DNA of 64,000 nucleotides from Cricetomys ansorgei (lineage: Eukaryota > Chordata > Mammalia > Rodentia > Nesomyidae): contig JAMJFZ010000199.1 of assembly GCA_026225945.1 (NCBI GenBank), positions 71,352,501 through 71,416,500 on the forward strand, given 5' to 3'. Position 1 is the stretch's first letter, and every line of letters begins with the position of its first letter. The position numbers and the translations under genes were made by a program. The notes below the pieces were generated by a model. The model ran no database searches. It saw only the letters and a list, made by a program, of their open reading frames with translations, and was not told the DNA's origin. This document shows, piece by piece, positions 1 to 64,000 of this stretch.

Positions 1-962
1 GGATCACTGCAAGTGGTCTTATCTCAACAATAATAATTGCAGCGATAATGATAATAAGTAGACATAGACGTGTTGACAGATCTTATAAAAGCCATTTTCC
101 TCGTGTGAGTTTACTCCTCTCCCCTGTGCATGTCTGCGACGGGACTCGACTTTGCAGTCTTACGGTGTGATTTTACTTCCTTCTCCTTTTGCTTTCCGGT
201 GGATTTATCCTATTTTCTCTTGCTAAGTTGGTAGTGTATCGCCTTCTGTGTGTAGCGTGGCTGCCCATAAGGCTCATGCTTCTCTCTGATTATCTATCTT
301 CACCTTTGACCTGTGTCAACATCTCATGTTCCCCTAAAGAGGAAGATGGCCACCCAGCCCACAGCTCTTCCAAGGCCAGGCTGTGTGAACCCCCATTTCT
401 GCCATTCGGTTAGTTCTTCTGTCTCTTTTCCCTGCAGTCCTGTGGAGACCCACCCCCAGAGTCTCTCATGTCTGCCTCTTTCTCCTCTTGTCACCTCCAT
501 AATGCTCTCACCCTGGGAGGACCTGGAGTCTGAGGGTATTGTCGTGATCCCGGCCTTGCTTTGAGTGATGTCTGAATGGCTGCGTATAGACGGCCAGGGC
601 TGGAGCTCTTTCCTGTCAGTGCCTCAGAACAACGCTCTATTGTCTCTCCGCTGTGAAACCCTCCACGGAGTCCGCCCCAGCCTTCTTCCTTCGCCTTCAG
701 TGCCGCACAATTTCCCTCTTGTCTTCGATGCTCTTCGGCGTCACTGCAGGCTCAGGGTGCAGCTCCGTCGTCTTTACCCTCCTGGGTCTCTTGTCCTGTG
801 ATCGCTCCCCCCTCCAGTTCTAGAAGCAGGGTTCCATTCTCTGCATTCCGAGGCCATGTGTCCTCGCCTCAGCGCCTCCTCTCACCTGGACACGGGCATA
901 TCTTAATCTGTTCTTCTTCTTTAAAAGAATTATTGATTTATTTAAGTTTGTGTTATTGTTGC

Positions 963-965
<3 letters not shown>

Positions 966-1009
<44 letters not shown>
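966..1009. repeat. (TG)n microsatellite
   Basis: About 44 bp of uninterrupted TG dinucleotides. This is a typical rodent simple repeat, probably length-polymorphic. Confidence 0.95.
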
Positions 1010-1011
<2 letters not shown>

Positions 1012-2569
1012 ATATGTGTGCATGCCAGTACACATGTCCTACAGCACAAGTTGATTCCGGGGCTGGAACTTACGTTGTTAGGCTTGCAGGACAAATGCTT
1101 TTTTCCTGGTGAACTGTCAGGCTGGCCCTTGCTTTTCTCCGTGTTGTCTCCTCTACCCGATTCCCAGGCTCACTGGGTCCTTGCGGCCCTTGTGCCTGGC
1201 CTCTCCACATTTAATGTACCACTTTTTTTCTCTTGTGTTATGTCCTCGGAAGCTCTCCATTTTCTCGAAGCACGATTCCTCCTTTGACTGTCTGTCTGGG
1301 TCGGTGTCTCGGCTTTAGGTTTATGTCATTCACAGTATTAAGCTCCTTTCTCTTTGTGGTGCCTCTCCACCCTGCACTTTGCAAAGCAGGGAACACTGTT
1401 GGCCATGCCTGAGTGTGCCTGGGGCAAAGAGGTGAGCACCGAATACCAGGGCTTCCAGATCCTCTTGAGGGTATACTCAGGCAGGAATGAACTTGATAAG
1501 GGGTCCAAGAATTTAAAGGGTAGGGGCTGCGGGAAGGAGCCTGCAGGTGGACAGTCAGCCAACGCCTGTTATCACAGCTGAGCACTCACAGGACCCACAT
1601 GAGGTCAGGATCTTCTTCAAAGTCACTGCAGACTGTGGTAGCAATCGTGCCCCAAGGGGAGGTCAAGGGCAGTCCTCAGGCCAGGCAAGGGGGCAGTGAG
1701 CACAGAGGCAGAGGCTTTTGGAGATGCTCATCTCCCTAGCCACTTACCTCCCTGCACTGCTTCCCTGGGTCTCCTTTAGGTGGGCCCCTCTGGCTGGGAG
1801 AGTTGCTTGGTTGGTGGGTGGTCACATGGGCTTAGGTGTGCGATGGAGAATGGAGTGCTCAAGATAAGCGCTCTGGGCCGGGGGAGGGGGGGTGTCACCT
1901 GATGCCAGACCTGGAAGTATTGACAAAGCTTTCCCAGGCTTTGCAGAGTGGATGCCCTGGGAACCACGGAGGGAGGAGGAAGCACAGCACCAGGCAACGG
2001 AAACTCTCTATGGGCTCAGGTGCACTGCTGAGGGATCTCAGTGGGAGACTTCTCCCACAAGGCTCTCTGATTGCAACCTGGATGATACAAACTTGTATGA
2101 CAGCAGTGACCACCAGCAAGGAGGGGCTGTCAGGGGCATCGAGACTCATGGGCAGCTCATCAGCTTGTGGACCCAGTAGCAAAAACAGATGACCATCTCT
2201 GGGAGCCTGAGTGGATTTCCCCGAGAGCGGAGGACTTGCTAGGGATGGGTCTCATACTCAGATTGCATCAGACACAGCCCAGGCTCTGTGTTAAGGGATG
2301 AGCTCTGAGGAGGAAGTACCCCTGTCAGGGGCTGGAGCTGGGGGTACAATAGAGCCTGGAGATGCCTCCAACACCCAAAGCTAGGAGGTTTCACACTGTG
2401 GAAACACATTCTCACAGATCTGGACCATCCCTAGGTGGATATCAGGCATGGCTGGCCCTGGCAAGGCTGGGGGAGCATCTGTTCCCGGCCTCTCCAGCTT
2501 CTGGTGGTACTGTGGTCCCGGCATCCCTTTCTTTGGATACGTCACCCCCTCTGCCCACTGTCATATGAT

Positions 2570-2780
2570 GTCTTCACCTCTGTGTCGCCACCTGCGCACA
2601 GCAGGATTTTTATAAGGACACCAGTCATGTTGGATTAGCGACACATCCGTCATGAGTGTGGCCTCATTTCAGCTAGTCACAATGACCCTATTTCCAAATA
2701 AGGTCAAGTTCTGAGGTGCCTGTGGATTAGAGACTATATCTTTGTGGGAGGGTTGGAATCCAACCCATTTATCACCAACA
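2570..2780. repeat. Ancient interspersed-repeat remnant
   Basis: The segment contains the words 'tttataaggacacc', 'ccctatttccaaataagg' and 'ttctgaggt', which occur together in an old mammalian interspersed repeat. Related words appear near 9100-9260 and 23570-23650. I cannot name the family with certainty from sequence alone. Confidence 0.4.
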
Positions 2781-2990
2781 GGAGACAAATGGAGTTTGAT
2801 CCAGATGCTCTTTTAGTGACTCTGGGCAATTATAGCCAAACTGGGCTATGGCTCTAGTCTCAGGATGGGTATAATGTCCATGCCATACTGTTGACCTGAG
2901 CCATGTGGGCTGGGTGAGTGTGACAATCTTCTTTGTGGATTCAAGGTAGCAGGGAATGAAGAATGACCAAAGACTGTCAAAAGTCTAACC

Positions 2991-3321
2991 AGAGCCAGGG
3001 CACTGCAGGCGAGCCCAGATACTGCAGGTGAGCCCAGACACTGCGGGCGAGCCAGAACACTGCAAGTGAGCCCAGACACTGTAGGCGAGCCCAGATACTA
3101 TAAGTGAGCCAGGGCACTGCAGGTGAGTCCAGACACTGCAAGTGAGCCCAGACACTGCAGGTGAGCCCAGACACTGCAGGTGAGCCCAGACACTGCAGGT
3201 GAGCCCAGACACTGTAGGTGAGCCCAGACACTGTAGGTGAGCCCAGATACTACAAGTGAGCCAGGGCACTGCAGGCGAGCCCAGACACTGCAGGTGAGCC
3301 AGGGCACTGCAGGCGAGCCCA
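2991..3321. repeat. 19-bp minisatellite, about 17 copies
   Basis: The tandem unit reads gagcccagacactgcaggt, with a common variant gagccagggcactgcaggc. Copies differ mainly at two or three positions (cag/tag, ggt/ggc, aca/ata). Because 19 is not a multiple of 3 and the unit lacks stops on the minus strand, all three minus frames stay open and repeat the same peptide words; these are artefacts, not genes. Many units contain CAGGTGAG, an excellent match to a 5' splice donor. Confidence 0.92.
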
Positions 3322-6300
3322 GTGACTTCGCTGAACATTCGACATTGAGCTGCTTTGTTTTCAACAAACTTGGGTGTTGGGTCCAAATTAAAATGACACA
3401 TGTATACCTTCTGGGCTTTTAAAAGTGAACATTTATTTCTATTTCTTCCTTGCAGTGGTCTGAATACTGACTCCAAGTGCCTAGGAATGTGATGGTACTT
3501 AGGACAAGCGTCTTTGTAACAGTAATTTGTGAGGAGCAGATGAAATCCTGAGTGAATGTGTGCTACTGACATGCTCCAGGTTGTGTTAAGGACTCTAGCA
3601 CCTCAGACCCATGGGAATGCTAAAGCCATTCCGGATCTGGTTCAGCGGACTGCCAAGGCCTTCCCCTGGTCTGACTATGAATGTAGACAGTGTATACAGA
3701 AACCACCAACTGCAACTTCCTCCTCCTGAGGACTGCATCCTGAGACAGCTCCCCTGCAGGGACCTTCTTCTGAGACGAGCGGGAACCCAACTCCTCCCTG
3801 TTCGTGGTGTATGTAATCAATAAGCTGAGTTTGCTGCTGTGTCTCCAGCAGAGCCTCGCAGCCCACCTGATGCCTGCCTTTCTGTGTGTGTCTGTCCTCT
3901 TTGTTCCCTATAGCCTCCTCGGTCAGGTCTATGCCTAAGCAGCGCAGGTCGTGGCGGTAGGTAGATGTCATATAGAAGACCCCGGCTTGACAAAGGACGC
4001 TGGCGGGAGAGAATCGTGAAGACGTGGAGCAGAAACTGGAGCTGGGCTCCCAAGTCCAGGGAACTTTTGGATCCAGTAGGAGCCCTCAGAGATTTGAAGG
4101 GAGTATAGCCAAGAACACCTTGATTTTGAGCTTCTGGCTTCCAGAGCCGTGAAAAAAAATGCATTTCTGCTATTTTAGGCACCAAGGTTACAGCTTTTTA
4201 ACATCCGCACTAAAGAAAAGTACATTTTCTTCCCAGTGAGTGTAGCACAATATGACAGTTCTGCCCTCTTTTTCTTTGAGGTCCCAGAGCCTGCTCACCC
4301 CTCTGCAGTAGGTTCAAGAGCTTCTTTTCCCTCCAGCAGCTGCCTAGAGTTTGGCTCTGTGGATGAGCCATGGCTTCTAATGAGTCCTGGCAGTGTCTGT
4401 GTGGTTGTTTCTGGTCTGGCTTTACCAGCCAGGCTGCCCTGAACAAGCCACAAGGACCTCTGCTAGCAATGCGGTGGTCTGGGGACCCTCGGGGTCAGCT
4501 CTGACTTCACTCTGAATTTTCACCAGCCCTGCCAAGTTATATCCTGTGGGGTTGCCCCACCTCAGCTGGAGAGAGAAGAACACAGATGGGGGGATCCCAA
4601 CCTCTAATGCATCCCTCCAACCCCCATGTTTTATCTGAAGGTAGAGAATAAACCTTGCATGAAGCCCTTCAGTCATGCCTGGGGAGTGTCTTCAGAGGTA
4701 TCGCTGCTCCTTAAGAGCTCTTGGGCTGAGGCCCTGAGCAGAGTCCAGGTGGACAGCTCTCATAGTAGTCTGGTGTCCTGCAAAAAGGGGTCCGTGTGGA
4801 GCAGAGTCCCTATCGCTTTCTAGGTAGGAGCCTACAGTACCCTTCTCCCGCTCCTGGCCCTTGGTAGAGATGAACCACGCAGCCAGGAAGCTAGGCCTCT
4901 CAAGCCACCTGTCATAAACCGTTGGGATAATAAAGTAGGGTGGGGACAGGCAACAGAACACCAGGGTACAGAGAAATCAGCACCGCAGGCGCCAGCAGGT
5001 CCCAGGGAGTTTGCCCATTTATATGAAAGGAAGCCACCTCCTTGTCCACCTGCTTTTGCTCTCCTTTCTGGCTTTTACCTGGAGCCCCAGGGCTCACACA
5101 CCAGGTGACGAGATGGCAATTCAACATTTCTCAGACCAGCACATCATCCCCATCTGGAAAGATGCCTCCATTGTCCCAACAGGGGCCACCAGGGACATTC
5201 ACCCAACCAGCGGCATTTGAAGCTGTGTGTCTAGATTTCTACCGTGGCAGCAGCCTGTGCTCAGAAAGATGGTTAGAGAACAGAGAGGACAGGACAAGTA
5301 CGCAGGGGTGTGGGGGATGGGGCTCGTGATAGTGAACACTTCGATGGCTACAGGAAGGCCCTGATGCTGAGGAGGTTCCATGGAGCTGGGGACATCTTTC
5401 TGTAACAGGCTGTCACCCAGGGTTTGCTTATGAGGTCAGGAAACTGGTAGCTGTGGTGGCAAGGATCCAGGTCCTGCCTGGGCATAGGCACAGACACCTG
5501 ACAAAGAGTCTGGGTGAACCCACTTCTGAGTGCCCTGGCAGAAACTGAAAATTGGCCTGATACAGCACCCTGCCAGAGCCAAGCAGCACCCTCTTGAGGC
5601 ATGCAGGGTGGAGGCCTGCAGGAAGGCCCTTGTTTCAAAGGCTCTCGGCCCAGGAACTGCCTGTCTGCTGTGATGACTATGTGAAGGGAGCCCAGCCTTC
5701 ACTCCAGGACCTGTATCTGAGGCAGGGTTGGGGACGGGGTAGGCCTTCAGGAGGCTGCAACCTGGCCTATACTGGTGAGACTTCCTGTTGCTGGACTGCA
5801 AACCATAGCCCAGAATTCCAAGTTCCTGGGCTCATGCTGGTAAAATCAGGCAGCGAGACCCAAAGCGTGGCCTTGCGTGTTCAGGTACTTGGATCTTACT
5901 CCTCAGATTCACCTGAAATTGGAACAGTGCTTACGCTGTGGAAGAGCTTCAGGCTCCCTACGTGGCTTGGGCTCTGGTCCTCAGGGGGCACAGAGGAAAA
6001 GCAAGAAAATCTTTGACCTTGTGGACAGCTCAGCTCTTCTCATTGCTCGCTGGTCCGGGGAGAACTCAGGAATAGAAGAGGAAGCGTGTCCCCTCCTCTC
6101 TAGGCATTTGCTGGCAGTCACTGCTCACAAGGTCAAGCTCACCACTGGGTTTGCCTTTCTTGTGATTTTTCTCAACTCCCGGTGTCAATCCAAGGCTCTA
6201 GCCCAGGGTTTGGAGATGTGCTGTTCACTGCCTCCGTAGATCTGTCAAGGCAGCAGCTCTAACCCTCGACTCCCGATCTCTAGTGCTGTTCTGAGCCCAT

Positions 6301-6570
6301 GGAGAGTCTTGGTGCCCAGGTGCACATTAGAGCCATGTTATCCCGGGAGAGATTCTCTCTACCTTTGGGCTTAGCAGCCTCACCATGAGGAAAAGTCTCA
6401 TCCAGTGCATAGGACTTGGTTCTGCTGTGGGACAGCTGGGGCTGGTGCAGCAGCTCCATGTCCAATGGGCAGCCCCAGAGAGAATGAAGCCACAACTTCA
6501 CAGACAGGAAGCTGAAGCTTTGATGGGCACCTCTCCAAAGTCTGCATCTATTGGTCTGCTTGTCTGTTTG
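3322..6570. other. Non-coding stretch with no recognised gene
   Basis: No domain-bearing frame or chain of splice junctions was found. Near 3610-3990 there is a possible old LTR-like segment (an 'aataagctgagtttgctgctg' type end), too weak to classify. The remainder shows nothing recognisable. Confidence 0.4.
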
Positions 6571-6574
6571 TTTG

Positions 6575-6722
6575 TCTGTTTGTTTTGAGATAGTGTCTAA
6601 GCTGGTCTGTCCAAGTTTCCTATGTCACCCAGACTGGTCTCAGACTTGTCATCTTCCTATCTTAGCCTTCCAACTGTTGGGGTTACAAGCACACACTCCT
6701 ATGATCAGCTTAAGATTTCTTT
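6575..6722 (-). repeat. B1-like SINE, antisense, degraded
   Basis: Starts with a TTTG-rich run and 'ttgagatagtgtctaagc' and ends with 'gggttacaagcacacactcc'. This is the reverse complement of a diverged B1 body with its A-rich tail. Confidence 0.5.
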
Positions 6723-6734
6723 CCTTTCTTTTGT

Positions 6735-6806
6735 TATGCTAAGGACTGAACCTAGGGCCTTGGGAATGCTTGACAAGTGTTCTACCATTGAGCTATAGTC
6801 CAGACC
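6735..6806 (-). repeat. ID-type SINE, antisense
   Basis: The segment 'gaacctagggccttggg' followed by 'tctaccattgagctatag' is the reverse complement of a tRNA-Ala-derived ID core with its A- and B-box-like words. It is followed by a poly-C / A-rich simple tract at about 6805-6842. Confidence 0.55.
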
Positions 6807-6841
6807 CCCCCCCCCCCACTCCCCCACCCCCCAAAAAAACT

Positions 6842-6960
6842 TTTTGTTTTGAGATAGGAGCTCCACAAATTGTCCAAGCTGAGCTTGAACTTGCAATCTA
6901 CCTGTTTTTGCCTCTTGAGTAGTTGGGGTTACAGTACTGTGTCTATATGCCCAGCATGTC
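6842..6960 (-). repeat. B1-like SINE, antisense, degraded
   Basis: 'ttttgagataggagctcc', then 'ccaagctgagcttgaact' and 'ttggggttacagtactg' follow the order of a reverse-complemented B1 element with many substitutions. Confidence 0.45.
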
Positions 6961-7324
6961 CCTGTCTGGATGGAGCCTCTGGAGTGGTGAGACATGTTTT
7001 AGCTGAAGTGCTACACAACTAGGGTAAAGGCACCGCCCCATGAGCAGCTAGCTCCTGAGCATCTGGAGCCACCAGAGTGAAGCTGACGGGAAGGTCTGGG
7101 CCTGAGCTGGGATCTGAGTGAAAGCTCTTAGGAAGTGAAACCAGAAAAGCAGTGTCAGGGTGGGGGCAAGGCCAGGGAGGGGCAGCAAGGGCGGGAAGGG
7201 CGACCTGAAGCACCTGTCTGGTTGAATCAGCTCCGGTCCAGGGCTGGGCAGGGCTGGTAAGCCTCATACTCATCAGCTTTTTACCAACTGCCCCAGGGGA
7301 CTTTCTTTTTTTTAATTAATTAAA

Positions 7325-7562
7325 TAATCTAAAATGTTTTATGATTGTCTTGATCATTTTATGTGTGTCAGGACTTTTGCCTGTGTGTATGTCTGTATGC
7401 CATGTGCACACCTGTGCCCACAGAGGCTAGAAGATGCATCAGATCTCTTGGACCTGGAGTTATAGATGGTTGTTAGCCACCACGTGGGTGCTGGGACTCG
7501 AACTCGGGGCTTCTGAAAGAGCAGCCAGTGCTCTCAACTGCTGATCATCTCTCCAGCCCCAG
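7325..7562 (-). repeat. B2/B3 SINE, antisense
   Basis: Contains 'cacagaggctagaagatg', 'ggagttatagatggttg', 'gtgctgggactcgaactc' and 'atctctccagcccc'. This is the reverse complement of a B2-family element, with its tRNA-like head at the right edge. Confidence 0.78.
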
Positions 7563-7565
7563 TTA

Positions 7566-7723
7566 ATTTTTTTTTTTTTTTTGACACAGGGTCTCACTAT
7601 ATAGTCCTGGCTGTTCTGGAACTCCCTACATAGACCAGGCTGCCCTCAAACTTAAAGTGATCCACCTGCCTCTGCTTCCCAGAGTGCTGGGATTAAAGAA
7701 AGGCAATGCTACCACATCCAACT
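7566..7723 (-). repeat. B1 SINE, antisense
   Basis: A T-rich run leads into 'gacacagggtctcactat' and ends at 'agagtgctgggattaaag', a nearly complete B1 in reverse orientation. It is only about 45 bp from an oppositely oriented B1. Confidence 0.85.
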
Positions 7724-7767
7724 TTTTTCTTTTTAGTTTAATTTTTTAAATTATTTGTGTGTTGTCG

Positions 7768-7905
7768 AGTGGTGGTGGTGGCACACACCTTTAATCCCAG
7801 CACTCAGGAGGCAGAGGCAGGAGGATCTCTGTGAGTTCGAGGCCAGCCTGGTCTACAGAGTGAGTTCTAGGACAGCCAGAGTTACAACAGAGAAACTCTG
7901 CCTCG
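7768..7905 (+). repeat. B1 SINE, sense
   Basis: 'cacacctttaatcccagc', 'gaggcagaggcaggagg', 'gagttcgaggccagcctg' and 'tctacagagtgagttc' give an almost consensus B1 body ending in a homopolymer tract. Confidence 0.88.
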
Positions 7906-7914
7906 GAAATTTTT

Positions 7915-8295
7915 TTTTTTATTTGTGTGTGTACAGTGTTTGTACATTCGTGTGTGATGTATGTGCACACGCATGTGAAGGTCAGAGGTCGACACCAGAT
8001 GTCTTCTTCGATCTCGGTCTACCTTATTTTTGAGACAAGGTCCCTTACTAAACCTGAAGTTCACCAATTCAGCTGGATTGACTGGCTGTGAGAGACCTGG
8101 GATCCTCCCTCTCCAGTGTTGGGATTTGTGAGTGTGTGCGTGTGTGTGACACACACACACGCACGTGCACGCTCACATTCACGGGCACTGTGCAGGCAGG
8201 GGTTAAAGAGAAGGAAGGTGCGGAGATTGAACCCAAGGCCTCGCACTTGTTAGGAAAGCACTCCTCCATTAAGCTGCATTCCCTTCCACGCCGGG
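7915..8295 (-). repeat. Mixed SINE remnants (B3/B4- and ID-like)
   Basis: A TG-rich segment with 'gaaggtcagaggtcgaca' is followed by 'tttttgagacaaggtccc' and, after a short TG/CA stretch near 8130-8163, by 'gattgaacccaaggcctc', an ID-like reverse complement. The parts are too diverged to delimit precisely. Confidence 0.4.
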
Positions 8296-9750
8296 GGGAC
8301 TTAAACTCACACACACTTTGTTATATCTGTATTCACCTGCCAAGCATGTCTCCTGAGGAGCCTGAAGGTGTCAGTGGGGGCAGGCGAAGCGGGAGACTGC
8401 AGGCAAGCCAGAGCCCCGGGCTGCAGTGCCGCTCTGGCAGTATCGGCAGGAGTTTATGCAGTCCCTACTCTCACATTAGGTTCACCTCACTGATTCTTCA
8501 GATCTGTGGCTGCTATGATTTTTAGAAAAGTAAAGGAGACTTGTAAGCAGGGGTGAGGAGTGGTGCAAATGGGGTTACAGAGACCTGTGACAGCCACAGA
8601 GCTGCAGAGGGTCCGCGTATCCCTGCCTCACTCACCTTCTGTGTTCTAGCTCTCCTCATTGTTGGAAGCTGTGTGCTGGTCCTGGAGCCCCGACCTGTCA
8701 AGGATGCCTGCATATTTTCTTTACTTGGCCTCCTCTGGGGACCTCTCCCCCCACCTGCAGACCAGCCGTATGAGGCAGTGGTGGTGCCGCCCCAGCTCTA
8801 AGAGTAGCCTGACTTGGGCTAAGCCCTAGGATGTCACCTGCCTGGTCATCATGACTGGCTCACAGCTATGCAGGCGGGTTGTCTTGAGGCCACATAACAA
8901 AGACAGAGACTCAAAGCAAACAGAAACGCTTTCCCCTCCTCAGTTCAGGGGGTAAGTGGTGCATAATCCCCTTGAACTCTCGCCACCCCATATCTGGTGG
9001 TCACTTCCAAACCTGAGTCACCCTGCTGGAGGCAGCAGCTTCCCGTCTCTGCCTCCTCCTGGAGTCATTTCTCACCGGCGTTTCTCCTATTTGCATAGCA
9101 TTCTCTCATGGGGACACATTCATACTGGGTGGCAGCCCATTCTCATGACCTCAACTTGATGACAGATGCAAAAATCACATTCCCAAATAAGGTCACAGTC
9201 ACAGGTTTGGATTTAGGAGTTGAACATAGCTTTTAGGACAGAGTTCAACTTGTAACAGCAGGTGTCCCAGCCAAAGCTAGTGAGAGATCATGAGATTTTT
9301 CTAGAACTTCTGGGTAAAAGGTGGATGGGTATCCTGCATCTTGATCAGCTTGGTCCTGTGGGTCACTCAGTTTCTAGTTCACTAGACTGGAGGCTGGCCC
9401 CAGGGCTTCTGGGTACTCATGTCTCCCTTCCGCTTAGGACTACACATTCCAAGCTTCACCTTTCTTCTCTCTCTCTCTCTCTCCCTCTCTCTCTTTCTTC
9501 TTTCCTTATTTATTGTCTTTTAGCCTTGTTTGCTTTGTTTCTACGACCAGTTAAAGCCTATGTTCTGCCTACTCTCCTGGACCGCAGCACTTCAGACTCA
9601 CCATGTAGCCAGTCATTTGTCTAAGGTCTAACTTGAGGTCTAAAGAGCATTTTCTAGCCAGGCTGGATGCAAGCCCCTTGGATGAAGCTCCCCCAAACAG
9701 TCTAGACTTTTCTATCATAAAACACATGTACTACTAAGTATAGAATCTTT
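8296..9750. other. Non-coding stretch with repeat fragments
   Basis: No gene recognised. A CT-rich simple repeat lies at about 9466-9496. A fragment near 9080-9260 ('cccaaataaggtcacagtc') belongs to the same ancient repeat family as the remnant near 2.6 kb. Confidence 0.4.
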
Positions 9751-9759
9751 GCTCTTTGT

Positions 9760-10140
9760 CTTAGGCACTGTTCCATTGCTGTGAGGAGACACCATGGCCA
9801 AGGCAATTCTTGTGAAAGAAAGCATTTAATTGGGAGGGGGAGGGGTGTTGCTTTACAGCTTCAGAGGCTTAGTCCATTACATCATGGCAGGGACCATGGC
9901 AGCACGTATTACACTGAGAGCTACATCCTGATCCACAGGCTTAGAGAGAGAACAACACTGGGCCTGGCTTTGGTTTTTAAAACCTCAAAGCTACCCCCGT
10001 GACACACTTCTTCCAAGAAGGTCACACCTACTCCAACAAGACCACACCTCCCAAGCCTTCTAATCCTTTCAAAGGGTTCCACTCCCTGGTGACCATGCAT
10101 TCAAGTACATGAGCCTATGGGGGTCATTCTCATTCAAAGC
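9760..10140. repeat. Rodent L1 (Lx-like) 3' fragment
   Basis: The words 'ccattgctgtgaggagac', 'gcatttaattggg', 'atcatggcagggaccatgg', 'ccaacaagaccacacctcc' and 'cattcaagtacatgagcc' occur in the order of a very common rodent interspersed repeat, which I believe is the 3' region of old Lx-type L1. The family name is from memory and should be confirmed. Confidence 0.5.
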
Positions 10141-12830
10141 ACCATACTCTTTTATCATGCTTTCCTTCCTAGAAAGCTTTGCAACTTGCAGAGAAAAGCC
10201 ACTCGCACTGATGTATGCTTCTGTCAACAGGGACCTCCAAGTGAGCTCTGCTAGGTCTACCCATGCTACTCCTTCCTCCATTGGCTCAGAGATCCTGAAA
10301 GCAAAGCCTTGCACAGGACAGTCCCTGTGCCATCCATTCTTGGGCCTCAGTCCTACGCAACTCTCCCGGCAACCTCAGTAGTCTTGCCTAGCAGAGACCC
10401 CAAATCTATCACTGTTCTCTGGATTCATGGTCTCATAAGAGTGTGGAACCTAGCTCATCCATATCAACTCTGTCCAAGCTGACCCCTGACCTCTATTAGA
10501 AGTGCCATGAGTATCCACTCGTGAGAATTGTTCTGACCAGGACCGGTAGGGGCTGTGTTGCAGACCTGCTGTGGCCTGTGTAGTCCGGAAATCTCTGAAC
10601 TTCACCCCAGGTTCAGCACGCAGCGAGGCCCTATGCGTGTCCCTGTGCTTGTGGTTGCTTGTCCTAGTGACAGGGCTGTGGCCCCCTGAGGGCTGGAGCC
10701 AGTAAAGCAGGGGGAACTATTCAGGGGGCCCCTGGGTGGGGTGATCTCAGTGGTGTGATTGTGAGTTTCAGGGAGGGGGCCTATGTGAGAGCCCAGAGGC
10801 AGTGCCAAGGGGAGGCTCCAGGTTACACAGCCGTGGGTGGGCACTTGTGACCCAGTTGACCTTGGACGGTCAAGAATGTGGGCAGCTCGGTCAGCAATCA
10901 TCCTTCCTGGCTACCCACTTACTCACCTGCCACGATGCAGGAATTTCATGTAAAAGGAGGTTGTGTGGCCACTGAGCTGCCAGAATCTATGGAATATGGG
11001 TAACAAAGCCTTTTAATCAGAGTAGGGGTGCCAGGGCTGAAGGGTCCTGCTGGGGAGGTTGTCCACCCTCATCTATGAGGTCCAGGCTCAGCATAGGACC
11101 CCTGACTCGGAGCAAATGAGAGAGGTGGGGGCTGCAATAAATAGGCCTCAGAACTTCCCCAGACTTAGCCCTCTCCTATCCCACCATGGGCAGCTACAGG
11201 AAGGCTTGTACAGAAGTTTGGTCTGGTTCTGACTTGGGCAACAAAAGAAACCAGAGGCCAGGTATCAGAGGCAGGGGTTACTGGAGTCCATCTTAGCTAC
11301 AGAGGTCCAAGGATGAGTGCGGAGAAGGGGAGAAGAGCATTCTAGACTAAGTACCCCATCTGGGCAAAGGCCCAGAGACTGGATGGGGCAGCTATTCCTA
11401 GGAACTTCATGGTCCCTTAAAGAGGCAGGGTAGGTAGGAGGGGGTGAGGTCCGCATGCCAGGTGTGGGCAGGCTTTGCTGGGACACACCCTTCCAGCCCG
11501 CTGAAACTTTCTCCAGGGACGCACACACTTGGTGCTTGGCCTGGGGTGGGGGCTGAGAAAAGAGAGCAGGCAGGACAGGGTGGGCCGTCGTAGGGTGTGA
11601 GGCAGACAAGCCTTCCTGGGAGAGGCGTCCACCAACCATCCACCCACAGTGCGTCTGTGGCCTGCCCTGGCCTGTCAGCCCGCCCATCTCACCCAATATT
11701 TTCCATGGAAAGTTCCCAAGGTAACAGCAACACAAACTCATGACAAAGATGAGACTAGGCAGGGGCAGGTTTTGGAGCAGGGTGGCGTGGTGGTGGTCAC
11801 AGGCTTCAGGTGGGTGGGTGGATGGGGCATGCTTGCTTTAGGCCCCAGGGACTCCCAGGTCAACCTCTATCAGCAGTGAGGGAGGATCTGAGACCAGTAC
11901 AGCCATGGGCAGGGGAGGGCTCTTGTTTGTTGAGCACAAAGTTCAATCCTTTGTAGAAGAATCAATGATGGTTGGGTAGAAGGTGGGAGGATAGGTTCAT
12001 GCAGGAGTCCATATTCCACTAAATCCACCAGGCTCCTCTGGAGGCCCCCTGAGCGTCTACATCTTTCTGCTCTTTTACCTAGTGGGGATTCCAGGCTAGA
12101 GGAAGGGCTAGTTCATTCCAGACTTAGGTAGGGGAATATGTGGCAAGTGTGAGGTTCTTGGAAGCAGAGCAGACCAGTCTGGGGAGCCAGGAAGTCTTGG
12201 GTGGGGGTTGTCTGAGTCCCGTGGAGTGGCCATGTGACTGGGAGAGGGTGTAGTCCAGGACTCCTTGGGTACCACAAAGCTGTGAGAAATTCCCGTGGCT
12301 CTAGTCCCCTCCCCAAGTGTGTATGATGGCCCCACTTCCTATAATTTCCAGCCACCAATGGCTGGCATCCATTGTAGCAACCCCCTTCTTTGACTTCCTA
12401 ACCCAAAGGGATCTCAGCCCTATGGTAGTATGAGTGACCTGTTTGGGGCCTGGATGGGGAAGTGAGCTCCTTGAAACCTCCTCCTGTACAGGAACTGAGG
12501 GGGGAGGGGCCAGAAACTCCAGCTAGAAGCCCCTTCCCCTTCGCAGCCCTTCCCCCACCCGCATGGCTGAGGATGGGCACTGGGTTTCCCAGGAAACTGT
12601 AGGAAAAAAAAGTGCTGGAGCCAGACTGGCTGGGGCTGGTGCGGCACTTGGGAGGGATAGGGTACACAGAGCTATTTCCCTCCAGTCCCCTAGGCCAGGC
12701 CAGTCTCCAGTCCTAGGGGGTGTCTCCAGCACCCGCCTTTGCAAGGGTTGCAAGGCCTGACTTGGTCTTCCAGCCCTTGTAGGGCTGCCCTTGCTGCCCT
12801 GGACACCCTGTAACCTGCTCAGCATCTACC
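10141..12830. other. Intergenic region 5' of the spectrin/GAR gene
   Basis: No protein-coding exon could be supported. A fragment around 11,300-11,400 ('aaaggcccagagactgg' context) resembles an ancient dispersed repeat. Promoter elements of the downstream gene probably lie in the last few hundred bases, but no clear TATA box or CpG island was seen. Confidence 0.4.
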
Positions 12831-15800
12831 ATGGGAAACCCAGCTTCAAGGCTTGGCTGCCTAGGGGAGAGGAGGAGCCGCACCAGCCCTAGGACCCACA
12901 CAAACCCCAGTACCCGAGGGGACCTCTCTCCATCTGCAGTTCCTCAGGGCCCACTTCCACCAGGGATCCCCTGGGTCTGGTGGGGCTCCTGTGCTGTCCA
13001 GGTGACAGAGATAACAGAGACAGTGGTGACAGAGACAGTGGTGACAGAAGCCGTGGAGATGGGGCCCTGCAGGCCAAGAGGACAGCCAGCCCAGGTGAGG
13101 CAGGACAGCTCTGGAGTGTGGGGAGTCTGAATGGAGGCCAGATGAGGTGAGTACGTCCTTCTTGCAGGCACCCCTAGCTCCCCTGGACATACTGTGCAGC
13201 TGGCTGGATGGAATGGAAGAACTTCAGGCCTCACAAGGACCCCTGGCTGCAGATGCCACTTTGGCTGCTTCCCAGCTACGAGAACAGGAGGTACAGTGCC
13301 AGGGGATAGGGACGAGTGGGGGTACTTTGTCCCCTGAGCCCCAGGTCAAGCCGCTGGCAAACAATGGTGGCCACCATGTGCTTGAACACAATAGAACTGG
13401 TCCCCCAGGGTGGGCTGAATGCATATTAATGTTAACAGTCCCATTGCCAGTGATCCTCCTTGATAAAAGGAGGGGGGCAGTGTGAGAGGATGGGCAGGGA
13501 CCCCAGAATCCTGCGTAAGCCCCTGACCTCACGTCTGGCAGCTGCTCCTGCGCCTGTTGAGGGAGCGTGCACCACACATGGAGCCAAGATTGCAAGAGGC
13601 TGGGAGCCCAGCAGAGCTGTGCACACAGTGGCACCGGCTGGTACAGCAGGCAGAGACCAGGTGAAGCCACAGGTGGGCCCATGAGGGTTCTAGGGCAGGA
13701 AGGCCACCACTGACACCTCCTCCATCTTTGCCCCAAGGTGGAGGCTCCTGGAACAGCTTGTCCCAGCAGCACAGAGTTTTGAAACAGCCTGCAAGGCTCT
13801 GCTGAAACAGCTGAGCCCAAGTGAACAGCTGCTGACTGAGCTACCGCTGGGGCCCAGGTGCCTTGAGGAATCTTTGCAGTCCCTCCAGGTATGGCCCAGG
13901 CTTGGGGTGGGAGTCCGTGTGCCGTCACAGGCTCAGTGTCTTGTGTTTGGTCACAGGAGGTGTGCGAGGGGGTTGTGGCATGTGCCAAGGACCTGGAAAG
14001 GGTTTTGGAGACTGGCCGGAGGCTGGCAGAGCTACTCACAGGTAAATGGACCTCAGCCCACTCAGTTGGCCACTCACCCCAGCTAAAATGTATTCAGGGC
14101 TCATATTTTGGGGTCACAGAAAAGACTGCCCTTACCCCAGCATAGACATCTGTATCATTTCCAAGGTACAAGTACCAGGCCCCAAGTCCAAGGCCTTAAT
14201 ATCTTTGTCCTGGTTGATGGTTCCCACGGACCCTTCTAATGCCCTCGTCCCTGTGACTGGTCTCCCGGTTCCCCTTTAATGTCAGTGTTTCCTCCTGGCT
14301 TCTTGCCTCTGGCTGCAGGTGACCAAGCTCAGCTGGTGCGACAGCAGCTGGATCAATTCCAGGAACGTGTGAGGCTGACTGAGTCACAAGTGGCCTGTGC
14401 CCAACAGAAGCTGCTCTATGGTCCAAGGACAGGGTTCTCCAAACCCTCAACACCAGCAGGCCTGGAGGTCCAGCTTGAACTGGAGCGGTCTGCTTCAGCA
14501 CATCCAGGGCTCAAGGATCAGCAGCAGGTGTTTGTACACCCTTGACTACACAAAAGAACCCCCTACCCCAACATACTTCACTCCCTCTGAGAGTCTGCAG
14601 CCCACTGTACCAGGGAGCTAGAGTGGCCGGAAGTACATAGCAAGGGCTTTCTGTCCCAGGCCAGGGCTGTCTAGAACAATGCCGGTTTCCTCCTGTAGCT
14701 GAGTATGCGGCTGTCCCAGCTGGCAGAGCGGCTCGAACAGCTGGCACAGTGGGCAGAGACTTCTAGTCAGGCGACAGCACCCACAGTGACCATCTGGGAA
14801 CAGAGCCTCTCATCAGGTACACCAGGGCCTTGGGGGTACCTGGGAGCGTTTGGGAGGTCACTGCCAGGCCTGCTTAAGAAGCCCAGGTGGAGTGAGTGTG
14901 AGGGTCTGGCCAAGGCTGGGTTCTCAGGTGGTCATATCTCTCCCTAGCCATGCTTCAGGCAGACACGAAGCCCCTGGAAGGACACTGGTCAGAGACTCGA
15001 GAGCAAGACACTGGGCTAAATGCCATATGGGAGCCAGCTGTGCAGATCTTGTGCGGCCTGGCAGAGCAGGCAGCCACCAAGGAGGAGCAGAGGCCTGAGG
15101 GTGACTGGAACTCAGCCTTGCAGGTGCCTTGAAAAACTAGGGGGAGGAAGGTCTCCCCAAGAGTTCCTTAGGAGGAGAGGCGGCCACAGGGACACTGGAC
15201 GATTAGGACACTCTGAGGATGAACTGTTGTTTGCTGGTAGAACTGAGGAAGACTCTGGGAGTGAAGAGACTGTAGCATCGGGGAACAGAAGTGGGGGCAG
15301 CAGAGCCAGTGGGAGGGATCTCTGGTGATGACTTCATGGCTCAGCTCCCAGCTTCTGACAGTCACAAATCTCCATTTAAGGCTAGTGCTCTCCCAGTGGG
15401 GTCAGAGCTTGAGCTCAGACCAGCCCTGACTGGTAGGCGAGAACAGCTTCTCTTTGGCCAGCACTGTCAAGCCTCTCAGCTGTACGGGCAGGGGTAGGGG
15501 CTGACGCACCTACACACCTTTTCTAGCAAGTAAAGAGTCCTTAATGAAGGTCAAAACATTGCTATGAGTGAGTCCCATTTGCTCAACAGCTGGAAAGAAA
15601 ATAGGTCAGGAGCAAGACAGAAATTTACTCACTTCTGATACATTGTCTGAGACTGTCCAGCATTTATTGTAACAAAGAGTCGAGAGTCTGGCCCTCCTTT
15701 CTGTAACACAGGAGTGGCTGGGATGCACGAGACCCTTCTTGAGGTTTGCTGTCCTCCTGGAAGCTCTAGGTTCCTTCGCTCATTTTCAGATTCCTCACTC

Positions 15801-18729
15801 ATTCTTGGGACTCCGAGGGTTTCCTGGGCCACTGGTTGTATGTGTGTGCACACACGTGTGTGGAGCACCCACAGAGACTAGAAGGCATCTGAGCTGGAGT
15901 TACAGGCAGGTGTGAGTTGCCTGACCTACCTACTGGATACTGAGCTAGGTCTTCTGCAAGACTAGCACATGCTCTTAACTGCTGAGCTATCTCTCCAGCC
16001 CACCACATTGTTTTATGAGTCAGAGTCTCTCTCCCTGAACCTAAACCTCTTATTTGTCTAGACTGGCTGGCCATCAAGTCCCAAGGATCTTACCTCTGTG
16101 TCCCTACTGCTGGGATTACTGGCATGGCTCCACATTGATTTGTTTTGTTTGTTTCTTTGTTTGTTCTTTGTTTGTTTTACATAGATTCTAGGGATCAAAT
16201 TCATATCCTCATGCTTTGCAGCAAACACTTGATCAACTCACTGAGCTGTCTTCCGGTCCCCTTCTTTTTAAGGGCAGCAGGCATATTGGTGCCCACATTC
16301 CGCTGTGAGCTCACCCTTCAGTTAGTTATACATGCAGCTGTGTCTTTCTGAGCAAAGGCTGGGACTTCAACATGGGAATGGGTGGTGGGTGGTGAACATG
16401 ATTCACCTACAGGGAGGATCTTGCTGGCTTTCTTCACCTTGCCCTGACCACACACACACAATGCTGGGGGCGACTGCCCTCCTCCCACCGAAGAGGTCTA
16501 GGGGTAGAAGGGCAGGGCCAGCATGCGTGACCCTCTTGCTGATGTTATGGCAGAGTGAGGCGTAGAGTGATTGGAGTAAGAAAGAGAGCTCAAGATGTGA
16601 GGTACATGGAGGAGAAAAGATTTCACCCTTCTGCTTTTGCCACCTGGAGAACCAGCAGTACCCCCAGGCTATTCTGCTGACAGGAGTCCCTGTGCGGACA
16701 GGAAACCCTAGCAGTGTCGTGGCTAAGGAGGAGAGGGGAGACTGTCTATGCGAGCACCTGCCACTTGGGCCTGCTGATGGATCTGCTGGGCTGCCAGTCT
16801 GCCATGTCTAGCTCCTCCTGTGAGAGGTGAGCCTGCTTGCAAGCTGTCCTCACTCCCCTCACACTGGCCCTCTACCCTGCTCACCTCTGTCCACCTCTTC
16901 TCCAGGATACACACTCTGGAAGGGATGCAGCTGCTTGTGGGCCACCTTGTAGAGGAGCTGGCCTTGTGCCCCCATATGCTGAGCCAGGCTGAACCCTCGA
17001 GGACCAAGGTAGGACCAGTGGCCAGAGGCTTTGGCCTGCACAATAACTGTGGACCAATCCAGGGTTAGCCCAGTGCCCTGGACCCACTGTCTTTGGGCCA
17101 CACCCTTTGTGAGACCATTTGACCTCTAGGAGAGCTGAGGGACCTAAAGTGCTGGGCAGGACCGCTCTGGTGGATGGGGGCATTGGCTCGGGAGAGGAGG
17201 TAGAGTGGTATGCAGTTTTAGGTATGGGGTCCTCCAGTTCCCTGACATTGTTCCCTAATACATAGGTGGTATACACCCATAGCTGGGTGCTGGAGGAGCT
17301 GCCTGGGGCCCTGAGCCTAAAGAACTGGACTCAAGCCCCAAGGGAAGTACTGACTCTGAGGCCGCCTGTGCATCTGGGGAGTGGAACTAAGGCTTGCCTC
17401 CTGGGGAAGATTCCAGAAGAACTCAGCAGGAGGCTGTGGTGGGCAGAGGTCATCATGGAGAACTGGAGTCACAGGAAGCCAAAGCACAGCAAAAGGAACC
17501 AGGAGGAAAGGGACCAGCGGGTACAACTGAAACAGGGCCGCCAAGAACAGGTAAGGGAACACAGGTACACACACTGTCCACTCTTGGGCTCATGAGAGGG
17601 ATTTGGCCTCAGCTCACAGCAAGAGGCCAGCCTCCACCTGGGTCTTGTGGGGACACTACCCATATTGCCTTGGTCATAGAATAAAGTGGTCTGGGGTGTG
17701 CCTCACACCCCAAGCCACAGGCAGCACTGAAACATTTCCCAGTAGGACCTTGTGGACAGCTTCCTGGCAGCCAGGGAGCAGGACAGGGATGGACAAGGCT
17801 GGCCTGGCCATACCTGGGGGAAATGTGGGCCTGACCACAAGCTCCCCACCGTGTTGGAGTCAGGGCTCCCCAATGGCCAGAAGCAGCCGCACAGCCTGGC
17901 CAGGGCAAGGAACACGGAAAGGACAAGTGCACCAGTGGCCAGAGGCAGGCCCAAGGTCCAGGGAGCCTCGGTGAGCAGGTGTGAGTGTGGGCCTGTAACA
18001 GTGGGGAGGACAGAGCCTCAGGAACTGCTCCCAACCCCCACCCACATAGAAGTCCTGACACACTTGTGCCCTGCAGGCAGCACGAGGCACCCTGATGGTC
18101 CGAGTTGGAGGTGGCTGGGCAGCTCTGGATGAATTTCTGGTCAAAAACGACCCAGTCAGAGGTGAGAGCTGGGGTAGGAAGAGACATGTAAGTCATCAGA
18201 GCCAGGGGGTGAGTCGTTAGGAAAGGTTTGGTATCCATTTTGGCTGGGCAACCTGGGATCTCTGAGCAGCACAGGGGAGGACCAGCCAGAAGATCCATGA
18301 AAGGTTCCTGTACTGGACATCCAGTGTGCCAGCCCCTGAAGTCCTCACCCTGAGGCTCTGGACCTCCATCCAAATGGGCTCTAGCAGACCCCAGTCTCAG
18401 AAGGTGAGAGCTGGGATGGGCTTCAGAGCCAGGTCCTCCGGGTGGGCTGAGGACCTTTTTTGGGGCCGGGTGGAGGAACTCGGTCATTGGGGTGAGGCCT
18501 GGCCACCCCTCCCAGACAGGCCTGTCAATTGGCAAAGAACACAGAGACCCCAGCTCCTACAAGGTCAAAGCCTCGGAGCAGCTCAATGAGGAGACCCAGT
18601 GAAGACACCAAGATCCAGCAGACAGGGACAGGAAATGGCAGCAGCGCAGGATCAAGGACTCAGCAGGAGCTGAGAGGACAAGGTCCCAGCACACAGGGCA
18701 GCCTTGTGGCTCTCACTCTCAAGGAATAA
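12831..18729 (+). CDS. Spectrin-repeat and partial GAS2-domain protein (orphan spectraplakin-like)
   Basis: I reconstruct 15 coding segments with matching phases and GT/AG junctions: 12831-13094, 13168-13290, 13542-13660, 13738-13888, 13957-14041, 14319-14527, 14699-14816, 14948-15123, 16684-16826, 16906-17008, 17266-17550, 17746-17970, 18077-18161, 18270-18403, 18520-18729. They sum to 809 codons plus stop. Residues about 89-360 form two to three spectrin-like helical repeats; the opening LDILCSWLDGMEELQASQGP resembles MACF1/dystonin repeats. Residues about 674-695 contain MVRVGGGWAALDEFLVKNDP, the hallmark end of the GAS2-related microtubule-binding domain, followed by a basic GRTS tail. 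EF-hands, actin-binding domain and plakin domain are absent. The start is chosen for its good Kozak context (accATGG); segment 1 may instead be two pieces, with an acceptor at 13001, and upstream exons cannot be excluded. The gene lies immediately 5' of epiplakin in the same orientation. It may be the orthologue of an uncharacterised rodent locus; no symbol is assigned. Confidence 0.75.
13002..13094 (+). other. Val-Thr-Glu repeat segment of the spectrin/GAR gene
   Basis: This 31-codon stretch has an acceptor-like tract just before it (gtgctgtccag), a strong donor after it (CAG/gtgagg) and phase 0 at both ends. It encodes ITETVVTETVVTEAVE, a short acidic repeat produced by a 15-bp DNA repeat (gtgacagagacagtg). 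The frame is also open upstream to ATG 12831, so either this is a separate internal exon or it is the end of the first coding exon. Confidence 0.5.
15835..16002 (-). repeat. B2/B3 SINE, antisense
   Basis: 'cacagagactagaaggc', 'ggagttacaggcaggtg' and 'tgctgagctatctctcc' mark a reverse-complemented B3-type element in an intron. Confidence 0.7.
16015..16262 (-). repeat. SINE remnants, B1/B4-like
   Basis: 'ctgggattactggcatgg' suggests a reverse B1-type element. 'tagggatcaaattcatat' followed by 'ctgagctgtcttccgg' suggests a reversed tRNA-derived (ID/B4) head. Both are strongly diverged. Confidence 0.35.
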
Positions 18730-18730
18730 A
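18725..18730 (+). terminator. AATAAA polyadenylation signal overlapping the stop codon
   Basis: The stop codon TAA of the spectrin/GAR gene (18727-18729) lies inside AATAAA (18725-18730), so 3' cleavage would occur about 10-30 bases after the stop and the 3' UTR would be nearly absent. A GT/T-rich downstream element ('ctggtgggtctttattt') follows at about 18,757-18,775. No second AATAAA was noticed in the next few hundred bases. Confidence 0.65.
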
Positions 18731-19020
18731 GAGGAGTTTGGGGAACTGAAACTCTCTCTGGTGGGTCTTTATTTCCCTTGCAAACTCCATTCAAAAGCCA
18801 CAGGGCAGAAGCAAGTTGCTCCCCGCCCCCACCCAGTGCCTGCCAGCATTCTTTTTCAGTGACTCGCCCTTGGAAGGGAGGAAGGGAGGGACTTTGCAAG
18901 GCAGCAGCCTCTCCTACTTGGGGTGCTCAGAGGTAGCCCTGCCCCATGTCATAGTTTGCGCTCCTGCCCACTCCACCTGTCTTGTGGGAGCCCAACCTGG
19001 CCTCGGCCTCGGCCCCGCCT
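18731..19020. other. Short spacer between spectrin/GAR gene and candidate epiplakin promoter
   Basis: About 300 bp with no coding signal. It becomes GC-rich toward 19,000 and includes 'ctcggcctcggccccgcc'. Confidence 0.5.
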
Positions 19021-19162
19021 ACCGCCCTCAACGGGGGAAGGGACTCGGGTCACCATAGGGAGGGGCCAAGCAGATTTAAATGCTCGTGGCGCGGGGCTGG
19101 GTGCGGAGGGAGCCAAGGGAGCCGAGAGACCTTGGACGCTGCACCAGCTCTTATCACAGCAG
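19010..19162 (+). promoter_or_regulatory. Candidate Eppk1 promoter and non-coding first exon
   Basis: A GC-rich segment with a GC-box-like 'ggccccgcc' precedes a TATA-like TTTAAAT (19075-19081). About 25-30 bp further on comes a GC-rich leader ending in CACAGCAG/gtgggg, a plausible splice donor at 19162/19163. Mammalian epiplakin genes are known to have a non-coding first exon and one giant coding exon. A donor here would splice to the acceptor at 25415 over an intron of about 6.25 kb. The link to Eppk1 is inference from position and orientation. Confidence 0.4.
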
Positions 19163-22100
19163 GTGGGGAAATAAGGGCAGGTTGGGCAAACGAAACCGAA
19201 ACACCTGTGGGAGCCAGAGGCCAGTGGCCGCCGGTGGACGTAGTGAAGGACCCAGGGGCCCAGTGTTCTGGACCTCATTTACCACCGTGGGTAGTCTGAG
19301 CTAAGGGCTGGAGGTGGAGAGCTCTTGGGATGGGTGGGGAAACTGAGGCCCCTGCCAGGCTGCTGTGCAGCTGGGGGAAGGGTGTCTACTGGTTTCCAAC
19401 AGAATATGTGGTGTGCCGTTTGGCCCTGCTGGTGGGGTACTCCTGTCTTTCCTCTTACAAGAAGTGGGGTTAGTGGTGAGAAATCCTATCACCAAGCCAA
19501 TCAGGCTGCCTGACCAAGAGGCAGCCCTGATTGGGTAAGGGAGGCGGGGCTGACCCAAGGAGGAGCTACCAGCTGTCCAGGGTGAGCAGCCACAGGAATG
19601 GCCCGGTGGGTGGTATCAGGACCCTTGAGAAGAAGAGGAAGGGGGTGGGGCTGCTCCCCTACCCCCACTCGCTTATCATGCCAAGCTTGTGTGGGGTCGT
19701 TGACTTATGTTTTTGGGGCAAAGTGCAGCTAAGCCCTCATTCATGAAGCTCACAATGGGGCAGAGTTCCAAGTTTTCTGTCTCCATGTGCACTGGGCAGA
19801 GTCTGCCTGGCCTCCTGGTTCTGTTCTGATCTCGCTCAGTGCAGCCACAGCAGCAGCGGGCCCTTGTGCCCATCCTTGTCGCAGCCTGGGGGGAGGGGCC
19901 CGGCCCACCCTTCCATGTGGTGACAGATGGTGTCCAGTGCTTCAGGAATGCTGACCCACCTGATTCAGAAATGACCCTCTTTCCTCTTGGCACCTAGGGC
20001 AGCCTGTGGTAGGCCTCTAGGGAGGCAGGGAGGACTTCATTTCTCTTAGGTCTCTTTGTCGGGGGAGTGTGTGCTGCCTGCCTTTCCCCAGCTCCTTCAT
20101 GACTTACTTATGCTGCTTATGCTTACTTGTTCTTACTTACGCTGCTGTCCTGGACCTGGGATCCTCATTCTGTACATTGATCTAAACTGCCTGTGTCACC
20201 TGCCCTCCTTCATGGAACTTTGTATACTCCTCGAGCACCCCAAATTCTTGACTCATGTGTCTGGTTGTCTTCCCAGGCAACCACTGCAGATGCCAAGTGT
20301 CTACTCCTCTACCCTTGTAAGAAGGGGCAGGGCCCAGGGAGAGTCATACCAGGTCCAAGGTCACCCACAAGCCAACAGGGAGTGGCTGCCAACCACAGGC
20401 TGCATCTCACACACCAGACCTCAGTCTCTTAGCCCCACCCCTTCCCCAGAGTCCCTGCTTTCTGGATCTTTGTCAGTGGCTTCCTACCCTGAATCTCCTC
20501 TTTGTTCAGGGAACTTGAGCCACTTGCTTAAGCTTGTATTGGCTTCTCACTCAGGCCTTGCCCTTCTGCACAAAGCATGCTTGTCGGAGCTGGCTGTCCA
20601 TGTCCAGGTCAGGAGCCACTCAAGAACATGCCCTTCTGGCAGTCTCTGGCTCTGCTGTTGTCCCAAGGCTCTGTGTCCTATCTTTGCCTGGCAGTGAACT
20701 GCTTGTCCTGGATCCCCACCCTCATCCAGCCATATGTCAAGGGACAGGTACCCAGCCTCTACCACCTAGGGCCTCTCCCCTGTGCTCTTCTCTGTCCTGG
20801 GCAGTATCATGCATGGTTTCCTAGGGCTCGGTGTGGTGTAGGTGGGTGATGTTGGGAATCAGAGTCTGGGATGAGTCATTAGGGGTGGTCTTAAGACACA
20901 GCCATTGAAGGAACAGGAGGCTGGTCTGCCATGCCGTCTAACCTGTCCCTGAAAATAGGCACGTCTGGGCAGCCCTGTGTCTACTGCAGTCATACTATAC
21001 TTCAGAACCAGTCTCTAGGATGCCATTGGGTGACTTCTTGTGGAAGTTCAGGAGGAGAAGGTCTGTGGGATAGACCTGATCTTGTTGTAGTGGTTTTCAG
21101 GTCACACTGGGCATTTATTTGCTAGCTCTTCCAGTCATCTAAAAAATACCATTGACACACTATACGCTGTTGGCTGCAGTCACTTGGCATGACCAGACCC
21201 TTTTCCCTGGGCGTCTTCTCTTTGGCCAGAGTAGCTATGCACTCTTATTTACTGTCAGTTGCCACGTAGCTACAAGGACTTCTATATCTATGATGTGGTG
21301 GTCCCTCTCCCCCTCCCAGTCAGGGCTGCCCTCACAAATGTTTCTTCTATGGACTCTGGGACTCACTGTCTCAGAGTGTAGACCACTGCTCCCCGGCCTT
21401 GTTTCCTGGGCCTGAGTAGCTCTTCTGGGATCCAGCACTATGGGAAAGCCATGTTTTAGAATAGAAATACTAAGTCCTTCAGATGGTGCCAGACTACAGG
21501 GTGTCACCTGGGAGCAGAAGTGTAGGCTGTGCCTTTAGCAGTGCCCAGCACGCTAGCTGCCAGCAGCTTCTGTTGGGCAGTGAAAGGGGTCATGGTCAAC
21601 TGCTGACATCTTGGCCTTCCTCCAGTAGACCTCATCCTCCATGGCCAAGGAATTTCTTAGTTTGTTCTTCCCAAAGACATGAGACAACCCCAAGTAGCCC
21701 CATGGCCCCACCAAGCTGATACAAGACCCCAGGAACTCTCAGGCTCTAGGAACTAGTGGGTATTCCTAGGATCCACGTCACTGTCGAAACATGGTCAATG
21801 AGTGGCTGACCAGACCTCTCCTCCAGAAGGGTTGGGCTGCCCTTGCTTTCTTCCTTGCACCTGTTTCACTTGAGATCCGTCCTTGCCCAGGAGTTGGAGG
21901 CACAGCTTTCCACGGGCTCCAGAGTCTGCCTGGAGACCGGTAATGGGTTATACCTCCAAGGTCCTTACCACTGTGTCTGTCCTCTGTTCTGGGAAAACCC
22001 TTCCCTGGCCAACTTGATTCTTACCCCACCCCTGCAACCCTCTTGGGTTGGTTCCTGACATTTTTTGTGGGAGACACGAGGCATTGACCCCTTGTAGGGG

Positions 22101-23564
22101 ATAGGCTGGCTGTGAGGGACACCAAGGGAATCTATGGATTTGAGAGTCTGGGGTGTATTAACCAAGACATCTATCCTAAGTTAGAGCCCTGACTACCCTG
22201 ACTTGGGACTCATCCTTGGCCAAGGGTTGCGCTCCATACTGTGGTTTCCTATTCTGGTTTTGGGTCCCTAACAACGTAGCTGCCTGGGCCTCCTCCACAG
22301 CTGTCCAGCTGGTCACTGTCAGTCTTTTGTAATCTTACCTCTGCCATCCGATATCTTATGCTTTTTGTCTATGCCCCACACTGTACCCCAAGAGCACCTA
22401 CCACCCCTGAGGAGTTCAGTGGTGGCCCCAATGCTGGCAGCCTGGGCTCTGCTTGCTCTGCCGCAGGTTGGTGGCAGGCACTGCTCTGGTCTTGTCCAGG
22501 TGGCTGCCTGAGGCCTGAGACTCTGAGTAGCAGGTTAGCGGTAGGATACCCCAGAAGGCTCAGGACCAGCCTGAGGGAATGAATGAAGAGTGACATTCTG
22601 TCAAAGTTGTGGCTGGAATGTCATCTCAGTAGTATCCTTAAGGGCCATGGCTTCATAGCCCGCAGAGTCTCACCAAATCACGTTAAGAGGCTGAGCCTGT
22701 CACGAGCCCTCGGATAGGGCAATTCTTGAAGGGGTTCATGGGACCATCTGCTCAGAACCCTTTCTAAGCTGGACAGTGTCTGTTCTACTGGACCATGTGA
22801 TATCAAGGCCTGACCTCATCCACAGGATAGGCTATGCACCTGCCTTGGCCATGCTGCCCAGCAAGACAACCTCGCTCTAATTTACCTGCCCTCCACATTG
22901 TACATGTGGTATAGGCATTGGAGCCTTAACGGTGAGTGATGATGGCATGGATGGCTCCTATGTACATGTGCAGAAGCTGGGCCCCAGGAGAAGGAAGTCC
23001 GGCTGAGAAGTGGCAGAATGAGCATTTTGAGGTACCATGGCAAAGCCATGAGGACTTAGGTGGGTATGAGGTGGACCAGTGGACAGCCAGCATGCAATTC
23101 AATGTACCCATTGAAGCGCCTTTAAGGACGGAGTGTTAAATGACACGTAAAGGTACTAGGTAATCTGTGTGCACAAGGACACAAAACTTCAGGACTTGCT
23201 GGCTCAAGCTTCAGGTGTAAAGATCTGAGGACAAGCCAAGAATCTCTTGTTTATTAGTCACATGAGGACGGAGCCGAATCCTGTTACGGGAGGAATCTGT
23301 CCTCAGTGACCAGATTCAGAGTCTGTCTGTTAAGTTTCACAGTGCAAGTGTATGTTGGGGAGGGTGGAAGGCAGGCACCTCCGAAAGTTCATGCTAGGAG
23401 CAGCCTGGATGAACTTCTGAGCAGAGAGAATGTTCCAGCAATGCTGAGGCTGTGGGCTAAGAGAAGACGCGGTGTACAGACTCAGGATACAGGGTGGTTG
23501 TCTTCTCCCTGAGCAAGTCTGCCATCTAAACATGCCAGGTGCACTGGACTTGGGCCAGCAGGAC

Positions 23565-23650
23565 TCGGGGATGATCTCATCTCAGTTACATTCACAGAGA
23601 TCCTGCTTCCAAATAAGGTTATAGACGAATCCTGCAGGTTAGGACTTTGT
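23565..23650. repeat. Ancient interspersed-repeat fragment
   Basis: 'gcttccaaataaggttat' and 'ggttaggactttg' match the 3' words of the same old repeat family seen near 2.6 and 9.2 kb. Confidence 0.35.
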
Positions 23651-25004
23651 GTTGCCTTCCCGGGCAATCGATTAAGCCCGGCTCAAAAGCTCCAAGCTTT
23701 GGCAGAGACTTAGAGGCCTGGAGCCAGATGAGCCGGGACCCAGGCAGGCATGAAGACCCAACAGACGTCTTCTGAATCTAACGCAGGGCTGGGGAAGAGG
23801 TGTGTCCAGGATGACACCAAGCCCTGTGCACTAGAACCCTGGAGGCTTGGAGTAGAGGCCAGATGTGATTCACAGGAGTCCTGAGAGGTATCTCCTTGAT
23901 GGCCTTTGGTCCCTGTGTCCTATGGGTATGCCAGAAATGTGGACAAACATGTTTGTGTCTTTCTACAATGTCAAAATTTATTGAATGACAATAAATTCAC
24001 AAGGTTGAGCAGTTACAAAAATGTAAGAATTTGCTATATTATCCCACCTACTCTAGTAATCTGGCCAAGGTGAAGGTAGTTTCATTTATTCCAATCTTAA
24101 TTACTAAAGCAACTTTTATCACCTACCACACAGCATACAGTAAATCTCTTTACATATTTATGTGTATATATGTGGTTTAGGGAATGAATGCAAGTTAAAG
24201 AGACTGTAGCTGAGTTCAAAGAGCCCTCAGAGTCGGAGAGTTCTGAGAGTCTGTATTGATAAGATAACAAATTAAACAGCTACCCGGGGAGAGCTGCTGA
24301 AGTTGGGGTTTGAGAATAAAGGTGTAGACTTCACCTGCAAGGTGGAGGTCAAAGCACGGTCAAAGAACAGGAAACGGCAGGTTCAGGTCCAGGGCCCGAG
24401 GGATGAAAGGATGGATGGGCACAGAATCAAGTAGGGTCCATCAACAACAGGGGACAGAGTCAAGCTGAAGCTGCAGCGACAGTTGGGAGTCCTCTGCTTG
24501 CCAGTCCTCGATGCACACACCAGGTATCAGATGATTGGTTGGCTTACAAGGCCAGGTCATCGCAGAGTTGGGTGTCCAACACTCTATGGGACCCAGGTGA
24601 GGGAGTTACACCCTTTTCTCAGTCAGACTGGTGTGTTTGATAAGTTCCTGGGTCTGCTTTCCCTGATATAGTTTTAATACGCCAATGTCTATAGTCTCTG
24701 TTCACTCTGGTAAATGAATAAGGTGGCTTCCATTCTACTCCCAGGAATAAGTCATTTCAGTCTCTGCTGCAGCTGGTGATGGTGCCATTTGTGGATCTAC
24801 CCAGGGATAGAAGCTCCTATCAAAATAGCAAAAGCCATATTGTAAAATGGAGTCTCCTAGGGCAAGGCACAACTGGAAAAAGCACTACTTATACAGTTTG
24901 AAATAACTTAAAGTAGGACACAGCCTGATCACAGCACTGTGCCCATACTGTCTCTTGCATTGTTTGAGTTTGTTGGGCAGCCTCTCCCCCCACCCCTTAA
25001 ATAA

Positions 25005-25160
25005 CTTATTTAATTTTGTGTGCATTGGTGTGAGGGTGTCAGATCCTCTGGAACAGGAGTTACAGATAGTTGTGAGCTGCCATTTGGCTGCTGGGAATTG
25101 AACCCCGATCCTCTGAAAGATCAGCCAGTGCTCTTAACCACTAAGCCATCTCTCCAGCTC
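25005..25160 (-). repeat. B2 SINE, antisense
   Basis: 'ggaacaggagttacagat', 'gtgagctgccatttggctg', 'ctgggaattgaaccccga' and 'aagccatctctccagctcc' identify a reversed B2 element about 250 bp upstream of the epiplakin coding exon. Confidence 0.8.
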
Positions 25161-25415
25161 CTGGGAAGGCTCTCTTAATAATCCCTCTTGAAGGAACTTG
25201 CAGGTCAGGGTCCCCCCCCACCACAATGAAGTTTGCTCATGACTTTGGAGGACCCTTGGCTACTATGCACCTCTGTGGCTGCTCAGGTGTCCTTCTGTCC
25301 TCATATTCAGGACTCATTCAGCTTAGAAGAATCTATGTCTGACCCCCATGATCATATCTTTCCCCCCGTTCCCAGCCACTCAGGATCCCTGACTGAGTCT
25401 TTCTGTCCCCTACAG

Positions 25416-28400
25416 GACACACAAGTGGACCTCAGGCAAGCTCTGCGCTACCAGTTGTCCGTGATGAATGGCCAGGTCCCTCCTCGTGATGCCGTGGTTG
25501 CCAATGGCACCGAGCAATCCATTGTCCCTAAAATTATGAAGTGCCAACTGGGAGCCAGCGCCACTTCCAGGCCTCAAACAGAGGCTGACCCGCCTACCAC
25601 AGCCAGAAGTATTGCTGGGGTGTACGTGGAGGCCTCAGGGCAGACCCAGAGCTTCTATGCTGCCATGAAGCAGGGCCTCCTGCCCACTGGGCTTGGGTTG
25701 GCTTTGCTTGAAGCCCAAGCAGCCACTGGGGGCCTCGTGGACCTTGCTCAGGGCCAGCTGCTTCCTGTGTCTGAGGCCCTTAGGCAGGGTCTCGTGGGAC
25801 TGGAGCTAAAGGAAAAAATGTTGGCTGCGGAGCGTGCAGTTACTGGCTATCCTGACCCCTATGGGGGTGGGAAGCTGGCCCTCTTCCAGGCCATCAAGAA
25901 GGAAGTTGTGGACAAGACCCTGGGGTGGAGATGGCTGGAGGTCCAGCTAGCTACTGGGGGCCCAGTGGACCCAACCCAGGGTGTGCAAGTGGCCCCGGAG
26001 CTAGGCTGCCAGCAGGGTCTTTTGGACAAGGAGACATGGCTTAGCCTGGTGGAGTCAGAGCCCAGCATGGGTGTCCCAGGTTTTTTTGATCCCAACACTC
26101 TGGAGCAGCTGTCCTACTGCAAGCTGTTGGGCAGGTGTGTGCGAGACCCCAGCTCAGGGCTGCCCCTGTTGCCCTTGAAGACAACCTTCCACACCCTGAA
26201 CGGAGCAGCCAGTGCAGCAATGCTGCTGGAGGCAGGAGTACTGGATGAAGAGACAGTCCGAGGCCTGCAGGAGGGCACACTGGTGGTGTCGGATGTGGGC
26301 ACACGCCCTGAGGTGCAGCGCTATCTGGAGGGCTTCGGTGGCTTGGCGGGGGTCATCTTGTTGCCTGGAGGCCACAAGAAGAGCTTCTTCCAGGCTTCAG
26401 TTGAACACTTGCTCTCAAAGGGCACTGCATTACAACTCTTAGAGGCTCAGGCCGCCACCCGCACTCTCGTGCACCCCACCACAAGCCAGCGTCTGTGGGT
26501 AGATGAGGCAGTCAGGGCAGGTCTGGTCGGCCCAGAACTCCATGAGCAGCTTCTGGTTGCAGAGAAGGCGGTGACTGGGTATTTTGACCCCTTCAGCAGC
26601 TCCCACATCCCCCTTTTTCAGGCTATGAAGAAGGAGCTCGTAGACCAGCCACTGGCTCTGCGTCTCCTGGACGCCCAGCTGGCCACAGGTGGGCTTATAT
26701 GCCCAGCCCGAAGATTCCGGTTACCACTGGAGGCTGCCTTGCGCTTTGGCTGCCTGGATGAAGAGACTCAGCAACATCTTTCTCAGGCAAAGGGCTTCTC
26801 AGATCCCACCTCACATGATAGTTTGAGCTATGAGCAGCTGCTGGCCCACTCTGTCACTGACCCAGAGACGGGGCTTGCTTTCCTGCCTCTCCCTGGAGAA
26901 CTCCATGCAAATGAGCCCCAGGGCCCCACATTGATTGATCATTGTACTAGGCAGGTCTTGAGCAAAGCCACCACCTCCATCTCAGTAGGAAGGTTCCAGG
27001 GACGGCCAGTATCCCTTTGGGAACTGCTCTTTTCTGAGCCAGTACCCATTAAGCAGAGGGCAATGCTTGTCCAGCAACACCAGAAAGGAGCCCTGTCAGT
27101 GGAGCAGCTGGCAGCTGAGCTGAAGGCCATTGTTGAGCAGGCTGCAGCCACTACCAAAGTCACCTTCGCTGGATTGAGGAACACTGTGACACCGGGAGAA
27201 TTGTTGAAGGCTGAAATAATCAACCAGGACCTGTTTGAGCAGCTGGAACGTGGACAGACCTCAGCCCAGGATGTGGGCAACCTGGAGTCAGTTCAGAGGT
27301 ACCTGCAGGGCACAGGTTGCATTGCAGGCCTACTGCTGTCTGACTCCCAAGAACGCCTCAGTATCTATGAGGCCCGTAGCAAGGGGCTCCTCAGGCCCGG
27401 TACTGCCCTGATCCTGCTTGAGGCCCAGGCTGCCACAGGTTTTATCATTGACCCAAAAGAGAATAAGAGATACTCTGTGGAGGAGGCACTGAAGGCTGGT
27501 GTCATTGGGCCTGATGTATATACAAAGCTGCTCTCTGCAGAATGTGCAGTCACTGGCTACACTGACCCTTACTCTGGGAAGCAGATCTCACTCTTCCAGG
27601 CCATGCAGAGGGACCTCATTGTTAAGGTCCATGGTATTCGCTTGCTGGAGGCCCAGATAGCCACAGGTGGTATCATTGACCCTGTACACAGCCACCGTGT
27701 ACCCGTAGACGTGGCCTACCAGCGTGGCTACTTTGACCAAATGCTGAACTCAATCCTGTTGGACCCATCTGATGACACCAAGGGCTTCTTTGACCCCAAC
27801 ACACATGAAAATCTCACCTACCTGCAGCTTCTGGAGCGCTGTGTACGTGACTCCAAGACTGGCTTGCACCTCCTGCCGCTTAGCAGTACACGACCCCAAC
27901 TGGTAGATAGCTCCACTCGACAAGCCTTTCAGAATCTACTGCTATCCGTGAGATATGGACGGTTTCGGGGGCAGAGAATTTCTGCATGGGAGCTGATTAA
28001 CTCAGAATACTTCAAAGAGGACTGGAGGAGGCAGCTACTGCGGCGTTACCAGCAGCGCAAGGTCACACTGGAGCAAGTCATGCAGCTGCTGGAGAAAGAG
28101 ATGAGGAGGTGGGCAGACATCACACTGCCTGCACTACGGGGCAGCGTCACTGCCTACCAGCTCCTAGAGGCCCATATCATCAACCAGGAGCTCTTGGACC
28201 AGGTGCTGGCAGGGACGGTCAGCCCAGATGCTCTCTTTCATAGGAGTGATGTTCACAGGTACCTTCAGGGCTCAGGCACTGTGGGTGGTGTGCTATTACA
28301 GCCCTCCAACCAGCAAATCAGTCTCTACCAGGCCATGAGGCAGAAGCTGCTGCCACCCGGTGTGGCCCTGGCCTTGCTGGAGGCCCAGGCAGCCACTGGA

Positions 28401-31400
28401 GCCATCACCGATCCCTACAGTATGGAGACCCTGTCAGTGGATGAGGCTGTGTGCAGGGGAGTGGTGGGAGCAGAGTTGTATAATAAGCTGAAACAAGCAG
28501 AGCATTCCATCACTGGCTTCAGAGATCCCTTTTCTGGAAAAAAGGTGTCCCTGTTCAGGGCCATGAAGAAGGGCCTTGTCCCTATGGAGCAGGCAACCCG
28601 CCTACTGGAGGCCCAGATGTCCACAGGAGGAGTTATTGATCCCACAATGCACCTCCACCTCCCCATTCCTGTGGCAGTTGAACGTGGCTGCATTGACCAA
28701 GAGATGGAGGTAGCCTTGTCCAGCTCTCCTGAGACCTTTCCCACACCTGATGGCCGGGGACATACTAGCTATGCTCGGCTTCTGGGCCAGTGTCTCCAGG
28801 ACAAGGCCTCTGGGCTTCACCTCCTGCCCCTGACAGAAGATGCTCCTGCTGTCCCCACTGACACACAGATCCAGGAGACCCTGCAAACATCAGCTGGCAC
28901 TGAGGATGGTCTGTCCCTCTGGGACTTGCTCACCTCTTGCTACTTTACTGAGGAACAACGCAAAGGTTTCCTTGAGGACCTGAGGGTAGGGAAGATTTCT
29001 GTGCCACAACTACAGGACACTGTGCGCAGCTGGGTGCACGCAGCAAAGCTCCTGGCTAGGGCCCACATCACGATGCCAGGTCCACGGGGTGAGGTCCCTG
29101 CCATTTGGCTACGAGATGCTGGTATCATCACCCAAGAGACACTGGAAGCGCTGGCTCAGGGCACGCGAATACCTGCTGAGGTAGCCGAAGAGCCTGCTGT
29201 GAAGGCCTGCCTCTGGGGCACAGGCTGTGTGGCCGGTGTGTTGCTACAGCCCTCAGGGACCAAGCTGAGTATTGCCCAGGCTGTAAGAGATGGCCTCCTG
29301 CCCACGGGCCTGGGCCAGCAGCTGCTGGAGGCCCAGGTGGCATCTGGCTTCCTTGTCAACCCACTAACCAACCAGAGATTGTCGGTGGAGGGTGCAGTAA
29401 AGGCCGGCCTGGTGGGCAGGGAGCTGAATGAACAGCTTAGGCAGGTGGAAAGGGCTGTTACAGGGTACACAGACCCCTACTCAGGGACCCCTCTCTCTCT
29501 ATGGCAAGCCATGGAGAAGGGGCTTGTACCTCAGAGTGAGGCCTTTCCTCTTCTGCAAGTCCAACTGGCCACGGGGGGTGTTGTGGACCCTTCCCATGGA
29601 GTACACCTGCCCCAGGCAGTGGCCTGCAAGCTCGGCCTCCTGGACGAGCAGACAAGCAGGGTGCTGACAACCACCGAGAAAGAAAACAAGCTCTTCTTTG
29701 ACCCTAACTCTCGTGAGAAGGTGACATACCAGCAGCTCAAGGAACTCTGTGTGCTGGATGCTGCCACTGGCCTGTGGCTGCTGCCACTGCCCCAGGACAC
29801 TGTGCTTGAGGTGGATGACCACACTGCAGTGGCACTGAGGGCTATGAAGGTGCCCATCAGCATGGGAAGGTTCCAAGGACACAGCGTGTCACTCTGGGAC
29901 CTGCTACACTCTGAGTACGTTGGAGCTGAAAAACGCCAAGAACTGGTGGCGCTTTGTTGTTCTGGGCGGGCTGCTGCCCTGCGGCAGGTCATAGGTATGG
30001 TCACCACCCTGGTGCAGGCTGCAGAGGAGCAGCCCCCACAGGCCACCTTCAAAGGGCTCCGGAAGCAGGTCTCAGCGGGGGACTTGTTTAGGTCCCAACT
30101 GATCAACAAGCAGACACTGGATGAGCTCAATCAGGGAAAGAGAACAGTCCAGGAAGTAACAGAGATGGATAGTGTGAAGAGGTCCCTGGAAGGAGGCAAC
30201 TTCATTGCTGGGGTCCTTATTCAGGGTACGAAAGAGAAGATGAGCATCCCAGAGGCCTTGAGAAGGCACATTCTGCGGCCAGGTACAGCCCTGGTGCTGC
30301 TGGAGGCACAGGCAGCCACAGGTTTCATCATCGACCCTGTGGAGAACCGGAAGCTAACTGTAGAGCAGGCATTCCAGGCAGGGATGTTTGGCAAGGAAAC
30401 CTACATGAAGCTGTTATCAGCAGAGCGTGCTGTCACAGGTTACACAGACCCTTACACTGGAGAACAGATCTCCCTCTTCCAGGCCATGAAGAAGGACCTC
30501 ATCGTCAGGGACCACGGCATCCGCCTGCTGGAGGCCCAGATCGCCACAGGTGGTATCATCGACCCTGTGCACAGCCACCGTGTGCCTGTGGATGTGGCCT
30601 ACCAGCATGGCTACTTTGACGAGGAGATGAACCGCATCTTGGCTGACCCGAGCGATGACACCAAGGGCTTCTTTGACCCCAACACACACGAGAACCTCAC
30701 CTACCTGCAGCTGCTGGAGCGCTGTGTGGAGGACCCCGAGACAGGCCTGTACATGTTAGAAATCGTAAAGAAGGGGGAAACCTACGTGTACATTGATGAG
30801 GCCACGAGGCAAGCTCTGAGATCCAGAACTATGAAAATGCATGTCGGGAAGTTTGCGGGCCAGACAGTGTCTGTGTGGGACCTGCTATCTTCTCAGTACT
30901 TTACAGAAGGAAGGAAAAGAAACCTTTTGCGGGAGTATAGAGCCCAGAACATAGACCTAGAAAAACTGCTGGAAGTTATCACTGCCACCATACAAGAAAC
31001 AGAGAAGAAAAATCAAACGCTCAAGGTGACAGGCATCCACGGCGACGTGACCGCTGCAGAGCTGTTCAACTCTGGGATCCTCGATAAGAAGACCCTGGAT
31101 GGATTTCACAATGGGGAAAGAGGGTGCCAAGACCTCAGGCAGCTGGAGCAAGTGAGCATCTGCCTGGAAGGTCGCAGTTGCATTGCTGGGGTAACTGCAC
31201 CTCTCACGAAGAAGGTAATGAGCATCTACGAGGCCAGCACAAAAGAACTCATCCCCGCAGGTTTTGCAGCTCAATTACTGGAGGCACAGGCTGCCACTGG
31301 CTACCTAATGGACCCACACATCCACCAGAGGCTGTGTGTGGATGAGGCAATAGCAGCTGGCCTAGTGGGTGAAGAGCTGAGAGAAAGGCTTGTGAATGCA

Positions 31401-34400
31401 GAGAGAGCAGCAAAGGGCTACAGAGATCCAGTCACAGGGGAGACGATCCCGCTGTTCCAGGCCATGGAGAAGAAGTTAGTTAAAAGGGAGGAGGCACTGA
31501 GGCTGCTGGAGGTGCAGGTGGCCACAGGGGGGGTCATTGATCCACTGCACCACCACTGAGTCCCTCTGGAAACAGCCTGCAGGCGTGGCTGTCTGTGTAA
31601 TGACTTGGTTGTACTCATTGCTGATCAGAAGCACATGAGGAAAAGGTTTGTGGATCCCAACACCCAAGAGAAGGTCACATACCAGGAGTTGCAGGATAGG
31701 TCCCAGAAGGAAGAGAAGACAGGCTGGGCTCTGTTCCCACTAGTCAAGGACACAAATGACATGGAGTATGTAGATGAGGTCACCAAAAGAGCCCTGGAGG
31801 CAGAGCAGGTGGAAGTCACTGTGGGGAGGTACAGAGGCCAGAAGCGATCAGTGTGGGAGTTGCTGAACTCAGAGTATGTTTCCGAGGAGAAAAAGATTGA
31901 GTTGGTTAGGATATACAAAGGCAACACAGATCAGGCACTACAGAAAGTGGTGAAAGTTATTATACAAATGATTGCAGAAAAGGAGAAGAAAAGCAGGCAA
32001 CTCTGGTTCCGAGGATTACGGAGTCAGGTCACAGCCGAAGAGTTACTCAGCTCAGCAGTCATCACAAGAGAGACTCTAGACGACCTCGAAGAAGGCAGAA
32101 CCACAGTAGACCAGATACAAAGAAATGAAAATGTAAAAAGATATCTAGAGGGGACCAGCTGCATCGCGGGCGTCCTGGTGCCCGTGCAGGGAGAGCCGGG
32201 CCGCCAGGAGAAGATGAGCATCTATCAGGCCATGTGGAAGGGCGTGCTGAGACCCGGCACGGCCCTGGTGCTGCTGGAGGCCCAGGCGGCCACCGGCTTC
32301 ATCATCGACCCGGTGCACAACCGCAGGCTGTCGGTGGAGGAGGCCGTGGCGGAGGGCGTGGTGGGCGGAGAGGTCCAGGAGAAGCTGCTGTCGGCCGAGC
32401 GGGCCGTCACCGGCTACACCGACCCCTACACCGGGGAGCAGATCTCCCTCTTCCAGGCCATGCGGAGGGACCTCATCGTCAGGGACCACGGCATCCGCCT
32501 GCTGGAGGCCCAGATCGCCACCGGCGGGGTCATCGACCCCGTGCACAGCCACCGCGTGCCCGTGGACGTGGCCTACCAGCGCGGCTACTTTGACGAGGAG
32601 ATGAACTGCGTGCTGTCCGACCCCGGGGACGACACCAAGGGCTTCTTTGACCCCAACACGCACGAGAACCTCACCTACCTGCAGCTGCTGCGTCGCTGCG
32701 TGCGCGACCCCGACACCGGCTTCTACATGCTGCAGCTGGCCGGGAAGGGCTCCACCGTGCACCAGCTGAGCGAGGAGCTCAGGCGGGCCCTGCGGGAAGC
32801 CCGCGTGACCCCCGGCACGGGCGACCTCCAGGGCCGGAGCGTCTCTGTCTGGGAGCTTCTCTTCTACCGCGAGGTGCCCGAGGGCCTGCGCCAGGACCTG
32901 CTGCGCCGGTACCAGGCGGGCGGGCTGACCGTCCAGGACCTGGGCACCACCCTCCTCTCGCTGCTGGCCCGGGCCGGGGAGGAGGGCCCGCGTGCGGATG
33001 CCCGAGGGGCCCTGGGCGAGGCCACCATGGAGGTGAGGGTGGGCCGCCTGCGCGGCCGCAGGGTGCCGGTCTGGGACGTCCTGACCTCCGGCTACGTCAG
33101 CGCGGACACCCGGAAGGAGCTGCTGGCCCAGTTCAGCGCTGGGACGCTGACCCTGCCCATGCTCACCCGGAGACTGACCACCATCATCGAGGAAGCCGAG
33201 GAGACCCAGGGGCCCAAGGAGCCCCGCACCGGGCCCGGGCCCGGGCCCGCGGAGGCCTCACTCAGCCAGCCGGACACCACCGGGGCCGGAGGCTCAGGGG
33301 GCGGCGGCCAGGCCGGGGACGGGGACGGGGACGGGGACGGCGCTGAGGCCGCCAGGCAGCGTCAGGAGCAGGCTCTGCGCGCTGCCACCATGCAGGTGCA
33401 GCGTGGGAAGCTGCGGGGCGCGCCTGTTTCCGTGTGGAAGGTCCTGTTCTCCTCCTACCTGAGTGAGACCCGCCGGGAGGAGCTCCTGGCCCAGCACTTG
33501 GCCGGCGCCCTGGGCCTCGCTGAGCTGACCGCCGTCCTCACCCAGATCATCGAGGAGACCGAGGAACGGCTCGGCAAGGTGTCCTTCCCCGGGCTGAGGC
33601 GCCAGGTGACTGCCTCTGAGCTGCACACGTCTGGGATCCTGGACCCCGACACCCTGCGGGAGCTGGCCCAAGGCACCAAGAGCCTGCAGGAGGTGACAGA
33701 GATGGACTCGGTCAAGCGCTACCTGGAGGGCACCAGCTGCATCGCGGGCGTCCTGGTGCCCGTGCAGGGAGAGCCGGGCCGCCAGGAGAAGATGAGCATC
33801 TATCAGGCCATGTGGAAGGGCGTGCTGAGACCCGGCACGGCCCTGGTGCTGCTGGAGGCCCAGGCGGCCACCGGCTTCATCATCGACCCGGTGCACAACC
33901 GCAGGCTGTCGGTGGAGGAGGCCGTGGCGGAGGGCGTGGTGGGCGGAGAGGTCCAGGAGAAGCTGCTGTCGGCCGAGCGGGCCGTCACCGGCTACACCGA
34001 CCCCTACACCGGGGAGCAGATCTCCCTCTTCCAGGCCATGCGGAGGGACCTCATCGTCAGGGACCACGGCATCCGCCTGCTGGAGGCCCAGATCGCCACC
34101 GGCGGGGTCATCGACCCCGTGCACAGCCACCGCGTGCCCGTGGACGTGGCCTACCAGCGCGGCTACTTTGACGAGGAGATGAACTGCGTGCTGTCCGACC
34201 CCGGGGACGACACCAAGGGCTTCTTTGACCCCAACACGCACGAGAACCTCACCTACCTGCAGCTGCTGCGTCGCTGCGTGCGCGACCCCGACACCGGCTT
34301 CTACATGCTGCAGCTGGCCGGGAAGGGCTCCACCGTGCACCAGCTGAGCGAGGAGCTCAGGCGGGCCCTGCGGGAAGCCCGCGTGACCCCCGGCACGGGC

Positions 34401-37400
34401 GACCTCCAGGGCCGGAGCGTCTCTGTCTGGGAGCTTCTCTTCTACCGCGAGGTGCCCGAGGGCCTGCGCCAGGACCTGCTGCGCCGGTACCAGGCGGGCG
34501 GGCTGACCGTCCAGGACCTGGGCACCACCCTCCTCTCGCTGCTGGCCCGGGCCGGGGAGGAGGGCCCGCGTGCGGATGCCCGAGGGGCCCTGGGCGAGGC
34601 CACCATGGAGGTGAGGGTGGGCCGCCTGCGCGGCCGCAGGGTGCCGGTCTGGGACGTCCTGACCTCCGGCTACGTCAGCGCGGACACCCGGAAGGAGCTG
34701 CTGGCCCAGTTCAGCGCTGGGACGCTGACCCTGCCCATGCTCACCCGGAGACTGACCACCATCATCGAGGAAGCCGAGGAGACCCAGGGGCCCAAGGAGC
34801 CCCGCACCGGGCCCGGGCCCGGGCCCGCGGAGGCCTCACTCAGCCAGCCGGACACCACCGGGGCCGGAGGCTCAGGGGGCGGCGGCCAGGCCGGGGACGG
34901 GGACGGGGACGGGGACGGCGCTGAGGCCGCCAGGCAGCGTCAGGAGCAGGCTCTGCGCGCTGCCACCATGCAGGTGCAGCGTGGGAAGCTGCGGGGCGCG
35001 CCTGTTTCCGTGTGGAAGGTCCTGTTCTCCTCCTACCTGAGTGAGACCCGCCGGGAGGAGCTCCTGGCCCAGCACTTGGCCGGCGCCCTGGGCCTCGCTG
35101 AGCTGACCGCCGTCCTCACCCAGATCATCGAGGAGACCGAGGAACGGCTCGGCAAGGTGTCCTTCCCCGGGCTGAGGCGCCAGGTGACTGCCTCTGAGCT
35201 GCACACGTCTGGGATCCTGGACCCCGACACCCTGCGGGAGCTGGCCCAAGGCACCAAGAGCCTGCAGGAGGTGACAGAGATGGACTCGGTCAAGCGCTAC
35301 CTGGAGGGCACCAGCTGCATCGCGGGCGTCCTGGTGCCCGTGCAGGGAGAGCCGGGCCGCCAGGAGAAGATGAGCATCTATCAGGCCATGTGGAAGGGCG
35401 TGCTGAGACCCGGCACGGCCCTGGTGCTGCTGGAGGCCCAGGCGGCCACCGGCTTCATCATCGACCCGGTGCACAACCGCAGGCTGTCGGTGGAGGAGGC
35501 CGTGGCGGAGGGCGTGGTGGGCGGAGAGGTCCAGGAGAAGCTGCTGTCGGCCGAGCGGGCCGTCACCGGCTACACCGACCCCTACACCGGGGAGCAGATC
35601 TCCCTCTTCCAGGCCATGCGGAGGGACCTCATCGTCAGGGACCACGGCATCCGCCTGCTGGAGGCCCAGATCGCCACCGGCGGGGTCATCGACCCCGTGC
35701 ACAGCCACCGCGTGCCCGTGGACGTGGCCTACCAGCGCGGCTACTTTGACGAGGAGATGAACTGCGTGCTGTCCGACCCCGGGGACGACACCAAGGGCTT
35801 CTTTGACCCCAACACGCACGAGAACCTCACCTACCTGCAGCTGCTGCGTCGCTGCGTGCGCGACCCCGACACCGGCTTCTACATGCTGCAGCTGGCCGGG
35901 AAGGGCTCCACCGTGCACCAGCTGAGCGAGGAGCTCAGGCGGGCCCTGCGGGAAGCCCGCGTGACCCCCGGCACGGGCGACCTCCAGGGCCGGAGCGTCT
36001 CTGTCTGGGAGCTTCTCTTCTACCGCGAGGTGCCCGAGGGCCTGCGCCAGGACCTGCTGCGCCGGTACCAGGCGGGCGGGCTGACCGTCCAGGACCTGGG
36101 CACCACCCTCCTCTCGCTGCTGGCCCGGGCCGGGGAGGAGGGCCCGCGTGCGGATGCCCGAGGGGCCCTGGGCGAGGCCACCATGGAGGTGAGGGTGGGC
36201 CGCCTGCGCGGCCGCAGGGTGCCGGTCTGGGACGTCCTGACCTCCGGCTACGTCAGCGCGGACACCCGGAAGGAGCTGCTGGCCCAGTTCAGCGCTGGGA
36301 CGCTGACCCTGCCCATGCTCACCCGGAGACTGACCACCATCATCGAGGAAGCCGAGGAGACCCAGGGGCCCAAGGAGCCCCGCACCGGGCCCGGGCCCGG
36401 GCCCGCGGAGGCCTCACTCAGCCAGCCGGACACCACCGGGGCCGGAGGCTCAGGGGGCGGCGGCCAGGCCGGGGACGGGGACGGGGACGGGGACGGCGCT
36501 GAGGCCGCCAGGCAGCGTCAGGAGCAGGCTCTGCGCGCTGCCACCATGCAGGTGCAGCGTGGGAAGCTGCGGGGCGCGCCTGTTTCCGTGTGGAAGGTCC
36601 TGTTCTCCTCCTACCTGAGTGAGACCCGCCGGGAGGAGCTCCTGGCCCAGCACTTGGCCGGCGCCCTGGGCCTCGCTGAGCTGACCGCCGTCCTCACCCA
36701 GATCATCGAGGAGACCGAGGAACGGCTCGGCAAGGTGTCCTTCCCCGGGCTGAGGCGCCAGGTGACTGCCTCTGAGCTGCACACGTCTGGGATCCTGGAC
36801 CCCGACACCCTGCGGGAGCTGGCCCAAGGCACCAAGAGCCTGCAGGAGGTGACAGAGATGGACTCGGTCAAGCGCTACCTGGAGGGCACCAGCTGCATCG
36901 CGGGCGTCCTGGTGCCCGTGCAGGGAGAGCCGGGCCGCCAGGAGAAGATGAGCATCTATCAGGCCATGTGGAAGGGCGTGCTGAGACCCGGCACGGCCCT
37001 GGTGCTGCTGGAGGCCCAGGCGGCCACCGGCTTCATCATCGACCCGGTGCACAACCGCAGGCTGTCGGTGGAGGAGGCCGTGGCGGAGGGCGTGGTGGGC
37101 GGAGAGGTCCAGGAGAAGCTGCTGTCGGCCGAGCGGGCCGTCACCGGCTACACCGACCCCTACACCGGGGAGCAGATCTCCCTCTTCCAGGCCATGCGGA
37201 GGGACCTCATCGTCAGGGACCACGGCATCCGCCTGCTGGAGGCCCAGATCGCCACCGGCGGGGTCATCGACCCCGTGCACAGCCACCGCGTGCCCGTGGA
37301 CGTGGCCTACCAGCGCGGCTACTTTGACGAGGAGATGAACTGCGTGCTGTCCGACCCCGGGGACGACACCAAGGGCTTCTTTGACCCCAACACGCACGAG

Positions 37401-40400
37401 AACCTCACCTACCTGCAGCTGCTGCGTCGCTGCGTGCGCGACCCCGACACCGGCTTCTACATGCTGCAGCTGGCCGGGAAGGGCTCCACCGTGCACCAGC
37501 TGAGCGAGGAGCTCAGGCGGGCCCTGCGGGAAGCCCGCGTGACCCCCGGCACGGGCGACCTCCAGGGCCGGAGCGTCTCTGTCTGGGAGCTTCTCTTCTA
37601 CCGCGAGGTGCCCGAGGGCCTGCGCCAGGACCTGCTGCGCCGGTACCAGGCGGGCGGGCTGACCGTCCAGGACCTGGGCACCACCCTCCTCTCGCTGCTG
37701 GCCCGGGCCGGGGAGGAGGGCCCGCGTGCGGATGCCCGAGGGGCCCTGGGCGAGGCCACCATGGAGGTGAGGGTGGGCCGCCTGCGCGGCCGCAGGGTGC
37801 CGGTCTGGGACGTCCTGACCTCCGGCTACGTCAGCGCGGACACCCGGAAGGAGCTGCTGGCCCAGTTCAGCGCTGGGACGCTGACCCTGCCCATGCTCAC
37901 CCGGAGACTGACCACCATCATCGAGGAAGCCGAGGAGACCCAGGGGCCCAAGGAGCCCCGCACCGGGCCCGGGCCCGGGCCCGCGGAGGCCTCACTCAGC
38001 CAGCCGGACACCACCGGGGCCGGAGGCTCAGGGGGCGGCGGCCAGGCCGGGGACGGGGACGGGGACGGGGACGGCGCTGAGGCCGCCAGGCAGCGTCAGG
38101 AGCAGGCTCTGCGCGCTGCCACCATGCAGGTGCAGCGTGGGAAGCTGCGGGGCGCGCCTGTTTCCGTGTGGAAGGTCCTGTTCTCCTCCTACCTGAGTGA
38201 GACCCGCCGGGAGGAGCTCCTGGCCCAGCACTTGGCCGGCGCCCTGGGCCTCGCTGAGCTGACCGCCGTCCTCACCCAGATCATCGAGGAGACCGAGGAA
38301 CGGCTCGGCAAGGTGTCCTTCCCCGGGCTGAGGCGCCAGGTGACTGCCTCTGAGCTGCACACGTCTGGGATCCTGGACCCCGACACCCTGCGGGAGCTGG
38401 CCCAAGGCACCAAGAGCCTGCAGGAGGTGACAGAGATGGACTCGGTCAAGCGCTACCTGGAGGGCACCAGCTGCATCGCGGGCGTCCTGGTGCCCGTGCA
38501 GGGAGAGCCGGGCCGCCAGGAGAAGATGAGCATCTATCAGGCCATGTGGAAGGGCGTGCTGAGACCCGGCACGGCCCTGGTGCTGCTGGAGGCCCAGGCG
38601 GCCACCGGCTTCATCATCGACCCGGTGCACAACCGCAGGCTGTCGGTGGAGGAGGCCGTGGCGGAGGGCGTGGTGGGCGGAGAGGTCCAGGAGAAGCTGC
38701 TGTCGGCCGAGCGGGCCGTCACCGGCTACACCGACCCCTACACCGGGGAGCAGATCTCCCTCTTCCAGGCCATGCGGAGGGACCTCATCGTCAGGGACCA
38801 CGGCATCCGCCTGCTGGAGGCCCAGATCGCCACCGGCGGGGTCATCGACCCCGTGCACAGCCACCGCGTGCCCGTGGACGTGGCCTACCAGCGCGGCTAC
38901 TTTGACGAGGAGATGAACTGCGTGCTGTCCGACCCCGGGGACGACACCAAGGGCTTCTTTGACCCCAACACGCACGAGAACCTCACCTACCTGCAGCTGC
39001 TGCGTCGCTGCGTGCGCGACCCCGACACCGGCTTCTACATGCTGCAGCTGGCCGGGAAGGGCTCCACCGTGCACCAGCTGAGCGAGGAGCTCAGGCGGGC
39101 CCTGCGGGAAGCCCGCGTGACCCCCGGCACGGGCGACCTCCAGGGCCGGAGCGTCTCTGTCTGGGAGCTTCTCTTCTACCGCGAGGTGCCCGAGGGCCTG
39201 CGCCAGGACCTGCTGCGCCGGTACCAGGCGGGCGGGCTGACCGTCCAGGACCTGGGCACCACCCTCCTCTCGCTGCTGGCCCGGGCCGGGGAGGAGGGCC
39301 CGCGTGCGGATGCCCGAGGGGCCCTGGGCGAGGCCACCATGGAGGTGAGGGTGGGCCGCCTGCGCGGCCGCAGGGTGCCGGTCTGGGACGTCCTGACCTC
39401 CGGCTACGTCAGCGCGGACACCCGGAAGGAGCTGCTGGCCCAGTTCAGCGCTGGGACGCTGACCCTGCCCATGCTCACCCGGAGACTGACCACCATCATC
39501 GAGGAAGCCGAGGAGACCCAGGGGCCCAAGGAGCCCCGCACCGGGCCCGGGCCCGGGCCCGCGGAGGCCTCACTCAGCCAGCCGGACACCACCGGGGCCG
39601 GAGGCTCAGGGGGCGGCGGCCAGGCCGGGGACGGGGACGGGGACGGGGACGGCGCTGAGGCCGCCAGGCAGCGTCAGGAGCAGGCTCTGCGCGCTGCCAC
39701 CATGCAGGTGCAGCGTGGGAAGCTGCGGGGCGCGCCTGTTTCCGTGTGGAAGGTCCTGTTCTCCTCCTACCTGAGTGAGACCCGCCGGGAGGAGCTCCTG
39801 GCCCAGCACTTGGCCGGCGCCCTGGGCCTCGCTGAGCTGACCGCCGTCCTCACCCAGATCATCGAGGAGACCGAGGAACGGCTCGGCAAGGTGTCCTTCC
39901 CCGGGCTGAGGCGCCAGGTGACTGCCTCTGAGCTGCACACGTCTGGGATCCTGGACCCCGACACCCTGCGGGAGCTGGCCCAAGGCACCAAGAGCCTGCA
40001 GGAGGTGACAGAGATGGACTCGGTCAAGCGCTACCTGGAGGGCACCAGCTGCATCGCGGGCGTCCTGGTGCCCGTGCAGGGAGAGCCGGGCCGCCAGGAG
40101 AAGATGAGCATCTATCAGGCCATGTGGAAGGGCGTGCTGAGACCCGGCACGGCCCTGGTGCTGCTGGAGGCCCAGGCGGCCACCGGCTTCATCATCGACC
40201 CGGTGCACAACCGCAGGCTGTCGGTGGAGGAGGCCGTGGCGGAGGGCGTGGTGGGCGGAGAGGTCCAGGAGAAGCTGCTGTCGGCCGAGCGGGCCGTCAC
40301 CGGCTACACCGACCCCTACACCGGGGAGCAGATCTCCCTCTTCCAGGCCATGCGGAGGGACCTCATCGTCAGGGACCACGGCATCCGCCTGCTGGAGGCC

Positions 40401-43400
40401 CAGATCGCCACCGGCGGGGTCATCGACCCCGTGCACAGCCACCGCGTGCCCGTGGACGTGGCCTACCAGCGCGGCTACTTTGACGAGGAGATGAACTGCG
40501 TGCTGTCCGACCCCGGGGACGACACCAAGGGCTTCTTTGACCCCAACACGCACGAGAACCTCACCTACCTGCAGCTGCTGCGTCGCTGCGTGCGCGACCC
40601 CGACACCGGCTTCTACATGCTGCAGCTGGCCGGGAAGGGCTCCACCGTGCACCAGCTGAGCGAGGAGCTCAGGCGGGCCCTGCGGGAAGCCCGCGTGACC
40701 CCCGGCACGGGCGACCTCCAGGGCCGGAGCGTCTCTGTCTGGGAGCTTCTCTTCTACCGCGAGGTGCCCGAGGGCCTGCGCCAGGACCTGCTGCGCCGGT
40801 ACCAGGCGGGCGGGCTGACCGTCCAGGACCTGGGCACCACCCTCCTCTCGCTGCTGGCCCGGGCCGGGGAGGAGGGCCCGCGTGCGGATGCCCGAGGGGC
40901 CCTGGGCGAGGCCACCATGGAGGTGAGGGTGGGCCGCCTGCGCGGCCGCAGGGTGCCGGTCTGGGACGTCCTGACCTCCGGCTACGTCAGCGCGGACACC
41001 CGGAAGGAGCTGCTGGCCCAGTTCAGCGCTGGGACGCTGACCCTGCCCATGCTCACCCGGAGACTGACCACCATCATCGAGGAAGCCGAGGAGACCCAGG
41101 GGCCCAAGGAGCCCCGCACCGGGCCCGGGCCCGGGCCCGCGGAGGCCTCACTCAGCCAGCCGGACACCACCGGGGCCGGAGGCTCAGGGGGCGGCGGCCA
41201 GGCCGGGGACGGGGACGGGGACGGGGACGGGGACGGCGCTGAGGCCGCCAGGCAGCGTCAGGAGCAGGCTCTGCGCGCTGCCACCATGCAGGTGCAGCGT
41301 GGGAAGCTGCGGGGCGCGCCTGTTTCCGTGTGGAAGGTCCTGTTCTCCTCCTACCTGAGTGAGACCCGCCGGGAGGAGCTCCTGGCCCAGCACTTGGCCG
41401 GCGCCCTGGGCCTCGCTGAGCTGACCGCCGTCCTCACCCAGATCATCGAGGAGACCGAGGAACGGCTCGGCAAGGTGTCCTTCCCCGGGCTGAGGCGCCA
41501 GGTGACTGCCTCTGAGCTGCACACGTCTGGGATCCTGGACCCCGACACCCTGCGGGAGCTGGCCCAAGGCACCAAGAGCCTGCAGGAGGTGACAGAGATG
41601 GACTCGGTCAAGCGCTACCTGGAGGGCACCAGCTGCATCGCGGGCGTCCTGGTGCCCGTGCAGGGAGAGCCGGGCCGCCAGGAGAAGATGAGCATCTATC
41701 AGGCCATGTGGAAGGGCGTGCTGAGACCCGGCACGGCCCTGGTGCTGCTGGAGGCCCAGGCGGCCACCGGCTTCATCATCGACCCGGTGCACAACCGCAG
41801 GCTGTCGGTGGAGGAGGCCGTGGCGGAGGGCGTGGTGGGCGGAGAGGTCCAGGAGAAGCTGCTGTCGGCCGAGCGGGCCGTCACCGGCTACACCGACCCC
41901 TACACCGGGGAGCAGATCTCCCTCTTCCAGGCCATGCGGAGGGACCTCATCGTCAGGGACCACGGCATCCGCCTGCTGGAGGCCCAGATCGCCACCGGCG
42001 GGGTCATCGACCCCGTGCACAGCCACCGCGTGCCCGTGGACGTGGCCTACCAGCGCGGCTACTTTGACGAGGAGATGAACTGCGTGCTGTCCGACCCCGG
42101 GGACGACACCAAGGGCTTCTTTGACCCCAACACGCACGAGAACCTCACCTACCTGCAGCTGCTGCGTCGCTGCGTGCGCGACCCCGACACCGGCTTCTAC
42201 ATGCTGCAGCTGGCCGGGAAGGGCTCCACCGTGCACCAGCTGAGCGAGGAGCTCAGGCGGGCCCTGCGGGAAGCCCGCGTGACCCCCGGCACGGGCGACC
42301 TCCAGGGCCGGAGCGTCTCTGTCTGGGAGCTTCTCTTCTACCGCGAGGTGCCCGAGGGCCTGCGCCAGGACCTGCTGCGCCGGTACCAGGCGGGCGGGCT
42401 GACCGTCCAGGACCTGGGCACCACCCTCCTCTCGCTGCTGGCCCGGGCCGGGGAGGAGGGCCCGCGTGCGGATGCCCGAGGGGCCCTGGGCGAGGCCACC
42501 ATGGAGGTGAGGGTGGGCCGCCTGCGCGGCCGCAGGGTGCCGGTCTGGGACGTCCTGACCTCCGGCTACGTCAGCGCGGACACCCGGAAGGAGCTGCTGG
42601 CCCAGTTCAGCGCTGGGACGCTGACCCTGCCCATGCTCACCCGGAGACTGACCACCATCATCGAGGAAGCCGAGGAGACCCAGGGGCCCAAGGAGCCCCG
42701 CACCGGGCCCGGGCCCGGGCCCGCGGAGGCCTCACTCAGCCAGCCGGACACCACCGGGGCCGGAGGCTCAGGGGGCGGCGGCCAGGCCGGGGACGGGGAC
42801 GGGGACGGGGACGGCGCTGAGGCCGCCAGGCAGCGTCAGGAGCAGGCTCTGCGCGCTGCCACCATGCAGGTGCAGCGTGGGAAGCTGCGGGGCGCGCCTG
42901 TTTCCGTGTGGAAGGTCCTGTTCTCCTCCTACCTGAGTGAGACCCGCCGGGAGGAGCTCCTGGCCCAGCACTTGGCCGGCGCCCTGGGCCTCGCTGAGCT
43001 GACCGCCGTCCTCACCCAGATCATCGAGGAGACCGAGGAACGGCTCGGCAAGGTGTCCTTCCCCGGGCTGAGGCGCCAGGTGACTGCCTCTGAGCTGCAC
43101 ACGTCTGGGATCCTGGACCCCGACACCCTGCGGGAGCTGGCCCAAGGCACCAAGAGCCTGCAGGAGGTGACAGAGATGGACTCGGTCAAGCGCTACCTGG
43201 AGGGCACCAGCTGCATCGCGGGCGTCCTGATGCCCGTGCAGGGAGAGCCGGGCCGCCAGGGAGAAGATGAGCATCTATCAGGCCATGTGGAAGGGCGTGC
43301 TGAGACCCGGCACGGCCCTGGTGCTGCTGGAGGCCCAGGCGGCCACCGGCTTCATCATCGACCCGGTGCACAACCGCAGGCTGTCGGTGGAGGAGGCCGT

Positions 43401-46400
43401 GGCGGAGGGCGTGGTGGGCGGAGAGGTCCAGGAGAAGCTGCTGTCGGCCGAGCGGGCCGTCACCGGCTACACCGACCCCTACACCGGGGAGCAGATCTCC
43501 CTCTTCCAGGCCATGCGGAGGGACCTCATCGTCAGGGACCACGGCATCCGCCTGCTGGAGGCCCAGATCGCCACCGGCGGGGTCATCGACCCCGTGCACA
43601 GCCACCGCGTGCCCGTGGACGTGGCCTACCAGCGCGGCTACTTTGACGAGGAGATGAACTGCGTGCTGTCCGACCCCGGGGACGACACCAAGGGCTTCTT
43701 TGACCCCAACACGCACGAGAACCTCACCTACCTGCAGCTGCTGCGTCGCTGCGTGCGCGACCCCGACACCGGCTTCTACATGCTGCAGCTGGCCGGGAAG
43801 GGCTCCACCGTGCACCAGCTGAGCGAGGAGCTCAGGCGGGCCCTGCGGGAAGCCCGCGTGACCCCCGGCACGGGCGACCTCCAGGGCCGGAGCGTCTCTG
43901 TCTGGGAGCTTCTCTTCTACCGCGAGGTGCCCGAGGGCCTGCGCCAGGACCTGCTGCGCCGGTACCAGGCGGGCGGGCTGACCGTCCAGGACCTGGGCAC
44001 CACCCTCCTCTCGCTGCTGGCCCGGGCCGGGGAGGAGGGCCCGCGTGCGGATGCCCGAGGGGCCCTGGGCGAGGCCACCATGGAGGTGAGGGTGGGCCGC
44101 CTGCGCGGCCGCAGGGTGCCGGTCTGGGACGTCCTGACCTCCGGCTACGTCAGCGCGGACACCCGGAAGGAGCTGCTGGCCCAGTTCAGCGCTGGGACGC
44201 TGACCCTGCCCATGCTCACCCGGAGACTGACCACCATCATCGAGGAAGCCGAGGAGACCCAGGGGCCCAAGGAGCCCCGCACCGGGCCCGGGCCCGGGCC
44301 CGCGGAGGCCTCACTCAGCCAGCCGGACACCACCGGGGCCGGAGGCTCAGGGGGCGGCGGCCAGGCCGGGGACGGGGACGGGGACGGGGACGGCGCTGAG
44401 GCCGCCAGGCAGCGTCAGGAGCAGGCTCTGCGCGCTGCCACCATGCAGGTGCAGCGTGGGAAGCTGCGGGGCGCGCCTGTTTCCGTGTGGAAGGTCCTGT
44501 TCTCCTCCTACCTGAGTGAGACCCGCCGGGAGGAGCTCCTGGCCCAGCACTTGGCCGGCGCCCTGGGCCTCGCTGAGCTGACCGCCGTCCTCACCCAGAT
44601 CATCGAGGAGACCGAGGAACGGCTCGGCAAGGTGTCCTTCCCCGGGCTGAGGCGCCAGGTGACTGCCTCTGAGCTGCACACGTCTGGGATCCTGGACCCC
44701 GACACCCTGCGGGAGCTGGCCCAAGGCACCAAGAGCCTGCAGGAGGTGACAGAGATGGACTCGGTCAAGCGCTACCTGGAGGGCACCAGCTGCATCGCGG
44801 GCGTCCTGGTGCCCGTGCAGGGAGAGCCGGGCCGCCAGGAGAAGATGAGCATCTATCAGGCCATGTGGAAGGGCGTGCTGAGACCCGGCACGGCCCTGGT
44901 GCTGCTGGAGGCCCAGGCGGCCACCGGCTTCATCATCGACCCGGTGCACAACCGCAGGCTGTCGGTGGAGGAGGCCGTGGCGGAGGGCGTGGTGGGCGGA
45001 GAGGTCCAGGAGAAGCTGCTGTCGGCCGAGCGGGCCGTCACCGGCTACACCGACCCCTACACCGGGGAGCAGATCTCCCTCTTCCAGGCCATGCGGAGGG
45101 ACCTCATCGTCAGGGACCACGGCATCCGCCTGCTGGAGGCCCAGATCGCCACCGGCGGGGTCATCGACCCCGTGCACAGCCACCGCGTGCCCGTGGACGT
45201 GGCCTACCAGCGCGGCTACTTTGACGAGGAGATGAACTGCGTGCTGTCCGACCCCGGGGACGACACCAAGGGCTTCTTTGACCCCAACACGCACGAGAAC
45301 CTCACCTACCTGCAGCTGCTGCGTCGCTGCGTGCGCGACCCCGACACCGGCTTCTACATGCTGCAGCTGGCCGGGAAGGGCTCCACCGTGCACCAGCTGA
45401 GCGAGGAGCTCAGGCGGGCCCTGCGGGAAGCCCGCGTGACCCCCGGCACGGGCGACCTCCAGGGCCGGAGCGTCTCTGTCTGGGAGCTTCTCTTCTACCG
45501 CGAGGTGCCCGAGGGCCTGCGCCAGGACCTGCTGCGCCGGTACCAGGCGGGCGGGCTGACCGTCCAGGACCTGGGCACCACCCTCCTCTCGCTGCTGGCC
45601 CGGGCCGGGGAGGAGGGCCCGCGTGCGGATGCCCGAGGGGCCCTGGGCGAGGCCACCATGGAGGTGAGGGTGGGCCGCCTGCGCGGCCGCAGGGTGCCGG
45701 TCTGGGACGTCCTGACCTCCGGCTACGTCAGCGCGGACACCCGGAAGGAGCTGCTGGCCCAGTTCAGCGCTGGGACGCTGACCCTGCCCATGCTCACCCG
45801 GAGACTGACCACCATCATCGAGGAAGCCGAGGAGACCCAGGGGCCCAAGGAGCCCCGCACCGGGCCCGGGCCCGGGCCCGCGGAGGCCTCACTCAGCCAG
45901 CCGGACACCACCGGGGCCGGAGGCTCAGGGGGCGGCGGCCAGGCCGGGGACGGGGACGGGGACGGGGACGGCGCTGAGGCCGCCAGGCAGCGTCAGGAGC
46001 AGGCTCTGCGCGCTGCCACCATGCAGGTGCAGCGTGGGAAGCTGCGGGGCGCGCCTGTTTCCGTGTGGAAGGTCCTGTTCTCCTCCTACCTGAGTGAGAC
46101 CCGCCGGGAGGAGCTCCTGGCCCAGCACTTGGCCGGCGCCCTGGGCCTCGCTGAGCTGACCGCCGTCCTCACCCAGATCATCGAGGAGACCGAGGAACGG
46201 CTCGGCAAGGTGTCCTTCCCCGGGCTGAGGCGCCAGGTGACTGCCTCTGAGCTGCACACGTCTGGGATCCTGGACCCCGACACCCTGCGGGAGCTGGCCC
46301 AAGGCACCAAGAGCCTGCAGGAGGTGACAGAGATGGACTCGGTCAAGCGCTACCTGGAGGGCACCAGCTGCATCGCGGGCGTCCTGGTGCCCGTGCAGGG

Positions 46401-46959
46401 AGAGCCGGGCCGCCAGGAGAAGATGAGCATCTATCAGGCCATGTGGAAGGGCGTGCTGAGACCCGGCACGGCCCTGGTGCTGCTGGAGGCCCAGGCGGCC
46501 ACCGGCTTCATCATCGACCCGGTGCACAACCGCAGGCTGTCGGTGGAGGAGGCCGTGGCGGAGGGCGTGGTGGGCGGAGAGGTCCAGGAGAAGCTGCTGT
46601 CGGCCGAGCGGGCCGTCACCGGCTACACCGACCCCTACACCGGGGAGCAGATCTCCCTCTTCCAGGCCATGCGGAGGGACCTCATCGTCAGGGACCACGG
46701 CATCCGCCTGCTGGAGGCCCAGATCGCCACCGGCGGGGTCATCGACCCCGTGCACAGCCACCGGGTGCCCGTGGACGTGGCCTACCAACGTGGGTTCTTT
46801 GATGAGGAGATGAACAGGATTTTGGCTGATCCCAGCGACGACACCAAGGGCTTCTTTGACCCCAACACACATGAGAACCTTACGTACCTTCAGCTATTGC
46901 AGAGAGCAACACTTGACCCTGAGACTGGATTGTTGTTTCTCTCCCTCTCTAAGGGCTGA
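25416..46959 (+). CDS. Eppk1: Epiplakin, giant single coding exon (frame interrupted twice)
   Basis: A cytolinker made only of plakin repeat domains (PRDs); the family binds keratins, vimentin and other intermediate filaments in epithelia and protects keratin networks under stress. The exon starts after the acceptor at 25415. I place the start at ATG 25464 (MNGQVPP), which aligns with the known epiplakin N-terminus. Seven diverged PRDs begin at about 25608, 26341, 27318, 28278, 29226, 30201 and 31180, followed by ten almost identical ones from about 32160 to the end: 17 in total. Each PRD carries words such as [15 protein letters not shown] and [14 protein letters not shown]. Linkers contain the SVWELL module. 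There is no actin-binding domain, plakin domain or rod, as expected for epiplakin. The frame has an in-frame TGA at 31557-31559 and an extra G at 43259-43261. As written, translation from 25464 stops after 2,031 residues, within PRD7; corrected for both, it is 7,164 residues. The true stop is TGA 46957-46959. Both breaks may be assembly errors, a real allele or decay. Confidence 0.93.
31557..31559 (+). other. In-frame TGA interrupting epiplakin
   Basis: The frame reads His-His-His-TGA-Val-Pro-Leu-Glu and continues open in the same frame for 12 kb. Paralogous positions in other PRDs read [10 protein letters not shown], so Arg is expected. CGA to TGA is a single CpG transition. Homology continues without a gap on the other side, so this is one substitution, not a deletion or intron. 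Confidence 0.9.
41203..41236 (+). repeat. GGGGAC hexanucleotide expansion in unit 6
   Basis: The linker of unit 6 has five GGGGAC copies where the other units have four, adding one Gly-Asp pair to an acidic GDGDGDGDG stretch. It keeps the frame. Confidence 0.9.
43259..43261 (+). other. Extra G causing a +1 frameshift in epiplakin unit 8
   Basis: Unit 8 reads gccaGGGagaagatg, while all other units read gccaGGagaagatg. The frame before this point runs on to an alternative-frame stop at 43644-43646; the true frame reopens at 43267 and continues to 46959. A unit-specific G-to-A (Val to Met) lies 30 bp upstream at 43230, so both unusual bases cluster in one small patch of an otherwise identical array. 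Confidence 0.92.
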
Positions 46960-47595
46960 GCATGTTTATGTTACTTCCTAAGACTTTTTGGTAGTCAGTA
47001 AGTCATTTTTGTTATTCTTGAATTAAACAGGTATAGTCTTGGTATCAATTTAACCACCTTTCTAAAAAAAAAAAAATCTTGATTTAATTTTTTGGTGTGT
47101 ATTTTTTGCTCTTCTTCCTTCCATGCCTGCTTCTGTTTATTTGTTTGTCTTGTTGTCTTTTTTCGGATCTACATCCTTCCTTCTTTTGGCATTTTTCCTC
47201 TATAAATTTTCTGTCTTGTTTCTTGTGACTATTTTTGCATTGTTGTTGTTTTGATGGCAGCCTGGTCTTGGGGCGCAGGGTTTTGATACAGGTTTCCTCT
47301 GTGTTCCAGACAACGCCATGTAGTGTTCTTCATTCACTCACCATGTTGTCCACCCTTGTCTTAAACCCGCTGTTGATTTTCATTGGTCTCCAAATCATGT
47401 GATTGAAGGTTTGAGCCACGATGCTTGGCAAAGATCTTCATCATTTTAAATTTGTGGCCCCTTTGCACATTATGTTTCTTGGTTTGCCTTCTGTATTTAG
47501 TGTGATGTTGTTCATTCTCTCTGATGTACCACCAAAGCATCTCAGCAGTTTTTTATATTTCAATTTTTAGTGCATACATCTCTTTGGATAATAAA
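46960..47595 (+). terminator. Eppk1 3' UTR with candidate polyadenylation signals
   Basis: After the stop at 46957-46959 the sequence becomes A/T-rich. ATTAAA occurs at 47022-47027, followed by a T-rich stretch, and a canonical AATAAA at 47590-47595. Either could end the epiplakin transcript; the sequence does not decide between them. Confidence 0.45.
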
Positions 47596-47943
47596 TGGAT
47601 TTTCTGCTTTTATAGGGCGTCATTGTAAGTCTCTGCTTTAGTGGCAGGGGCTGCACCACCGTTACCTGTATTATTTGCCCCTCACTGTTGGGCTGAGCAG
47701 TGACTATCAACTGCTGATCCTATTTGGAGTATCCTGAACTTCCTGGTGCTAGGAATTTATATCTTTCACCAAATGTGGGGCATTATTGTTTCAAACTGCT
47801 TTTCCATAGTCCTGGGTTGCCAGGCCCAATGGCACAAGGCCCTTTCAGAACTTCAAATGCAGTGATCTTCGCTCTCTTAGTGTTGTTCCAAGGGTCTCTG
47901 AAACTTTGTCTCTTTGAAGGTCTTTTCCACATCTCGATTGGAG

Positions 47944-47944
<1 letters not shown>

Positions 47945-47986
<42 letters not shown>
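47945..47986. repeat. (TG)n microsatellite
   Basis: About 42 bp of pure TG dinucleotides. Confidence 0.95.
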
Positions 47987-49504
47987 CTATAAATAATGTA
48001 AATTTATATAAAACTATAAATATAGTAGCTTGTCTGGCTGATTGGCTGGCTGTTTCAGGTGGCACTGAGCAGTAAACCTAACATGCTCTTTTGGACTGCC
48101 TCCTGATAATGCTAACACCCGGGCCACCCATCGCCACTGCTGCTTGTCAATTGTCTTCTCTCCCCAGACTCTGTCATCCCAGCACTTAGAATGGAGAGCC
48201 ATTTTTTTTCCTTGTTTATCTTGCATATTTTCAGGACCTACTGGATCCTTTTAAGCTCTCCTGAGAAAATTGAACTTTTGGGCAGCTGTCCCTCATTCTC
48301 GGTAGTTTTGGCCCATTGGTGATGTCCACCTACTGAGGTGGTGGTCTCAGTACCCATCCTCTTTTCAAGCTTTTACTGTACTGTGGGAGCACTTTCTCCA
48401 TGGATGCCCGTGAGTCTGGAAGGGAGCCCGGGCATTGGGTCAGCTGTGTGAAGAGCAGAGGGCCTCTCCTCTAGCGAGGCTGCTTGGATTTCCCCCATAT
48501 ACTCCGGGCCTCAGAGGTACTCTTGTTATCCCCCATTTAAACATCCCCTGTGCTGCCAGGCAATTCCATATAACCATGCTCAGAGAAAAGCAGCCAGAGA
48601 GAAGAGGGGAGAGGGACCCTGACATACTGCAATCCCCTGTCCACAAGGTGAAGAAGATTCTGGAGGCTCTTAGGTCCTTATATGAAATCCATGCTGACGC
48701 CACAGGGTTGGGGAAAATGAAGGAAATGGGGATTCCAGTCACACTCTAGAATTTGCAGAGGATTGCCATACTCACTGTACTGTTCAGCTCGGCCATCCTC
48801 AGATCAACGTCATAGACGTAGCTGGAGAGTAACTGAGCAGATGTCCCCATCCAGCCACCACTGTGAACATTCCAGTCCTCCCCAGAAGTCGCTGCTCATG
48901 TTCTATCCAGAGTGATCAGCTGTGGGAGATCTGTGGTGAGGCACATTCCTCTCTCTTGGCCAGACATGTCTCAGGGATTATTATTCTGACACGAAAAGTA
49001 ATGACATGCCAGATTCCAGTGACCGGCTGGAAACATGCAAGCACCAACTCCAAGCTGCATCCTCCCCCAGCAAGCTCTTGGCTATCTACTGTTCCAGGAA
49101 ATGCAGGGTCCTAAGAGACAAACAAAGTGATTGGGCAATGATTATGGATGGCCCACCTCTGCTGTCCGTGTCAATGGCTTCTGAACGTGCTGACAAGTAG
49201 GCATGAGGTGTTTTGGGACAGTCAGTGGACTGCATGTTGTGTGTCTGAGTGGGATCAGAATGCAAGAGGTGCAGCAGCCCACCTGTGCACAGGTTAGCCT
49301 CTGCACTTACCATTTGCCAAAGCGAGTCTGATAATTCTGAGATCCATTGACAAAGTATCTCTCAGCCTTAGACTCTTGCACTCACAAACTGACCATAGCT
49401 TCTGACCAGGCTCCAGGCTCCAGCTACTGCTTTCAACTTCCAGTACCACTTTTGACCACTGTCTACCTATTTTTTGTCCAGTTACCGATTTCTGACATTT
49501 CAGT

Positions 49505-49507
<3 letters not shown>

Positions 49508-49550
<43 letters not shown>

Positions 49551-49616
49551 CTGTGTATGTGTGTGTGTGTGTGTGTATGTGTGTGTGTGTGTGTGTGTGT
49601 ATGTGTGTGTGTGTGT

Positions 49617-49684
<68 letters not shown>
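49508..49684. repeat. Long interrupted (TG)n array
   Basis: About 177 bp of TG dinucleotides with recurring TATG (and one TCTG) interruptions every 14 to 40 bp. Alternating purine-pyrimidine tracts of this length can adopt Z-DNA, and the interruptions probably reduce slippage. Confidence 0.95.
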
Positions 49685-49687
<3 letters not shown>

Positions 49688-49929
49688 GGGCATTACAACT
49701 TCACTTGACTCAGAGGCGTTCATGTGCACAAACCAAATGTATCCCAGAAATGATCAAAAAATATCTGCAGTGGCGGGGTCATGACTACCTTTTTAACATG
49801 CTTGTAATTTTTCTTATCTGAATAGAAGACCCTTCCCCCAAAAATCAGGCCAAGGCTTCCTTCTAACTAAAAGGAAATAAGGGTTGCTATAAACCAAAGG
49901 CACAAATTAGTTAATAGCTATGTTCAAAG

Positions 49930-50047
49930 CTGACTTTATCTTGGGCATAGAGGTCTATACCTGTAATCTCTGTACTCAGAGGTTGGAGCAGGAAGATCAT
50001 GAGTTTGAGGACAAGTTGGCCTTGAACAAGCCTCAAAACAGCAGAAT

Positions 50048-50088
<41 letters not shown>
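49930..50088 (+). repeat. B1-like SINE remnant ending in (CA)n
   Basis: 'gtctatacctgtaatctc', 'ggttggagcaggaagatc' and 'gagtttgaggacaagttg' follow a B1-type order with many changes. A pure CA tract at 50052-50088 follows, probably grown from the element's A-rich tail. Confidence 0.5.
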
Positions 50089-50089
<1 letters not shown>

Positions 50090-50689
50090 CCTTCACAGAA
50101 GGCTAAAGTCAGAATGCCAGGAATTAACTGGGCTATGGCCTCTTTACTCCCTACAAGTCAGACACGACTTCTTGTCCAGCTGCCAACAAACTGCTTATTC
50201 CTTTTTCCTGGTGACATGAAAGACAGACTGTGGCAGTCCAGTGCCTGGCCTCTTTCCCTCACTCAATTTGCCTAGTATTCCCTGACCACTCCAGGCCTAG
50301 AAAGAGTTGTTTGACAGCCCTAGCAGGGAAGGGACCACCTGAACAGAGCTTACCTATGCCAAGAAGAGTGAGAGGAGTGTGTTCTTTAGCTATGTGAGCT
50401 TTCCTAGGTTCCCTTGTGTGGACACTGGGGTAGGAGCTGACTCGTCTGATGCAGGGCCCATAGTGGGGACAGATGGCTTCACAGCAAAACACATTGGCGG
50501 CCTCTTACATCAGGGCTGAGGCACTGGGGGGTCGGGAAGCAGTTAATTCCTGTGTGGCCTAGGGACTTGCCACAAGTCACATTTGCAGCTATTTTAACTG
50601 GGACTTCTTATGTATCAGATTACCTGGGATCAGCAAAGGTGGGGAATTGAAGAGACACCAAAACACCTTTTAAAAAGATCCTAAGGAGC

Positions 50690-50775
50690 CAGGCGATGGT
50701 GTCACATGCCTTTAATCCCAGCACCTGGGAGGCAGAGGCAGGCAGATCTATGTGAGTTCGAGGCCAGCTGGGGTT
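50690..50775 (+). repeat. Partial B1 SINE, sense
   Basis: 'gccaggcgatggtgtcac', 'tttaatcccagcacctgg' and 'gagttcgaggccagctgg' give a good match to the first two-thirds of B1. The 3' part is missing. Confidence 0.78.
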
Positions 50776-51364
50776 TGAAGATGGTGGCTTACACTCAGGA
50801 TCCAGGAAGTAGAAATAGGTATACTTAATCCCCACTTAGACATACACCCCCTGGGTAGTTTCAGAAATAAGGTCTTGAGTTCAATTAACATGGCTCCAAC
50901 CAACGACACAAAAAACTTCTCTGGAAGAAGATGTACCTAGTGGCACATTTACACTTCAACTTATTCCTGTAAGTAATTTCCAAAGCAGTGCCAGCAGAGC
51001 ACAGAGGTACATTTTTTTCTTGTCTCCCCTAGTCCTAGCATTTGGAAATCTAAAATGGGAGGATCACTTTTGAGCCATTCATAAGCAACCTGGACAAGTA
51101 CATTGAGAGTCCCATCTCAAAACAAATGAAATTAAGTAGTACCTACCATATAATCAGAGACCAGGGCACACCAAGAGCCATGGCCACAGGAGTAAGAACT
51201 TCTGTAGGGGCAGATGGAAGGAGATCCCCAAGAAATCACCAGGACTTGAGATCGATGCAAAAGCAAGAGATTTATTTTTCTTTGACCTCTTTAAAGAACT
51301 TAGGAATTTAGTGCTGTTCTTATATCTTGTTTTAACAAAAGAAACCACTCTTAGTTCAATTTTT

Positions 51365-51598
51365 TTGTTATTTTAATTTTATTCTATGTATATCAGTGCC
51401 CAGCATGCATGTATGCCTGTATACCACATGCATGCCTGGTACTCACAGATGTCAAAAGAGGGCATTGGATCCCCTGGGTAGGATTGGAGTAATAGATGGT
51501 TGTGAGCTCCCATGTGATGCTGGGAATCAAAACTGGGTCCTCTGGAAGAACAGTCAGCAGTCAGTGCTCTTAACTTCTGACCCAACTCTCCAGCCCCT
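51365..51598 (-). repeat. B2/B3 SINE, antisense
   Basis: 'gtgcccagcatgcatgta', 'aaaagagggcattggatc', 'gtgatgctgggaatcaaa' and 'acccaactctccagcccc' mark a reversed B2-family element preceded by a T-rich tract. Confidence 0.76.
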
Positions 51599-51604
51599 AT
51601 GTTT

Positions 51605-51750
51605 AATTCTTTTGTTTGTCTTTTTAGACCCAGCCTCATATAGGTCAGGCTGGCCTCACCCTCCTTATGAAATTGTGTATGATCTTGGACTCCATGACCT
51701 CCTGCTTCCACCTTCCAAGTACTGAGATTGCACGCATATGCCAACATGTC
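51605..51750 (-). repeat. B1-like SINE, antisense, degraded
   Basis: 'ataggtcaggctggcctc' and 'tgcttccaccttccaagta' are reversed B1 words. It abuts the B2 element on its left. Confidence 0.5.
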
Positions 51751-51783
51751 AGCTTTCTATGTTCAAAATTTAAAGATCCATCT

Positions 51784-51961
51784 GTGGGGTTTGAGAGATG
51801 ACTTAGCAGTTAAGAGTGCTTACTATTGTTCCTGAGGATCAGAGTTCATTCAGTTCCTAGGCCACAGAGGAGGTAGCCCCACAGCTACCTGTAACTCCAG
51901 CTCCAGCAGGAGCTAGCACCCTCTTCTGGTTTCTCCAGGAACCTGGCACACAGATGACATT

Positions 51962-52003
<42 letters not shown>

Positions 52004-52030
52004 GAAAAATAATAATAACAAATTTTTAAA
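51784..52030 (+). repeat. B3-type SINE, sense, with (CA)n tail
   Basis: 'gagagatgacttagcagtt', 'agctacctgtaactccag' and 'agcaccctcttctggttt' are B3-type words in sense order. They are followed by a CA tract (51966-51998) and an A-rich tail. Confidence 0.65.
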
Positions 52031-52199
52031 AATCTTTCTAGATAATAATCCACTAACAAACATACTAATCTTAAAGTAATTAGATATGAACATTATTCTA
52101 AAACTTTCAAATATACACATTCTAATCTTTAGGTTAACTGTGCTCTAAAATGTGACTATTTGGAGACAGGATCATTAAGTGGAAATTAAGGTACATTGA

Positions 52200-52312
52200 G
52201 GTCACTAAGGTAGTCTAGAACTTGCTATGTGGCTCAGGATAGCCTCAAGTTCCCAATATTCTTCCGCTTCCTCAATGCAGGGATTACAGGTATACATCAT
52301 CATGCCCAGTGC
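52200..52312 (-). repeat. B1-like SINE, antisense, degraded
   Basis: 'tagaacttgctatgtggct' and 'gcagggattacaggtata' are reversed B1 words with heavy divergence. Confidence 0.5.
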
Positions 52313-52334
52313 TGACTGTAGACTTAAGGTTAGG

Positions 52335-52545
52335 GCCTGGAGAGATGGCTTAACAGCCAAAAGCACTTTCTGCTCATCCAGAGGACTCAGGTTCCGTTTG
52401 CAGCACTCACGTGGACGCTCCTGTCTGTAACTCCAAACCCTCTTCTGGCCTCCTTGAACACTCCACGCACGTGACACGTAAACACACGCAGTCAAAGCAC
52501 TCCAGCACATACAATAAAATAAATGACTCTAAAAGAAAAAAAGAA
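52335..52545 (+). repeat. B2/B3 SINE, sense
   Basis: 'gcctggagagatggcttaa', 'ccagaggactcaggttcc' and 'accctcttctggcctcct' end in an 'aataaaataaatgac' tail. This is a sense-oriented B2/B3 element. Confidence 0.72.
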
Positions 52546-55500
52546 GTCAAGACACAGTCACATACAGACAACTGTTCAAGGACATGGGAGGGGGTGGGGG
52601 TGAGGTGGGTGGAGATTCTGTCCATATGTCAAGGGGAGAGCTTCAGGAGGGACAAGCCTGCCCCACTGTGATCTTGGATTTCTAGCTTTGGGCTATGAGA
52701 AAATTAATTTCTGCTGTTCAAGTGGCCAGGTCTGTTGTATCTGCTATGACAGATCAAATAAAAGACACAATAACTGCTCTCTTAACAAGGAGAGAAATGT
52801 TACATTGTATCCCTTAACACACAAGTTAATTTTTGTCTTTGACTTTCATCTATTTTTATGCAATAGTGAAAACAAATAAAACTTCCCTGTGACATCTACT
52901 AAGTCATCGCATCGAGAGAAATATCTTGTATCTTTGCATCTAAACTATTGCATTAGTCTCTCCTCTTCCTACCCCCTTCCCTAACTGTGGCTGTGTGGTG
53001 TTGAGTATCTCCTGCTCTGATAATCCATGAAACGCTCAGACCTCATCCACGCAGAGAGATGTGCCCACCGCACAGCTTCATATTTATTTGCTTCTGCTAG
53101 TCTATTGACCAAGTGCCATTTGATCTTTTTGAATCATTTTTTAAATAAGTAAAAATGTAATGCCCAAATCATTTCTGAAGGCAATTTGATGGATATGGTA
53201 GAGTTTTATCTCTGAGGGCCTTGTACCCAAGGAGCACATGGCTATAGGATTCATTACTTCTATTTAGCACTGTCGCCTCTATTTCTTAGTACTAATTAAT
53301 GATTAAATGATCTCTATTCTCCTGAAATCTCTTGAAACATGATTTTTCCCTCAACTGGTTACTTTCAAACACAGACACTCACTATGAACCACTTCCAAAC
53401 TTGAGAAGTTATAATGAAGCTGGTTTGTCCTCATTGACAGTTGTTGGGAAGCAGTGATTTCTTGCCACATGAGGCTCCCCAGAGGAGCTCAGAAGATCAA
53501 TGTTGGCTTCCTTGGAGCGAGAACAGAAGCCACAGCCTCATCACCTATCCCAAAGGGGCCAGCTTCTCACCACTGCTTTGCTCTGATCTTAGAGGCAAGT
53601 TTCCAAATCCAGTCTGCTGTCCTGGAGGGTATTGCCTAAGAGCACAAAGCCAGGTGGCAGGGTAAGGCAAGGGGCCTCCTGGATTTCTCTCTTCCTATCT
53701 GGAATGCCTTGCCTCTGAGGACACCTGCCCAAGCCCTGAGAACCACCTGACTGAGGGAAAGAAACAGTCAGGAATTCAGAAATTAGATCACCTGCCTGAC
53801 CTACAGCAGGGAGAGGGTCAGAAGCCTTGAAGAGACACCCAAGGAGCTGTGGTAGATCCATAAGGTGGTAGAAGAAAGACACTCGGTACTAAAGCACAGG
53901 GCAATAGGTCAAGGGGGTAAATGGTTTCTGAGAGAGGGTTTGCCCAGAGGACTTCTGATAACTAGTAAGAGCCTGGCAGAGCATGAAGATGCATACGAGC
54001 AGAAGCAGAGACTGGAGGACAACTGTATATGGAACAGTGGCCAAGGAAGGTGCCCAAGAGCATACTTCAGGCTCAGGCCCTATGTTAAATGTTGGATTCC
54101 AGAGTCCTCCCTAAATCCAATAAGAGTTTGTTTTCAGTAAGGTCATTTTCCAGGCAGTAGGTGTTAGAACGTACACATCTCCTTAGCCTGTGACTGGTTA
54201 TAGGGCAGAAAAGGGGAAGAAAATACACTGAGGCTTTGCTCAAATGTTGCCACCTCAAGAGGCTCTTTGAATCTAATCCTTCATGCATCCTTGCCCACCA
54301 TTGATGGGGGCCTGCTGTGTGCTGAACACTTCTTCAACACCAAGAGCAGACACCTTGCCCTTACATTACAACCCACATTCCAGCATGGATAGATGAAGCA
54401 GACCCACACATGCAGGTCAGGTGCCAAGTGTCATAGAAATGGTTGTGAGATTAGGGAGGAGAAAGTGAGCAGGAATGGTGCCCAGGGAAGTCTTGTCTGA
54501 GAGATGACGCCTGAGTCAAGACCTGAAGGAAGTGGACACGAAAGACAATGAAAAGTGTATTCTATGCGTAAGACACAGTCAGAGCAAAGAGCCTGCAGGG
54601 ATGGGCTTGTCAACTCCAGCAAACAGTCAGAGCCCACGGTGCCTAGGGCAGGTTTGACCTTCACGAAGGCTGCTTAAAAATACCAGCAGTGACAAAGGTC
54701 TTGTGGGATGGAGCCTAGGGGAAGCCTGTGTGAGCATCTAGTTGCCCTCTTCTCTGTGGTTCTTAGACAATGTGTGTTTCTGCCAGCAGTGGTGTGTGAG
54801 TACCACTAGCCTTGGTGTTGTGGATTGTTTTTAAGATTTATTTTATGTGTGTTTGCAATAGTGAGTGCCTGCTTGTATGTACATGCACCACTCTATGTGT
54901 GCCTGGTACCCATGGAGACCAGAAGAGGGCATCAAATCCCCTGGAACTGGAGTAACAGGTGGTTGTGAACTGTTATATGGGTGCTGGGAATTGAACGTGA
55001 GTCCTCTGCAAGAGCAGCAGTATTCTTAACCAATGAGTCCTCTATGTTGTGGGTTTTTAGTGGGTTCTGTCTGTAGTTTCTGGCTCTGTTATCATTGTAG
55101 CACAAAGCTCTTCATCATTCACATTCTTAGTGTAGACTCTGCAGCGTGGCTCGGGCCCCAGTTGCACAGACGCAAATAGGTGGACCCAGAGACTTGGAAA
55201 TTGTCTTCCAAATATTGTTCTTGTTCTGGTTTCTGTGGCCAGCGCAAGGTTTACTCCTCCTGATCCGCTAAACTAGCTATCCCTTTTCAGGTTAGGATGG
55301 ACAGGGGACCAGGGCAAGCTGGAGAATTCTGAGCAGGCTATCATAGAAGTCAGGAGCAGAGGGAGCGAAGCTGGTCAGGGGCCAGCTGGTGTTTAAATCT
55401 CAAGGCAGGCAGGCCTTGGTCTCTGTACAGCAAGGGAAGGTGAAAGTGGGTAGGAGAGCAGGTATGAGAGTAAAGATGGCTGATGGGCTGGATGAAGGTT

Positions 55501-55990
55501 TTGGGAGAATTCTGCTAGATGTGGCAAGTGAGAAGCGCTCCCGCCCCACGGCTTCACTGCTTCAAAGGAGCGCAAAGGAGAGCACCACATCTGGGGAGAA
55601 AAGAGAAACTTGCCATTATGCAAAGTGGGCTTGCACACTGAAAGAGAAGGACAGAATTCTAGACTAGAGAGAGACAGGAGGCCACGATTTAAAGTGCATC
55701 CTGTCAGTCTGTTGGTGCATCATCTGCCTCCTTTAGTGGTGCTCTCCTTGTGTTCCCTTGGGAGAGCCGGCCTCATTTCTGAGACCGTAGTGCCTGCCTC
55801 CAGGTGCCCTTGACCCTTGCTGCCCCTTCCAGACTCTCGGACACTCTACGTCGAGACGAATTTGAGACATATGTGATAGGAGCAGCATCGGGTTGCAGTA
55901 GAGGAAGAACTGGCTCCAGAGTTGGGCAGAAGCGGTTCCCGAGGAGGCCAGACACCGCATGCTCCCGAGAGCCACAGCTGCCCGGGAAAG
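52546..55990. other. Intergenic region between Eppk1 and Nrbp2, right part
   Basis: No gene recognised. A reversed B3 element lies at about 54,835-55,050. Segments near 54,430-54,640 and 55,290-55,520 look like very old dispersed repeats ('gtcaagacctgaaggaag') but cannot be assigned. Confidence 0.45.
54835..55050 (-). repeat. B2/B3 SINE, antisense
   Basis: 'ggagaccagaagagggcat', 'ctggagtaacaggtggttg', 'gtgctgggaattgaacgt' and 'ctgcaagagcagcagtat' identify a reversed element. Confidence 0.78.
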
Positions 55991-56500
55991 CCTGGGAGAG
56001 GCCTCGCAGGAATGGGCGGTGCCTTTGAGGGGCGCGTCTCTTCGGGGCGGAGCTTTTGGGGAGCAGGAGTGGTCTGGGCGGACGGGGCGTGTCCGGGGCG
56101 GGGCTCTGCCGCCCTAGGTCCAGCAACACTCTAGCCCCGGCCCGCAGAGGCGGCTCCGGAGGGGCGGGGCGGCTCCTCCCTCGGGTCCGCGGCGAGCCCG
56201 CACCTCCCAATTCCCGGAGCCAAGGAGGGCTCGCGGCGGCCGCTCCGCTGGGCTCCAGGTTGGGCTGCCGGGCGCCGGGCCAGGGCGGGCGGGAGCGGGA
56301 CGACGGCTTGCGCGGAGGGCGGCGGCCTGGGCCCGCCGAGCCATGGCGGCCCCGGAGCCGGCGCCGAGGCGAGGCCGGGAGCGCGAGCGGGAGCGGGAGG
56401 ACGAGAGCGAGGACGAGAGCGACATCCTGGAGGAGAGCCCGTGTGGCCGCTGGCAGAAGCGGCGGGAGCAGGTGGGCACGGGGGCGGGTGACGCCGCCGT
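55990..56500 (+). promoter_or_regulatory. CpG-island promoter of Nrbp2
   Basis: A GC- and CpG-rich stretch with several GC boxes (GGGCGG near 56013, 56046, 56077 and 56096, plus 'ggggcggggctc') spans the start codon of Nrbp2. No TATA box is seen, as usual for a broadly expressed CpG-island gene. Confidence 0.85.
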
Positions 56501-59500
56501 CCCGTAGCCTAAGGCTGGAGACCACGGAGCCCGTGGGGTCCGTGGGGTCCTGGCAGCCTGACGTCCTCCCCTGACGCTCTGGCCTTTGAAGGTCCTCGGA
56601 CCCCTTTGGCCCCACGTCCTGGTGAGAAACCCCCATTCCTTGAACACCAGTGTCATGCTGGGACCACCTCCACGTACCTCTTGGATCCCCCGCTGCCCCT
56701 TTGGGCATCGTCCCAACCTCTGAGACCCGTTTCACCTCTTGATCCAGCCCCTGGACACCACCCCTCTTGCTCAGCAGCCTCACCACTCCAGCTCTCCCAC
56801 TGAGCTGGGCAGGGTTGGCAGCACACTCATGGCTGGGGGAAGGTTGTGGCAGAGACCACGTCCACACCCTGGCTCTATTCGTATCAGGACACACATCCTT
56901 CCCACCCAGGTGAACCAAGGCAACATGCCGGGGATCCAGAGCACCTTTCTGGCTATGGACACGGAGGAGGGGGTAGAAGTGGTGTGGAACGAACTCCACT
57001 TCGGGGATAGGAAGGCCTTTTCAGCCCATGAGGTGAGACCCGTCAATATCCTCTCTGCCTCATACCGTGACTGCCCCCCATGACTATCCTCCTTTCCCCA
57101 GGAGAAGATCCAGACCATGTTTGAGCAGCTGGCGCTGGTGGACCACCCCAACATCGTCAAGCTGCACAAGTACTGGCTGGACGCCTCTGAGGCCCGCGCG
57201 AGGGTGAGCCGGGGGCGGGTGCAGGGCGGAGTGAAGCCACAGGCTGGGTGGGGCAGCATGGGGACCCACCCGCAACGGCGGAGCCCGCCTGCCCGCAGGT
57301 CATCTTCATCACAGAATACGTGTCGTCTGGCAGCCTCAAGCAGTTCCTCAAAAAGACCAAGAAGAACCACAAGGCCATGAACGCCCGGGTATGGGGAGTG
57401 GGCTGGGGACTGGAGGAAGTCCAGAACTTAGGGACAGTAGTGGGGCGGGGGGTTCGGAGTGGGCTCGGAACAGGAGTGGGGTAGCGGGCGGGCTCCGCAG
57501 GCTCAGCAGCCTCTTGGTGCCCACCCGACGGAGTCGTGCGTCCGCTGCCAGGCCTGGAAGCGCTGGTGTACGCAGATCCTGTCGGCACTCAGGTGAGAGC
57601 CTGAACTTGTCCACATGCTTGCCCACTGCTTTGCACCTTTCTGGTGCCCTCTGACCCGGTTCTTCCTGCCTCCTTTTCTCTATGGTTGCAGTTTCTTGCA
57701 CGCCTGCAATCCCCCCATCATCCACGGGAACCTGACCAGTGACACCATCTTCATTCAGCACAATGGCCTCATCAAGATCGGCTCTGGTGCTGGCGAGGCG
57801 GGGTGGGGCAGGGGGCAGGGGGGAGGGTTGGGAAACCCGCGGGAGCCCAGGGCAGAGACTGCCCAGTGTGCCAGCCTGCTGACGCCTGCTCTTTCTCCCC
57901 GCATTGGCCATTGCAGTGTGGTACCGCATCTTCTCCAATGGTGCGTGGGGCCTCTGGGGTGTGGGAGCCATGGAGAAACTGGTCTGCTCAGCCCGACACT
58001 CTTCCTTAGCACTTCCTGATGATCTCCGGAGCCCCATCCGCTCAGAGCGGGAGGAACTTCGAAACCTGCACTTTTTCCCACCAGAGTATGGCGGTGAGTC
58101 CTTAAGGGGCTCTTGGGCACCTGTCCTGCTGACACATCAGACTGACTCAGCCTGCCTTGTTCTCCTCGTTTCAGAAGTCAATGATGGGACTGCCGTGGAC
58201 ATCTTCTCCTTTGGGATGTGTGCACTGGAGGTACTGTCCACTCTCCTCGTAGCCTCTTCTCTGGGCTCCACTCTATCTCACCATGTCCAATCTGCCCCTG
58301 CACCCAGATGGCTGTATTGGAGATCCAGGCCAATGGGGATACTCGGGTCACAGAAGAGGCTATTGCTCGAGCCAGGCACTCACTGAGTGACCCCAACATG
58401 AGGGTGAGCATCTTGCCTTGCTCCTCTGGGGATATCTGAAGGTGTCCCAGCTAATCCTTGAGGTGCTCTAGGCAGGCTAGAGGTGTAGCCTGGTCAGTGC
58501 ATCTGAAAATGTACCAGCTGCTGCGCTAAGGCCCACCTGAAAGACTCTTCTGGGAGCTCACAGACTTCATGATGGTGGATGGAAGTAGAGCATGGGTGTT
58601 TGGAGCCCAGGGCCTGTCTGTCCACAGACTTACAGAATCAGATCCCTAGCTGCTAAAGGGGTGCCTTCGCCTACGTGCATCCATACAGGAAGACTCCTGC
58701 AGCATCACTGAGGAGGGAGGATGTGCTGGTTGGACCTGTGGGGTCCTCTTGGTCCTCTAGAGCAAGGATCTTCCGCCTAACAACCTGCCTTTCCTCTCCA
58801 CAACCTAGGAATTCATCCTCTCCTGCCTGGCCAGGGACCCTGCCCACCGACCCTCTGCCCACAACCTCCTCTTCCACCGAGTGCTCTTCGAGGTGCACTC
58901 ACTGAAGCTTCTGGCAGCACACTGCTTCATCCAGCACCAGTGTGAGGGGCAGAGGTGCTGGGGTGGGCAGGGATCCTAGTGTCGGAAAATGGAAGGGTCT
59001 TTGCTGTACCGTTGTTAGCTCGGGTCCGTCTCCCTGAGCGTGTTTGTGATTCACAGACCTCATGCCTGAAAATGTGGTAGAAGAAAAGACCAAGGCAATG
59101 GACCTACATGCAGTCTTGGCTGAGATGCCCCAGTCCCATGGACCCCCAATGCAATGGCGGTGAGCAGTGGCCACATGAGGCCTCTCCTACTATCTAGCTA
59201 GTCTTTGGTCTGACGCCCCCTCATGTACCTCCCACCTCATTCTAGGTACTCAGAGGTCTCCTTCTTGGAGCTGGACAAATTCCTAGAGGATGTCAGGTGA
59301 GAGGTGGCCTAAGACTGAGGAAAAGCAGTGTCAGGCCTGAGCCCCTAGTTACCTCCAATCCCCGGTATATCTCCAGAAATGGGATCTATCCACTGATGAA
59401 TTTTGCGGCTGCTCGGCCCCTGGGACTTCCCCGTGTGTTAGTCCCACCCCCAGAGGAGGCCCAGAAGGCCAAAACCCCAACACCAGAACCCTTTGACTCA

Positions 59501-60740
59501 GAGACCAGGAAGGTGAGTCTCAACTCTTGCTGCTGTCTCTCAGAATTGTCCGCAACCAGATAATGGCTGCCTTTCTCTGGGGGGCCTGTATCTCCCCATC
59601 CCAGTCATCCTCCAGGCTGCCAGAGACCAAATCCAAGCCTGACCTCTTTGTGGAAACTGTAATCAAACCGAGATGCCCATTTTTCCCAGAGGCTTCTTGC
59701 TTTTGCAGTCCTTTCCCCATCCTGTTGCATGCTCCGTTTCAGAGACTCCAGCCATCTCTATTCCTCATCTGGATCCAGAGTCATCACCCTGGTCTCCCTC
59801 CTCATAGCTTCCTTTCTTCCACAAGTTCAAGTTTTCTTCCATAAGTTCAAATGCCAGTAGTCAAAGTGTCCTGGATCCTGGCTACCCAGAGAGACAGTGG
59901 AAGTCAGCCTGAGCCCCAGCTCCTGGACTGCTCTGGCTGGCACCTTGCCTTTCTATACAGTCACATTTGGAACACAGCATTCCCTTGCTTCCCACAGACT
60001 CTGTCTCTGTCTGTCTCTGTCTCTGACCCCACCCCCACCTCTCTCTTTCTTTAAGACATTCTACTTATCATTGTGTACTCAAACTGAAGGCCTTCCCTGA
60101 CACCTCGGGGCTGGTGCGGTGAGATGTGCTTGCTGGACTTCACTTGGAGATGTTTTACCATTTTTGAGTCTCTGCTGATCTTTCTGAGCTTCTTTGCTAA
60201 GTAGTACTCTGTGGCTAATACAGTTTCCCTTCTCGCAGGTGGTCCAGATGCAATGCAACCTAGAAAGAAGTGAGGACAAGGCTCGTTGGCATGTGAGCAA
60301 GGACCCTGGGAGTGGCTAGGGAAGAAGGGGAGGAGTCAACTCTGGCACCGCCCTGACCACACCCTCCTTCCCACAGCTCACTCTGCTTTTGGTGCTGGAG
60401 GACAGGCTACATCGGCAGCTGACCTATGACCTGCTCCCAAGTAGGCTGGTAGGGGACCAGGTGGCGGGCTGAGGCTCAAGCACTGGCAGGTGCCACAACT
60501 CACTTGTGGTCCCATATCCTCTCTTTAGCTGACAGCGCCCAGGACCTCGCCGCTGAGTTAGTGCACTACGGCTTCCTGCATGAGGTGGGCAGGGTGCGCT
60601 GCAGGTTTGGAGAGGTTCAGGGTGGGCTGAACTGCCCAATACTCCTATGCCTCCCTACCCATCCACTGCAGGATGACCGGACAAAGCTAGCGGCCTTCCT
60701 GGAGACCACATTTCTCAAGTACCGTGGAACACAGGCTTGA
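56343..60740 (+). CDS. Nrbp2: Nuclear receptor-binding protein 2, pseudokinase
   Basis: Eighteen coding exons with consistent phases and GT/AG junctions: 56343-56471, 56910-57032, 57102-57203, 57299-57388, 57552-57592, 57692-57786, 57917-57940, 58010-58093, 58175-58230, 58308-58403, 58809-58941, 59057-59159, 59246-59296, 59377-59512, 60239-60292, 60377-60440, 60529-60584, 60672-60740. They total 501 codons plus stop, the length known for mammalian NRBP2. The N-terminus (MAAPEPAPRR) is followed by an acidic/basic segment and a protein-kinase-like fold at about residues 45-310. Catalytic motifs are degenerate: no glycine-rich loop; VVWNEL where the ATP-binding Lys motif is expected; HGN instead of HRD; KIGSVW instead of DFG. 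This marks it as a pseudokinase. NRBP-family proteins act as cytoplasmic adaptors; NRBP2 has been linked to neural progenitor survival. The C-terminal part (VVQMQCNLERSEDKARWH onward) is the conserved NRBP tail. The frame is intact. Confidence 0.96.
57917..57940 (+). other. 24-nt microexon of Nrbp2
   Basis: The acceptor ttgcag at 57916 and donor gtgcgt at 57941 bracket 24 nt, phase 1 on both sides. They encode the segment around VWYRIFSN, immediately after the degenerate DFG position. Skipping it would remove eight residues without changing the frame. Confidence 0.85.
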
Positions 60741-61590
60741 CCTTCCCAATCCTGGCAGCCCAGTTGGGATACCAGAGCTCAGGGTTGGCCACTTGGCGAA
60801 GAACACCAACACTGCTCAGAGCTGTTTTCTGCCTGTGTTCCTGGCCAATGAACACAGACCCTGCTAGTGAAGACCCCCAGCTTCCTGCAGCAGTGTAGGA
60901 CCCTGGGGTGGTGATGGAGCCCGGAGCCTGGATTGGAGTGGAGGATACAGGTCAGTTAGGGGAAACCACTCCATCTGGTATTGGACAGTAGCCATGCCCT
61001 CAGGTAGCATAGAAACCCAGGGAGGGAGCCTGGACTCAAAAATAATACAGCTCTATCAGGTGTCAAATACACTACTGGGCATCAGACAGACCAGACCTGG
61101 TTGGAGAATCAGGGTTAGAGAGCTTGGAGTTGGACTCATGGCCAGCCAACACCCTGGTCCCACCCAGACCAGTCCTGATCCCATGCAGACAAGTTCTGAG
61201 TCCTCTCTCTGGTCTTCCACACACTTGAGACCAGGACCTGTGTCTTCCCTCAAACCTTCCAGCAGGGTCTTTCTATTCTGCATTCCCTGGCCTGGGCTCA
61301 TAGGTCAGACATCCTCTGAACCTCCTCCCTGGGGAGGTTGTGTGTTGGAGCTCTGAGGATGTGGGCTCCTGGCTCCCTCTTCTTCCCCCACCCAGTTTGT
61401 CTCAATCTTACAGGTTTCAATTTTTCTGGTAGATTCTCCTCCTCACAACCACCCTGATTCCTTGGTTCTTGAACTGCCTCTCTTCTAACTTCAAATTTAA
61501 AGTCTTAAACATTTTTAAATGTATGTGTAAATTTAATGCTTCAAGTTCCTTTTTTAAACACTTGATATGTGAAGCCAGGACAGCTCACTA
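60741..61590 (+). other. Nrbp2 3' UTR and flank
   Basis: Sequence after the stop contains no further coding exon. No AATAAA is seen in the first several hundred bases; the first clear one noticed is at 62186-62191, beyond a repeat, so the transcript end is undecided. Confidence 0.4.
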
Positions 61591-61599
61591 CTGTGTTAT

Positions 61600-61920
61600 T
61601 AATAGTCCCGTATTGCTGCTGTCACACTTATCACAAACCCAGTGGCTTGAGACAACACAAACACGGTTCTGTACATCAGAAATTTGGTACAGGCTTTCAC
61701 TAGATTAAAACCCAGGCGTCAGTGGCTAAGTTCCTTTCTGGAAGTTGGGGGATCACCTCCTGCTCCTCCAGGCTATTGGTGGAGTTCATTTCCCTGATAT
61801 GGTAAGGCAGAGAGTCCTACTTTCTCACAGTTGCCATTTAAGAGCCCTCTCAGCTTCTAGAGGCCACCAGCTTTTCTTAGCTCTTCTTCCTTCATCTTCA
61901 AGACCAGCAGCATCAGGTTG
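61600..61920. repeat. Ancient interspersed-repeat remnant
   Basis: 'gtattgctgctgtcacac', 'agtggcttgagacaacac' and 'cagcttctagaggccacc' match the order of an old mammalian repeat, possibly the 5' part of the family seen near 2.6 kb. The family is not assigned. Confidence 0.45.
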
Positions 61921-62435
61921 AATCTGTCATGGACCAGCTGTCTGGTTTTCCTCTACCAGGAAGGTTGGAGTCTTTTGTGAGTAGGTTGAATCCAACTAGA
62001 TAAGCTGGAATGATATCCCTCCCAGGGTTTGTAGATGAACCTGCAGAGTACCTTTTGCTATGGAGGCTAATCATCCTGGGTTTTTGGTGCTTAGAGAATG
62101 GACACGAGGAGGGTGTTGTGTTGCCTACCATACCATCTTAACCAAAACAAAACCTAAAGTAAAGCAAATTTGTCCTGGGACATCTAATAAATTGAATGAA
62201 CAACTTTAAGGAATCTCATGCTCTTGAACATTTTAGTAATATTTACAACCTTTCAAATGCCTTTCAACTCAAAATTGCAGATGTCAAATAACTCACATAC
62301 TCTAGGAGACTAACCTGATTATGCATGGTCTGACATAGTTTATTTGGAAAATCCATAACAGACTGTACAAGTGATTAAACTGAACTTGAAAGCCTTGGTA
62401 CTGTACTTTATCTTGCCTCTGTTCAGCTTATCTTT
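61921..62435. other. Non-coding 3' flank
   Basis: No gene or clear repeat recognised. An AATAAA lies at 62186-62191 in an A/T-rich context and could serve as a distal Nrbp2 polyadenylation signal. Confidence 0.35.
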
Positions 62436-62439
62436 AGAG

Positions 62440-62770
62440 ATAACAGTTCCTGCTTGCCTGGAACTCAGTATCTAGACCAGGTTGGAGCTGTGATGACAGG
62501 CATGAGCTGCCCTGCCTTACTGTGCATTGTCTTAGAAGTAGAATCTTTGACGGACAGGGTCAATAACAAATGCAATATAACAAATATAACAAAAATGACA
62601 AATAACAAATGCAATCTTCTACTCTGATTTTCCAGAAATTCAAATCTCTTAGCCTCAGCCTAGCTTGATACATAGACCAGGACTGCCTCAAACTCACAAA
62701 AATCTGCCTGTCTCAGCCCCCGCCCCCATACTGGGGTTAAAGGTGTGTGCCACTATGCCAGGCCACAAGC
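62440..62770 (-). repeat. B1-like SINE fragments, antisense
   Basis: 'tgcctggaactcagtatc' near 62,455 and 'catagaccaggactgcctc' with 'ggggttaaaggtgtgtgcc' near 62,670-62,755 are reversed B1 words. Two fragments are separated by A/T-rich sequence. Confidence 0.5.
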
Positions 62771-62999
62771 ATGCTTTTTGTCCTGTTTATTGGGTTTTGT
62801 ATGTTAGGTATCTCCACATGGCAGCCTTTAGGGCTAATCAGCCACCCACCCTCTGACCCAGAGCCATCCCAGTTTGATGGGCATCACATTGTCTATTAGT
62901 TGTATTAGTATGGTCTCAGCGAAGACCAAGGTATCCTAGGTTATATTTTCTTTCTTGCACAACTCTTTGTTTTCTTTGAAGTTAATAATTTTCTTTTTT

Positions 63000-63185
63000 A
63001 ATTTTTTTAAAACATTCCTTTGTGTGTGTATGCGCGTGTGTGCCCACCATAGCACACGAGGGGTCAGTGGAGGGCAACCTGTGGGAGTTAGTTTTCCTTT
63101 CACCATGTAGGCTCAAGGGATTGAATCCCTTTTTATCAGGCTTGGTGGCAAGTACCCTTCGCTGCTGAGCCACTCACCAGCTCTT
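63000..63185 (-). repeat. B3-type SINE, antisense
   Basis: A TG-rich segment followed by 'gtcagtggagggcaacct' and 'cgctgctgagccactcacc' is consistent with a reversed, diverged B3/B4 element. Confidence 0.55.
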
Positions 63186-63930
63186 CTCCTTAGTTTTCTA
63201 TGTTTGCCATTGATTCATCTTCGGGCTCCTCTCAATATTCAGGACCAAGCACAACTGTTCACAGTTTCTTCTTTTAGTGGCTCTCTACCATGTGAGTCTC
63301 GTGCCCCAGCTGCTTGTTTTTGTATTGTGGTTCAGTTGTCAGTGTGGGTTGCCCAGCACCGGAATTCCACTGCATACCTTTCTCTTCTGGGTTCCATGCA
63401 TTCTTCTTCATTTACCCCACTTGAAAAGGAGCATCCTTCAGGTTGCCCAAGAAAAAAAATATGGGAAATTACATAATTTTTGCCTGTGTGATCTTATTCT
63501 AATTTTACACATGCTTGAAAATGTAACAAAGTACAAGAAGGTTGCTAAGCTGAAAACCTTTTCTCCTTGGGACCTTAGGGAGTCATATTACATTCTTCTA
63601 GTTCCAGGAATTGCCATGCTTCTGAATTCTGACCTTTTGTGTAAGAGCTCTTCTGTCTCTCATGATCTTTTATTTACCCAGTGTTTTGGAAATGATCAGC
63701 AACTCACCATATGAAAAAAAAAAGAAAAATGACATTTTCCTGAATTGTTTATTAATTTCTCTTCTATTTCCTGGGTAAATTATTGAGATGTATTAGTTTT
63801 GTATTTTCTATTGTTTTAAATTTATTTATCATGTGTTTATGTGTATACACACACATATGAGCTGCTACATATGAGCTGCTTTTGAAGAGGCTCAAGAAAT
63901 TCTGTTTTGGGGGTTGTTTTTTTTTTTTGT
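63186..63930. other. Terminal A/T-rich non-coding stretch
   Basis: No gene recognised. The open frames here have no domain, no supporting junctions and ordinary intergenic composition. Confidence 0.45.
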
Positions 63931-63934
63931 TTGT

Positions 63935-64000
63935 TTGTTTTTTTAGGTTTTTTGAGACAGGGTTTCTCTGTGTAGTTCTGGCTGTCCTGGAAGTCACTCT
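63935..64000 (-). repeat. B1 SINE, antisense, cut by the window edge
   Basis: A T-rich run leads into 'gagacagggtttctctgtg' and 'tagttctggctgtcctgg', the reversed 3' half of a little-diverged B1. Confidence 0.88.

What the first reader, a model, noticed from the sequence alone, without database searches (positions are those of the whole stretch)
12831..18729. An orphan spectraplakin tail gene next to epiplakin
Seen: fifteen phase-consistent coding segments encode spectrin-like repeats and a GAS2-type C-terminal motif, but no actin-binding, plakin or EF-hand domain. Known: MACF1, dystonin and plectin combine these modules in giant cytolinkers. Inference: this compact 809-residue protein may be a microtubule- or cytolinker-associated factor derived from a spectraplakin. 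I know of no functional description of such a protein.
Basis: partly seen in the sequence, partly recalled or inferred. Interest (0 to 1): 0.75.

Follow-up and report, generated by a model that had tools for sequence, protein, structure and literature searches.

The report
Eroded plectin-locus spectraplakin tail gene
A small, unstudied rodent gene between plectin and epiplakin looks like the worn-down remains of the microtubule-binding tail that plectin's ancestor once carried, a gene that a 2022 paper reported as lost from placental mammals.

Summary
The exon chain is real: fifteen exons (12831-18602, +) encode 768 aa, not 809, and align end to end with a hamster protein named BC024139 (81%). 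Pfam finds only the second half of GAS2 (profile 43-69 of 69) and no spectrin repeat. The predicted structure of the hamster orthologue looks like two tandem spectrin repeats, though fold scores are near what unrelated helical bundles reach. Plectin lies 39 kb upstream and epiplakin downstream, on one strand. This is the place of MACF1CTL, which PMC8782857 says placental mammals lost. I read the gene as its eroded placental orthologue, found here in rodents, phyllostomid bats and camelids. EF hands and the first half of GAS2 are gone; counterparts of the measured tubulin-contact residues R252, G255, W257 and K266 remain. Rodent and bat records that hold the start share MGNxxSxLGCLG, a lipidation-like motif. 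Orthology rests on position and on three of six diagnostic residues; a 40-residue tree does not settle it (p-AU 0.383). A membrane-anchored microtubule contact is a hypothesis; no experiment, transcript or dN/dS could be examined.

The parts
12831..13094 (+). exon 1: start codon, MGNPASRLGCLG motif, Thr/Glu-rich motif VTEITETVVTETVVTEAVE (13002-13058)
   Evidence: start and motif shared with orthologues
13168..13290 (+). exon 2: start of first predicted spectrin repeat
13542..13660 (+). exon 3: predicted spectrin repeat 1
13738..13888 (+). exon 4: predicted repeats 1-2, shared long helix
13957..14041 (+). exon 5: predicted spectrin repeat 2
14319..14527 (+). exon 6: end of predicted repeat 2, then linker
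14699..14816 (+). exon 7: helix in linker, low to middling confidence
14948..15123 (+). exon 8: low-confidence region
16684..16826 (+). exon 9 (5' boundary chosen by reading frame and an AG acceptor)
16906..17008 (+). exon 10: with exon 9, resembles a spectrin-repeat helix of the non-placental relatives (hhalign probability 73 for this segment alone, 18.6 within residues 1-672)
17266..17550 (+). exon 11: fast-evolving, low confidence in the model
17746..17970 (+). exon 12: fast-evolving, low confidence in the model
18077..18161 (+). exon 13: second half of GAS2 (MVRVGGGW..LVKNDP)
   Evidence: Pfam PF02187 positions 43-69; MACF1 GAR structures 5x57, 5ve9
18270..18403 (+). exon 14: post-GAS2 segment GRTSQKIHERF, similar to the non-placental relatives
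18516..18602 (+). exon 15 with stop codon
18724..18729 (+). AATAAA polyadenylation signal
   Evidence: read
25233..46959 (+). epiplakin (EPPK1) coding region, downstream neighbour on the same strand
   Evidence: open frames; Plectin repeats PF00681 in two of its three open frames; the middle frame was not scanned

Best explanation
The gene is the orthologue of BC024139 and, most likely, the eroded placental orthologue of MACF1CTL, the spectraplakin tail gene reported between plectin and epiplakin in other jawed vertebrates. It probably kept two spectrin repeats; it kept the tubulin-contact half of the GAS2 (GAR) domain, lost the EF hands and the first, zinc-binding half of GAR, and starts with a motif predicted to be N-myristoylated and S-palmitoylated. 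Proposed mechanism (inferred): the lipidated N terminus holds the protein at a membrane, the spectrin repeats act as a spacer or partner platform, a flexible linker reaches out, and the G-hairpin/alpha2 remnant gives a weak microtubule contact near the C terminus. Identity and anatomy: about 0.85. Descent from MACF1CTL: about 0.8. The microtubule-contact mechanism: about 0.3.
Confidence: 0.6

Rival explanations
1. The gene is a decaying relic: the reading frame persists in some lineages but the protein has little or no function.
For: Loss of whole domains; poor conservation of exons 11-12 in the more distant records; inconsistent camelid models; the 2022 paper reports the gene absent in placental mammals, naming cetaceans and humans (PMC8782857, passages); gaps in exons 3, 4 and 6 of the second contig.
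Against: Open frame over 15 exons, with end-to-end records from eleven rodents; uneven conservation, with a near-invariant start and GAR half; RNA reported to rise in injured male nerve (PMC9378824, one passage).
Confidence: 0.2
2. A lipidated spectrin-repeat membrane adaptor in which the GAR remnant no longer touches microtubules but serves another partner.
For: The CxC pattern of the first GAR half is absent in 32 of 32 records that hold the second half; PMC12084551 (introduction passage) says zinc keeps the fold together and that MACF1 zinc-motif mutations disrupt binding.
Against: Counterparts of the residues with the largest measured effects on tubulin binding are kept.
Confidence: 0.25
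3. A later, independent duplication of the MACF1 or DST tail into the plectin-epiplakin gap, not the orthologue of MACF1CTL.
For: The tree does not exclude it (p-AU 0.383); one of six diagnostic residues is MACF1/DST-like.
Against: Same place and strand as reported for MACF1CTL; three of six diagnostic residues agree with the non-placental rows, including KI in place of EL after GRT.
Confidence: 0.08

Closest known systems
[quoted passage not shown]
   Same: Position, strand, GAS2 remnant, post-GAS2 GRT.KI segment, probably spectrin repeats
   Different: No EF hands, half GAS2 only, conserved MGN..S.LGC start, divergent linker; found in placentals, where the paper reports loss
BC024139 (cDNA sequence BC024139; hamster P0001, mouse P0015, Mus pahari P0008)
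   Same: Orthologue: 81% over 100% to hamster, 76% over 100% to P0008, 76% over 77% to the mouse partial
   Different: No difference of architecture seen; uncharacterised in the passages read
MACF1 / dystonin C-terminal tails
   Same: GAS2 exon with the same 3' intron place and phase
   Different: MACF1 carries EF hands and a whole GAR; both read GRTN.ELREKF after it (names of the loci recalled)
GAS2 protein
   Same: GAR G-hairpin residues
   Different: CH3 domain plus whole GAR (PMC12084551 passages); much weaker match here (E 0.26-0.27 against 3.1e-9 for MACF1)

Membership tests
BC024139 orthologue group | Full-length similarity and same start motif | tested here: met
   81% over 100% to the Cricetulus record so named; MGN start
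MACF1CTL | Lies between PLEC and EPPK1, same strand | tested here: met
   (PLEC and EPPK1 named by me from plakin repeats, the GSR tail and the order, not by a tool)
MACF1CTL | Spectrin repeats | tested here: inconclusive
MACF1CTL | EF hand | tested here: not met
   Pfam none; no remnant by tblastn
MACF1CTL | Complete GAS2 domain | tested here: not met
   profile 43-69 of 69 only; 1-69 in 5 of 5 non-placental records scanned of 56 held
MACF1CTL | Common descent by tree | tested here: inconclusive
   p-AU 0.383 for the MACF1/DST alternative
Spectraplakin (MACF1, DST) | Actin-binding and plakin domains | tested here: not met
   Pfam
N-myristoylated proteins | Gly2 with permitted residues at the next positions | tested here: met
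   MGN[PRW][AV]S[RG] in the window and 26 of 39 placental-type records; the consensus rule is recalled
N-myristoylated proteins | The modification itself | not testable with these tools
   needs a labelling experiment
Microtubule-binding GAR proteins | First GAR half with zinc motif | tested here: not met
   0 of 32 records match C.C.{2,4}[FR] in the 60 residues before the half domain; 50 of 56 non-placental records match QC.C, five more read [KE]CNC by eye
Microtubule-binding GAR proteins | Binding to microtubules | not testable with these tools
   needs co-sedimentation

The most novel reading that the evidence does not exclude
Placental mammals did not all lose plectin's ancestral tail gene: some turned it into a lipid-anchored minimal microtubule contact without the zinc part, in which only the G-hairpin half of a GAR domain is kept by selection behind two spectrin repeats.
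Probability: 0.25. Interest if true: 0.7.

Novelty: new variant of a known kind. Interest (0 to 1): 0.5.

Why it matters
If right, a published gene loss (MACF1CTL in placentals) does not hold for rodents, some bats and camelids, and mouse BC024139 becomes a direct way to study the idea that plectin and this tail came from one ancestral spectraplakin. It would also test whether half a GAR domain can still contact microtubules. The three library papers that hold the name BC024139 and the one that holds MACF1CTL do not overlap, so no paper in the library's main texts holds both names.

Tried and rejected
Tried and dropped: exon 9 starting at 16656 (frame broken), replaced by 16684. EF-hand, GAS2-N or extra spectrin remnants: segments of 8 non-placental relatives against 12.5-20 kb, E <= 20, best plus-strand 0.38 (EF/GAS2-N) and 0.082 (spectrin) against antisense 0.05 and 0.081. 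56 relatives against the sequence held between plectin and the gene and between the gene and epiplakin: 7 hits at E <= 0.5, 6 of them antisense; 5 kb of L012 (5001-10000) reads N and was not searched. The N-terminal 91 residues of P0001 against solved structures: none at E <= 10. Papers with spectrin repeat, GAS2 domain and N-myristoylation together: 0. Pfam on a possible NRBP2 piece: no family. PMC12262753 was seen in passages and is not relied on.

Not done: dN/dS (no orthologous rodent DNA held), transcript check, a search of this genome with a non-placental relative (not completed), supplementary files of any paper.

Full report
What is there. The window carries a 15-exon gene on the + strand, 12831-18602, with a polyadenylation signal at 18724-18729. 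The chain is supported by homology: a search of about 5.8 billion proteins, of which the 7995 best candidates by shared words were scored, returned 35 relatives, the best a 774-residue hamster protein named cDNA sequence BC024139 at 81% identity over 100% of the query. A profile search added two fragments and a GAS2-region search two alpaca records. That makes 39 records of the placental type, several of them isoforms of one species: 25 named rodents (muroids, blind mole rat, jerboa, beaver, chinchilla, degu, naked mole rat), 5 phyllostomid bats, 8 camelids and one unnamed. No primate, carnivore or bovid is among them, but the searches are limited by candidate number and length.

Place. The assembly that holds the window (G000, contig C1096) answered one search. 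A plakin-repeat reading frame on the same strand ends in a GSR-type tail with its stop at C1096:71326107-71326109; I read it as plectin. The gene starts at 71365331, 39 kb further on, and a plakin-repeat gene, read as epiplakin, begins at window 25233. This is the PLEC-gene-EPPK1 order.

What it descends from. [quoted passage not shown] It is the only paper in the library that holds that name. The GAS2-region search returned 56 non-placental relatives of this type (one unnamed), including caecilian, koala, possum and chicken records; proteins over 1758 residues could not appear. The five scanned by Pfam all have EF hands and a full GAS2 domain. hhalign of 17 placental against 23 non-placental sequences gives probability 99.3 over the GAS2 half and the tail after it. 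Over the spectrin region the signal is weak (25 and 17); the exon 9-10 segment alone reaches 73 but only 18.6 within residues 1-672. In this genome's MACF1 and DST (names recalled) the open frame at the GAS2 exon runs from FGDSQQ to NDPCR and on into the intron with the phase seen here; the gene keeps that end but lacks about the first 11 residues of the exon. The MACF1 exon before it, with the CxC of the first GAR half, has no counterpart found. Of six positions separating MACF1/DST from the non-placental group, the window gene shares three with the latter, one with the former and neither at two (81 rows, 10 records dropped for missing or shifted segments, and records without the segment not entered; some orthologues differ from the window at these positions). 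The tree of this segment has few columns and does not reject a MACF1/DST origin (p-AU 0.383). Orthology therefore rests mainly on position plus these residues.

How it may work. In the cryo-EM study of GAS2-GAR on microtubules (PMC12084551, passages and section 10 read), binding is by beta3-beta4-beta5-alpha2. Mutants R252E, W257E, K266E and G255A/E weakened binding from 0.69 uM to about 47, 27, 10.6 and 2.69/9.6 uM, and R242E to about 5 uM. Counterparts of R252, the three glycines, W257 and K266 are present in the window protein and in 32 of 39 placental-type records; the seven others are fragments, isoforms without the segment or camelid models in another frame. Some of the 39 were found by this very segment, which favours the count. 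By counting back, R242 and K237 lie before the start of exon 13 and are lost. The CxC pattern of the first half is absent in 32 of 32. So the residues with the largest measured effects are in the half that was kept. At the other end, MGN[PRW][AV]S[RG]LGCLG is present in the window, in 21 of 25 rodent-named and 5 of 5 bat records, and in 0 of 8 camelid records and the unnamed one; the four rodent records without it are fragments or models with another start. MGN..S occurs in 0 of 56 non-placental records, many of which are partial. By the recalled N-myristoyltransferase consensus this is a candidate myristoylated and palmitoylated terminus. A Thr/Glu motif in the same exon is nearly invariant and unexplained. 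The GAR-half segment is more conserved than residues 291-667 in 10 of 10 orthologues compared (of 21 in the alignment), and the first 12 residues in 9 of 10 at p < 0.05. That unevenness argues for selection on the ends, but the regions were chosen after inspection, the rows share ancestry, and it is not a dN/dS test.

Against. Camelid models lack the MGN start and differ among themselves. A second contig, C3220, carries a 99.74% identical stretch with 6 mismatches and 17 gap openings over 9658 columns, gaps falling in exons 3, 4 and 6; an alternate haplotype with sequencing errors is likely but was not settled. No transcript or protein evidence could be examined here.

Literature on the gene itself. 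Three papers hold the name, each seen in one or two passages. PMC9378824 lists it among cytoskeletal genes with higher up-regulation in male injured nerve and calls it a GAR domain-containing protein. PMC11652784 lists it among genes up in erinacine-treated glial cultures, with the label regulation of focal adhesion assembly. PMC11481374 has it in a gene list. None of these passages is a functional study.

Noticed in passing
window 31557-31559: The epiplakin frame has an in-frame stop after about 2,100 codons; the same frame is open again beyond it for about 4,000 codons. The 501 bases around it are identical in contig C3220, stop included.
   Followed up: partly
window 32000-46900: Epiplakin holds an array of near-identical repeat units spaced 1,578 bases apart, with a frame change between about 43.2 and 43.6 kb; collapse or assembly error is possible.
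   Followed up: partly
G000 contig C3220 (L009, L019, L020): A 53.7 kb contig carries a near-identical copy of the gene and of parts of epiplakin; gaps fall in exons 3, 4 and 6 of the gene.
   Followed up: partly
window 13002-13058: Thr/Glu-rich motif, VTEVTETVVTETVVTEAVE in most relatives, nearly invariant where the exon is present; in the 56 non-placental records only a chance VVTE in P0073. Meaning unknown.
   Followed up: partly
P0049, P0051: Marsupial relatives keep EF hands and whole GAS2 but little of the spectrin array in these gene models, as if the gene eroded stepwise in mammals (P0049 by precomputed domains only).
   Followed up: no
window 57904-58386: A piece resembling NRBP2 (recalled sequence) lies downstream of epiplakin; Pfam gave no family.
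   Followed up: partly
P0062: The chicken relative is named Epiplakin 1 by its source although it carries spectrin, EF-hand and GAS2 domains, perhaps because the two genes are neighbours.
   Followed up: no
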